Below, one piece after another: positions 1 to 64,000 of a stretch of DNA of 64,000 nucleotides (position 1 is its first letter; the number at the start of each line of letters is the position of its first letter). A model generated the notes under the pieces. The model was not told where the DNA came from, did no database searches, and saw only the letters and a list, made by a program, of their open reading frames with translations. The DNA is from Paracyclopina nana (taxonomy: Eukaryota > Arthropoda > Copepoda > Cyclopoida > Cyclopettidae): positions 2,750,501 through 2,814,500 of the forward strand of contig JAGUCH010000007.1 in the NCBI GenBank assembly GCA_019096065.1, written 5' to 3'. Position numbers and translations under genes: made by a program.

Positions 1-1385
1 AATCAAAAGCAAAGAAGTCCGATAACTTGAGTGGTAACTTCTCAATCCGGCTTTCCATGCACATTCTTCGACTTGAGACTGCAAAAAATGTGAGAAGATG
101 AGCACGTATCCATCATAGCCATGTCCAATACTCTTGGAGCCGCGGTCGATTTGTAAAAGCTTACTACTTTGCAGCCGTGCGCGGGGCGCGCGCCTTCTTC
201 AGTTGTTTTGTGGTTAGCTTCGAGGCCGGAGTCTCGCACGTCGTCCTCCTCGGCCTCGGAAATATAAATTTCCTTACTCGCACAGGAGCAAGTAGAGCCT
301 TTTAAGCCTATATACTATATGCCTTAGCCTGCAGTGCGACAACCGAGGCTATAGGGTGCTCGCATCCAAGCGGCTGAGATTAACCTGAAACCTCCCGGAT
401 TTTCCCCTTTATGGCCTTCATTTCCAAGCAATAGTGGGAATGGTGAGCATATTTTTAGTGGGCTCAACGTGAATAGCTTTATGCCTCATTGATCGCCTTC
501 TTTCTATGTATATCTTTCTTCTTGTTGCAGAAAGCAATCAGCCTTTATTCCACAAATTAAGTCCTTTTGTGCTGCTCGAGCACATATTATTGCAATTTTT
601 TGTGAGAGGGGAAATGGTGGTGGAAAGTCTTGGTTGATTTTGGTGCGTGTATTATTTGCATGCCTGCTCAGGCCAGGAAGCTCGTAAAAAAGCAAAATGG
701 TACCTTTAGGCATAACTTTTTTCAAATTGCACTCTCTTTGCTTGTAACTGCAAAAGACCAAGATGGAAATGCTTCTTCGCATTTGGTCGTTTATGACCAA
801 ATCTACGTTTAACAACAGGCCATCAAATCCACGCACCAACGCAATGGCAAGCTTTCTTTTTAGAGAGTTTGGAGAACGCCCATTAATCAGAAGCAGTTTT
901 CAATTTCAGTGCAGTAACTTTATCGTTCGCGATTACTCTTAAACCTGTCTTCAGCTTTGCCTTGAAGTAAACAATTAGCGTGGCGTGGAAAAAAATGACG
1001 TAAATGTGCTTTTTCTGAAGGCTTTTTCGGTAAACATTGTACATTTTTGCTTATGCACGTGCCAATTAGTAATTACCAGTGCGATACATGTAGCACACAC
1101 TGAAAGTGCATTAATAATGTGCTAATCACGGTCACTACTGCAGCATATTATATATTCCTTGTTGCTATATTAGTGTGGCTGCTCAAAAGTTTGACGCTTT
1201 GACAAAAGAGCTGCGAGTCCCTAGAGGATAGCTGCTGTGGGGCTTTCAAATTTTTGCCAAACATGCGAAATATGTTAGCTACTAATTTATTTCCCAGCAT
1301 GAGCTAATTTACATTCCATGTATTATAGAGGGAGACCGTGGCGTATGAAAATGAAGTTGAGCACGAATGATCATCAATAACCTCC
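1..1385. other. Upstream region without recognised gene
   Basis: No open frame here resembles a known protein and none links by splice sites to the channel gene that follows. A GC-rich patch near 170-250 stands out from the AT-rich surroundings and could be promoter or an old exon, but nothing decides it. The region presumably carries the 5' UTR and promoter of the potassium channel gene. Confidence 0.4.
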
Positions 1386-4048
1386 ATGATGACTTTTGCC
1401 CAAAAGTTCAAAACCGACGTTTTGGAGCGATTTGCGGTGCAAATCAAGCAGCTCAAGACTGTCCTTAGCCATGTTGGCCTTTATGTTGGCCTTATAGCCT
1501 ATACTGCCATTGGAGCTTGGGTATGTAACCATAAAAATCGGATTCTCTGCCGTCTTCCTCTTCTGTGTAATAGTACTATACTGCATAAACCTCATTTCAC
1601 GAGCTTCATGATGCGAAAAAAAAGAAAGCAATCTCCTTATTGTGGGTCAGGCCCAGGCTGAAGTAACGAGGAAATGAATTGGCAAGCAACCGCTGCAAAT
1701 GCCAGATTTTGACCTTTCCACTATTGATATTGAGGCTCTGATTTCCTTAGGAGCTCTCAGGATCTCATTTCTCGCTTTTGCTGGCGCTCATTGATTAAAA
1801 AACTGCTGCAAGCTTGTTTCCCCTTTTAAATAGATCTTTCAAGTCCTGGAATTTCCCCAAGAAGAGGAGAAAATGACCACCATTCAAGGGCTGGTGATCG
1901 CAGAAAGGGAAAACTTTTTGAACCTTGTGTTCAACTTGACTTCCACACTTAATGACGATGAAATGGAAGCTCTGAGGACGTACATGATCCACGGTCCTGA
2001 TTTCGATTCCATCGATTATGACGTGAGGACCATCATGTTGAGCACCAATCGGCTGGTGGCCCAAGGTGGCTACTCGCAAATGACCAACATTCCTAAAGTT
2101 GATGACGTCATCAACACTTTGGACAAGGCTCTTTTGGATTATGAAGAGGTTGTGGCTGTGGCAGCCTCCTCTGGCCTAGAAATAGCCACAAAAGAAATTC
2201 ATTACCAATGGACGTATGTACAAAGTGTCTTTTTTACTTCCACCATCATTACCACAGTGGGTAAGCCCTCGAGATCCATGTGAGGCTTCAAACCTCGGCA
2301 TTGATTTAATGTGGCCAGTTTGATTTTGCAGGCTATGGCAATATGGCTCCTGTGACAATATCCGGTCGTGCCTTCAGCATTCTGTTTGCCATCATTGGCA
2401 TTCCTTTCACTTTGTCTGTGATCGCAGATGTGGGTGCCATTTTTGCCACCATTGTGTCCACTGTGTGGGGCAAACTTAAGCCAATCTTGACGCCCATCAT
2501 GGACTACGCAAAGTATGACGTTTGCGACCTAAATGCGTAGTGTTCATTTCAAATAGTGCTTCTCTTCATAAGGTATGTGAAGAAAAAGCTGACAAAGAGG
2601 CGGAGACGCGCGAGGTCTGGAGGGTCAGCACAATGCAAGGGTGGTGGGGAAAAAGACTCAGAGGCCCAGGGTTTGGATGAGAGAGCAGCCGATGGCGCCG
2701 ATCTTGCCAATGATGACTCTGATAATTCGTCCGAGGAGGAAGAGGACGACCCGATGGCCTCCATGGGCATTGGGGCGAACATTGTGATGGCCTTTCTGGC
2801 ATTGGGCAGTTTGGCCATTTTCTTGAGCATTGGCAGCTACCTATTCACCAACTATGAGAAATGGACCTTTTTTGAAGCCTTTTACTTTTGCTTCATCACC
2901 ATGACAACCATAGGATTTGGTGACATGGTTCCATGTAAGAGAGCAGCCTTATCTTTACAAAAATGCCAATGTCCAATTTCCTTTTCTTTTCAGCGATATC
3001 TGCTGGTATGTTCCCCACTATTTGCATAACCACACAGAAATCGTCCCCTGGGACGGAAGTTACATGCACTATTGGCAAAAGCCCTGTGTAGGATCCCAAC
3101 CAGAAATTTTCCCAAGTTTTCTGAAAGTTATTGCAATGTGTTAGCACTCCTTCGTTTTACCCAGGTTGAGTTTATGTCGTTATGTAACATTAACTTCCTT
3201 ACCACCTATGAAAAAAATTCGAGAAAAATCGAATGTTACACGGAAAATTTGTATTTTCGATTTTACCTAGGTGTCAAGGCAGTTAATGTTACATAACGAC
3301 TAGAACTCTATGTTGATAAAACGTATAAGTTTCACTGAGGATTTTTTTGCCGTATGAGGGCCCAGAATTTCTGGTTGGGATAAGCTGGGTTTTTTTGCAA
3401 TGCAACTAGCGTGACATAAAGTACGTCCACTTGGTATTGAGACAAGAATTTGTATTGAGTTTCGAAGGAATCGGAAAAAGTTTTTCGAGTCTAAACATAT
3501 GTGCTGTTACCGCCACCTAGCCTATTATCAATCGCAGGTCAGCAACTTTCATTAGGGTGGTTGCTGACATTGTATTGAACATCAACTTTGAATTAAGCAA
3601 AGAAAGCCATCGATTGCGAAAATGGTAATTGAAGTATTATTCTTTAGATAAAACTTCTTACATGATGATTTGCATGATCTACATTTTGGTCGGGTTGGCA
3701 TTTACTTCCACAATTATTGAGCTCGTTCGTCGCCAATACGCGGAATCTTGGAGAAAAATGCAGGAACTTCGAGCCCAAATTCAGGTATTCGAATTCTTGA
3801 GTTGGGAAGCAGAATCGCACGCACACGTTCACTTTCAGGCTCAACTCAAATTGGCTGACCATTTGCGTAAAATGGGCGAGCAGGGGCGAGACATGGAAGG
3901 CATGGATGTAGATTTGGACGAACTCAGGGCCAATTTGTCCAAATTTCGCAAATACGGCAAAGGTTTCGACATCAACGACCTCGATTGGATCGATAACAAG
4001 CGAAAAATCAAGGCAGTCACCATTTTCTTCTACGAAACATCTGTTTAA
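1386..4048 (+). CDS. Two-pore-domain potassium channel (TWK/KCNK family)
   Basis: Plasma-membrane K+ leak channel; two P-loops per subunit, a dimer forming one pore. Six exons fit by phase: 1386-1524, 1844-2260, 2332-2512, 2573-2934, 3648-3784 and 3839-4048, giving about 481 aa. The N terminus carries the first membrane helix (YTAIGAWVF). P-loop 1 reads TTVGYGN across an intron and P-loop 2 reads TTIGFGD; both are proper K+ selectivity filters. M4 is YILVGLAFTS, followed by a charged tail. Between the halves, after the M3 helix, is a basic KKKLTKRRRR stretch and then an acidic Ser-rich loop. The start is the first of two tandem ATGs. The last intron (3785-3838, 54 nt) is open in frame, so its retention would add 18 residues. 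The 713-nt intron before exon 5 holds a fold-back repeat. The subfamily cannot be fixed by eye. Confidence 0.93.
3092..3382. repeat. MITE-like fold-back in channel intron
   Basis: Two nested inverted repeats lie in the intron before exon 5 of the K+ channel. The outer arms are ATCCCAACCAGAAATT near 3093 and its complement near 3367-3382. The inner arms of about 25 nt start with GTCGTTATGTAACATTAACT near 3177 and end at 3301, with one mismatch. No coding capacity; non-autonomous hairpin element. Confidence 0.7.
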
Positions 4049-4610
4049 CTTCTTTCATCGCTTAAACATCAGTTTGAATTTTCCCGCTAAAATATAATGC
4101 GCGAATCGACCTCCATGAGCTTTGCCACAATGCAGAAAATTTTAGGCTTATTGCCTTCAATTAATGTTAGTGAAAAAGGAAAAAGAAAGAAAAGCAAAAA
4201 ACGTTTGGCAAATTTTTCGTAGATCCTGAATTGATCATTGTCCAAGTAAATGGGAAGAAAGCTGCAAATCGGAGCATACAGTGCTTTTGACGTCGTGGAT
4301 ACGCCTGCTAGGGCTTGGTTTCGACCCGTTTTTTCTGAATACTAGAGAGTTCTTCAATAATTTTCACTCACGCGCAACGGCGCAAGCTGATTAAAAATGT
4401 TCCGTCAAAGTGCCCGAGGTTGAAAAATTGGCCACTATTCGACACAACCAGGCCAAATTTCGATTACGAAGACTCGGTGTCGTCTCACCATCTGCCTTTT
4501 TTTGAGTTGAAACAATCGGCTCTTTGACCAGGGAAAATCAGAACCTTCGACAAGAAGAAATCTTATAGTTCCATAAAAATCAGATTGCCTGATTTGGATC
4601 AGGTTACAAA

Positions 4611-6542
4611 ATGGTGGATTATTACTCTGTGCTCGAAATTCATAAAAGTGCCTCTGGTGACGAGATAAAAAAGGCGTAAGTCGATTTATTCCTGCTTTAC
4701 TAGTTTTCTCATATGTTTATAATTCGGGTCATTGGCCTTGACCAAAAAGCTAAAGTCACTTAAAATGTATGTTCGAGATGTGTGAAAACACACTTTAAAA
4801 AGCGAATAAGCGTAGTAAACAGGTTAGAAGGAGAATCCTGCGAAAGCTTTTGTCTTTGGTTGGAATTAGAGCTCGATGGAGTAGCGCCCATTTATAGACG
4901 CCCACCATTTGTGGGTGGGATGAGCAATTGGAGTCAGGATGGGCTTGTCTAAATGCTGATTTGATCATCGAATGTTAACTCTTGTTCGTTTTTCAAAATT
5001 GCCGTCACTTTGATTAAGTTTATATTTTAGAACATAGAAAAGGTGTAGGGATACGTAAATGACATCTTCATAGAAAAAAATGTTAAAGGTCACCTTAATG
5101 AGTCCTTTCAACCTCAGTCCTAAGTCATCCGATTCTCTTTTAGGTATCGAAGATTAGCTCTCAAATGGCATCCTGACAAAAACCCAAACAATCAAGAGCA
5201 GGCAACAGTCAAATTCAAAGAAATTTCCGAGGCCTACGAGGTTCTTTCAGACGGTGAGAGAAAACAACTTATAAAAGAATCGTCGTAATTATCGAGTCAA
5301 ACACAATTAACACTTGTTTAGAGCGCAAAAGACGAGCATTCGATGCTACACCCAAAATGGGTCCTAACAGGGGCTCTCCGCTCGGTAAAGAAAGGAGTTT
5401 TGTGTAGAAATCTAACCCTTGCTTCGTGCTCTGACTTCACTCTAAACTTGAGGCTTTCACAAGCCCTAGATTTGGCCTGATTGCTACTCAATGACACATG
5501 TGCGCATATTTGTGTGTGTTTTACTGCTTTAGCAGTTCCTACTAGCGTTGTATCATTAACTATGTCAAAAGCTTAAGCATAGCGTTAGGCCAATTAACTA
5601 GAAATATGGCATGTTTTTCGCAGATAAAAAGCGCCGGATGTATGATCAGTACGGAACGACCAACATAAATGGATCCGCTCCGAACAGCAGCAGCGGGAGA
5701 CGACGACATCGCCATCAACGCGATTTCGAAGGAGGCTACGACGAGTTCGATGCCGTATTTGGCTTTCCCAACTTCGTCTTCAGGGATCCCGAGGATGTTT
5801 TCAGAGAGTTCTTTGGAGGAGCTGATCCTTTTGAGGACCTTCTTGATCGTATGTCTAACGCTGAGAGAACCTTTTTGAAGCGCGATACTTAATAAACTAC
5901 TCCTAGCTTTTGGTATTCTTGGAGGACGCCACAGGTCCGCCCGTTCCAGGCATCATCATCCATACCACCACCCTGCCCATCACCATCATCACAACGCTGT
6001 TCTGGCGATGCAGCCTTTTCGGTCACCTTTTGGTGACTTTGGCATGTCACCATTTGGCCTGTTTGGTGGGCCGCTCATGGGCTTTTCCGCTCACAACAAC
6101 CTCTTTAGTGATGCAGCCCTTGGTGGAGGAAATGGATTCACCAGTGTCCAAACTTTTAGTGGATCCATGGGAACTCCCGGAATGGGCATGAGGAGCTCAT
6201 CTACCTCAACTAGATATGTAAATGGCCAAAAAATCACTACCAAGAGGTATGCATGACTAAATCCTTTCCTTTGCACTCTAATTTGCTTTTTGTTAAAATT
6301 GATCTGGTTTGGAAATCGTTTTTATTGGAATTGTTTTAGTCACTTGATCGCTTCCCACTTGAGCAGCATTAAGTAAAGCCAGGCTTTTAATGATCTTTCG
6401 TTCTAGGGTCGTCGACAACGGAGTTGAGACAATTAAGACGTATGAAAACGACGTTTTAAAAAGCCACACAGTGAATGGGCAAAAGCAGGCCTTGGCGAGT
6501 TCAGCCGAGCCAGTCAGGAATAGTTTTCAACATTTGTTTTAA
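4611..6542 (+). CDS. DNAJB6/DNAJB2-like Hsp40 co-chaperone
   Basis: Class B J-protein that stimulates Hsp70 ATPase and, in the DNAJB6/B2 group, suppresses aggregation; cytosol or nucleus. Exons 4611-4675, 5144-5253, 5624-5848, 5907-6246 and 6407-6542 give about 291 aa. The J domain starts at the initiator ([10 protein letters not shown]), with the catalytic HPD in [10 protein letters not shown] and helix [14 protein letters not shown] Gly/Phe segment follows ([15 protein letters not shown]), then a His-rich stretch and a GF/S-rich region. The C-terminal [10 protein letters not shown]...[14 protein letters not shown]...VNGQKQ block matches the DNAJB6-type C terminus (TKR-IVENG...). A possible 63-nt cassette exon lies between exons 2 and 3 (separate entry). 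The His-rich insert replaces the Ser/Thr tract of the vertebrate protein. Confidence 0.93.
5322..5384 (+). other. Possible in-frame cassette exon of the J-protein gene
   Basis: A 63-nt segment preceded by TTGTTTAG and followed by GTAAAG. It enters in the same phase as exon 3 and leaves in the same phase, so including it adds 21 residues without shifting frame. It would read [14 protein letters not shown]..., echoing the [11 protein letters not shown] end of the normal J domain, so it looks like a diverged duplicate of the next exon's start. No transcript evidence is available here. Confidence 0.5.
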
Positions 6543-7805
6543 AATGCATACAAACAGCAATGCTCCTAAAGAGCAGCAGCTTCACACAATATTCCTTCTA
6601 GCAAACGTTTTTCACCTACGCAACATTGATGATGAAGAAGAAGAAACATACTGTACTGAATAATTATTCTAGTTGCACTTAACTTTACATACTTTCTTAA
6701 TTGTCAGAAAAGACTTTCCTTTGTCGTAATTCCGTTAATGACGTTTCGTTGCTCCCACCATGATAATTATTGTAAGATAGATTTAATTATTTTGCGTGTA
6801 TCCATGTAACAATAAGAACATAACAACAAAGAAAGGGAGCTTTGCTAATAATTTATTACGTTTCAATGCATGATGTAGGGGAGAGTGAATGATACTTTAG
6901 CAGAAACGCTACAACATCTTCATATAAACATGTTAACGCTTGGAGACAATGTTCATCTATTGGATTGAGTAATGACCTTTTCATGAAGTGGAAAGCTAAC
7001 TAGAGAAAAGTTAAGTAGTCAATTCTTGTGGTTAATCTTGAAGAGCTTTTTTGACAGCTGAAAAGTATTATTTTTAAGTTAACGCTAGATGAACACTTCT
7101 CAAGTTAATGTTGATACAGTAGAGTAAGGCTGATCGCAGATTTTATCATTAGAATTTTCAGAAAGGGTTGCTCATTAAAACTGGGTCATCATATTGTCTG
7201 AAGAGCTTCAGTGTGATGAAAATAACAATATTTTTCGGTGCTCAGAAGAATTGAGCGTTCACGTATGGAGGGATGTGTGCGAAAAATTACCTCACGGCCA
7301 TATAAATCTCACATAAAAGCATGATCGTAATAATCACAAGAGTAGTAGATAGCTCATTAAACATTCAACTGATGTCAGGTGCATACATAACTCAATCAAG
7401 AAGAAACAGGTACCTCAGAAATAGTAATTTTGCTTTGAAGTGCGAGAGCTGATTTCTTGTGAATAGAAAGCGTGCATCCGCGGTTGCAAAAACAAAAGGC
7501 TATTCGTTTTTCAGCTGTTTTTAAGTGATTTTTTTTTGCCAACCAGGCCAGGATGCAGACGACGTAAATAGGCGATTAACTTTGAAGCAATTGAGTGCAA
7601 CCTACATTGCTAGCCTCGATTCGTGATCGAGAGAGAAAGCAAGGAATCGTGGATGAGGATGTGTGCATCAATGACATAAATAGAATGCTTTGCGCCTAAA
7701 AAGGAGCAAGCAGAAGAAGAGGATGATAATTATTATACTTTCCGAGTCCGTGAGCCAAGGATCTTATTGCACCTAAAAATGTGATAATCACACGCAGCAG
7801 TAGTT
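6543..7805. other. Intergenic, no gene seen
   Basis: AT-rich sequence between the 3' ends of the convergent J-protein and ceramide synthase genes. It must contain both 3' UTRs. No repeat or conserved frame recognised. Confidence 0.5.
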
Positions 7806-7901
7806 TCAGTCACATTTCTTGCTATCGTACACTCCAGTAGAAGAGCTGCTTGAACTGATGGTTTCCTCATCGTCACTGTCACTCCTGGTGTCTTTTTCGG
7901 T
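7806..7901 (-). other. Alternative terminal exon of the ceramide synthase gene
   Basis: Preceded on the minus strand by TTCATTTTCCAG, this segment reads TEKDTRSDSDDEETISSSSS... and ends in TGA. It parallels the other last exon (TEDARSDSDDETDSISNDS...) residue by residue at its start and is entered in the same phase, so either can follow exon 4. Use would give a 371-aa form with a Ser-rich tail ending DSKKCD. It looks like a tandem duplication of the last exon. Confidence 0.7.
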
Positions 7902-8210
7902 CTGGAAAATGAAACGAGCAATATTAAAAGCGGGCTTTCTTTGCTCGGTAATTAAAGATAGGGCCCATGTATGGATTACTGAGAAAGCTTTCGAGCGACA
8001 CGCCCACACCCTGAACTAAGAAACATAAATGGGCTCTTCTTTAATTTCGAGAAGACAGAACACCAAATAGAAAAGATAATCTTAGTGTGTTTGAATAGCA
8101 GAAAGGCCCAACTTCAAAAGCACAGTGTGATATTGGCTCGCACACATGCGTAGTGATGGTAGTGTTAGTAGATGCGTTAGTACCAGATATTAGTATGTAG
8201 CAAACCTAAT

Positions 8211-9726
8211 TTATTGATCTTTGTCCTTGGCAGCCTTTTCCATGCTATCATTACTAATCGAGTCTGTCTCATCGTCTGAGTCACTGCGAGCATCTTCAGT
8301 CTGAAAACACATGGGTGAAACGGAGAACACAAAAAGGGGACGACAAGAGGACACATAAAAAAGAGAAAGCGTACTCGTGAATCCCAAAATGAATTCGATA
8401 CACCGCACAGTGAAAAGCCAATGGGGACATTAGGGAGACTGTTCATTAGACCGCCTTTCTCCAACCATTCAAAGTTGGCTGAAAACTCTTTCAGGCCGGA
8501 CGCGTCCTGATTCATTGATTGATTAACTGATTACCTTTCCGCTGTACATAGCTTTGTAGATAATCTTGAGGATAAAGTAGGTCCAAATGACATGAAGCAC
8601 CAAGAGGATGGAGAGAAGGCCGTTGAAGATGTAGTAGGCTGGGAACATTTCAACAATTTGTGGGGCCTCGATGGTTGTGCTGTAGAGGATCCAGGTGGGG
8701 TAGACGCCCAGTCGCGTGACGATCCAGGTCAACGTGAAGCATGCGAAGAGCACGTCACACATCTTCTGGTAGTTGGTGTACTTGCACATTTTGGCAGCCT
8801 GAAACGAGCTAGATGCGAAAGCTACTAAATTAGTAGGGGTTCCGCCGATCACCTCAAGGAAGATGTCAGCACAGTCGTGAATGACAAGCACCAAAGTGCC
8901 AACCCGAGTGAGATTGCAGGTCCAGGAAAAGGCCATGAGCGCTATGGTGGTGACGTGGTGGATGAACATCTCCCAAAAGTCTTTCCGTTTGACATCGAAA
9001 AATTGAGAAATGCAGAGCGACCAGTAGAAACTGAGCTCGATGATGTAGTACCACCAAACGTCCGAGTCGATGGTGTGATGGGGATAGTTGTACCAGCAGT
9101 GCTTGATGTCCCACAGCCACGGCTTCGACCATAGCACGATCATGCCGTAAAGGAAGACGGAGGAGTAATAAAAGCAGCGCCACCTGAAACAAAGCCCATG
9201 CAAGTCTTCATTTCTCCGCGCCCAAAACTAAGAGATATGCGCCTCACCCAGTCTCGGCAAACTTGTCCAGAGTGCTGGGCTTATTTTGGGCCCTCCGGAT
9301 GCGCAGCCATCTCTCCACCTGACGAACCGTGGAGCCCGTTTCACGGCTCAGCTCCACAAGCGTGGCCTCGTCCAGGATGGTGTTCTTGGAGGAGGCGTAG
9401 GCCCTCTCGAGGACGTCGTTGGTGGCGGCAATGCGTCGTTTAGAGGCTCGCAGGCCGAAATACACACCCAGGGGACGGAACACGTATCTGAAATCAATAA
9501 TCAGTTCAGGTTGCCAGCAAAGCAAAGCCAAAAAAGAGCACCTTTCAAAAACGTATCTGACGGCGATCACGATCAAGGCCGCGGGAATGGGCAGCCAGAG
9601 GTCAGAGAATTTGGCCACGGCCACACCTCCCCTGCTCATGGAGACCTCGAGGTCCGACCAGGTGACGTTGGGTGGCAGCCAAATGTCCTCGTTCCAGAAC
9701 CATTTTGCGAAGTTGACCGAGGCCAT
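8211..9726 (-). CDS. Ceramide synthase (LAG1/CerS, TLC domain)
   Basis: ER membrane enzyme that N-acylates sphingoid bases with acyl-CoA to (dihydro)ceramide. Exons in gene order: 9726-9542, 9487-9248, 9183-8853, 8798-8535 and 8300-8211, giving about 369 aa. The N terminus has a luminal stretch and first helix (LPIPAALIVIAVRYVFER), then a truncated homeobox-like domain (VRQVERWLRIRRAQNKPSTLDKF, near residues 90-140) as in metazoan CerS2-6. The TLC/Lag1 core follows: FIHHVTTIALMAFSW with the conserved HH pair and HDCADIFLEAAK with the catalytic-motif aspartates. The cytosolic tail is acidic and Ser-rich (TEDARSDSDDE), a typical phosphorylated CerS tail. A second, similar last exon lies downstream (separate entry). 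The 54-nt intron 8799-8852 is open in frame. Confidence 0.95.
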
Positions 9727-12700
9727 TTTTATCTCATGTCACACGACGAAAGCGACGTCGTCGACGACAACAAGAATCTGGTGATCTTGCTTGTGGTACG
9801 AAGACGACGACGACGACTTCAGAGAAACCTCTGGATCGACCCAGATCGAGGCGCGTTATGCAATCCACTCAGCTCAAAAAAGGCCCCTACAAATCATGCA
9901 AGTCAGGCTGAAAAGGAGGCAATTTTTTCAGTTGGCTTTTTTTTAGTAGGAAATGGCCTATTTTTTGCGCGTCTTTGGCGGACTCAGCATCACGAGTCCG
10001 AACGGGAGGCCTTAAAAATGGCGGCCGGCGACAAACTGGGTTTTGCGCAACAATGATGATCACTTCTCATCAGTTGTCTTCACTGATGGAGGACAAGTTG
10101 TCTGTCAAGTTCGCTACGGACACATGAATGTCCGATGGAAGTACTGAGATGATGACAATTCACGACCTCGATTTTGATTTGTTTATGTTTTGATTTGCTT
10201 CATTCACTTTCGGGGAACTTTTTGATGCCCACTCTCGCAACCTTTCATCATTTCATCACTTGTTTATAGCAAGACTGAACCAATTATGCTACACCAAGCC
10301 TGAGGCTCCCTCCATACGCTGCTGTTCACCTATTCGTTACACCGTTGTAAGCTAGTAAAATTGGTTTCATAATGATCCAACTTTCTGTGAAAGTGCTAGC
10401 TCGGCTTCAGTTCTTCTTTGCATGCTTTTTAAGCCTTCAAAAGCATGAGGATTTTCTGCTTCAATTAGACAGTCTGATGACACGAAGGAAGAAAACAGAA
10501 TAATTATCACTTCAAATCAGCGTCTTGCTATTTGGATGCATGGTAGTCCATCTAAAAGTGCATCACTAAAATTAGGTAGCATTCTTGTGAAACATTTTCG
10601 ATGGCCAGCTTTTGGAGACAATCTTAACAATCTTGCAGCTTGCGAAATATTTGTAATTAGTCCCTTGTATGGAAAAAGTCTCAAAAAATGTTATACTAAT
10701 TCGGGTGGGGCCCCAATAAAGTAAAAAATAGCAGCTTCTGCAGTTAAGTTGTGGGATGATGAATGATTGTAGTTTGTCGAATTTTGTCACTTTTTGCACA
10801 TGTACAAGTCTATGTCCTCCCACACAGGCTCTGGGATTCGATGGGATGATAAGTGGCAATTCTTTTAGAGCCACAAAGAAAAGCTGTATTTGTTGCAAGT
10901 TGAAGCATACAATATATACTAGTAAAAAAAGGGCAATGTAGTATTTCTTCTTTGTTCAGTCCACTCTTGGTGATTCATATCAACATTTGAATTAGTGCCA
11001 ATCACACCTTTAAAACGTTGTTTTTGCCTGCTGATTTGAAACTTTGAATTTAAGGAGGAGCCAAAAACTGATATGCTCTGAAGTGTGTCAGTCAAAAGCT
11101 GTACATAAAAGATATACATACTGTGAAGCTTTCTTAGCAAGGCTGAAAGCTGTCACTTTAAGAAGCTTTCCAAAAAGAAGGGGAATTTATCAAGTTCTGC
11201 CGCTGTATCATTGAAAAACTCTCCAGAAATGCTTGCGCGACTTTGTAGCTGTGATTATTTATGTTTGCTTCAAACGGGCCCAACATAAAATTCTTGGTAA
11301 GAAGCGGAATAATTCCGGATGACCATAAAGGACGCCCATGCTACAGAAGCATATGTTGCCTTAGTCGCGACACCCACGTGGAAAAAAGTTCCAAGAAATT
11401 CCATGCGGAGATGCTTCGACTCGCCTTTTAAAACGTATCCAAAATAACTAAATCACACTAGATTATGTAGCGCATGTGTCTTTGATTGCAAGCACGAAAC
11501 TTGATAGGTCGTTTCACTAGTCAAGCTACTTTGTGGTTTTCACCCAAGAAAGTTATATTTAAAAAAGTAGCTCATATTTCAAACTATCAAAAATCTGTCC
11601 CATCAACGAATTTGCAAATCATCTAAATGGGACGCTCGTCCAAAATGGCGCGCACTAGCCTTGCGTACGGCAAACGGTGCAATGTCCTGCGGACAGGAAT
11701 TGAGCACGTTGTTGGGTGTGTGAAGTTGAAGCATAGCAATAATAACGGTGCCGAAGTGAGCAGGAAGTTAGATCATGCTGGCCACATCTTTGTGATGAGC
11801 TTGAAAAACGAACGCCAACGGGAGCTGAGTCGGAGATAATATGACGAATTAAATCTGGATTGATAAAAGCCACCAAACCATGCTATCACTTTCTTGGCAG
11901 TACTGCGCGTGATTGGACATATTTGGTAGACAATATCATCATGATGGCATCTCTGACGTGTGTAGTACAATTATGGACAATCCGATTTTCGGTTGGTTTT
12001 GTCTCCATGGCCCGATAGTTTGAAACGCTCTCCAAAAAAGTCGAAACAGAAAATACTGGTTGAAATCTACCAATAACTTACGCCATCAAGTCGTCTTATT
12101 CTCAAGAAGTGTTGTGATTGTCAGTGTTGATGCGTATCCTAGCTAGGATTTTGAATAAGTGGTCTCGTTTGCTCTTCCACCAGAATTGCAATACTATTAT
12201 GAGTACCTGTATCAAACGTTGCTCTCCTTTCAAGCCCAAAATTGCGAAGTGTGTTTGCTTAAAGCTTCTTCCTTACATAGCACAACCAACCACATTTCCT
12301 TGATTCGCTCACGCAATCAAGGGGAGATTTACCACCCATCATCTACTTGAGGAAATTGCCCATTCATGGGATGTCGCTTTAACTCATATGATCGAGAGAC
12401 CGCGAACGTAAATTCAATCCACAGTTGCAATGGAAGCCCTAAGAAATTGCCGGGCTTACATGCTCGTCATGTAAGCATAAGTAGCCAAAACTTCATAATG
12501 AAAAGTGCCGAATGCTCATTAGCTGCAACCAAGTTTAGGTACACTTTTCCAATCATGCAAGCATGACAATCAAAAATGTTACAAGATACTGTGGGCAAAT
12601 CTAAGCAGGTTCATTTGCATGAATTCATCATTAATGTCATGCCATCAATATGTCCAGCTCCTGTTAGTTAGACGAGAAAAACCGAGCAATTGACCCGAGT

Positions 12701-13352
12701 TTTTTTAGCGGCAGTCTAATGAGCCTCAGTTAACAAAGTTCACAGAGGAACAAAAATAAAAAAGGTCGAAAATTAATCCAAGGCAGAATAAGTTGCTACT
12801 CATGAAGCGGATTTCCGTACACTTTACTCAAGTAAATGCTGCGAGACGGAGTCTTGCCTTTCTTTCTTTCATTCATAGGCAGATGTCCTTGAGAGGACCG
12901 AATTTTTTGGGTTTTTTTGGCGAAGCAATGAGTCGCGCGCGCACGCGGTCATCATGATGGCAACAACGTTATTTCACACAAGGCAAATGTCAAATCTGCG
13001 ATGATGCGCAAACCAGGAAGATGACAAGCCCATGTTGCTCACAAAGGAGATGGATGCGCAGCTAGTGGGAGCTTTTGAAAACTCAGCATCTTATGATAGC
13101 AGCGCTCAGGTACGCATATAACTTTCTTCTGGCGAAGCAATATAATTAGATGATGGCCTTTTTCTTCTTTAACGAGCACCTATTATGGTTGTTGGAAAGT
13201 GTATTAATTGGGTAAAACGATCGAATGAGAGCCAATATGATACACTGCATTTGACAATCGCGACTAACACTTTAGCCTTCGCATAAGGGTCGTAAAAGCA
13301 TGTCATGTCGTTATGCTGCATGCATAACGTGTTATCGCCCAAGCAAGACCCA
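9727..13352. other. Gene-poor intergenic region
   Basis: The first few hundred bases should hold the ceramide synthase promoter (divergent from nothing nearby). The rest is AT-rich with only short frames that resemble no protein family. A GC-rich patch near 12.93-13.03 kb is followed by ordinary AT-rich sequence. I recognise no RNA gene. Confidence 0.4.
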
Positions 13353-13690
13353 AGCCTATGCAAAAGCAAGGTAACTTTGATTGCACATTTCTCAGCAACA
13401 TCTCAACTGATTGGAACCAAAATTGGAGGGATTCATAAGAGTTACATAATAATTGTTGATGTCAAATTTGGAGCAAATCCGAGGCTGCTAAGTGGTACCC
13501 AACTTCTCTTTGGTTAGCCCAGCTTTGCTTTGCTTAAAACCTATCTTTTGATTATATGACTTCGGATTTGGACTGAATTATGCATGAACAATTGTAAGGC
13601 AACTCTGATGAATCCCGCCAATTTTGTTCAGTTGAAAAGTCCATGAGAAATGTGCAATCAAAGTTACTTTGCTTTTGCTTAAGCTGCCAA
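13353..13690. repeat. Imperfect fold-back repeat, about 130-nt arms
   Basis: The segment from about 13353 (AAGCAAGGTAACTTTGATTG) to 13480 recurs inverted at about 13558-13690 (CAATCAAAGTTACTTTGCTT). The arms are diverged by substitutions and small indels. It is non-coding. Confidence 0.65.
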
Positions 13691-13719
13691 ATGTTGTGGG
13701 ATCCACCTCTAATGTCCAG

Positions 13720-14097
13720 TTCATGTACACCCAAAACTCCTTAGGAAAATGCACAAAAAAGCACGTAAAGGAAAGGATAAAAATTGTCTTATGACAGGAG
13801 CAGGCAGATACAAAAAAAATCTGATCAACTGGAGGCCAGCTTGAAAGTATACAAATATAATTTTGGCAATTTATGGGCCACGTTTTAGGCATTTTCAGCA
13901 AAATCAATAATTACTTATGATCTTTTACCAAAGAAACATGTAAAAAGCTAGTTTTTCGAGAGAAAAATGTTGAAAACAAACAATGAAACAAAATAGTAAA
14001 ATTAGCCATTAAAAATGCTGCTCGGTCCCAAGCTAGACTCGTTGAGTGGCAGTCAGCAAGAGATTCACTTTTCCTTAAGACAATTTTGTCCATATGG
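13720..14097. repeat. Solo copy of dispersed fold-back arm
   Basis: Two blocks seen again at 18-19.5 kb occur here. At 13722-13815 is the TTCATGTACACCCAAAACTCC...TTGTCTTATGACA block. At about 13870-14090 is the block containing GTGGCAGTCAGCA and TTCACTTTTCCTTA, in the same orientation as the right arm at 19.26-19.49 kb. It is a diverged partial copy. Confidence 0.6.
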
Positions 14098-14104
14098 GCC
14101 CCTA

Positions 14105-14552
14105 TTATAGGGTGTTCGTCTATGCCTCATTTCCATAAAATCTTACGACAGCCTTAAACGAAATGCTTAAGTTTTGGTACTTCTGATTAATCAAAACACT
14201 TCTACCTCGTATGACCAAAAGAGGTCGGAAAAGTGGTCTAATTGAAGCTATGAAAAGTGAGTAAAAATGATCAGTTCTGAAATAGGAGGCTTAAGTAAAA
14301 CGCAATTTAACGGAAGGAAAAAATTTCCTTAGTAGGTGAACGCAGCATTGCATTTTACTTAAGCCTCCTATTTCAGAACTGATCATTTTTACTCATGTTT
14401 CATAGCTTCAATTAGACCACTTTTCCGACCTCTTTTGGTCATACGAGGTAGAAGTGTTTTGATTAATCAGAAGTACCAAAACTTAAGCATTTCGTTTCAG
14501 GCTGTCGTAAGATTTTAAGAAAACGAGGCATAGATGAACACCCTATAAAAGG
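14105..14552. repeat. Fold-back element, about 195-nt arms
   Basis: From TATAGGGTGTTCGTCTATGC at about 14106 the sequence runs about 195 nt and is repeated inverted up to GCATAGATGAACACCCTATA near 14548, with a spacer of about 45 nt around 14325. The arms share long stretches such as GATTAATCAAAACACTTCTA and its complement. Partial diverged relatives lie at 18.43-18.63 kb and 19.64-19.81 kb. Confidence 0.8.
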
Positions 14553-16161
14553 CATTCTTAGTAAATGAACAAGGCATTATGATTCTCATCCTTGAATATT
14601 CCAAGCTGGCTATACTTCGTTATAAGAGAAAAAGGGCAGTTTTTCAGTTGCATAGCATAGTTTCTGCACTAAAGCGATCGACTTAATCCGGTAAAAAATT
14701 CCCGAGCTAATCAGTTTTAAAGGCACCACAGCAAATAGTGGCGCATGAATCATCGTCGCAAGTGTGAAACGATAATCCTGGGTGGCGCAAATTCTATGAA
14801 CATGGCAAAAAAGGAAAGAAATACAAGCTATGCGAGAGACTATTATTTGAGTCGTGGCAAATGAAGGTCAAGGCTAAAATTGACACAAAAGCTGCAGTTT
14901 CATCATTAGCGGGAAAAAGGCGGTCTGGAATAAAGGAACAAGGAAGACAAATTAGCGGCAGTGAACGAGGATGATGCTGAAGCCAATACAGTTTGGGGCG
15001 CGCAAAAAGTGTCGCTCTGCCCAAACAGGTTCGTGTTTTGTCGACGATGAACATTCTCATCATTTTGTTGCTGGCTCCGTCTTCGAATCGAGCATCATTT
15101 CCGATTGACAATTCGTACCATGATGCTCAAAGACTCGTGTCAATCCTCGGGAGCTTCATTTTCTCGACTACTTTGGCCCGTCTCGAGGTAGCGTAATATG
15201 GAACTGCAGTAGCCATTCCGAGCACAACTGGACTTGCTCTTATTTTAGCGCATGAATATTTTTTTTTTTTCGCAATATTGTTGGGGGCGAGAAAGTCGGG
15301 TAAATGCGCACGGCAATGTTCCTGATTTGGGCACCACCAGATTTTGTTGACGAGATGTTTTGGGGGCTAAATGCCATTTATGGAGCAATTGGGCTTTGCT
15401 CACGGTGTAGTTACGTTTTTCCGAATAAGGTAAAAAAGATGGCATTAGGAGTAACCTCCGATTCTTTTTCAAAGTCGCTTAAACTAGTTCGTCGCATATT
15501 CGTTATCATTTGGCTTTTTGACTTTAAAAAACGAAATATTTGGCGTTTTTGTCAAGAAAGGAGAGATTTTCTGCCTGTTCAAGAAAGCTCCACCGTGTAT
15601 CAAGGTTGATTTTCTTGGGCAAATAGTCCTACAAAGAAGTAAATTATTAATCAATATGCCCATAAAATGACGACATAGCTAGATTAACCTTGCTTTTCAA
15701 AAATTAGAAGACTGAAATATTAGCAAAGTAGTTGAAATATATCAAATCTGGATGCTTTTAAAATTGATCGGAGGTTCAATATTTTTAGATCGGGGCTAGT
15801 AGCGGGGCGGGTGCAAACAGAAACAGATCGAAATTCAATTTTCAGCCCGCTTAGCTTACACTGCTATTAGCTGGGGTATCATTAGCTCCTCCTAGCGGCA
15901 AAAATCATTACTACCAGAGCCTCCGTGAGCAAAGCCCAATTGTTAGACTCTTTGAAAATAATAACAATGCGAGAAGGCTGCATGCCACACGCCAATCATT
16001 GTTCACTCGCGAGCTAGGATTGACGTGGCTCGTAGGCGAAGCAATCGGAGCGCATTTCAATTAAACTCGGATAAAGATTGCACGCGCAACAGCTGCCATT
16101 CACATCTAGCCCGCGCGTGCATCAGCTGACAGCCGCAGTTTGTTAACTCGTAAACAAAGGA
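14553..16161. other. Intergenic, no gene seen
   Basis: No frame here resembles a known protein, and no clear repeat was found. A GC-richer stretch at about 16.02-16.15 kb abuts the palindromic element. Confidence 0.4.
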
Positions 16162-17790
16162 TTAAGGGCCACTGACTGGCTCCCTTGAAGAATCCATTCA
16201 GTAGACCCGAGAGCTTTCCGAAAATGTTATGGGCCATTTGGAAGGTCTACCCCTAGGTAGTAACTGTACCAAAGGGTTTTGCCCTCGGGCCCCTGGGAGG
16301 GGAGATATGGGCCCTCAAAGTTTGGGGAAATTCTTATGTAGTAAAACTTTGGACCCCTCTCACTGCCATATGAATCAACTTTTATCTACCCATTTTTTGT
16401 GCATTGTTAGGCCCCCTATGGGTGTCTCAGAGAATGGACTAAAAGTTGTTGTCCTTCATGCCCACTGTGCTCTAGCGGCTGAAATGTGTTTTTTAGGGGG
16501 TAACTTTGGAGCAAAATTGAGCAACCTTCCCCCGGTGGAATTTTTTTCTTTTTTTGCACAGAGTCAGCCAAAGATAAGTACTTTCAAATAAAAAAATAAA
16601 AAAAATACACTTTTTTGTTTGAGGGCAGATATTGTCTGTCAAAGTTAGCCCATTTTGGCCCTAATAACTTTGTTAAACAGACTTTGAATATAAGAGCTAA
16701 AAATGAAATTTTATTATAATTATAGGGACAAATGAACAATATTTATTTCTGTCATTTTTTATTTTGGCGGCGTTTTGGGGCACTTCCTTAATAAATAATT
16801 TTTAGTTTTTTGAAAATATTGAGTAAATAGTCATTAAGTTTTGATTTCATTAAATGAACATGCAAAAAATGAACTGAAATTGAAATTTTATTATAAATAT
16901 GGTATGTGATGAGCAACTTTTATTTTTGTCATTATATTATTGAACCAATTGTTAGGGTAGTTTTACAGTAAATGCATCATAGTTTGCTTAATTTGTACGA
17001 TTTAAGTTGATCACATCAAATTATGGCATAAGCAAAAGTTGTTCATCATACCCCATATTTATAATAAAATTTAATTTTCAGCTCAGGTATTTGCACTGTA
17101 TCCCTAAAAAATAAGGTTTTACAATTTGCTCAATATTTTCAAAAAACTGAAAATTGTTTATTAAGGAAGTGCCCCAAAACGCCGCCAAAATAAAAAATGA
17201 CAGAAATAAATATTGTTCATTTGTCCCTATAATTATAATAAAATTTCATTTTTAGCTCTTATATTCAAAGTCTGTTTAACAAAGTTATTAGGGCCAAAAT
17301 GGGCTAACTTTGACAGACAATATCTGCCCTCAAACAAAAAAGTGTATTTTTTTTATTTTTTTATTTGAAAGTACTTATCTTTGGCTGACTCTGTGCAAAA
17401 AAAGAAAAAAATTCCACCGGGGGAAGGTTGCTCAATTTTGCTCCAAAGTTACCCCCTAAAAAACACATTTCAGCCGCTAGAGCACAGTGGGCATGAAGGA
17501 CAACAACTTTTAGTCCATTCTCTGAGACACCCATAGGGGGCCTAACAATGCACAAAAAATGGGTAGATAAAAGTTGATTCATATGGCAGTGAGAGGGGTC
17601 CAAAGTTTTACTACATAAGAATTTCCCCAAACTTTGAGGGCCCATATCTCCCCTCCCAGGGGCCCGAGGGCAAAACCCTTTGGTACAGTTACTACCTAGG
17701 GGTAGACCTTCCAAATGGCCCATAACATTTTCGGAAAGCTCTCGGGTCTACTGAATGGATTCTTCAAGGGAGCCAGTCAGTGGCCCTTAA
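16162..17790. mobile_element. TTAA-bounded 1.63 kb palindromic element
   Basis: A giant hairpin. The left arm begins TTAAGGGCCACTGACTGG and the right arm ends CCAGTCAGTGGCCCTTAA. The arms run about 760 nt each around a loop of about 110 nt near 16.92-17.03 kb. The outer 600 nt look essentially identical: a 120-codon frame at 16229-16591 on one strand reappears with the same translation at 17361-17723 on the other. Inner arm parts are more diverged. TTAA at both ends is the target duplication of piggyBac-type transposons, so a non-autonomous piggyBac-like fold-back is the best guess. The shared frame is simply part of the arm, not a recognisable gene. Confidence 0.8.
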
Positions 17791-17947
17791 GTGCTGGCGT
17801 TTTTGATAGATTTTTTGATTACCTTCTCCATGATAATGAGGGCCCGAATGAGTGCGCGTGGGTGGCAGCACCTTCTAGCAAGACCGTTCTCCCCTAATGT
17901 CCGGTTCATGTAACTCCTTAGGAAAGTGCACGAAAAACACCTCAAGG

Positions 17948-18058
17948 AAAGGAGAAAATATCTATTTATATATGTAAACAATTTATAAAACAAGCTAATA
18001 AAATAGATGAGCAAATTTTGTAAAGTTAAAATCGAGTGGCAACTTTGCGGGCTCGAGC
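17948..18058. repeat. Dispersed repeat copy; empty site of the 43 kb element
   Basis: Read on the minus strand this segment gives CCCGCAAAGTTGCCACTC...ACTTTACAAAATTTGCTCA...TTATAAATTGTTTAC. The same sequence is found split at 42.94-42.99 kb and 49.69-49.75 kb, on the two sides of the 6.7 kb composite element. It therefore shows the target before insertion, the break falling between ACAAAA and TTTGCTCA. Confidence 0.75.
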
Positions 18059-19492
18059 TTGCCTCAAGGTATGGAAAAAATTGTCATAAGGAAAAGTGAA
18101 TCTGTTGCTGACTGCCACTCTACAAGTTCAGCTTGGGGCCGACCACTGTTTTTAATGGCAATTTTTGCTATTTTGTCTCATGGTTTTCAGCATATTTCAT
18201 CACAAACTATCTTTCATCATGTTTCTTTCATAAAAGATGAAATTTACCTAGTGATTATGCTCAAAATGGCTAAAATGTGGAGTGCTTAACAGCCAAAATT
18301 AGATTTGTTTGCTGTCAAGTTGGCTTAGAGTCAATCTGATTTTTTTAGCATCAGCTGGCGCTTGTCATAAGACAATTTTTCTCCTTTCCTTGAGGTGTTT
18401 TTCGTGCATTTTCCTAAGGAGTTTGGGCCGTACATGAACAGGACATTAGTGCAGTGTTCACCTATTAAGGGATTTTTTCCTTCTTTTAAATTGCATTTTA
18501 CTTAAGCCTCCACCTATTTTGGTCATATGAGCTAGAAGTGTTTTGATTAATCAGAAGTACGAAAACTTAAGCATTTCATTTAAGGCTGTCATAAGATTTT
18601 AAGGAAACGAGGCATAGATGAACACCTTATAGGCTACATAGACTCTAATGTCCTGTTCATGTACGCCCCAAACTCCTTATGAAAATGCACGAAAAACACC
18701 TCAAGGAAAGGAGAAAAATTGTCTTATGACAAGCGCCAGCTGATGCTAAAAAAATCAGATTGACTCTAATATCCCATTCATGTGCAAAGTTGCTTTTCGG
18801 AAAGTAAAAAATTGTCATAAGGCAAAGGAGTTTTGGTATCAAACCACTTAAGAAGGGCTTCTCAACTAGTTGAACCAGGAAACGAGTTAACAAATTTAGG
18901 GCAAAATTCAGAAAAACTTTGATTATTTCAGCTGTATCTTAGATGTAACAGCTCTGCAATTTTTGAGTTGATTCATATGAATTTGTGAGAGACATTTTGA
19001 TTCAGAAGTAACCAGTTTGGCACTGAAATTGAAATAAGCTTTGTGAGTGTTTACTTTTCAATAGTCTTAAAATCGACCCGTTTTTTTTTCCAAAGTGTTA
19101 GCATCAGCAGAAGTTTACTTTTGTGTTTGTCATAAGACAATTTTTCTCCTTTCGGTAAGGCGTTCGGCGTGCATTATCGTAAGGAATTTGGGGGCACATG
19201 AACGGGATATAAGCCAACTTGACAGCAAACAAATCTAATTTTGGCTGTTAAGCACTCCACATTTTAGCCATTTTGAGCAAAATCAATAGTTTAAGTTCAA
19301 CTCTTATCAAAGAAACGTTAAGAAAGCTAATTTGTTTTGAAAAAAGCTGAAAACCATGAGACAAAATATCAAAAATGGCCATTCAAAACGCTGCTTGGCC
19401 CCAAGCTGAACTCGTAGTGTAGCAGTCAGCAGCATATTCACTTTTCCTTATGACAATTTTTTCCATACCTTAAGGCATTCTTAATACATGAA
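18056..19492. repeat. Nested fold-back element, 1.4 kb
   Basis: The outer arms run about 18056-18340 and 19206-19492. Examples are TGCCTCAAGGTATGGAAAAA at the left end with its complement at the right end, and AACAGCCAAAATTAGATTTG near 18291 with its complement near 19236. Inside is a second inverted pair, about 18330-18450 and 18648-18772 (AGCATCAGCTGGCGCTTGTC and complement). A recurrent sub-block (TTTCTCCTTTCCTTGAGG...) occurs at least five times between 13.7 and 19.2 kb. Non-coding. Confidence 0.7.
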
Positions 19493-19639
19493 CAGGGCAT
19501 AAATCTCGGTTCTGAGTTGCTTTAGCGACTTTCTTATGAACTGAAAAAGTTAGACCATGTCATTTTAGAAGGGGCTTATGGAGATGGTGACGAAATATAT
19601 TGAATGGTGAGAGCGCCAGGTGTTTCCCTCCGTTGAATC

Positions 19640-19815
19640 GCCTTTTAGTGAAGCCTCCTAATTAAGCGCAGATCGCTTTTGAGCGCTTCAGTTGGACCGT
19701 TTTTGCCACCTCATCATTCCCTACGCGTTTGAAGTGTTTTGTTTGAAAAGAAGCGCGAAAACATTTCATTTAAGGATGCCGTAAGATTTTACGGCAACGA
19801 GGCATATTTTTTCCG
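19640..19815. repeat. Degenerate relative of the 14.1 kb fold-back
   Basis: Shares GAAGCCTCCTA, GAAGTGTTTTG, CATTTCATTTAAGG and CGTAAGATTTTA in the same order as the right arm of the 14.1-14.55 kb element, but with many substitutions. A single arm remains. Confidence 0.5.
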
Positions 19816-22252
19816 AGCAATTCAAGTTTGCCCTTAAAGGGGAAGATGACGGTTGAGAGATGACAACGGATTTTGCCGCAAGCTTTCGGTTTTAAAACGA
19901 GGGAGCACGCGAGGCAGAGGATCGGGATTGTATCACTTTTCTTTTAAAAAGTGACGCCATACCTGCAACTACCATATCTATTGTGTGCCGTGAAACTGCC
20001 GAGCTATCACGTCATGTCTGCATTCTCGTTTGGAAAAAGAACGAGGAATGGTACACCTTCAACCTCGATCGTTGATTTTGGGTGCCATGCAAGCGCGACG
20101 ATCGTTGCGCAGCAGTCGTTCACTAACGGCGAGGCAATTCAAGAATTAAGCATATGCGACTTCCACGCGGAAACCGATCCTATGGAACTTCGCTTCCACG
20201 AGAGGAAACGAGAAGCATGATCATTGAAGGCATCTCGCTCCTCGATCGGCATGCAAATGCAAACATGGCCTTGATTGGTCATTGATGGTTAAATTTAGCG
20301 GCTGCATTGTGATTTGGTGCCATAAGGTCGGCGCGCGTGACAAGCTACGCGCAAACTTGCAAAACGGAGGAAAAAAAATGGCCACGGCTGAGCGATGCGA
20401 TCGTTGCGAAGGAGAGTAAAGCCAATCCCGTTGACCCCCGTTACATTGTGAAACTCTCGACAAGGTCCGTGAGCGCAAGCTCTGGCTGCCGAAACCGATG
20501 AGACGAGGAAAGGCGAGTGCAAATGTTGACCGACGCGGGTGAATTTAGAATGAGAGCCTCGGTCAAACGTTTCGAGAGATTTCTGCATGAGATTGGCACG
20601 CATTAGCGGCTACAGAAAGGCTCGAAAAATAACCAAAGATCGCATGTCAAGTTCACCAAAGAAACGCGAAGAAAGCTGGTTGCCCAACCGGAAATTCCGA
20701 GCCCAAAAAACCCCACGTTCGTTTTGTCAACGCGCTAACTGCGCTTGACCCGTTTCAATAAACGGCGTCAAAATAGCGTGGGCTCGGCTCAGCTCGCCTC
20801 GTTGATCTTCCGGGTCGGCGGGCGGGGGGGTAGGAAAGATGGGCCGCCGCGGGAGGAACGCGGCCGACCCCCGGGGCACATCCAGCCTCGTTTCCAGCCT
20901 CGAGAAACGGGCGCGCGCGGCGGCATTGCCCCGCTGTGGCGATGATCTGGCGCGCCGCAGTCCGTTATGTTTCGATGCATCGGGGCCCAAAATGGAATGG
21001 CAGCGTTGCCGCAATTTGGACGCCAACGCGCCATCAATCGCGTTTCTTCCAAAGGATTCGTCCTTCCGTCATGCGTCGACGCAACATTGCCAACGATGAG
21101 TTGGATCGCGTTGCTTCGAGTTTCGCTAGCTAGGGTTCCTTTTTAAATGCATGACGCGGTGTTTAGCCGATTCACGGTCACTTCGCTCGGTGACGAAACG
21201 GCGTCATCCTCGTCATCGACAAAGCGCTAGCGGACAATTGACGCGCATTAACTCGCTCATTTCACTCCATTTTTGCAAAGGATCCTCAAAGAGAGGTTTG
21301 CATCTTTCGGACGCGTTGCGGTAAGTGCCCGCGTGTCCGTCAAGCGGAATGCAACGATGCAAAATCGGAGCTTTCATTCATTTTCGAGCCAGCTCCTAGG
21401 AAAACGAAGAAACGCCAAGGTCGGGGTCGGTCCAATTCGCGCTACCGCCGACCTTGAACGCGTGCAACGACTCGAAGGTGGCCGCGCGCGCACTTGCCGC
21501 AAACTTTGCCGATTGAATCGCAATTGACGGGCTTATCTCGATCGACGTCCCAATCCCGCAATTTGCTCGAGAGGATTGACATTGGCGAGAAACGCTCGTT
21601 ATCGACGGCAAAATAGGAGGCTCTTTTTTCCCGAAAGATAAGGCCGATTTCGTCTCGAAGGCGAACGCGCATTGACGACATATGGTGCGTGCCGCATAGG
21701 CTGCGCGCGCGCATGCTGCAACTATGTTGTTGGACTTGCACCCCGCAACTAAGCTGGAGGCATCGCGGAGCCCTCCAGTCGGGGATCAGGCATTGTGCCA
21801 GCAACAGCGTCGTGACCTCCAAAACGCGAAGCGAGCGTTCGTCGTCGAGTTCCCAACGTACGCAAGCCTCGCAGCGTCCCACGTGCGTAAGAGTCCAAAC
21901 TAGCTACCTTCGATCCGACGTGTTATTTCGTAAAAATCATCGCTCGATTTCACCGTTTGGAGCTACCCAGCCGTCTCTTGAGCGATTGCCACTTGGCTCT
22001 CTTGACGCGCATTTGCCAATCAAGGCAAGAGACGCGTTCATCAACAGCGGCACATCACTCAAACGAACGAGGCAGATGAGACGAGCCAGACTCGTTTGAG
22101 AGGGTGGCGTGCATGCATCTAAACAGTTCTTCAATTTGCAGCCTCGAGTGATGGGCGCAGCAGCCAGGAGCGGCGGAACAAAGGAGCAGCCTTGACAAGC
22201 AGCCTTTATTTGCCGAGGATCATCAAAGGCTCGGTAAACGCGATGATCCCGA
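19816..22252 (+). promoter_or_regulatory. CpG-rich 5' region of the CLK kinase gene
   Basis: Base composition changes sharply to GC- and CpG-rich, unlike the repeats to its left. No frame resembles a known protein. A strong donor (GCG|GTAAGT) at about 21320 and a good acceptor (TTCAATTTGCAG) ending at 22140 suggest a spliced 5' leader. Two short upstream ATG frames (starting at about 22151 and 22244) lie between that acceptor and the proposed start. Promoter and enhancer function is inferred from position and composition only. Confidence 0.45.
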
Positions 22253-25074
22253 ATGCGCGAGCCCGCCCAGCATCAACGCCGTCTCGCACGCAATAAAGCC
22301 ATGATCTCCAGCCCGGGCTCGCCCTTTCAGAGGAGGTCCAAAATGCCCGACCACCCCTTCACCCCCAGCTTCTGCGCGGCCGCCAACAACACGGCGGCGA
22401 GGATGACGAGGACGAGAAACGACGAGGACTTCTTCTACTACGGCGGCTTCCGCAGGTCCTCCAGCCTCAGGCGCTCCAACCACAACAACGCGGACGCCTC
22501 GCGCGGCCTCTATCCGGGCCGCGCCGAGCGGAGGACGGACAACCGCGGCTCGTCCTCCACCAACTTCAGGAACAACCTGATCAACAACAGCCGAGAGCAG
22601 GACTGCAAGCCGGGATACTTGCAAGACACCCTCACTTCCATCAGAAGAAGTCGCGAGAGGGTCGCGGCCTCGCCGTCCTTTTCCAGGACGCCCAGCATCC
22701 GCCGCTCGGCCAACTCCAAGACCACGGTGAGGTTCGAAAACGAGAAGCCCGTGCCCTTGCAGATGAACAACAGGCCCACCAGCCTCTACTACGCATCGTC
22801 GTCGAAGGCCTCGGCGAGCAACGCGTCGGACTACTATCGCATCTACAAGCCCTCGTGCAACCACGGCAAAGCCAATTTCACGCGAACTGGCAGCTTCAAG
22901 ACCGTGGCCTCCGTCGTCGCCTCCTCGTCGGCTAGACCAGCCGCTAATGGAGCCACGCAATTTTTGAGGTCGTTCAGCTTCAGGAAGCGAGAAAATGACG
23001 AGCACCACTCGTCCATGCCATGTCTCAATGCAACCTTCAAGCCGTACAAGCCTCTGGCCTCCACTAACGGCACGCCCTCAAGCTCGACGTTGGTCATCAA
23101 CAGCCTCGCCTACCAGGTGACCCAACTCATTCAATTTTTCATAGGATTCGCCACGTGAATTTTGGCATCGAAAAACCGCTTAATTTCATGCTTCATAACT
23201 AAATGATTTGCCGTTTGCAGGTGCTGCAATCCGACGACCTGGGGAGCGCAGGATGCTCGTCAGCCTCGTCCTCGTCGACCTCGAGCCCCCAGCAACAACC
23301 GCCCAGTCCTAGTGTAGTGAAAAAGAGGCCGGTGGCCGACGACACCGACGGACACTTGGCCTACTTACCGGGAGACGTCCTCGCCGACCGCTACGAGATC
23401 CTCGCCACCTTGGGCGAGGGCACCTTCGGCAAGGTAGCGAAGGTGCGCGACCTCACCACCGGCTCCGTGGCCGCACTCAAGATCATCAAGAACATCCACA
23501 AGTACCGTGAGGCTGCCAAGCTGGAGATCAACGTGCTACGCAAGCTGAACGCCAAGGACCCGCAGGGGCTGCACATGTGCGTCAAGATGTTCGACAGCTT
23601 CAACTACTTCGGCCACATGTGCTTGACGTTCGAGGTGCTGGGCGAGTCGGTGTTCGACTTCCTCAAGAGCAACAGCTACGTGCCCTACCCGTTGGGCCAG
23701 GTGCGCCACATCGCCTACCAGCTCATCCACGCCGTCAAGTTCATGCACGACAACCGCGTCACGCACACCGACCTCAAACCGGAGAACGTGCTGTTCGTCA
23801 ACAACGACTGGGTCGTCGAGGACGCCTCGTGGAGCCCCAACGCCAAGCGGAGGTCGGTCCGCCGCATGCGGGACTCGCGCATCAAGCTCATCGACTTCGG
23901 CTCGGCCACCTTCGAGTGGGAGCACCACAGCTCAGTCGTCTCCACCAGGCACTACAGGGCGCCTGAGGTCATCCTCGAGCTCGGCTGGTCACACCCCTGC
24001 GACGTTTGGTCCATCGGTTGCATTATCTTCGAGCTTCATCAGGTGAGAAATTACGGGATAACCAAAGCCAGATTGCAGTCGCGAAAGCGCCCCAATCGAC
24101 TCAAAAACAGCCAACACGTAATCAAACAGCGAGCTCGTCCACATTTGGGCCCTTAATCATTATGCATGCAGTCCCCAGGCATACATTACACGCGTCCCTC
24201 CTCGAGCTATCTTTGCTCCACAAAGAGAGCTTAGGGGTGGGGCCACCACCCTATTATGTACGTAATGCATTTTATGAGTCATTTGGCCACCCCATTTTTG
24301 CGCGTAAAGCTGCAAATCAACAACAACTGTGGCATGTGTGTTTTTACTGTTGTGTCCACTCGCGGGCACATTTTGAGTTGGTGTTGCAGCAGCTTATTTG
24401 CTCCACCCTCAAAAAAGTGATCCAAATCATATCACATCAAGCAGCAGCTAGACTGGCCAAACCACTTCTTCGTCATCTCCAACAAAATTCTCAAATTAAT
24501 GATGAGACTCAACACACGCACGCAAAAAATTGCTCGCTCACATCTGTTTTTTCAAGGCTAGCTAATTCTATTATAGCACAAATCATTTTCTAATATATTG
24601 GGTAAACACGAAAATGAAACGACAACATTAGCCTTTCAGAAGCTCCTCGCATTCATGCAAAAAAATCCACCTTTTTTGCAGGGACATACTCTGTTCCAAA
24701 CCCATGACAATCGTGAGCATTTGGCAATGATGGCCAAAATCCTGGGCAGACCGGTGCCACACCACATGGTGAGGAAGACGAGGACGAAATTTTTCAACCC
24801 CAATTCCGGCCTGCTGGAGTGGGACAGCACTGCTCCAGAGGCCCGCTACACCAACCAACACTGCAGGCCTCTGCACGAGTACGCAAGGCCCGGGTGCCTG
24901 GAGGAGGACCAAGTGGCCGCCATGCTTGACTTGATAGCTCGCATGCTCGACTACGAGCCTGCTCACCGGATAAGCCTGAAGGAGGCCCTGCGACATCCCT
25001 TTTTCGACCGGCTTGCCGGTCACGAGCGACACTCTGAAGACCTATCTCGTCATATCCTCAGACTACAAATCTAG
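22253..25074 (+). CDS. CLK/LAMMER-type dual-specificity protein kinase
   Basis: CDC-like kinase; family members phosphorylate SR splicing factors in the nucleus. Exons 22253-23116, 23221-24042 and 24682-25074 give about 692 aa. The first about 330 residues are Arg/Ser/Asn-rich with no domain. The kinase domain begins near residue 345: [20 protein letters not shown] (Gly loop), AALKIIKN (VAIK Lys), E in [10 protein letters not shown], catalytic loop [16 protein letters not shown] in [11 protein letters not shown], and the CLK-specific [17 protein letters not shown]. The family signature EHLAMMERILG reads [11 protein letters not shown] here. The C-terminal lobe ends [15 protein letters not shown]. 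The start is uncertain: ATGs at 22301 (good context) and 22343 are in frame, and the long intron 24043-24681 lies within the kinase domain. Confidence 0.93.
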
Positions 25075-25676
25075 TTCATTAACCACTAATCGAAACAAAA
25101 AGTTTTGTGATGACTTTTCCCATATCAACTGGCATTATGAATAGACAAACAAGGCTCATATCGTTGGCATTAACCAAGAAAAACACCGTCAATTATTTCA
25201 TTCATCGCGGCCTTCGATCATTCATGGATCCAGCTTTCATAAATTCTAGATCATCTAGGCTTCATGCTAATAAAGCTTTTTCATGGATGCATGTTGTGAA
25301 ATTGGTGCTAAGTGGCTATCTACTGCCGATCCCAAATAATGGCTTTTTTCGGGGAATTACACAAAGTATGCCTGGATATAATCCCAGAGAGGGCTTCCAA
25401 CGACATGTTTCATGATCCGGTTAATGCCAGCTTAGCGGTGTTTTAGTATACTACAAAGTAGCGTTTCAAAGTAGTATATTACGTTGTAGTTAATGAGATA
25501 TTGTAGTTTTGCTGTAGTCACACACCAAATGAGAGGAACATATGTATGAAGGGATTTTTGGTGGGAGATCGATGCATTGGATGTAGTTATTCTGTCTCAA
25601 GAAGAGGGCTGCTTTTTTCTCGGTTGGTACATCACTTTCTTTTTTCGTATAGTCACATGTTAGTTACATTTACAGG
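25075..25676. other. Intergenic between convergent genes
   Basis: Contains the 3' UTRs of the CLK kinase and the peptide precursor. Short near-repeats of GTAGT/TAGTATA near 25.44-25.52 kb are the only feature seen. Confidence 0.4.
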
Positions 25677-26824
25677 TTAAGTCGACAGATTTGAACAATC
25701 CAGGGGATCGCGGTAAATAGATTTCTGCTGCTGCTGCTGATTGATGATGCTCTTGAGGAAAAGTCGCATGTCGAGGAGGTCGCGGAGGTCTTTTTGTCCG
25801 CACACGTAGCCCCAGCCGTACTTGTCTCCCATGAACGAGGCCATGACCTCGATGCTCTTGACGAGGGCCTCGGCGTTTGCGGCTGCGGCGACCGCATCGC
25901 TGCGCTTGCTGCTCATGTCTGCATTACGGCCTCGACCGCCGCGGAGGCCGCGAACCTTGAGATTGTCCCAGCTTCTAGGGTCGGAGGCCTCGATGGTGTC
26001 TCTAAAGTTCATGCTGAACCGTTTCGGCCTGGCGCGGTAGGAGGACCAGCCGTTGGGATCGGAGCTGTCGAGCGTGTCCAAGTAGTTCATGGAGAACCTT
26101 TTCGCCTTGCTCGTCTGCCTCAACCGGTTGTACCAGCTGGTGGGATCCGCGTTGTCCAGGGTGTCCAGGAAGTTCATCGAGAACCGCTTGCCCCTGCCGT
26201 TGATGAACCTGCTTCCCCCCGTCGCCCTGATCTTGGAGTACCATCCCTTGGGATCGGCCGCGTCCAGAGTGTCCAGGTAGTTCATGGAGAACCGCTTCTC
26301 CGTCGGCCTCGAAAGCCGGCTGTTCCAGCTTGAGGGGTGAGTCGCGTCCAGCGTGTCCAAGTAGTTCATGCTGAACCTCTTGATGTATGCATCTTGTGGC
26401 TCATGATCAGCAGCGAATGGAGCTCTCGCCGCAGCAAACTTGCTCACCTTTATGGCAAAAAAGAGGTAATGCTTCAAAGGGCGCTCGTCCATATCTTGTT
26501 AGAAAACTTTTACGCAACTCTACCGCTCAATCACGCGGAAAACTACGTGCAAAAGTTACATGCACGGCCGTAATTCAGGGGACCCTCGGAGAAATGACCC
26601 ATAATTTACGGAAACGGCAAGGTAAAAGCTGCGCCAGCGTCGAGGAAAAAGCCACGCATTAGCGCCTAGCCTCGGTAATTACGAGTGAGCTTTATTTTTT
26701 CACACGCTGAATTGCGGCAAATTTTTGCCAAAGCATGATTTTTTACCTCCTCGTCTGCATTTTGGTGCGCGAAGCCCAACGAAAAAACACACAAAGCCAC
26801 TAAAATCCTCGTGACATGGATCAT
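25677..26824 (-). CDS. Putative secreted multi-peptide precursor (unassigned neuropeptide)
   Basis: Two exons in phase 0: 26824-26747 and 26447-25677, about 282 aa. Exon 1 encodes a signal peptide (MIHVTRILVALCVFSLGFA, likely cut before HQ). Exon 2 carries five repeats, each directly after a dibasic KR: FSMNYLDTLD, FSMNYLDTLD, FSMNFLDTLD, FSMNYLDTLD and the diverged FSMNFRDTIE, at about residues 51, 79, 115, 144 and 170. Each continues x-x-[DH]P-x-x-W at fixed spacing before the next basic site. No Gly precedes the KR sites, so amidation is not predicted. After the repeats a C-terminal part of about 80 residues has two Cys (YVCGQKDL, PLDCSN) and a Gln run. Layout is that of a neuropeptide prohormone; the repeat matches no family I know (not orcokinin, NPLP1 or FMRFa). 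The exon 2 acceptor (CCATAAAG) is weak; an alternative a few codons upstream is in frame. Confidence 0.8.
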
Positions 26825-27972
26825 GACCTCTTGCTGCGGACGCGGATGAAAGCTAACTCAGCGGCCTCGGTAGCTGCGACCTCTGTTAAATTCACCAAGC
26901 GGCCTCATGGAGAGCAGAGAGCGGGCGGAGAAAGCGCAACCTGCCACCGCGTCCATGCACCCATTCGATATATGGCGGAGAAGAAACGTATTCATGAGTG
27001 GCTATTTCCATACTGTCCACATATAATCATCAGGCGCAGATACAAAGTAAATGGCCGAATAATGCACCAACAGGGCCAATCAACATTGCTACAAAAAAGA
27101 ACTTAATATGGATGTAACAGCAGGAAGTGGTTCGGAAGGAAACTTTTCGTCGTGTATTTTTATCCACTTACCTGCCTTTTAATCAATTTGAAATGGCAGC
27201 CCATTTTTCCTCGTCTTTGATCTTTTTTAGCTTAACTTTTTCAAGGTGCATGGGTTGCAAATTAGCCTTTAATTACCTTTAAAATGAGGCCGGAATAACA
27301 TTAGAGAGGAGCTTGTCTCTCGGAACAGATTTAATCATTTTCTCATGAAGGATTTAATATGATACTTTTTTAAATCGCTGACTATTCGCAGCCAGCCGAA
27401 AATGTTTAGATAGGGATAAGCTGGGTAAGCATGTGAATATCAAGGTTAATGCAATCAAAAACGATGGTGCAAATAACGCAGCCAAATATGAAAGAAAGTT
27501 GATAAAAGGTACCTTGATGAAAGCAAAGTTTCGAGATTCATTGAGGGATTGCCTTGAGCTCGGCTATTTTGGCATTTCTAACGAGCCAGTTGGCGGTCAG
27601 GTCGAGTGAAAAAGCCGATTCACAACTCTGTAAAAACACTTGCAGATTAGCCCTCGCTTTAACTTTTTTAAGGCATTTATGTTGAAGACACTCATGAAAA
27701 AGCATAAATAGGCTCACGAAGATGAAGGAAAGAATAAAAATTATTGTAACTTGCAAAAGCATGCTTATTTTCATTCTGGCCACTTTTTTGGAACAATAGG
27801 CGGCACAATCGTTGAATCAATAATTTTTTCCCAGCTTGACTTAGTTATCCGAGCCAGAAGTTGCTGCGTAAAAGCTGTTCTGTTTTGTTGATTTCATATG
27901 TGACGTCTTCTGAAAGCGACGAGAAAATCGCGAAATTGTGATGGTGTAACCAGAAACGTAAGCAAGTTCAAA
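26825..27972. other. Intergenic, promoter region of two divergent genes
   Basis: Lies between the 5' ends of the peptide precursor (-) and the phosphatase (+). An 81-codon minus frame at 27538-27783 encodes a basic start and one long hydrophobic stretch (LLQVTIIFILSFIFVSLFML); it could be a small membrane protein but the surrounding AT-rich sequence makes chance likely. Confidence 0.4.
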
Positions 27973-29981
27973 ATGTTGGGCCGTTTCCGCAGTGCCATTT
28001 ACAGTGCTATGGGCACCGCTGAGGGTGGGGAGGGGGCCGCTCCCAATGTGGCCGAAATTCGGAGCAAAATCGACACGGCTGTCAATGGTCATGGAGGCAC
28101 TGGCACGGGCCAGAAAAAGGTCAAATACGCCTACCAAAGGCCGATTTTCCTCCAGCTTTTCACTGGTATAGTCACGTTTTCACATGTCTTACTTGGAATA
28201 ATTTATGGTTTGATCTGACGTTCCATCTTTTTCTGTATCCTCCAAGATGACGAGATCCAAGTGACAGCCGACCACATGGTCAGGCCAATCATGGTGCCAA
28301 GGGACTTGAGCATTTTGCCTTGGCTGTCCGGCTATGCTGAGGCCATCAATGCCGGGAAATCCGTGCGAAATGAGGATCAAGCCGCATTGCACCGTGGAGT
28401 TCTGCGAACCAAAGATGCAGACTCTCGCGTGGAATTTGAAGTTGACTGGGAAATTCCCTACGTCTTCTTTGGCATTTTTGATGGCCACGCTGGCTCTGGA
28501 TGTGCGGTGACAGCTTCTAACGAACTACATCAGGTAACCATTAAAGTTCTTTAAAAGTTCCTTGCGAAAGTGCAAGCATTAAATTATCGTAGCTGGCAGC
28601 CACGAAAAGCTCTTTCATGAATGAATGCACTATCGCAAATGTCATGAGTAAGTAATCTTGCTTCGAAATTGACGTCAAATCTTGCCGATAGCTGATTTTT
28701 CGGTACAACGACTTGTTGATAGTTTCCTACGGAAATGTGTTTTAAATGGAATTGTTTGCGTGCATTGTTGTGCTACCCAGATAATATCTCATGCAGCATC
28801 TAAATCTTATCTAAATTTCGTAGATGGTACACAAAAAGCTGATGGCTTGCTTGAACCACCTGATCCCCAAGTCAGACTCGGTGGATATGAACGGGGGGCA
28901 CAACTCGATGTGGTTCCCTGCCAAAGATCTTTCTGCCGAGAGCCTAATCATAGGCGCTCTCGAGTCAGCATTTTGGGAAATGGACCAGCAAATTGGGGAG
29001 GACAAGAAGCGGTACAAAATGCTCGGTGGCTGCACTGTCCTCGTCTCGCTATTCATCCTTGGCAAGCTGTACGTAGCCAATGCTGGTGACTCGAGAGCCT
29101 GCTTATGCCGAAAAGGAGGCGTTGCCTACCCCATGTCCTATGACTTCACACCCGTGACCGAAAGACAGAGGCTGCAGCAGTTGGGCTACCAAAAGCCCCA
29201 CCTTCTGGGCGCTGAGTATACGCATTTGGACTTTTTTGGCCGCAAGCCCATCAGGGAAGACCTGGGAAAGCGCATGCTCTACCGAGACGCGCACATGACC
29301 GGCTGGGCCTACAAGGACATTACAGCTGATGACCTCCGATTTCCTCTAGTCTATGGAGAAGGAAAACGGAGCCGCCTGTTGGCCACCATTGGGGTCACGA
29401 GAGGTTTTGGGGATCATGACCTCAAGGCCCAGTCAAGCAGCGGCAATCCCGTCTACATAAAGCCCTTTTTGACCCCCCAGCCCGAGGTGCGAGTGCTCGA
29501 CATCGAAAGCGAAGAGGTCACCGACTCTGACGTGCTTGTCATGGCCACCGATGGGCTGTGGGATGTCGTGACCAACGAGAGAGTCGCACAAATAGTCGAC
29601 AACGGGCTCTGCTTGAGCAAGAAAAACGAAGAGGATATCAGACACAAGTATAGGTTCATTTCCATTGCACAGGAGCTCGTTATGGCAGCCAGAGGCAAGC
29701 TCGTGGAGCGCAATTGGAAGCACACGGACGACTTCCCTGCTACCATTGATGACATTTCCGTGTTTGTGATCCCTATCTTGCCGTACAAGGCTGAGTACAC
29801 AGAATGGAAGAACTCGAAGAAGCGAGGACACCCACCTGTGACCAATGGGGTGAGCCTAGAAGAAACGGGCAAGGCAATCGTTGACGTTGACCACGAGATG
29901 GAAGTGGATCCGGCAGAAGAAGTGTCCGTGACTGACATCAGCCTAACCATAAGGGAGGATGAGGATGAGGCTCAAAAGTAG
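27973..29981 (+). CDS. PPM1H/J/M-like PP2C protein phosphatase
   Basis: Metal-dependent Ser/Thr phosphatase of the PPM1H branch (vertebrate PPM1H dephosphorylates Rab GTPases). Exons 27973-28165, 28247-28533 and 28824-29981 give about 545 aa. The N terminus is MLGRFRSAIYSAMG, and the family-specific LPWLSGYAEAINAGKSVRNEDQA precedes the first catalytic motif. PP2C metal-binding motifs follow in order: FGIFDGHAGSG, NAGDSRACLC, GVTRGFGDHDLK, VMATDGLWDVV and the late TIDDISVFVIP, where the usual D-N-hydrophobic pair is DD. A loop around RDAHMTGWAYKDITADDLRFPL is the PPM1H-type flap region. An acidic tail (EVDPAEEVSVTDIS...EDEDEAQK) ends the protein. It converges on SCAP, with about 460 bp between the stops. 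Confidence 0.94.
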
Positions 29982-30439
29982 TTGGGCTGGGTCCGTCCAT
30001 TCAGTTTTTTAGTTTCTACCAGATTCGCACTGATAATTCACGGATGATGATTATAATTATTGACAAAAAGTATTTCTTACATTATTCTGTTACTGGTCTC
30101 ATGCACTACAAATAAGATCATACATTCCCATTCAACGCAAATGTACTTGTCATGTAATCAAATATAGTAACATCACTTAGGTTGACTCGCTTGCGCCGTA
30201 TGGCGCGAGCTTCACTCTTTTCTCAGCAGCCGCATATTGCCTCTCTCTATTCATTAGGAGTTTCCAACACCTGATACACAAATGATAAGTCTAACTAGTA
30301 TGAAACTCGCTCTTTTTAGTGCAGTCATGACGTGGATACTTTTTTCATTCCATGCATTATTCCAAGTCGACGTCAATACAGCAACGCGTCTCTAATCTTA
30401 AGCCAACTCAAATAACTAATGCCTCTTTATTTGAGATGC
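29982..30439. other. Shared 3' region of PPM1H-like gene and SCAP
   Basis: Short AT-rich interval that must hold both 3' UTRs. No repeat or frame of note. Confidence 0.4.
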
Positions 30440-33400
30440 TTAGTCGCTTTTTCCACTAAAATGAGGGAATCGTACGAGCCTCAGTTTGCTGCCATAGCTA
30501 CAGACAATCGCATCATCTAAATGATTCATGATCTTGACGACTTGTGACGAGTCAGGATGGCCAATTTTGACAATTTTTACAGGGTCAGGAAGCCTCACAT
30601 CCCACACCACCAGGCTATTTTCTCTCCCAGTTATTAACAAATTGTGGGTCAGCATCACCAAATCGGAACAATATGGACCACCACTCTACACGAAAGAAAA
30701 AAATCGCACATTATCGTTGAACATCAGACTGCTTTTGTAAAGGCTTAGTGCTTCTGCAAATCTATAATAAGATGTCAAGCTGAGCAAACCGAGTTTTTTA
30801 CAAAAATGTTGCATAAATATTTCATTTGCGTGTCTCCCTTGACAGTAGCATGATGCGAAAAAAGTTGTTCGTAATGCGTACCAGGTAGATGCTGTTAATG
30901 AGATGGCCTTGCAGCCTTTCCCAGACGCACAGCCTTTCGTCACTTCCCATGCTAATTATGTAGTTTGATGAGTAGGCCAAGTTCAGCAAGGCACCATCAT
31001 GTGCTTGGATGCTGTAGACACAAGCTCCCGTCAAAAGGTCCCATGTGCACATAATTCCATCTTGAGAGCCTGAACAGGCACTGGATGAGTCCTCCTTGTC
31101 AATAAAGGCCGACGTCACTGGCCCACAATGCCCATGTAGGGTATAGACAGCGAGGTAGTCATCCAGCCGGAATACCCTTAATGTGTGATCCTGTGAAGTT
31201 CCAAGAAATCAGATTTTAATGTACCAACGCGAAACTACGTTATCCACTTTTAAAACTAGAAAACTGATTTCACGTTGTAGGCCTCGCACGCATGCCTATT
31301 ATAAGAGCGGAGCACGGTGAAAACATGATGACACTTACGTGGGATCCAGTGAGAATTCTTCCTCCCTGGCAATCGAGGCATGTTAAGGGCTGAGGATGAG
31401 CTCTGGCTGAAAACAGCTTTTCAAGCCTAATATCATCATCGGGGGAAAATTTCAGCAAACTTGGCAAGGCTTCATTCTCGCTTATCGATACATTGCTTCC
31501 TGTTCGCACGTGGTCTGAAAAGACGATAATTCCATCAAAAAGCCATCACCTGAGTGAAATTCGCTATAGGGACAATCCATTAAAAACAACATTGGTCCTG
31601 TTCCTACGACTTTTTATCCAAAGCAGCTAGCTAGAAGTCAAGGCAACGCCTTGGATTGTTTGAGCGGAGTCAGCAAATTTAAAGTACTCACAAAAATTCG
31701 CTAAATTGCACCAAATTGACAAAACTCGTGCTACTATGAAGTGAGAATTGATTGCGGATTGAGATATGCTTGCATTATTTGGTGCACCAAATGTATGCGA
31801 TGGTGTTTTTAGAACCAAACAAAGCTCTTCTAATAGATTATCTAAAAAGCACAATGGGAGCTGCTATTCACAATTACATACAGAATATAAAAAAGTTTTT
31901 TAAAAAGGTTGAGTGCTTTCAGCTGTGAAATGACCGTTCACTTTTTCCATTGGGTTGCGCGCTTCAAGCTCTAAGAATTACATCCAGCTTAATGAGAAAT
32001 ACATCGTACTCTTATGAAAAATGGAACGAGCAGACATTGCATAAATAAAATAATTTTTCCAACCCGTTTCCATAACGGATATTACCAATGAGCACCGCTA
32101 AGCACACAATGGATGTATACTACCGCAAAATTGAGCGAAAGCCTTTAAAAGCCAACGTACATCTTCGTGTAGGCATGGAAGTTAATGGCGTTGAGTTTGC
32201 TCTCTGAAATTGGTTTGCAGGTGAGGATTTAACCTCGAAAAACTCAATGTGGCCTGACAGCCTTGCCACAATTAGTTTGAGGCCGCTCACTTTGATGTGA
32301 GTCACACCGATTCCATTCCCGTCATCGTGCAATCCCTATGAAGTACAAGATTTTTTAACCTTAAAAATATTAAAAATTGCACTACGATGCGTACCTTTAG
32401 CTGCCCTGAAATTGCATCCCAGATTTCGAGGCGACCCGAGGCACACCCTAGGATGACGAGGCCGTCCTCACACTCCATGCACCACACGGAGGTTGAAATG
32501 GGCACTGTGTCATCTAGGGCCTTTTTTGGAGTGAGAGCGCTAAACTTAGTAAAGTTATAAGGCTCATGGCTCGTCTCAATTTGACTTAGAGAGGTAAAGT
32601 TGCTATTGATTGCCTTGGAGTAGCTGGCGTTTTCTTTTCTAGCCACATTTTCAGCTAGCTCATCCCCTGATGGCGAAAAGTACCTGAAAACAAGAATGAG
32701 ATCATCAGAGGAAGAAAAGAAGGAGCTGGAATCAGTTTTGTGCGCTCAAGGGCAACAGCCGACTCCGATCTGAACGGTTCTAGTAAATGTTCAGAGGGAG
32801 TTTACGCTCAAAATTGCGTCGTGCATAGAGCACGCGGTGAAAATGTTCTCAAAGGGGACTAGAGACCAGATCATTATCAGCTGATGCTGCTGACCTAAAT
32901 ATGGCTTGTAGGTTCCAGAGAAATTCTACTACCTGAGCCATGAGGAGTTTGACGACAGAAATCCTGTTGATCTTTTTTTCCTGCATCTCTCACGTGCTAG
33001 CAACAGAGATCATCTACCCGGCCATTCCACCCGACTTCTTAACCCGAAGGTCGTCATCGTCGAACGGAAACGAGTCGGAATCCGGAGGGGGGTGTGACTG
33101 TGACATCGTGGAAATTGTGACCACAAATCAAGCTGTGCTGAGGAAGCATGGGGAATTGCTCGGAAGGTACACACAAATCCTGGACAAAGACGGCCTTCAC
33201 AATGGCCGGCCCGGATATGAGCACTTTTCGGGCAAATTCTTCCTCTACTACAACACCGCCTCGCAAGGATTCTGGGCAATAGGCGAGCGGATGGGCAGTG
33301 AAGTGGTGAGGCTGGAGAATCAGGGAGACAGATTCTGCCCTTACTACCTCAAGTCCTTGTGGAGATACGCGGACGGGGACTTGAATGCACTCATCTACGA

Positions 33401-36400
33401 CTCCAGTTTACGAGCATTGTGCACAAGTGACCCATGTTCAGTGGCACACTGTGGGCATCAAGTAAGTCTTGCAAAAAGTGCACGCGTCGAAGCGCTAATT
33501 CCCACTTTACCAGGCGAAATGCGTACTCTTGGATCCAGAGGCCGGATCCAACTCAACAGATCCAATAGCAACGTGCGAATGCAGGGAAGGCTTCTCTGGA
33601 GATCCGTACGCTCGATGCTTGCCTAAAATCGACAATGATCCTTGCGGCTGCGACAGGCTCATTTTCAGCACTCAAAATCCACTGGCCAAGGAGAAGCACG
33701 AGAACAGCTACGGTGAGTACTTTTTGTTCGACACCTTCGAGGGGGCCCCAGTGTACCAGCATTTCGCGGGCATCGAGTACTTGTACAAACGCGACAATCA
33801 TTGGCTGGTTTCCGACAAAATTGGCCTCCACGAGGCCGGCATGCAGAATCAGGTAAGGTGAAACCAAACGAGGCGGCGAAATCCTATCATAACATACGAA
33901 TGTTCAAGGGAGACGAGGAGATGAAGTGCCCCTATTTCTTCCGCACGCATTGGGAATATGCGGATGTGGAGCAGCCTGGATGGCAGTGGGTGTACGACTA
34001 CTCAGCCAAGCTGGTCTGTCCAAATGATCCGTGCTCGATGAGCAAGTGTGGATTTCACGCAGAATGCCAAAATGACGGGGGTCAGTCCATGTGCGCATGC
34101 AAGCCCGGCTTTGAAGGCAATCCATATACTCGGTGCTACCCAGAAGCGCCAGTCAACTGTGATTGCTTGACCCTGGAATTAGCCAGTTCTGGTCCTTCAG
34201 CGCTTGCCCAGTCCGACAAAATGGGCACTTATCACCTTTTCGGATACGTCAATCAAAAGCCAGCCTATCAACACGAAAGTGGCCTCGATTACCTCTATTA
34301 TGCTGAGGGGGATGCGTGGGTGATTGGGGCCACTTTTGGAGGCTCCAGGGTTGGTGTAGTCAACTTTGACCAACAGCTTTGCCCATACGCAATCAAAAGC
34401 GTTTGGAGGCACTCAGTTGGGGGGAAGCTGGAAAAGGATCCGGGAATCGTTCTGACCTGCACCGATCCAAGGCCTCTGCTAAAGACCACCATGAGACTGA
34501 AGCCTCCTCATCAATCAGACCTTGAGGCTGCACCCTCCATTCAAGAGACTTTTGTGCAACCCGAGAACAAAATCGATGCAATTCAGGATAAAATTGATGT
34601 TGTCACTCCTCAGCCTCCGCGAGAGGCTGTGCCAGCATCAAATAATGGCTCAAACGTGAATGGCCTTGACACAACCATCTGCGATTGCCCTTCAGTCATC
34701 ATCACCAGTTCCAATGAAGCCACCATTGCGAAGCATGGAGCCCAATTGGGTACATACAACTTGATTCAAGTGCAAGCTGGAAGGCCGACTTATAAGCATG
34801 AGGTCAACGAGCAGTACTTGTACTACCATCCCTACTCAGGAGGAAACTGGCTAATCAACACAGAAATCGGCCTCTTGTATGGCGGCATCCAAAACTCGAA
34901 AGATGTTCCAGTCTGTCCGTACATGATTAATACTCAGTGGCAGTATGGCGACAGTGACCTCGGAGGCTGGGTCTATGATTCAACGCTTAAAGTAATTTGC
35001 CCCTCGGATCCTTGCTCAGTTTTACAGTGTGGATTTCGCGCAGAGTGCGCAATGATAAATGGACCAATACGATGCGAATGTCGCGAGGGATTTACAGGTG
35101 ATCCAAAAACCAGGTAACTAGCAATTTCCGAGCAAAGATCAAGTGTATGCTGATGAGCTCATTACTCCTCCGTACATCGTACGCCGTAATTGCTCTTTCA
35201 GCTATGAATTTGAAAAGACTTCGGATATGAAAAATGGCATTTTTAAAGTTCGCAAAATTAGTAGTACTGCTTAAGCACATACTATACTGGCCAGTTCTCA
35301 TAAAAAAGTCCCTAATGTAAAAATGGGCGGAGGGCGTGGCAGGGGAAAAAGTTCCGATTTCATAGTTTTAGACCCTAGTGAACTGATTACTATGTGTGAA
35401 AAACTACGTAAACAAATGAGTGCACTCACTGTAGAAAAAGTATCAATTAGGGAAAAATGGGCTGGGGGAAACAAATCAAAAATATTGATATTTGGCCATA
35501 TATGGCAAAAAGTTCCAATCTGCGAGATTTAGTACTACAAAGATTACCATAGAGAGCTGAGTGCACTGATTACTATAAATACCCCTTTCAATTTCAAAGT
35601 GCTTGCAGCATAGGAAACCGTAAACGGTACCATATTTGTCCTACCGGCGAGCTCATAAGATTTCAGACTGCTGTTCGCTGCTTGCGCAGCGCAGTCTGAA
35701 TAAGCGAAATGCCTCATTTTCTTGATTATTTTTCGCAAGGAATATTTTTCACCAGCTCAAGTAGAGTATAAGATTCAAATAGACCAATTATTTTTAAATC
35801 TTACTATATTAAGAGTGCTGTATTTCTTGAAATTTCATCTTTTCCTAAATTCCAGGCTGGCCTTTGGGCTGGCTTACGGGCAAGCTAGCACTAATTAAAA
35901 GTGTACCCAAAAAAAAAGATTTTGCATCATCTTTTACCCAAAATGACGCATCAAATTAAATTGGCTTTTTAATAATAGAAAGCTGGCTTTTTTTACTTTT
36001 TTATATAGTTCACATCCAGTAGCGTTGAACGTGTCAACTACACTTGCGCGCTGATGATGTCAAGCCGTCTGAACTGAATGCCATCTGGTGCAGTCAGCTT
36101 GACTTCGGGTTCCTATAAACCTTAATTTTAAACCAGCTTATATGACCAATAGGAACCCGAAGTCAAGCTGACTGCACTAGATGGCACCGAGTTCAGACGG
36201 TGAGCTTATGAGCTCGCTGGTAGGTTAAATATGGTATCGTGTACGGTTCCCTATATGCAATAGGTGAGCATTAAGACAAATTCAACCTTCGCTTCGGTAA
36301 GCAAAATTGAGTTCCTACAACAAATGATACAAAATATGAAAATAGCTTCGGCTTTTAAAACAATTTTTCAATTTTAAGAAAAGGACTACTTTAAGAATAG

Positions 36401-39400
36401 TAAAAATTCTGAAGTGTCGATGGAGTAATCCGTGTTAATTGGCTCACTTTTACCAAGGTTCAACCAACGTAGCTAAAAAATACATTCGTGATGGTAAAGA
36501 TGGGCTTGAAAACTGGTCCATTGTTTCAGGTGCTACCCAGAGGAAATTCCAGCGTCGTGTTCATGCAAACATGTCGTGCTCTCATCCCCTGGACCTTCAC
36601 AGGAACACCAAAGAGACAAAATGGGCGAATACTTCCTCTGGGGCTACTACAACGATCGCCCCGTGTATCAGCATGTCAGTGGCCTTGATTTTCTCTACTA
36701 CCACAAAAATAACGTGTGGGGCGTTGGCCCCAAAATAGGCGGCAACTCTGCCGGCCTCTTGAACTTCGGACTTGACGCCTGCCCATACAAACTCAACACT
36801 CCATGGGAGTTTGGCACGAAGATGAAAAACAAAAAAAGGCAAATGGATCCCCAACTCAGCTTGATTTGCCTCGACGAAGTGACTGGGAGCGTGGTAACTG
36901 AGCAACCTTCAACTTCATCACCCTCCTTACCTACGACCACAATGCCAACAATCACTAGGGTGCATGGTGAGAAGCTGATGCCATGTGGGGAGAGCTCAGC
37001 AGAGAATCCTTATCCATGGCAAGCCCAGATCAAAGTTTTGACCAATGGAGTTGGTCGGCACATTTGCTCAGGAGTCATCTTGACTGAAAAGCACGTGCTC
37101 ACGTCAGCCTCTTGCCTTGTCAATAACCCCATAAAAAACTACATGATTGTAGTGGGCCAAAATGCTCTCGATGAGCTAGACGAGTGGGAGGAAGAGTTTT
37201 CAGCCCAGAGCATCTATACTCATGACTTCTTCGACGAAACCTCCGGCAGCCATGATTTGGCCATCGTCAAGTTGAAGCAGAGGCGAGGACACTACATAAA
37301 CTTTGAACACCCTCAAATCCAGCCAATTTGTTTGCCAACATCAGCAGCAGGGCAAGAGAGCCGTGATGGCTCGTGTGAAATATCTGGATGGGGCTCTTGG
37401 TCAGCGGCTGATCAGAAGTTATCCTTGATGGGCCAGAGTGTCAACCTGGATCCAGTTTGCACATTAGAGCATCATTGTGTCAATAACCCAAGCGCAGCGA
37501 ACCAAAAAGACTTTACTTTCGACGACGGCATGCCACTCACGTGTAAGCCAATGTCGAAACCAATGTGGTATCTGAGAGGCCTTCGAGCAAAAGCTCTTGA
37601 TCCTTGCGATCAAGGATGTCCCACAATGAGATTTCTAGATATAAGTGCCTACTTGTTATGGATAAACGCGCGTCTAGCTTTGTAGGCATAAAAGAGTATT
37701 CTACTGTTTCCTACCTTGATCTGTTCATTTGGGAGATGACGTCTCCGGTGTAGGAGTCCCACGTGCTGATGGTACCACCGAGACATAGACTGATGACAAT
37801 ATTGCCATCACAAGCTAAGCACTCAACTTCATGCTCGTGTCCGTCCAGTTCAATGGGGACGGCCTCTTGAATAATCTGAGTGTAGAAATCACTAAAACAC
37901 TTGTGCTCCGGACCATTCCAAGAAGACCTCCACTCAGCATAGTTTCTTGAGCAGACACATCGGTAGAGGATCACGACCAAGTAGAGGATAAACAGGAAGG
38001 AAGGGAAGCAGAGCACAAAGGCTAGGAACAGTTCACTGGGAGACGTTGGCACAAACGGGCTGAGTTCAGGTCCAGCGGCCTCCTCGTCGTATGACTCCTG
38101 ATCGCCAGCCACTTCACTATCATCTCCGGCCATTTCTGATGCACTTGCAGCTTTTTCAGCGGCTTCTTTGGGATGTCGAAGCATTTTGGCACTTTCAGTT
38201 CCAATGATCATGGATAGATGAATCGGAGGTAGCAGAGTGATGTACTGGCCTTGAAGGCTGATATTGTACAATGAGAACAACATGGGCCAATGGGTCAAGG
38301 GCAGCCTGGACCACACCTCCTGATTTGGCCTTTGGATGGGCAAGAGTTTCCTGAGAGAGTTCAATTTCACCTTCAACTCGTCCACGTTATTAATAGCTTC
38401 TTCGGAGGGTTTTACAAAGTCTGACAAATGGTTGAAATTATCACTGAGGGCAGCCATCATGGGGCCTTCATCACGGATAGTATCCTTGATGGTTTGACTG
38501 TCATGGCTATGGTTGTCTGGCAAGAACAATTCATGCTGAGTTTTGATCAGATTATCCAACAGCTTGGATTGGTAGATAAAAATGGAGATCCAACCAACCA
38601 TGCAGAGCAAAAACATTCTCTGAATAATTCGGTTTTTGGCAAAAAAGTTGATGAGCCGAACCCGCTTGGCCGGTACTTGCGGAATGGCATTGCAGTTCGG
38701 AGCCACAACACTGGTTTGATCATTCAATGTTTTCTTGATAAGGCCTGGGCCGTGGAAGGGCTTTTGGAACATCTTGACATTTCTCGAGGGTTTCCTGATC
38801 GAGTCACTCAGCTCCATCTGGCTTATGTCCAATGAGAGGATCGTGATAAAAAAGGTGATCTGCATAAAAAAATCAGCAAAGAGACCCATGATGGCCAAGT
38901 GGCAGAACTCTTGCACAGATGCATCGATTGTACCGAGCAAGAAAATGAACGTCAAAATGGTTATCTCTGCAAACAGGTTCTTGGTGATGTTCCAGCCTTC
39001 TTTGCTAAGTCCCTGGGCAATCCGAATTTTGACGTCCAGATGTGCAGGCGTTGAAATGACACTTTGAGTCACCACCAGTATGTTTTCTAGACTGATAAAA
39101 GCAACTAGGTAGGGCACTAGAGAGATCTTGCTGTTCATGTTTAAGCTGATTCCTGAGAGTCCCAAACTCATGCAGGTTGTGCAAATGACGGTAACTATTG
39201 CACTCACTGCAATGCCCAATTTGCTTTTGACAAATTCGATTCTCTTACATGAGAAGTAGACATAGAGAAACAGCATGAGTATTGTCACCACAAATGGGAC
39301 CCATTCCACGTGGGGCTGCTTCGATGAAGTAAAATTGAGGTGGACGACTTCGTCAGACGTGACATTTCTAGAGTGTTGTATGCTGAACAGAGTCCTCTAA

Positions 39401-40323
39401 ATAAAGAGATCTTTGCATACAAAGCTACCGAAATGAACTGGCATTTTGAGCGATAGCTAAAAAAGGGGGACAAAGAGGGGACTCTGTTCACCATACTGAG
39501 CATTGCGAGAGATCTCATCAACGAGTGGGTAGAGCCTCAACAATTGTTTCTTTAAAGCACTCACGAATGTAGGGTTGTAATTGCTAAAAGCAATGGTCAC
39601 AGCATAGGTAACGACTCTTTGGCGGTTTCTGACCGGATATTTTGTGATGCCAGTGTCACGTTGCCTTAGGCCAAACATCAGATCAGCGAGGCTGCTATGG
39701 CCTTCACGCTGATGTTTCTGGAAGTTGAACACAGTGGAGATCACATTGGGGTCCATTTGGAACGTCCGGGGATCACGTTGCCACAGATTGGCTGGTGACA
39801 AGATGAGACAGCCATAGTCTGGTAAGATATTTGTGGTGACAGCCCAAGATCGGTACTTGTCAGCCACGCCATCCGTCCTTAGGCAAACGTGATCCATGTC
39901 AAGCCCCGTTTCTGGATCACGAAACAAGGACACGTCCTCCAAGTGAAGTTTAAACGCGCTTGCCAATGGCCCGCGAAACGCATCCGTCTTGATGAGTTCA
40001 TCTTTGCGGTAAGGATGCACCATGGCCTTGATGATGATTTGCTGCACAAAGGCCACCGGTGGGCCGGACATCATCCACGGTGGCCTCACGGAAGAGTTCC
40101 CCGTTGGCACTAGTTTCAACTCAGAGTCGACCAACTCGACATGCGACGCTGGCCTTCCTATGTAGATAGGAATAGAGAGCAGAGGCCAACAGGACCAAAT
40201 GACACCAATAACAGCTACGCACAGCACTGGCCTGGGGTGTGAGGCCGACATCAGGCCTATTCGGTAGTACTGCTGGCCTACCCAGTCAGGTACCGATCTT
40301 GAGCGGCTCCTGCTCGGATCCAT
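30440..40323 (-). CDS. SCAP: SREBP cleavage-activating protein (SCAP)
   Basis: Sterol-sensing ER escort that carries SREBP to the Golgi in COPII vesicles. Exons in gene order: 40323-39497, 39382-37715, 32683-32395, 32335-32161, 31514-31339, 31190-30882 and 30685-30440; phases agree throughout and give about 1229 aa (vertebrate SCAP about 1280). Helix 1 and a large luminal loop 1 (LRTDGVADKYRSWAVTTN) are followed by the sterol-sensing domain: YVYFSCKRIEFVKSKLG, SLENILVVTQSVISTP, RIAQGLSKEGWNITKNL. The COPII-binding site MELADL of loop 6 reads MELSDS. The C-terminal half is WD40: CMECEDGLVILGCASGRLEIWD, GGRILTGSHDHTLRVF, CSGSQDGIMCTWD, SDERLCVWE, ENSLVVWDV. The 5.0 kb second intron houses a complete gene on the opposite strand. 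The A/B junction uses GTATGG, chosen by phase. Confidence 0.95.
32940..37685 (+). CDS. Secreted five-module EGF/serine protease homolog, nested in SCAP intron
   Basis: Exons 32940-33461, 33514-33852, 33909-35113 and 36530-37685 give about 1073 aa. A signal peptide (EILLIFFSCISHVLA) leads. Then come five related modules of about 110 residues, each opening with a Cys-rich start (CDCDIV, CGCDRLI, CDCLTLE, CDCPSVI, CSCKHVV). All share a core such as NDRPVYQHVSGLDFLYY and a W...G..GG signature, and end CPY...W.Y. EGF-like units (DPCSxxxCGFxAEC...CxCxxGFxGxPxxRC) follow modules 1, 2 and 4. A Thr/Pro linker precedes a trypsin-like domain (PWQAQIKV...SGVILTEKHVLTSASC) in which catalytic His is Ser and the GDSGGP site reads FDDGMPL; the Asp remains (HDLAIVKL). 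So it is a non-catalytic homolog, as in clip/masquerade-type regulators, probably haemolymph or matrix. The whole gene sits antisense inside SCAP intron 2. Confidence 0.88.
35606..36258. repeat. Nested fold-backs in the protease-homolog intron
   Basis: The outer pair starts ATAGGAAACCGTAAACGGTA near 35609 and ends with a diverged complement (GTGTACGGTTCCCTAT) near 36254; both carry GAGCTCATAAG or its complement. Inside, a tighter hairpin spans about 36063-36203, with arms CAGTCAGCTTGACTTCGGGT and its exact complement. It lies in the 1.4 kb intron 35114-36529. Non-coding, MITE-like. Confidence 0.7.
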
Positions 40324-42140
40324 TGTGCTACGAGAGCATGCTCACGAACAAGACGGAAATTCAAACTGAACAACTGTAGCAAAGATGCGAACGCTTCATC
40401 TTCTTGCCGTTTGACGAAAAATAAATATTGTGCGCGTTTATAAACACGGGATCGGAAACGCAAGTCAGTACGCTGTTGTAATTGAACATCGGTCACAAAA
40501 CAGCATTTTAAGCTCATAAAAGCTGCCATACTCATTGATAAATTTGCGTGATCACTGTTACGCCATGAAAAAGCGAAGAAGAGTCATTAAATCGTTCGTC
40601 TTTGTAAGATAGTGCAACGATATGCCCCTAATTTATTGGACGGACTGGCAATGTAAACAATCTGCGATTCTGCCAGGGTGACCAGATGTGGCTATTTATA
40701 GCCAAACTGGCTATTTTTGACCCACATGTGGCTACGCAAATTTGAATAGCCATAGCCATTCGTGGCTATTTTTGAAAAGTCCGAAAATTTGACATTTTTA
40801 CTTAATGAACACATGAAAATCATCAAAGAAGTAGGGGAAAAATTTGCAATAATGGCTGACTTTTTTTAATCTTTTGCCACCAATAAAAGAAGAAAATCAT
40901 TATTAAATCCTTGGTTTCATCCACAGCAGTCCCAAAAATTTGAACAATTTTTCATAATAACTAATATTGTCTAAAAAATTCCAAAAAATGTGGCTATTTT
41001 TCACCAATTTGTTGCTATTTAGAGCCATTTTTCTGAGGTAGCCAAACGTGGCTGTTTTAGGGGAAAATCTGTCTACAACCCGCTCAAATTTTCTGGTCAT
41101 CCTGGATCATTCTGCGCAAATTAGCAGCGCAGTGTGCATGTCTGTAAGTACTTGAGATTTTCAATTCAAATTTCCTGCAGAGTATGTAACAGGCATTTTT
41201 TCTCACACACACTATCTCGACAACTAGCTAAAATACGAACTTTGCAAGTTTATGTCGATTCATCGATCTCGATTAAGAGTTCACCAAACTTCAAATCAGC
41301 TTTTCCAGACTGCATTCTATGCATTGTGACCAGATCTTTTCTCAGCCTGGTTGACTGGGATGCCTATGGGGAGCAAAAGACAGACAAAATCCAATAGATG
41401 GTGCTGAATTTTTGGTTCTTTGGCGTACGAGTAAGCGTGCGTAGCAATTGCGGCAAAAATAGCGCTTCAAACAAAAAGTAAACAAAAAGTTTTTTAGAGT
41501 TGTAGGCAACAAAATGACTAAGAAAGCTCTCTTTTTGAGCTTGTAACAGTACAATTGATTCAAGGAACATAATGGTACCATTTTGAGCAAGATTCATGAA
41601 AGTCGAGAAATTTTGGATCATGAGTCACATCATATCCAGACCTGAGCATGAAGGATCGAATAAGAAAAAATAGCCTTACTTTTTACAGCTCCACTCTGTG
41701 TGAGTTCAAAACAAACAAGTTCATCTAGTGTGGGTTCAATAAAAAGAGCCAGTTTTTTCACAAATAAGCCATTTCTTGCAATGAATTGAGGAAAAAGTAT
41801 TTTCTGGTAATCATGATGGCCATGCTATAGTTGTTGTACTGGCATGGCAAAAGCTAAGAAAATTGGAAAAAGCCAGCCCAAAAGTAGTGAATTGTCCCTA
41901 ATTTTTAGAAATAGTCCTCAAAAACTTGATAATATCTTTGATTCTAGGGCTTTGAAAATAGGTATATTTAGCATAGGAAATCTTTTAAACTACAAGTAGT
42001 TTAGAGAACCAAGGAGAACCAAAAGATACTGCACCTCTATTCAGAGAACCAGCCAATTTTAATTGCGAGTCCACCTAGGTAAGGCAGTTCTCAGCCCTCC
42101 ATGGTTTCAACTAAAATCCGCTAGCAGAAATATGGTACTT
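40324..42140. other. Intergenic region upstream of SCAP
   Basis: The first few hundred bases should be the SCAP promoter. The rest is AT-rich with a short inverted-repeat element at 40673-41103 (separate entry) and no recognisable gene. Confidence 0.4.
40673..41103. mobile_element. Short TIR element rich in TGGCTATTTTT
   Basis: The ends are CCAGGGTGACCAGA and TCTGGTCATCCTGG, inverted with one mismatch. The body repeats GTGGCTA/TGGCTATTTTT several times and has no coding capacity. Flanks ATTCTGC (left) and ATTCTGC (right, four bases beyond) may be remnants of a target duplication. hAT-like MITE is a guess from the CAGGGTG end. Confidence 0.55.
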
Positions 42141-42149
42141 CTAGTTTCG

Positions 42150-42900
42150 CCCTATACCAGGAACTGCAAACAGAACGCACGCAAAACTACAAATAACGGA
42201 CGCGCATATGGATCTAAAAAACTTTTTTTAATTAAACCAACTGCATATGGACCTACACTTAACGAAGCGCGCTCAAGCTACATTTAGCAGATACACACAT
42301 CAACCTACATGAAAAGCTGTTTGTTAGCACAAAGAACACAAATGATTCCCACATGAAACTACATTTGACTAAACGCACTTTTGAAAAAATGGTAGTTGCA
42401 AGATTGTTGCTCTATAAATATGCAGGTTTGCTCATCATTTTCAATTCTCAGTTTGAATCTTAATTTTCTTACAAAAAAATTTCTCGCTAACGCAACGCGC
42501 AAATGGAAGGAAGTACTACAACTAGGTAAATGCGTCCATTAACTTAAATGGTGAAAAATGGTAAGGTAGTGGTTCATTTTAATGTTAGCTAAAGGTATCT
42601 AATTTATGTAAAGGTAATATTGTTTCATGGAAATAAAATGGAAGTAAAAATAGTAATATGATGTTGCAAAATTAATGTCAGTTAAATGTTTCACTTTGAT
42701 ATTCTTGACTTAAATTTGCAAGTGTATCAGAATTTATAGTGTTGATTTACTCTTGGGGATTCTTGTGCGCTTGGTTCATTGTATATTGACATGTGTTCGT
42801 TCTGTTACCCAAGTGCTCTTTGATTTGCTTGTAGTTTAGTGAGCGTTTCCGTCATTTGTAGTTCATGTGCGATTACATTCTGGGCCAAAAATCTTTGTAG
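42150..42900. repeat. Dispersed CGCACATGAACTACA-array element, copy 1
   Basis: On the plus strand 42150-42385 repeats a loose 26-nt-or-so unit of the form CGCA(C/T)ATG-A-CTACA (AACGCACGCAAAACTACAAA, GCGCATATGGATCTA, GCATATGGACCTACACT...). At 42740-42895 the reverse complement of other units appears (TTGTAGTTTAGTGAGCGTTTCCG, TGTAGTTCATGTGCG). The same blocks recur in the JAK intron at 55.05 to 57.36 kb. Confidence 0.7.
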
Positions 42901-43037
42901 TCTTACGTGCTCACTGTTTTGTAGGTTGGCATCACTTGGCTCTAGCAAACTCAAGCCCGCAAAGTTGCCACTCAATTATTACTTTACAAAAGGGCCTGGC
43001 AAATGTGACGCCAGGGTTTGACACAAATGAGGCATTG

Positions 43038-43503
43038 CACAGTGGATCAAAAAGCCGATTTTACGCGCATGAGAAATTACGTCAAATCGCAGATTTCCGA
43101 TTTTAGCACCCATTTTCAGTTTCTAATTTGTATGACTTCTATGCTATCCAAAGAGCACAAATTAGTGTTTATTGACAGATAAAGATTCAAATTTGGTGAA
43201 GGAAACATAATTTTTGGACAAAAGTTGATTTTGGCGAATTCAGTAGAACAGCAACTTTGTTCAATTTGAGCAAAAATTGAATCTCCCATAACTTTTGATT
43301 CCAAACGACTCCAATTGAGTGACCAAGTCAGGGAAGTCAAGCTTATAGCATAAATTGATAATCCACCAGAATTGGCTGCTCTTACTTGCTCTCCCGGGTG
43401 CCAGGATGGAATATTTTTAGCTTACCGCTAATAAGAAAGAGGTGCTACGTTCATTTCGCGACTTTTTTCCGTGCGCGTGAAATCGGCAAATAAACCCACT
43501 GTG
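43038..43503. mobile_element. 466-nt insertion in the left arm of the composite element
   Basis: The right arm reads GAGGCATTGCTTTTTTTGAC without interruption. The left arm reads GAGGCATTG, then 466 nt starting CACAGTGG and ending CCACTGTG, then CATTGCTTTTTTTGAC. The inverted ends and the repeated CATTG mark a small transposon with a target duplication of about 5 nt. Non-coding. Confidence 0.75.
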
Positions 43504-44069
43504 CATTGCTTTTTTTGACTATAGGCCTACCCGATTTTTTTTGCTCAGCTCTTCAGGGGCCCCATGGGACCGCCAAAACACCAAAGATTTTTCTCCTGAG
43601 TGGCCGTGAAGTGCCTCAAATTGAGGATTTTCATCCCACTTGCCATCCGCCATTTCGCATTTTTTAATCACAGAGTTTTAATTTTTCCGTCAAATTGCCG
43701 CGCGTTAATTGCTTACTGTGACGTCACGTTAGCTGAAAAAAACAAACAGCAACAGCTGCGATGTGCGCACTGCGCAGAATTTGAGGCTCAAATGTCTGAG
43801 ACTTTTTGGTGATAATTACTGGAAAAAAAGAGCTAAGACAAAACCGGGCCGAATTTCCCGAGATTTTCGGGCAATAACCCGGGCTTAACTGCCGGGAAAA
43901 GGAGCCAAGCATTGCCGAGGAAACACGCAGGATTCCCGTGAAAAAGAGGCCACGATTCCTGTGAACAAAGGAAAAGTTACTCTTAATTCTTTGTTTGAAA
44001 TATTCAAAAAAGGATATTTTCAGAGCTCGTTCAGTGAAGTTAAGCAAAAAAGCCAGAGCTTCCATTAAA

Positions 44070-44720
44070 ATGAGATTCGGCCGTCAAAGCAGCCTCACAT
44101 TCATAGACAAGAAGCCTCAGATTCGGCCATCAAAGCAGCCTCATATTCCTAGACAAGAAGCCTCGGATTTGGCCATCAAAGCAGCCTCATATTCCTAGAC
44201 AAGAAGCCTCGGATTCGGCCGTCAAAGCAGCCTCATATTCCTAGACAAGAAGCCTCGGATTCGGCCGTCAAAGCAGCCTCAACATTCACAGTCTGAAAGC
44301 CTCAGATTCGGCCGATAAAAAGCCTTGGAAACGGCCGTCAAAGCAGCCTCAACTTCATATTCAAAAAGCCTCGGATTCGGCCGTTAAAAAGCCTTGGAAA
44401 CGGCTGTCAAAGCAGCCTCAACATTCATAGTCAAAAAGCCTCGGATTCGGGCAAAAATAAAAGCCTCAGATTCGGCCGTCAAAAAGCCTTGGATTCGGCA
44501 GTCTAAAAGCCTCGGATTCGGCCATCAAGTAGCCTCAAAATTCACAGTCAAAAAGCCTTAGATTTGGCTGTCAAAAAGCCTCGGATACGGCCGCCAAAGA
44601 AGCCTCAACATTCACAGTCTGAAAGCCTCGGATTCAGCCGTCAAAAAGCCTCGGATACAGCCGTCAAAGCTGCCTCTATATTCATAGTCAAAAAGCCTCG
44701 GATTCGGCTTTGCGATGATG
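44070..44720 (+). repeat. Tandem array AAGCCTCGGATTCGGCCGTC, left arm
   Basis: About thirty imperfect copies of a 20- to 25-nt unit such as AAGCCTCGGATTCGGCCGTC, alternating with CAGCCTCAACATTCACAGTC. A short outlier sits at 45105-45150. It is the inverse of the array at 47.58-49.33 kb. Confidence 0.9.
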
Positions 44721-45185
44721 GAGCAGGCCAAGACGCACGGAGCTGGCAGTGTCTTTATAACCAAAAGGCAGTTTCTTTTTAAGACTCCAAATATGACTAA
44801 ATAGAAGAACTTTGGAAAGCGTAGTCAAAGATAGAAAGCCACTCTAGTGTGCAGCTTAAGGATACCTTTATTCTACCCTATTTGCTATGTAATGTGTTTC
44901 ACTTTACCATTTTGTAGACAGTAGTAGTTTTGCTCAATACAATAGTTTTATTCCTCTTTCACAATGCTGTAATACTTCACAAACTATCTCATGCCAAACA
45001 TGACATGAACTACAAGCTTGTCGCCTATTCCAGGTGGTTATATGATGATGTGTGTTGTCCTTATTGTAACAGCGCGCGAGTCCGTAATATACGCTCCACA
45101 GCCATCAAAGTAGCCTCAACATTCACAGTCAAAAAGCCTCGGATTCGGAGCCCATATGCTAAATGCCAAGGAAAAAATAATAGTT

Positions 45186-45375
45186 CCCTACCGCCTCAGC
45201 AAAAGTTAGACCCCAAGAAAAATCCCTGAGAGGTCGGGAAAAATTTGAGAACCGAGCAACTATTTTTTATCCGAGCGCAGCGAGGAAATGAAAAATTGTG
45301 CGAGGTTCTCAAATTTTTCCCGGCCGATCAGGGATTTTTCGAGGGGTCTAACTTTTGCTGAGGGTGGTAGGGATT
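45186..45375. repeat. 190-nt hairpin inside the composite element
   Basis: Left arm CCCTACCGCCTCAGCAAAAG...AAAAATCCCTGAGAGGTCGGG, right arm its diverged complement ending near 45375 (CTTTTGCTGAGGGTGGTAGGG). The stem is about 80 bp, with a loop around 45.28 kb. Non-coding. Confidence 0.8.
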
Positions 45376-45379
45376 CATT

Positions 45380-46845
45380 TTTCTCTAACAGTAACCGAAA
45401 ATCCCAGGTTGGTTGAAATTCCAAGACAAGCTCGACTTAATATTTCGATCTATTTTAAAGTGACCTAAGTCAACTCGCGCTCGCTTGGCTGGACTGCCCA
45501 CTGACTCATCAAAATTCAGCACTCTACTGGCTTCTAGCTGAATACTGAAACTCAATTAGAAGTTAGAATCACCGCCGAATGACGCCATTGAACATTTTTA
45601 ACCAGTGATGTGATGTAAAATTGGAAAACCAAGACTCCCGCACCTTGGAGGAGCGACTCCCACACCCGACAGCGTCTCCCGCACCCGGCAGCGTCTCCCG
45701 CACCAGGCAGCGTCTCCCGCCCCCCGGCAGTGTCCCTCTCCAACACCCGGCAACGTCTTTAACTGCAAATTGAGGCTGCCCAAGACCAAGACAGCAATTT
45801 GAGGCTCCCGCTCCCGGCAGCGTCTCCCGGACCCGGCAGCGTCTTCCGCCCCTGGCAGCGTCTCCCGCACCCGGCAGCGTCTCCCGCACCCGGCAGCGTC
45901 TTCCGCCCCTGGCAGCGTCTCCCGCACCCGGCAGCGTCTCCCGCACCTTGCAGCGTCTCCCGCACTCGGCAGCGTCTCCCGCTCCCGGCAGCGTCTCCCG
46001 GACCCGGCAGCGTCTTCCGCCCCTGGCAGCGTCTCCCGCACCCGGCAGCGTCTCCCGCACCTTGCAGCGTCTCCCGCACTCGGCAGCGTCTCCCGCTCCC
46101 GGCAGCGTCTCCCGGACCCGGCAGCGTCTTCCGCCCCTGGCAGCGTCTCCCGCACCCGGCAGTGTCTTCCGCCCCTGGCAGCGTCTCACGCACCCTGCAG
46201 CGACTTCCGCCCCTGGCAGCGTCTCCCGCACCCGGCAGCGTCTCCCGCACCTGGCAGCGTCTCCCGCACCCGGCAGCGTCTCCCGCTCCCGGCAGTGTCT
46301 CCCGGACCCGGCAACGTCTTCCGCCCCTGGCAGCGTCTCCCGCACCCGGCAGTGTCTTCCGCCCCTGGCAGCGTCTCCCGCACCCGGCAGCGTCTTTATA
46401 TTCAAATTGAGGCTGCTCAAGACCAAGACGGCAATTTGAAGCTCCTGCACCCAGCAGCGTCTCCCGCCCCCGGCAGCGTCTCCACACCCGGCAGTGTCTC
46501 CACACCCAGCGGTGTCTCCACACCCGGCAGCATCTTTAACTGCAAATTGAGGCTGCCCAAGAACAAGACGGCAATTTGAGGCTCCCGCCCCCGGCTGTGT
46601 CTCCCGCACCCGGCAGCGTCTCCCGCACTTGGCAGCGTCTCCCGCACATTGTGGCTACTCAAGACTATGAATTCGGTGGGAAAAAAATTCGCCTGGTGAT
46701 TTTTTTTCCCGGGAAAAAAATTCCCCTGGTTAATTTTTTTCCCAATGTGTTTGTTTACATTTTGTCTTGGTAGAGAAATAAACTGAGAACTATTTGGAAA
46801 TTGAAACCTAACCAGGGATTTTCGGTTACCGGTAGAGAAATAAAG
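45380..46845. mobile_element. Nested element carrying the GC-rich minisatellite
   Basis: GTAACCGAAAATCCCAGGTT near 45391 and its diverged complement (AACCAGGGATTTTCGGTTAC) near 46810 form inverted ends. Between them lies the 19-nt minisatellite. The element is itself inside the 6.7 kb composite. Confidence 0.6.
45650..46655. repeat. 19-nt GC-rich minisatellite
   Basis: About 50 copies of CAGCGTCTCCCGCACCCGG with variants (CTTCCGCCCCTGG, CTCCCGGACCCGG). The array is interrupted at 45.76, 46.40 and 46.53 kb by copies of a spacer containing CAAATTGAGGCTGC. As 19 is not a multiple of 3 and the unit has no stop, all six frames stay open for long stretches. The 57-nt (3 x 19) cycle gives a 19-residue protein period. 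This is not a gene. Confidence 0.92.
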
Positions 46846-46950
46846 TTCTCTAATCGTCCTCTATTAAACTGAATGGACTTGATAAATAAAAGTTGCTCAA
46901 CTACAATCTTTTAATCATCTTAATTGTTGCTATTAAATACATTGTGTTTA

Positions 46951-47550
46951 TCACAGTTTTTTATATAAAAACACTTGGCATTTTGATACTCCAGTAGACA
47001 TCTTTATGGGATTGCCTCCATCCACCTCAAAAAATGAGCTGTCATCAAGGACATGAGCAGTGTAGTGCCCTGAATCCAAAGAGCCTTTGTGCTCAATAGC
47101 TGACACCAGCTGGTATCTAGCAGACTCCCCCATTGTTGGTATTGCAAGTATTCCTCCAATGCCAATTGCATGAACGGTAATATAAAAATACAGTCAAATT
47201 CCATCCTAAGAGAGTGACAATTAAAAAGGCTACTCACTTTGAGCCTGATAATTGAAGCTGTCCAAGGGCTCCTCATCAACATCCATAGCTTCTTCTGGTT
47301 CCTCTTCTTCAGATACATCTGCTATGGATGGCTCATCATCTAGGACCAAGTGGGATGACTCTGAAGGGACATTGACAAGGTCAAGCTCATCTGGTTGAGT
47401 TGTGTCTCAAGCATTCAGCATCTCCTTGGCCATCAGGGAAAACATGCAAAGCAGCTTTCAGCAAAATTGCACACAGTTCTCTCAATGAGTCCAGTCAGTG
47501 TATTAACAAGAGTCAATTTTCCTAGGACTCTAAGCTGAAATTGACTTTCA
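46951..47550 (-). pseudogene. Broken ubiquitin-specific protease fragment
   Basis: Minus-strand remnant of a USP-family deubiquitinase. The 3' exon (47153-46951) encodes the His-box end: ARYQLVSAIEHKGSLDSGHYTAHV...CQVFLYKKL, then a stop. The preceding exon (about 47408-47238, donor GTGAGT) encodes an acidic linker (SEEEEPEEAMDVDEE). Further upstream the frame changes twice: KLTLVNTLTGLIERTVCNF in one frame, then LKAALHVFPDGQGDAECLRH (resembling the USP QQDAxEFL box) in another, then the acidic linker in the third. No upstream Cys box exists; the tandem array starts at 47.58 kb. Introns are kept, so it came as a genomic fragment, apparently captured by the composite element. It is not expected to make an active protease. 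Confidence 0.75.
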
Positions 47551-47584
47551 GAGCCCCCAATTCCCCACATTTCCGGGCAAAATC

Positions 47585-49335
47585 CGAAGCTTTTTTACTG
47601 TGAATGTTGAGGCTATTTGATGGCAGAATCCGAGGCTATTTGATGGCAGAATCCGAGGCTTTTTGATGGCAAAATCCGAGGCTTTTTGACTGTGAATTTT
47701 GAGGCTGCTTTGACGGCCGAATCCGAGGCTGCGTTGACGGCAGAATCCGAGGCTTATTGACTGTGAATTTTGAGGCTACTTGATGGCCGAATCCGAGGCT
47801 TTTTTACTGCCGAATCCGAGGCTTTTTGACTGAATGTTGAGGCTGCTTTGACGGCCGAATCCGGTGCTTTTTGACGGCCGAATCCAAGGCTTTTTGACTG
47901 TGAATGTTGAGGCTGCGTTGACGGCTGAATCCGAGGCTGCGTTAACGGCAGAATCCGAGGCTTTTTGATAGCCGAATCTGAGGCTTATTGACTATGAATT
48001 TTGAGGCTACTTGTTGGCCGAATCCGAGGCTTTTTGACTGCCAAATCCGAGGCTTTTTGACTGAATGTTGAGGCTGCTTTGACGGCCGAATCCAGGGCTT
48101 TTTGACGGCCGATTCCGAGGCTTTTTGACTGTGAATGTTGAGGCTGCTTTGACGGCCGAATCCGAGGCCTTTTGATAGCCGAATCCGAGGCCTTTTGATA
48201 GCCGAATCCGAGGCTTTTAGACTGTGAATGTTGAGGCTGCTTTGACGGCCGAATCTGGGGCTTTTTGACGGCCGAATCCGAGGCTGATTTGACGGCCGAA
48301 TCCGAGGAATTTTGACTGAATGTTGAGGCTGCTTTGACGGCCGAATCCGGTGCTTTTTGACGGCCGAATCCAAGGCTTTTTGACTGTGAATGTTGAGGCT
48401 GCTTTGACGGCTGAATCCGAGGCTGCGTTGACGGCAGAATCCGAGGCTTTTTGATAGCCGAATCTGAGGCTTATTGACTATGAATTTTGAGGCTCCTTTT
48501 TGGCCGAATCCGAGGCTTTTTGACTGCCAAATCCGAGGCTTTTTGACTGAATGTTGAGGCTGCTTTGACGGCCGAATCCAGGGCTTTTTGACGGCCGATT
48601 CCGAGGCTTTTTGACTGTGAATGTTGAGGCTGCTTTGACGGCCGAATCCGAGGCCTTTTGATAGCCGAATCCGAGGCCTTTTGATAGCCGAATCCGAGGC
48701 TTTTAGACTGTGAATGTTGAGGCTGCTTTGACGGCCGAATCTGGGGCTTTTTGACGGCCGAATCCGAGGCTTTTTGACTGAATGTTGAGGCTGCTTTGAC
48801 GGCCGAATCCGGTGCTTTTTGACGGCCGAATCCAAGGCTTTTTGACTGTGAATGTTGAGGCTGCTTTGACGGCTGAATCCGAGGCTGCGTTGACGGCAGA
48901 ATCCGAGGCTTTTTGATAGCCGAATCTGAGGCTTATTGACTATGAATTTTGAGGCTACTTGTTGGCCGAATCCGAGGCTTTTTGACTGCCAAATCCGAGG
49001 CTTTTTGACTGAATGTTGAGGCTGCTTTGACGGCCGAATCCAGGGCTTTTTGACGGCCGATTCCGAGGCTTTTTGACTGTGAATGTTGAGGCTGCTTTGA
49101 CGGCCGAATCCGAGGCCTTTTGATAGCCGAATCCGAGGCCTTTTGATAGCCGAATCCGAGGCTTTTAGACTGTGAATGTTGAGGCTGCTTTGACGGCCGA
49201 ATCTGGGGCTTTTTGACGGCCGAATCCGAGGCTGATTTGACGGCCGAATCCGAGGAATTTTGACTGCGAGTGTTGAGGCTGCTTTGACGGCCGAATTCGA
49301 GGCTTTTTCACTAAGAATGTTGAGGCTTGTTTCAT
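47585..49335 (-). repeat. Tandem array GACGGCCGAATCCGAGGCTT, right arm
   Basis: About 80 copies of a 20- to 25-nt unit such as GACGGCCGAATCCGAGGCTT, alternating with GACTGTGAATGTTGAGGCTG. They are organised in a higher-order period of roughly 500 nt: blocks starting near 47.82, 48.31 and 48.78 kb are nearly the same. It is the complement of the left-arm array. A long open frame on the minus strand here is a by-product. Confidence 0.9.
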
Positions 49336-49691
49336 CTGCCTTTTTTGATTCTTCTTTTTTCTGTTGGGCAGAAAATCAGCTGTTTTTCACGAACTGTGAA
49401 TGACGATGACCGGATGACGTCACAACGGGGAGCGCAACGCAATTAACGCGCGTCAATTTAACGGAAAAATTAAAACTCCGGGTTAAAAAAAATTCGCGAA
49501 ATGGCGGATGGCAAGGCGGATAAAAATCGTCGATTTGAGGGACTTCCCGGGCATGTAGAGAAAAAATATTTTGTGTTTTGGCGACCCCATAGGGCCCCTG
49601 AAGAGCTGAGCAAAAAAAATCGGGTAGGCCTATAGTCAAAAAAAGCAATGCCTCATTTGTGTCAAATCCTGGCGTCACATTTGCCAGGCCC

Positions 49692-50370
49692 TTTGCTCAA
49701 CTATTTTATTCTCTTGTTTTATAAATTGTTTACGTATATAAATAGATATTATAAATGTGTAGTTGAATAAACTGAGACGAATTGGTAAACTGAATTATAC
49801 ATGCAAAAATTGCTTTCCATCATGTAATATCTTTTTATATATGTAAACAATTTAACTAAGTAAACCTAAGTATGATCATATCATCAAAAAATTCATTTTC
49901 TGTTCATGCCTTTACAGATTTTGTCCGGTGCTGGACTTGATTCACTTTTCATGAGCATGACTTTCTTCCTTTTGTCTTCAGGATTAAAGGTAGACAACTT
50001 GAAGGTAATCTTCATATCTGGCATCACTGATAGTGTTCACCTTTGCCATCTTTGTATCTGTTTGGTTTTGACTTGATCAAACTTTGAAAAGCCCAATTTC
50101 GACTTGATCAATGATAAAATATACAAAATACGGTAAGATGTTTGATTAAACTACTGTTCACTTAGGAAATCAAGAGTCTTAGCGTTACTGCAATATGATA
50201 CAGCAAGTGACATAGGAATGTGAAGCATTCGCGTTAGTCCTTTTGTATCTAGGTGTCGTTTCTACTATCATGGCAAAGCAGATTTGAAAAACGGCATTGA
50301 GTCTTCGGCATAGTTTAGTTTATGCAAATATCCAAATACTATATGTACAAGCACAATTTTGTAATTAAAG
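49692..50370. other. Flank of composite element and 3' region of U1-C gene
   Basis: 49692-49755 is the right half of the repeat into which the 6.7 kb element inserted. At about 49.90-50.01 kb a short minus frame (MKITFKLSTFNPEDKRKK) looks protein-like but has no identifiable partner. The last part is presumably the 3' UTR of the U1-C gene. Confidence 0.4.
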
Positions 50371-50766
50371 TTATCGAGGCGGCCTAAACATCATGCCTGG
50401 GTGCATGGGCGGCATCCCAGGAGGTCCCCCCATAGGGGGACGAGGTCCCATAGGCGGCATTCCGCCCATATGTGGGGGGCGGTACATCATTTGAGGCGGC
50501 ATTGGCGGTACCATTCCGTTGGGTGGCCTTGGCGGCATCATCATACCAGGGGGTGGGATCCCGACACCCGGAACGCCAGGCAACTTTCCAGCTTTAAACG
50601 CTGCGGTCGTCGCGTCAATCAAACTCTGCGCTTGCTCCTCCATCCATTTTTGGTAGTAGAATTTTACGTTCTCCTTGTGCTTTCGGCCGGCGCAATGTGT
50701 CTTTCGCACCGAGGGTGAATCGTGGGTCAAGTAGGTGTCGCAATAATCGCAATAATACTTCGGCAT
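50371..50766 (-). CDS. SNRPC: U1 small nuclear ribonucleoprotein C
   Basis: U1-C, the U1 snRNP zinc-finger protein that stabilises pairing of U1 snRNA with the 5' splice site. A single exon of 131 aa. The N terminus [20 protein letters not shown] and [21 protein letters not shown] form the C2H2-type finger (Cys6, Cys9, His24, His30) with the usual spacing. The rest is Pro/Met/Gly-rich ([11 protein letters not shown]...PPMHPGMMF) as in other U1-C proteins. I took the ATG of MPKYY rather than upstream codons because the family always starts there. It lies 152 bp downstream of the 7TM receptor stop on the same strand. Confidence 0.97.
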
Positions 50767-50918
50767 GTTCAACAAACGTCCGAGAAATTTCTTTCGCCTA
50801 AGCGGAGTCGTTTTGGTTTGTTGTTATTTCGCAACTTTTTCAAGGTTTCAAATATCACGCAACCTTTTAGCATTCGTTGCGGCACGCAACCTTTTGTTAG
50901 GGGGAAGATGTGGGCATT

Positions 50919-51939
50919 TCAAAGGTAGGTTCTTCGCAACTCAGGAGAAGCAAAAATGTAAGCCACATTGGTGAACACCAGCGTGGCGATGAGCAAGCAC
51001 GCGAAGGAAGCAGGAGGAAGAAAGTTCTCCTTGTCGATGTTTAGCAAGATGGTCATGAGCATGGTGAAGGACAAGTGTATGGCATAGCAAATGGCTTGGC
51101 CAACCATGTTCATTGCATTGCCCTGTCGCCTCCTCCGTTGCTCCTCAGCCGAGATCGCATGACTGATGGACTGGTTCTTCTTCCTTAGATACCAGAAGAG
51201 GTAGACGTAACAGGTCAGCTCAGCAAGTGCGTAGCCTTGTCCCATCAAATACGACAAGCTGAGCATGAGCATGCCAAATTTGAGAGACTCGTCCGAGACA
51301 CCTTCGTATTTCATGATGGCAACTTCCATGGAGCCGGAGTGTCCCCGGCAGAACTGCATCACAGGGCTGCTACCAGACATCTGCTTACCAAGGAAATTTG
51401 GCACGAAAATGAAAATGACCAAAGTGAGCTCCACCAACCAAGCGATCGGCAACGTGTCACCTGTTCGGATTCTTCTCCGGATGGGCGATTCACGCGTGAC
51501 CACAAATCCGACGCGAAATAGGGCCATGGTCAAATTGCCGCCACTTATGCTCAAGTTGTGAACGGTGATGGCCAACCATAACACGGAGCAGCCCTCGTTG
51601 CCAAAAAACTGCGATAATGGCGTTGCTGTGGCTAAGGAGATGATGGTCATTGACGTGAAGATCAAGCTCAAGCACAACTGAACAGCCTGCATAAACATGG
51701 AATGTGGAAAGATTGAAGTTTTATGTGCCGGCGGCATACCTGATCTAACAGTATGATAGCATTGATTGGTCGCCCTCTCGGAGCAACTCTTAGCACGAAG
51801 TTGATGATGAGGGACCAGAATTGACCAACCCGCATGCTAGCATTGCACAGACGAGCATCGGCGTTGTGATATCGCCCCATTTCAAAATGCTCAGACTTTC
51901 GTCGGAAAAATCTAGGAGATGTAGCCTTTCCTCTTCCAT
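50919..51939 (-). CDS. Orphan rhodopsin-like 7TM receptor, with an apparent frameshift
   Basis: Two exons, 51939-51740 and 51686-50919, with a 53-nt intron. Membrane helices follow RPINAIILLDQ: AVQLCLSLIFTSMTIISLAT (TM2), LWLAITVHNLSISGGNLTMA (TM3), IAWLVELTLVIFIFVPNFLG (TM4), the stretch before LFWYLRKKNQ (TM5), AICYAIHLSFTMLMTILLN (TM6) and LIATLVFTNVAYIFASPELR (TM7). The ending ASPELRR is typical of class A GPCR. There is no DRY motif. The best N terminus (MEEERLHLLDFSDESL...ITTPMLVCAMLACGLVN, with TM1) is in a different frame from FWSLIINFVLRVAP that continues it. A one-base slip near 51815-51823 would join them, so this is a sequencing error, a null allele, or a start further in. Ligand unknown. 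Confidence 0.7.
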
Positions 51940-53197
51940 GACCTTCGTCACACAGATAACCGCATTGTCAGAGCTTTTTCGTAAGGCTCTCTCGCGCAGT
52001 TGTTATGGCAATCCGCTTAGATCTTAAAATACTGTTTCGGATGAGGTGCTTCAGGCGGCACCATGGAATTGGGTACTTTAACAGATACCTAGGCCCTCCG
52101 AAATGTGCCTTGCCATTGCCAATCCATGAACAATTTAAAAAATCTGCTGTTTTGCGAAACACTAACAGCTTTGGACTGTGAGCCACTATCAAACCTGATA
52201 CAAGCTTTTGGATTCGAAAATCAGTTTTTGGGTCCAAACACCTTTTAATAGAGTGAAAAGTTGATAAATTAAGTTTTAGGACCACTGCACCACTCTAGGT
52301 AGTCAAGTGGTAAAGTAAGCAAAAAGCTATTTGAATTTAGTAAAAAAGAACGGTGGCCTAGCTGGAATTGTGGGTATGGACAAAGATCAACTGAACCCTT
52401 ATCATGTAGGCCCTAAGGGGGTCTCTGTAGGTGTCAGGGAGATAAGTTGAAAAATGTAAACAAACAAGCTGAAAAATGGCCAAAATTCACTTCTTTGGAC
52501 CTGATTAAAATTGTATGTAATTGTATGCCATGATCAGAATTTGGACCTTAAATCCCGATCAGGACCCTTCTTTGAGGACATTTTCCTCCCATGTCAGTGG
52601 ATGGTGGATTTTTGATTTTTCAACTCAGGACGAAAGTCAAAGTTTAGAACTGTCATTACCAAATTCATTACAGTATGTATGTCTGCAAATGGAGCTCATA
52701 GAGCAGCTCAAAAATACACCTTTTCTTTAGTAAAAATACTTTTAAAGTATCGCATATAAAACTGACAGGCAGAAGTGAAGTCATGGGCAAACTTTTGCTG
52801 AGGCAGCAGGAACTATTATTTCCAACATCTCACACCATTACAAGGTGTTTGGGCCAATAAACTGATCCGAAAGCTTGTATCAGGATTGCTTGTGGCTTAG
52901 TGGCCTAAGCTGTTCATCTATGACGCTTTTTGCTGTAAACTAGTTGCATGAACACTTGTAAAAGTAACCTAAAAATGTTTTTTGAAGCATTCTTGAAGTT
53001 TCACCAGCTTTGAGTTGCCACATAGCTACCAAATTTTGTAAGCCATTAGGAGCAAAAAGCTCCAAGAGCGCAAATTAACAGCTTTTAAGCTTATCTTTTT
53101 AAAAAAGATAAATGTCAAGCTCTCAGCCAGGTTGTCACAATCAAGCCCATCAAATATTAATGAAGTAGTAGTTAACCCAATTTGAGCGAATGCATTT
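51940..53197. other. Intergenic, no gene seen
   Basis: AT-rich, contains the receptor promoter and the JAK 3' UTR. No conserved frame or clear repeat recognised. Confidence 0.4.
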
Positions 53198-56100
53198 CTA
53201 GGTAACTTGCTTTTCCACATGGCTCAGCATTAGCTTGAGTTTATCAAATGAGGGCCGAATTTCAGGGTTCTCTTCCCAACATGCCATCATGACTTGAGTA
53301 TACAATACATTGGAGCATTTATCTGGCTTTCTTAGCCTGGTGCCTTCAAGCAGTTTCTTTATCCAGTTGTTCATGTCCATGGCCAACCTCTCTTGGCCTT
53401 GGTCAGTTCTGAAGTAGTCCTCACAGCCTTCAAGGTATGGCAGCTCTCCAAATGAAAACATCTCCCAAAGGACAACACCAAAGCTCCACACATCTGAGGG
53501 AGTATGAAAAATCATCTGTCGCAACGACTCAATGGCCATCCACTTAACAGGAATATTGGATCTCGAAGTCATTGTGTAGTAGTCCTTTTCTCGAGGTTGC
53601 CTGGCAAGGCCAAAGTCTGATATTTTCACCTGCTCTTCGTTGGCAACCAAAATGTTCCTGGCTGCCAAGTCCCGATGAATGATTTTCTTTCTGCTCAAGT
53701 AGATCATGCCTTCGATGATGTTGTCAGCATAGAGGAATAACTGAACGAGTTTGATGGTATCCTTTTTGGTCTTAAGGTACATGTCCAAGGAGCCGTGCTC
53801 CAGGTATTCCATTGCAAATGCCATTGTGGTGATGCCTTCCTCTTCCATCCTCTTCACGCCTCTGATCCTGACTATGTTGTCATGATTGAACCCTTTCATC
53901 AAATTCAACTCGCGTTCGATCTCCTTTTCAGACTCTGGATCATTGATGTCTCTCAGCCTTTTGATAGCCACTTGCTCCCAATCACCATTGGATCTGGCTA
54001 AGTAACCCAGGTAGACAATGCCAAAATTGCCTTCACCTAGAATCTTGTTGTTGAAGGTAATTTGAGCCCCATCATCGATATCGTAAATGCAAGGCATCGA
54101 TGCATACGAGCTGGACAGTGAGGATATGGATGTCTGCAAGGTGAACTCAGACCTATACGAGTTGACCACGCTGCCCTCCATACTGGAGCTGGATCTGCTG
54201 AGTAGGTTCTGCGTGGAATCATGCCAAATTCCACCACCACCTTGACCAAACAACATTCTCGAGTCACGGAATTTGTGCATCCAGTTGGTAAAAGTTGGCA
54301 CCAAAGTGTTGTGTTGATGGGGCAGAGTGCCAAAGCTCTGCAATTGGTCTTCATCTTCGTCATCACTATGCAACCTTGAGGGCTTTCTCGAAGGCAAGGG
54401 CACATCAGTGGGCGAGTTGGAGCCATTGTTATCCGAGTTGATGATGGTATCCCCAGAGCCAGCGGTGGTTTGCAGAGTCTTCACTGATCCCGACGGTGAC
54501 AGCTGCTGCTCGTTCATTGTTACATAAATATGCACTTTTTGAGCATTTACCACCTTGTACAGGAACTGGTGAAGGGACTTGAGAATTGTCTGAGGCGAAT
54601 CCCGTTCCTCGGGGACAGGCCTCCAGCAGCCCAAGATGATGCGGTAAATCTTGTCGAATGGCCCAGAGAGGCTGCTTGGCCTGCTTAAACGATGGCCTTT
54701 GATGTACTGGTCCTTGGCCAAAGTGAGATCGAGTTTGGGTGCTTCGCCATAGGAGAAGAGCTGCCACAACGTTGTGGCAAAGGCCCAGACGTCACCCTTG
54801 GTGGTGCATTTGCTAGGTGTAGGGCAAGAGTCCATCAGCAGCTCTGTGCTCAGCCAGTGGACTTCATCTGGATTGGTGTAATCGGGTAGACCAGGGTCAC
54901 CAAGTTTGACTTTAAACGCAGACCCAACAACGTGGTGAGATACAAAGACATTGCACAATCTGGGGTGAAGGATCATGGCATTAGTAAATGTATACTTTAA
55001 GAGCGTACGTCAATCCGAAAAGATTATTTTTTGATTAAGTACTTCTTGCGGATGCCTATACCAGGAACTACAAACAGAACGCACGCAAAACTACAAATAA
55101 CGGACGCGCACATGGATCTACAAAACTTTTTTATTAAACCATCCGCATATGGACCTACACTGAACCAAGCGCACCCGGGGGCGCGTACTTTGTCCTACAG
55201 TCAACCGATCGCACATAAAACTACAAAACAGTGCGCACGTCAGACTACAAAGATTTTTAGCCTAGAATGTAAACAACCCCAACCGCACATGAATCTACAT
55301 ACAACTATTCGCACATGAACTACAAATTACGGAAACGCACACTAAACTACAATCAAATCCATTATTGAAATTGATAACTGAAACCACAGTTCTAACTTTT
55401 GTCGTTGTTCACTATCATAGTTTATTAAGTAATTATAAGAATCTGCTAACTTCTGTTGTAATCTCTAATTATTCTAAATAGGTCAATAATATGGGTAAAA
55501 TTCTGCTTTTTCAATCTATTAGTACATTTTGGACTATTTGGTTTATTTGGACTTTTAGGCTTTTTTTGGACTGTTTGGTCTTTTCCCTATTTTTAGTTTT
55601 TTAATCTTTTAGGACTTTTTGGAATATTTGGACTTTTTGGAATATTTGGACTTTTTGGAATAATTGTGTGTGCCAAATTGTGGGAATTGTGTGCCTTTTA
55701 TGAGGTCCCTTTTTTCAAAAGTGCATTTAGTCAAATGTAGTTTCCTGTGCAAATCATCTGTGTTCATTTTGCTAACAGCTTTTTATGTTGGTTCATGTGC
55801 GTATCTGCTAAATGTAGCTTGAGTGCGCTTGGTTCAGTGTAGGTCCATATGCGGTTGGTTTAGTAAAAAAAAGTTTTGTAGATCCATGTGCGCATCCGTT
55901 ATTTGTAGTTTTGCGTGCGTTCTGTTTGTAGTTCCTGGTATAGGCATCCGCGCACCCAAGCTACATTTAGCAGATATGCACATGAACCTACATAAAAAGC
56001 TGTTGGCACAATGAACACAGATGATTCGCACATGAAACTACATTTGACTAAACGCACGGACTATTTGGACTTTTTTGACTAATTGGACTATTTGGACTTT

Positions 56101-59100
56101 TTTGACTAGTTGGACTATTTGGACTTTTTTGACTAATTGGACTTTTTGGTCTATTGGCTTTTCTGCCATCTCAAACTTTTAGGACTTTTTGGACTTAAAG
56201 AACAATTTGGACTTTTTTGACTATTTCGACTTTTCAAATGTAAAGGACTATTTGGACTTTTTTTGACTAATAGGACTTTTTGGTCTATTGACTTTTCTGC
56301 CATCTCAAACTTTTAGGACTTATTGGACTATATGGACCTATGAACAATTTTGACTTTTTTTTTTTTGACTATTTAGACTTTTCAAATGTAAAGGACTTTT
56401 TGGGCCAATTGTACTATTCGGAATTTTTTGACAAATTGGGCTTTTTGGTTCATTGACTGTTCTTCTACCTTTTCAAACTTAGAGGACTTTTTTTGACTAT
56501 TTATACTTTTCAAATGTACAGGAGTATTTAGACTATTTGGACTTTTTGGACTATTCTGACTTTTTTGACTAATTGGGCTTTTTGGTCTATTGACTTTTCT
56601 TCTGCCTTTTCAAACTTTGAGGACTTTTTGGACTACTTGGACTTTTCTGCTTCCAGCTATGGAATCTAGAGACTCAGCAGAACAACTTTTCACTTCATTG
56701 CAAAATTGTGAGTATACAAGGTATCTCAGAAACTAGTTTAGTAATAAAAAGTGTTCAGCTTTGTCTCTAGATTCCAGCTAATGAGTAGCGGAAGTAAATG
56801 CTGAGATATCAATTTTGCAATAAAGTGAAAAGTTTTTCTGCTGAGTCTCTAAATTCCATAGCTGAAACCTAATAATTTGAAAAGGCAGAAAAGTCAATAG
56901 ACCAAAAAGTCCAATTAGTCCAAATATTCAAAAAGTCCTTGAAGATTGAAAAGGCAGAAAAGTCCAACTGGTTCAAAAAATCCAAATATTCAAAAAAGTC
57001 CATTAAGTTTGAGAAGGCAAAATAGTCAAAAGACCAAAAAGTCCTACTAGTTTGAAAAGGTAGAAAAGTCAATAGATCGACAGCATAATTATTCTGTAAA
57101 TCCACTCAATTTTAGCTAAAAATAGTCAAAATTTCTCGGACTTACAATTGATAACCATCTTTAAAAAGTTTTTAAAACTATTTAAGGATAGTATTACTCT
57201 TGTGGATTCTCGTGCGCTTGGTTCATTGTTTATTGATGTGCGTTCATTCTGTGCTCTTTGATTTGCTTGTAGTTTAGTGTGCGTTTCCGTCATTTGTAGT
57301 TCATGTGCGCTTAGTTGTATGTAGATTCATGTGCGATTGGGGTTGTTTACATTCTGGGCCAAAAATCTACCTTATGTTGGAGTGGACAATGTTGTGATCC
57401 TCCAAATACCAGAGACCTTTAGCCAGGCCTGTGGCCGCCTCCAGAAGCTCCTCTTTGGTCACATCTCGATTTCGTTGCAGGTAATGATCGCAAGGACCCA
57501 TCGGCAAGTACTCCATCACAAGCGCCATAGGATTGCCATGGATGGCGAGCGTGGCTCCGTGAACCTTAATCAAGGTTGGATCATTCCACATCAGCGTGTT
57601 GTAGCACATTTGCATGAACGGCGCCAGCTGCCTCTCATCGCTGTGCTTCAACTGTTTGATGGCTACAATTTCCCTTTCCTTGGCATTTTTGGACCATTTG
57701 CCTTTCCAAACGTTGGTAAACCTGCCCTTGAGCTTGACATTTTCGTACTTGCATAGCGCCGTCAAAGGAATGAAGTATTTATGCTCGTTAGTCATCTCCG
57801 ACCGATAACGACCCACGATGTCACCTTCAATGGCCGAAATCGACCTGCAAGTGAGCAGACTCCTCGCTCTGTCAAACTCTGATGGGTGAAGGCAAATTTT
57901 CAGCTGGAGCAAAGCTGCCACATCTTTGACTAGGCTTCCAATATCGAGGTAGCATTCTTCTATGTGGCCATTACCCCTCAAGTATTGCTTGTTAAGTGAG
58001 AACGAGCCAGTCTCCTTGGATTGGATAATATGCAGCTCTCTTATTTCGGAGTCGACTATGTAGTGCAGAAAATACGTGAAGTGGTCCGTGCAACTTTTTC
58101 GTATCAAGTAGGTGCCGTTTTGTTGCCTTGCCGGATTGGCTTTGAACTTCTCCCTCACAAATTGGTCATCGACAGGCCCATGCACGTGAGATTTTAGCAG
58201 AGCTGACAACGAAGGGTAATCGATGTCTGAGCACAAGCAGAAAATCCACTTCTCGCATAGCCTATAGTAGGAGCTCAAAGTAGTGAGCATGGACATCCCG
58301 ACAGCTACATTTTTCACAGTCACATACAACGGTATGCCGTTTTTCCTCGCAATTTCAACGCATAGGAAATCCTTCTCTTCGTCCTTGTTGGTAGAGATGT
58401 TGCAGATCTCCTCAACGTTGCACAACGGTATGTCCTTTTCCTTGGGGTCAGACGATGCTATTGCCAGGAAGGGTTCAATTTCCTGATACGGCTCAAAAGT
58501 GTTTCTGAAGGGTGGTACAATCTTCAGCTTGACCAGGTCTGCTGCAGTCTGGCCCATGGTCTTGAGCTCGACATTTTCAATGATCTCTTCGTAATACTTG
58601 GGGAAATGGGCCTCGACCAAGTTGAGGAACTCCATTTTTCGCTGGTTCAAGGTGGCGCCGGTATCTTTTTCGTAAGCATCAATTTGCTTGGCAGCCGTTT
58701 GCTTCAACTTGGCCAGCCCGATCATCATCTCCGCGGCATTGGCAAATGTGCCTTTAGGAACGTAATCGTCGAAATTCTTCATGACTTCTTTTCGGTCCCT
58801 GCGCTCAGCCATGATGTCAATGACAATATTAAGACTGACAAGTCTAACTATGGTAGCGAGCAATGCGATGCGTTTCTTCTTGGCCATGGCAACCTCTGGA
58901 TCGGCATTGTTGCCGCTGGAGATGACGGGGATGTACCATTTGGGAGATTGGGAGGACGCCTCCTTGATGATCTCCTGCGAGGTGGCCTTGTGAACGAGAC
59001 TGCTGTCAAAGTCATGCCGCACTTGACTGTAGTAATAGCGAAAAGTGGCCTCGTCCGTTTCGTACAGCCTCGCGGGAAAAGGAGGCTTGAACCGGACTCT

Positions 59101-59319
59101 TAGCACCAGAGTTGCCTTGCTTGGCACCGCATCGGCCGGACACAGCCAAAGTGTCCCATGCTTGAGGCCATACAGCTCCAACGCCACGGGCTTGGCTTTA
59201 AGGCCTTCACGTGCCGCCAGCCTCCACAGTTCTTCGCACGAACCCACGGATGGCAGCCTGAGCGGCTCACCTCGATCCAGAAGCTGGACGCTGATGACAT
59301 CCGATTTTCCGGAATTCAT
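53198..59319 (-). CDS. Janus tyrosine kinase (JAK, hopscotch-type)
   Basis: Cytokine-receptor-associated kinase that phosphorylates STATs. Two exons, 59319-57371 and 54959-53198, give about 1236 aa. FERM domain at about 1-360; SH2 at about 370-480 (GTYLIRKS keeps the phosphotyrosine-binding Arg). The JH2 pseudokinase begins near 540: catalytic loop HSNIRLCNV instead of HRD, and DPG (KLGDPGLPDY), the JAK hallmark, instead of DFG. A Ser-rich linker of about 145 residues precedes the JH1 kinase near 950: GEGNFG, VAIKRL, HRDLAARN, DFGLAR and the activation-loop tandem tyrosines KDYYTMT. The intron 54960-57370 splits the JH2 catalytic loop and is packed with repeats. The 5' end faces the GDE1-like gene across 762 bp. 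Confidence 0.96.
55050..57360. repeat. Repeat cluster filling the JAK intron
   Basis: Contains the CGCACATGAACTACA array in four blocks: 55050-55370 (+), 55690-55945 (-), 55945-56060 (+) and 57197-57360 (-). The first and last are inverted relatives (GAATGTAAACAACCCCAA and complement). Between them 55.5-57.1 kb is low-complexity sequence built from GGACTATTTGGACTTTTT and its complement. Confidence 0.8.
56655..56863. repeat. Hairpin in the JAK intron
   Basis: The arms begin AGCTATGGAATCTAGAGACT and end AGTCTCTAAATTCCATAGCT, about 55 nt each with few mismatches. The loop of about 100 nt contains a second, shorter partial copy (CTCTAGATTCCAGCTA). Confidence 0.8.
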
Positions 59320-60081
59320 TCCGATTTTGCTAACACCAATTTCTCGGAGAACGCAGAGTGGACCGCATTTTCAGCGGCGGGGATCAAAGGTCGCTCGATC
59401 TGAAATGAGGTTAGTCAACACTTAGATCGATGCACTTTACCCACAGAAAATCGAGAGCACGCTAAATATTGCCCGTTTTCAGCTCGCTGCATTTATCATT
59501 ATTTGATAAGGATCGCGCATTCACTTGAAACAGCGCTGATTCTTGGAAAAGAAAGCGATCTCGCCGAACTGGAGCCTCGCCAAAGGCGTTGGAAGGCACC
59601 GCCTTCAAGTAGCCACATCCAAAAGCTGCCAACTTCTCATTTTGTAGCCCCCTCGAAATGTCATTGTGATTACTAGGAACTAAACATAACTTCAGCGTAA
59701 CAGTCAAATAAAGGCAAATTTTGATCGCTGAATGGCATAGGTAACTTTGACGGGCAGAGAGCAGACAATTTTAGGGCAAAGCGGAAGAGTCAACATCACT
59801 GCTATAGTCTGCAGAAAGTCGAAAGTGGAGAATTGACTCGACGAGACTCGCTAATTTTTTTTCAAATTATGCATGATTAGAGAACGCTTATTGTTTGCAG
59901 CTCATTTTGGGCGTAAAATGCTTCACGTCAACATTGGCTCGGGTCTGTTGAAAATCAATAGAAAACAGCTGACGTTTAAAGAGCCCCACTTTCGCCGTCG
60001 GCTCAAGACCAACCTGCTCGGTGACTTCGGCCGGCGTCTGAAAATCGGTTCATGCGGAAGATGTATTGATCGTAGTCCAAC
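59320..60081. promoter_or_regulatory. Divergent promoter region of JAK and GDE1-like gene
   Basis: 762 bp between two start codons that point away from each other. Both promoters must lie here or in undetected 5' exons. No specific element recognised. Confidence 0.4.
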
Positions 60082-61182
60082 ATGGCCAACGTTGCAACAG
60101 CCTCGACTTTGGACCGACTAAGCATCTACTTGAAAACATGCTGTCGGATCTGGATCGGAATCTACCTGGCCTTCAGCCTCCTCATCTCGATCAAGTGCAT
60201 GATGCTTCACGTGGCCTCCGTTGGCTTCCTCCTGTGTGTCCTCTCCTACTTCCGGCTGCCAGCCTCGGAACCTTCAGACGTGTTTCGCCTCCTTGGCCGT
60301 GATCCGCTGAATCTCGACGGAAGCCCTTCCAGATCTGCCACTCGCAGCGTCCTCGGTCTCATTGCTCACCGAGCGGCACCTCTCGACGGACCCGAAAATA
60401 CTTTAGAGGCCATGAAAAAGGCCAAGAAGGCTGGGGCCAAAACGATTCAGTGTGATTTGACCTTTACTTCAGATGGCGTGGCGGTCGCCATTCGGCCGAG
60501 CGGCCTCCCTCACCTTCTTAAGGGGGACGTCGAGAAAAAGTCCGCCTCGGCCTTGACGTTTGAAGAGCTGCAAAAGTTGGACGTGGCCTCGAATCACCCG
60601 CTGAAAGATGACTTTTCACCCGTGTGCCCTCCACGGATTGATGACGTGGCCGACCTCGTTTTGGCCGAGGACCTCAAATGGTTCCTTGATGTTGCTTTAC
60701 CTGACAAAATGAGCTTGGAACTTGTGGCTGATTACGTTGTCAACGGACTGTTTGGCATGAAACCTGACCTTTTGAAAAACACTCTCGTGACCTCTGCCTG
60801 GCCTCATGTCATCTACGCTATTCGTCAAAAAGAGCCTCGAATTGTGTGTGGCCTGGTGTGGCGACCTACTCTGTTGCAGTCAACTTTTCCCAAAAGTTAT
60901 TCAGCTCCCATCAATGCCATTGCGTGCTTAGGAGACAAGCTCTTGTCCTGGTCCATCCACGAGTTCTTGTGGTACTTCTTGGGTGTTGCGCTCATCGTCG
61001 TTGAGAAGAATGAGATCAGTGCTCCGTACGCGCAAAAGTGGCGGTCCAAGGGAATACGGGTCATAGCCTCACCAGTGAACAGAAGCCTCGAGAGGTTGTA
61101 CATCGAAAAACAGCTACGAATCACGTGCATGACAGATACGATGGACGAAATAGGTATTGAGCAGCTGCTCGAGGACAAATGA
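60082..61182 (+). CDS. GDE1-like glycerophosphodiesterase homolog, active site degraded
   Basis: Single exon, 366 aa, resembling vertebrate GDE1/MIR16, an ER/plasma-membrane glycerophosphodiester phosphodiesterase. Two N-terminal hydrophobic segments (IWIGIYLAFSLLISI, VGFLLCVLSYF) anchor it. The GDPD start is kept: GLIAHRAAPLDGPENTLEAM and TFTSDGV. But where the family has the metal-binding E-x-D, this has IQCD, and where it has HD (second catalytic His) this has VAIRPSGLP. The later DVKG Lys motif reads FLDVALPD. The rest of the fold is recognisable (SWSIHEFLWYFLGVALIVVEKN, APYAQKWRSKGIRVI, RITCMTDTMDE). So it is probably a non-catalytic paralogue; a binding or regulatory role is only inference. 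Confidence 0.88.
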   Translation: MANVATASTLDRLSIYLKTCCRIWIGIYLAFSLLISIKCMMLHVASVGFLLCVLSYFRLPASEPSDVFRLLGRDPLNLDGSPSRSATRSVLGLIAHRAAPLDGPENTLEAMKKAKKAGAKTIQCDLTFTSDGVAVAIRPSGLPHLLKGDVEKKSASALTFEELQKLDVASNHPLKDDFSPVCPPRIDDVADLVLAEDLKWFLDVALPDKMSLELVADYVVNGLFGMKPDLLKNTLVTSAWPHVIYAIRQKEPRIVCGLVWRPTLLQSTFPKSYSAPINAIACLGDKLLSWSIHEFLWYFLGVALIVVEKNEISAPYAQKWRSKGIRVIASPVNRSLERLYIEKQLRITCMTDTMDEIGIEQLLEDK

Positions 61183-61576
61183 AGGTATTTTCTCTTTTTC
61201 GGTTGTGATATCATCATTCCAAAGAATGTGCTTTGCGTTAAGTGTCATTTATAGTATTCTTTATTATTCATCTCTCTAGTATGTGTATTAAACAAATATT
61301 ACTTAGTTTGTCATTGTATCAGGTCATGAAGAAATACAAGTAAGGAAAAGGGTTCATGCAGCATACAGCGTTTGTACAAAAATAGACAAATGTAGTGTAC
61401 TCGCGGCAATATTGTTAAGTTCATAAATCTTTACATCGTTGAAGTAGTCATTTATAGAATTCTGAATTGTGATGAAGTGTAGTAGAAGTAGTAGGGGGGG
61501 TCAGCATGGCCGACATAATATATATATGTATAAAATATGCTGTACGGTCATAGAGTGGAAATGCTACACTCGAAAT
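61183..61576. other. 3' region of GDE1-like gene and NAD kinase
   Basis: Convergent 3' ends; AT-rich with a short TATATATATG run near 61.52 kb. No gene seen. Confidence 0.4.
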
Positions 61577-63212
61577 TCAATTAGCTGCTTCAGATGACAG
61601 CTCTGGCTGTTTGTCTAACGAGTCAAATGTGTCGTCCGAAGACGACCTCGTGAGGTCTGACAGCTCGTCGAAATGCTTCTGCTTCTTCCTCACGTTCCAA
61701 TGGAGACATTCGGCCAAGGAGGCGAACCAGTCAGAAATTTGATCTTGGGCGCATATTGAAGGCACTGGATAGATGGACGTTGTCACGTGCAAGCTACCGC
61801 AAAAAAAGCCAAATAAGTTCATAATGACCACAGTTTTAAATGACTTCGCCCTCACCTGTCACCGTGCGTGAGCTCTTGGCGTTTGCGCCCGTCGAATGAC
61901 ACCCAAGCAGTATTCCGGCTGTCTGGAGACACGGTAATCTGGAACACGTGTTATTACGTAATCACTTTCAGACGTTATTGGAAATACAACGAGTCTACCT
62001 TCAACTCCACTCCAGCCGGAACGACAATGGGCCTGAAGGACAGCGAATGTGGGCAAATCGGGGTGACCATGATGGCTGGGACCGAGGGGTGGATCATGGA
62101 GGCTCCGGCGGCCACCGCGTAGGCCGTGCTACCCGTGGGCGTGGACACGATGAGGCCATCGCCCTGCACCGAGGTGATGAGCTTGCCGTCCAGGTAGAGG
62201 TCTATGTTGGACAAATAGGGTGAAGGTCCCCGGTCGATGACGACCTCGTTGAGGACCAATAGGTTGGTGGTGGGTGTGGAGCCTCCCTGAAACTTGAGGC
62301 TCTTGGTCAAACTGGCCACTTTATTGGTGTCCACCTCAGCAGGAGGAGAAACGCCTTGTTCGCCCGGTCGTTTTCGCATCACGATGCATCGCAGTCGGCT
62401 GCGTAGCGTCAAAGCAGCATGGCCTACGAGTTCAATTGATGAAATGAGCAGGCTCGTGCATGAACATTCGAGCAAATATACCTTCCAAGACGTGCGTGAC
62501 CTGCTGCTCAAAGTTGTCAATTTCGAAGGGAGTGAGAAAGCCGAGCGATCCCAAATGGAACGCCATGACCGGTGGCACCGACTGCTGGAACAAAGAGGAG
62601 GCGTAGAGGAGCGTTCCGTCCCCACCGAGGCAGACGATGAAGTCAATCTTGTCCGTGAGGTCATCCTTGCCCTCCGTGAAAGTCATGAGCTTTTCCCTGA
62701 TGTGAGAGGTGAAAGACGGGTTCTGGGTGAGCATCGTGTCATCCATCACGGCCTCCTCCACAAACACGACCATCCGCTTCACCTCGATGAACCATTTGAC
62801 AAGTTGGATGAAGGGCGGGATCACGGTGGCGTCTCGCACCTTCTTTATCACGAGCACGGTCAATGGGGGCTTGTACCAAGTCAGCCTCTGCGAAGCTGGG
62901 TCTTGGATGGTCCTAACAACGATACTGATCTGTATAGGCACACGTTAATGCACGATCCAGTCGAACTTACATCACCATTGCGGAATTCTTCATGATCCGA
63001 CCACATGGTCCAAACTGCTGAAACGGGCTTGGGGCATTGAGCGACCGTGTTCTCCTGGCCAAATGAAAAAGAAGCAAAAAATTAGAGTTTGCGCTGATTC
63101 GCGGTCGCGGAGGAAAAGTGTACGGTTTGCGAGCGGCGCAAGCTTGATGATGATGGTTGATCTTGCGCAGGAACTGGTTAAACTCCAAATCTCGAATGCG
63201 CAGCACCTTCAT
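61577..63212 (-). CDS. NADK: NAD kinase
   Basis: Cytosolic ATP-dependent NAD kinase, making NADP+. Six exons in gene order: 63212-63124, 63054-62971, 62924-62482, 62423-61999, 61938-61856 and 61793-61577; phases agree and give about 446 aa, the length of the human enzyme. Motifs in order: RTRSLNAPSPFQQFGP, IQDPASQRLTWYKPPL, CLGGDGTLLYASSLFQ (catalytic GGDGT), AFHLGSLGFLTPF, VLNEVVIDRGPSPYL (NE/D site), STPTGSTAYAVAAGASMIHP, ICPHSLSFRPIVVP, RNTAWVSFDGR, ISDWFASLAECLHWNVRKKQ. The exon 2/3 junction could also use GTG-ATG with an acceptor 5 nt upstream; the GTAAGT donor was preferred. An acidic Ser-rich tail ends the protein. A further 5' exon is possible. Confidence 0.95.
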
Positions 63213-63449
63213 GGCTGGGCTAGCAGGAAGAGACTGTTGCTAATTTCTCCCGCAGCCAGGAATTCTGATGAGCATGCAATCAGAGACAAGGTTGATTGAT
63301 GTCTCGATCCTACTCTGCTCTTTTAATTACGGCTGCGAAAGCAGTGTATGATAAGAGTAGGTCAGGGGGTCAAATGATGCTTCATTCGTTGAATAATGGC
63401 TTTTTGCATCACCAATTAGATCTAGCGCTCCATATTAAAAGAATTGCAA

Positions 63450-63758
63450 TTACGGAACATTGAGGCTGAATTTTCCCATTGAAGGAAATCCCGTTTTTTC
63501 TGGCACAAATTTACACTCGTATTGCACGCTGCCGTCGTCCTTCTTCACAGCTTCACAGTGAAAGTCGAGGGGCTCCTGCGTTTGAGGGTTCTCCATGGTC
63601 ATCTTCAAGGTATCTGGTAGCTCATCATCATCATCATGAGGGCTAAGCTCCTCGATCTTCTGGATCACATCCATGATTGGCTGCTGCATTTGCTGCTTCT
63701 TCCTGCTCGCATTCCTCGTAACATGAACTCGATTTGATGAGTCCTTAATCTGATCCAT
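63450..63758 (-). CDS. Small hypothetical protein, 102 aa
   Basis: An ATG-initiated frame of 102 codons on the minus strand with no intron needed. Basic N terminus (MDQIKDSSNRVHVTRNASRK), a Gln-rich helix-like part (QQMQQPIMDVIQKIEELS), an acidic run (HDDDDELPD) and a C-terminal part with alternating hydrophobic residues that could form beta strands (LDFHCEAVKKDDGSVQYECK). I do not recognise the family. Composition and codon use look coding, and it could be a complete small gene or the last exon of a larger one continuing upstream. It lies 238 bp from the NAD kinase start on the same strand. Confidence 0.5.
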   Translation of the reverse strand: MDQIKDSSNRVHVTRNASRKKQQMQQPIMDVIQKIEELSPHDDDDELPDTLKMTMENPQTQEPLDFHCEAVKKDDGSVQYECKFVPEKTGFPSMGKFSLNVP

Positions 63759-64000
63759 ATTATGTCATTATTTCAGCTACGAATATGTGTTGTAGTGTAG
63801 ATACGTGTGTACACAGCAGTCAGCTGTTTCATAGATATTCTGTAGGCTTTCTCCTTTTCTGGCCTTCATCACACACCGCGAGTAGACCAGAAACTTTGTA
63901 TAGTAGTTAGGCGCGCGTTCATAGCCTTCACGCATGTCCCTTTTGTGCAATAGCAAATTCAAAATCGATTGAAAATCCAATACAGCAAATTACAGGTAAA
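63759..64000. other. Window end, no gene assigned
   Basis: A short minus frame (63777-63980) has no recognisable similarity. It may be upstream sequence of the 102-aa protein gene. Confidence 0.3.

Follow-up and report, generated by a model that had tools for sequence, protein, structure and literature searches.

Peptide families closest to the locus

Multi-copy precursors and absent amidation are common in the pedal peptide/orcokinin (PP/OK) family, as far as the excerpt of PMC6586643 describes it, and orcokinins are also known from nematodes, tardigrades and priapulids, according to the part of PMC11817372 consulted. Echinoderm members of the family share a pattern of Phe near the N-terminus, Asp-[PT]-Leu and a late aromatic residue that is Phe or Tyr (PMC9793003, excerpt). 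Crustacean and Bombyx orcokinin-A peptides start with NFDEIDR in the comparison sequences taken from portions of PMC4696782 and PMC11817372. A second system of relevance is neuropeptide F/NPY, whose peptides end in a C-terminal RXRF-amide (PMC4990251, excerpt).

Location and gene model

The locus described here, part of a window of 64,000 nucleotides (the whole stretch of DNA that was analysed), has on one side a kinase gene that ends at 25074 (+) and on the other a PP2C-type phosphatase gene with its coding start near 27973 (+). The neighbouring genes are of animal type at the level of Pfam domains, and by finer names put on these domains we take them to be a CLK-type kinase, a PPM1H-like phosphatase, SCAP, a JAK-type kinase and a ceramide synthase. 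The CpG observed/expected ratio is 0.86. Elsewhere in the window, a gene with a sterol-sensing domain (Pfam) occupies 30825-40341 (-), the name SCAP coming from a sub-threshold propeller match. Seemingly nested within it on the opposite strand are open reading frames (ORFs) at 32937-37682 (+) that end in a trypsin domain and, judged by eye, hold repeated domains centred on LYY/YLYY and CP motifs. Two 128-residue ORFs at 16205-16588 (+) and 17364-17747 (-), apparently with the same translation, may be the two arms of a long inverted repeat, which could be a mobile element. Tandem arrays of 18-23 bp units nested in longer periods are present at 44073-44709, 45652-46647 and 47581-49308, and two large ORFs at 53201-59370 (-) contain SH2-like and tandem kinase domains (Pfam), presumably those of a JAK-type kinase.

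From N- to C-terminus, the predicted product of the locus consists of a signal peptide, a spacer, five repeats each directly after Lys-Arg (KR), and a two-cysteine tail (Table 1). The original prediction had placed the gene at 25677-26824, and the same model was reached here, with exon 1 at 26824..26747 and exon 2 at 26447..25677.

Table 1. Features of the candidate precursor gene, in positions of the window
Feature	Position	Strand	Basis
Candidate precursor gene, 2 exons, 282 residues	26824..25677	-	ORF modelling
Exon 1 (coding part): predicted signal peptide MIHVTRILVALCVFSLGFA and first spacer residues HQNADEE	26747..26824	-	ATG, hydrophobic core, donor
Intron, 299 bp, GT-AG, phase 0	26448..26746	-	acceptor after CTCTTTTTTGCCATAAAG
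Exon 2: spacer, five repeats, tail, stop	25677..26447	-	ORF and codon usage
Repeat peptide 1, 26 residues KR-to-KR	26298..26375	-	repeat alignment
Repeat peptide 2, 34 residues, Gly before KR (NGRG-KR)	26190..26291	-	repeat alignment
Repeat peptide 3, 27 residues	26103..26183	-	repeat alignment
Repeat peptide 4, 24 residues	26025..26096	-	repeat alignment
Repeat peptide 5, 37 residues, divergent core FSMNFRDTIE	25908..26018	-	repeat alignment
C-terminal tail, 74 residues, two cysteines, modelled helical	25680..25901	-	sequence and structure model

Exon 2 lies within a stop-free run of 273 residues, and runs of at least 273 residues were found in 0 of 300 Markov sequences, each read in six frames and modelled on 5 kb around the gene. 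Codon usage in exon 2 is coding-like in its own frame alone: the log-odds per codon is 0.327, compared with 0.114 to 0.438 in the eight neighbouring coding exons on which the codon model was built (each left out in turn for its own score), and ranges from -0.460 to 0.048 in the five other frames. The 677 nt downstream of the stop contain neither AATAAA nor ATTAAA, only the variant AATATA at 25480, and the 1,148 nt upstream of the ATG contain no TATA-box match.

A signal peptide in an exon of its own, as had been proposed, agrees with an ATG, a hydrophobic 10-residue core with a mean of 3.06 and the in-phase donor GAG/GTAAAA, by sequence rules and under predicted splicing; small residues precede the supposed cut when judged by eye. 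The acceptor at 26447 is likewise in phase and is preceded by a pyrimidine tract. Given this exon model, sequence rules place a signal peptide at the N-terminus, and exon 1 is likely to be spliced to exon 2. When the threshold was loose, 1% of 300 Markov sequences had a signal-like exon with an ATG and an in-phase donor at most 400 nt from the acceptor, and 17% had one anywhere in 3 kb; the real 3 kb contains two, namely exon 1 and one at 27774. The signal-peptide threshold of 3.0 was chosen after the value of 3.06 was known, and the results rest on the looser 2.2. The codon log-odds of exon 1 (0.039) decides nothing, because its 26 codons are too short for the test. The signal-peptide-like ATG at 27774 (-), which reads MKISMLLQVTIIFILS and has its own in-phase GT, lies upstream of the precursor and is either a possible alternative first exon or a product of chance.

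Upstream, the frame of exon 2 stays open as far as an in-frame ATG at 26492, and this allows an unspliced reading, in which the locus would encode a repetitive structural, cuticular or cytoplasmic protein and the signal peptide would have arisen by chance. This is highly improbable, since the stretch after that ATG is poorly hydrophobic (1.41 vs 3.06) and KR falls exactly at six of six borders, a placement with no evident structural reason.

Repeats, cleavage sites and constraint

The five KR-flanked repeats of the original prediction were borne out, starting at 26375, 26291, 26183, 26096 and 26018 (-), every one right after KR. All six dibasic sites of the precursor are KR, and each directly precedes a repeat or the tail. 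The core FSMN[YF]LDTLD is exact in four of the five copies; its supposed invariance fails in copy 5. The extension [DH]P-x-x-W was recovered in every copy, and the Cys-containing tail that had been noted holds two cysteines. Columns 1-4, 7, 8, 14 and 17, eight of the first 17, are identical in all five copies, while columns 5, 6, 9, 10, 13, 16 and 19 have two states each. Within the window, two core patterns match the five repeat sites only, and the looser pattern [KR][KR]F matches these and one unrelated place at 57163 (+). Amidation glycines, held to be lacking, are so in four copies, the exception being copy 2 with its terminal NGRG-KR. Mature peptides had been put at about 24-34 residues; the lengths from KR to KR are in fact 26, 34, 27, 24 and 37.

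Over the ten copy pairs, the 10-residue core gives a pS of 0.51, a pN of 0.15 and a pN/pS of 0.29, and the 17 residues give 0.57, 0.21 and 0.36, respectively, ratios that are rough, given the small number of sites and the inflation of pN by serine codons that switch between AGC and TCN. Since silent sites are well diverged and pN/pS is low, the copies are old and their protein sequence is held by selection; the repeats are not a recent duplication, and purifying selection acts on the peptide among copies.

The signal peptide, KR at every border (6/6), the related copies and this constraint indicate a secreted, processed multi-copy peptide precursor, and the prohormone architecture first proposed for the locus is supported by these sequence tests. 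The gene very probably encodes a multi-copy neuropeptide or peptide-hormone precursor, as far as its sequence can tell. Secretion and KR cleavage do not by themselves prove signalling, and the precursor could instead release non-signalling peptides, antimicrobial or otherwise effector in role, cut at KR; copies 2 and 5 are slightly cationic, at about +1.8, when taken from KR to KR. Such a role is quite improbable. The conserved blocks of 19-20 residues are acidic, with net charges of -2.15 to -3.24, a charge unlike that of most antimicrobial peptides, and an antimicrobial role is therefore less favoured.

Proposed processing and mature peptides

For a neuropeptide or hormone precursor of this kind, the signal peptide would direct the protein into the secretory pathway, prohormone convertases would cleave behind all six KR sites, and a carboxypeptidase would then strip the basic residues, a removal that is established for the prohormone pathway. 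The products would be five related, mostly non-amidated peptides with an N-terminal Phe, which trimming at the first basic residue past the Trp may shorten to 19-20 residues. By their kind, the peptides would most likely be neuropeptides or hormones that signal through a receptor, probably a GPCR, and several near-identical copies would raise the yield of one signal. Calculated average masses are 2186.3, 2194.4, 2251.4, 2299.4 and 2401.6 Da for the peptides of 19-20 residues, and 3026.3, 3766.2, 3192.5, 2780.0 and 4200.6 Da for those reaching from KR to KR, the value of 3766.2 falling by about 58 if its C-terminal Gly is converted to an amide.

The conserved Trp had been taken to imply products of 24-34 residues, and this is weakened. 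Conservation among the copies fades after residue 17-19, just ahead of the first basic residue past Trp17. This residue stands at position 20 in copies 1-3 and at 21 in copies 4 and 5, and past it neither sequence nor length is shared among the copies. The fade and the basic residue at 20/21 suggest that the mature peptide has 19-20 residues and that what follows is linker, and the peptides may accordingly be ended by monobasic cleavage. A model of copy 2, built on the alignment of all five copies and of modest confidence (mean pLDDT 66), speaks against this shorter form: it places helices at residues 5-12 and 14-25 of the peptide, divided at Asp-Pro, and the second helix passes residue 20. 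In the model of the whole of exon 2 (mean pLDDT 42), the repeats score below 50 throughout and are without confidently folded structure, and the tail is helical, with pLDDT block means of 53-71 over exon-2 residues 181-240 and 42-46 at the end. The helical moment is weak (0.24-0.42), and neither this nor the low-confidence model has any bearing on receptor action.

Searches for a family

The repeat had been called one that could not be assigned, and the searches agree with this: Pfam gave no match above chance (three sub-threshold matches, E 0.14, 0.14 and 0.59), and NCBIfam had no match to the precursor. The one PDB match, with E 0.51, is at the level of chance. Rfam returned nothing above gathering scores within the window. 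Candidates in viral_contigs (5 pattern stretches) and genome_contigs (39) were none of them confirmed, a result that says little as neither collection is meant for animals. The longer motif strings were not found in the literature searched, which lies mostly outside subscription journals, so that their absence is no proof of novelty; shorter strings matched only papers that are unrelated by title and the start of the abstract. Koziol is said to have surveyed tardigrade precursors in 2018, and the present gene could be among the candidates of that survey, or in another.

For columns 1-17 of the five copies, similarity to 40 groups of published peptides was judged against a null of 500 column permutations; the literature drawn on, in excerpts, was PMC5656890, PMC4990251, PMC3462748, PMC4772807, PMC6586643, PMC5814872, PMC9793003, PMC11817372, PMC4696782 and PMC4770511. 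Six groups fell below 0.05 and none is significant after 40 comparisons: Bugula vasopressin-like (p 0.008), neuropeptide F (0.016), companions from the Bombyx orcokinin-A precursor (0.022), proctolin (0.026), Bombyx orcokinin B (0.036) and CCHamide (0.040).

The PP/OK family is the best family lead, but a lead is not membership. Were the gene a strongly diverged PP/OK precursor, a sub-case of the multi-copy prohormone, the mechanism would be the same and the peptides would be homologous to orcokinin. The wide occurrence of orcokinins and the multi-copy, mostly non-amidated habit of the family favour this, as do Phe1, Asp-Thr-Leu/Ile in all five copies and Trp17; FGNSNMDPLVHSLIGG (PMC6586643, excerpt) and FGKGGAYDPLSAGFTD (PMC5656890, excerpt) have Phe1 and the Asp-X-Leu core in common with the repeat. 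When copy 2 was permuted 200,000 times, 0.3% of the permutations showed the echinoderm pattern, a test made only after the fit had been noticed; copy 5 has Ile for Leu, and the late aromatic residue of the repeats is Trp rather than the Phe or Tyr described. In addition, none of the five copies has the NFDEIDR start of arthropod orcokinins. Because the summed score of the eight PP/OK groups shows no significant similarity (p 0.11; single groups 0.036 to 0.749), the gene is not filed under the family, and descent from it appears fairly unlikely. If the gene is nevertheless a diverged orcokinin, it would show how far a bilaterian family can drift while retaining its Asp-X-Leu core.

Tentatively, the multi-copy precursor may instead found an undescribed family of peptide hormones, mostly non-amidated, with a fixed start FSMN-x-x-DT, two helices hinged at Asp-Pro, a conserved Trp and a receptor of its own. 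Behind each orphan neuropeptide stands an unknown receptor, and a physiology that is out of reach as long as the ligand has no name.

Comparison with known systems

Neuropeptide F/NPY resembles the repeat in a local match of YLDTLD to YLDALN (p 0.016), a stretch over which a helix is modelled in copy 2. It differs in that the RxRF-amide end is found in 0/5 copies and the layout here is multi-copy, and the match is not significant after 40 comparisons. The peptide FYHLYGQNFLDIDSPVSSFD of the Bombyx orcokinin-A precursor matches locally around NFLD...P..S (p 0.022, not significant after 40 comparisons); this is a precursor-derived companion peptide of one species and not a family. From PP/OK peptides, the repeat is set apart by its FSMN start, its Asp-Pro-x-x-Trp end, the lack of NFDEIDR and the lack of significant similarity. 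In the excerpts consulted, the PP/OK precursors of starfish (ArPPLNP1), sea cucumber (AjPPLNP2) and crayfish (orcokinin) have the same order of parts, a signal peptide and then several related peptides bounded by dibasic sites; the starfish members are mostly without amidation, echinoderm members have Phe at or near the N-terminus, and the Asp-X-Leu core is shared with the peptides predicted here.
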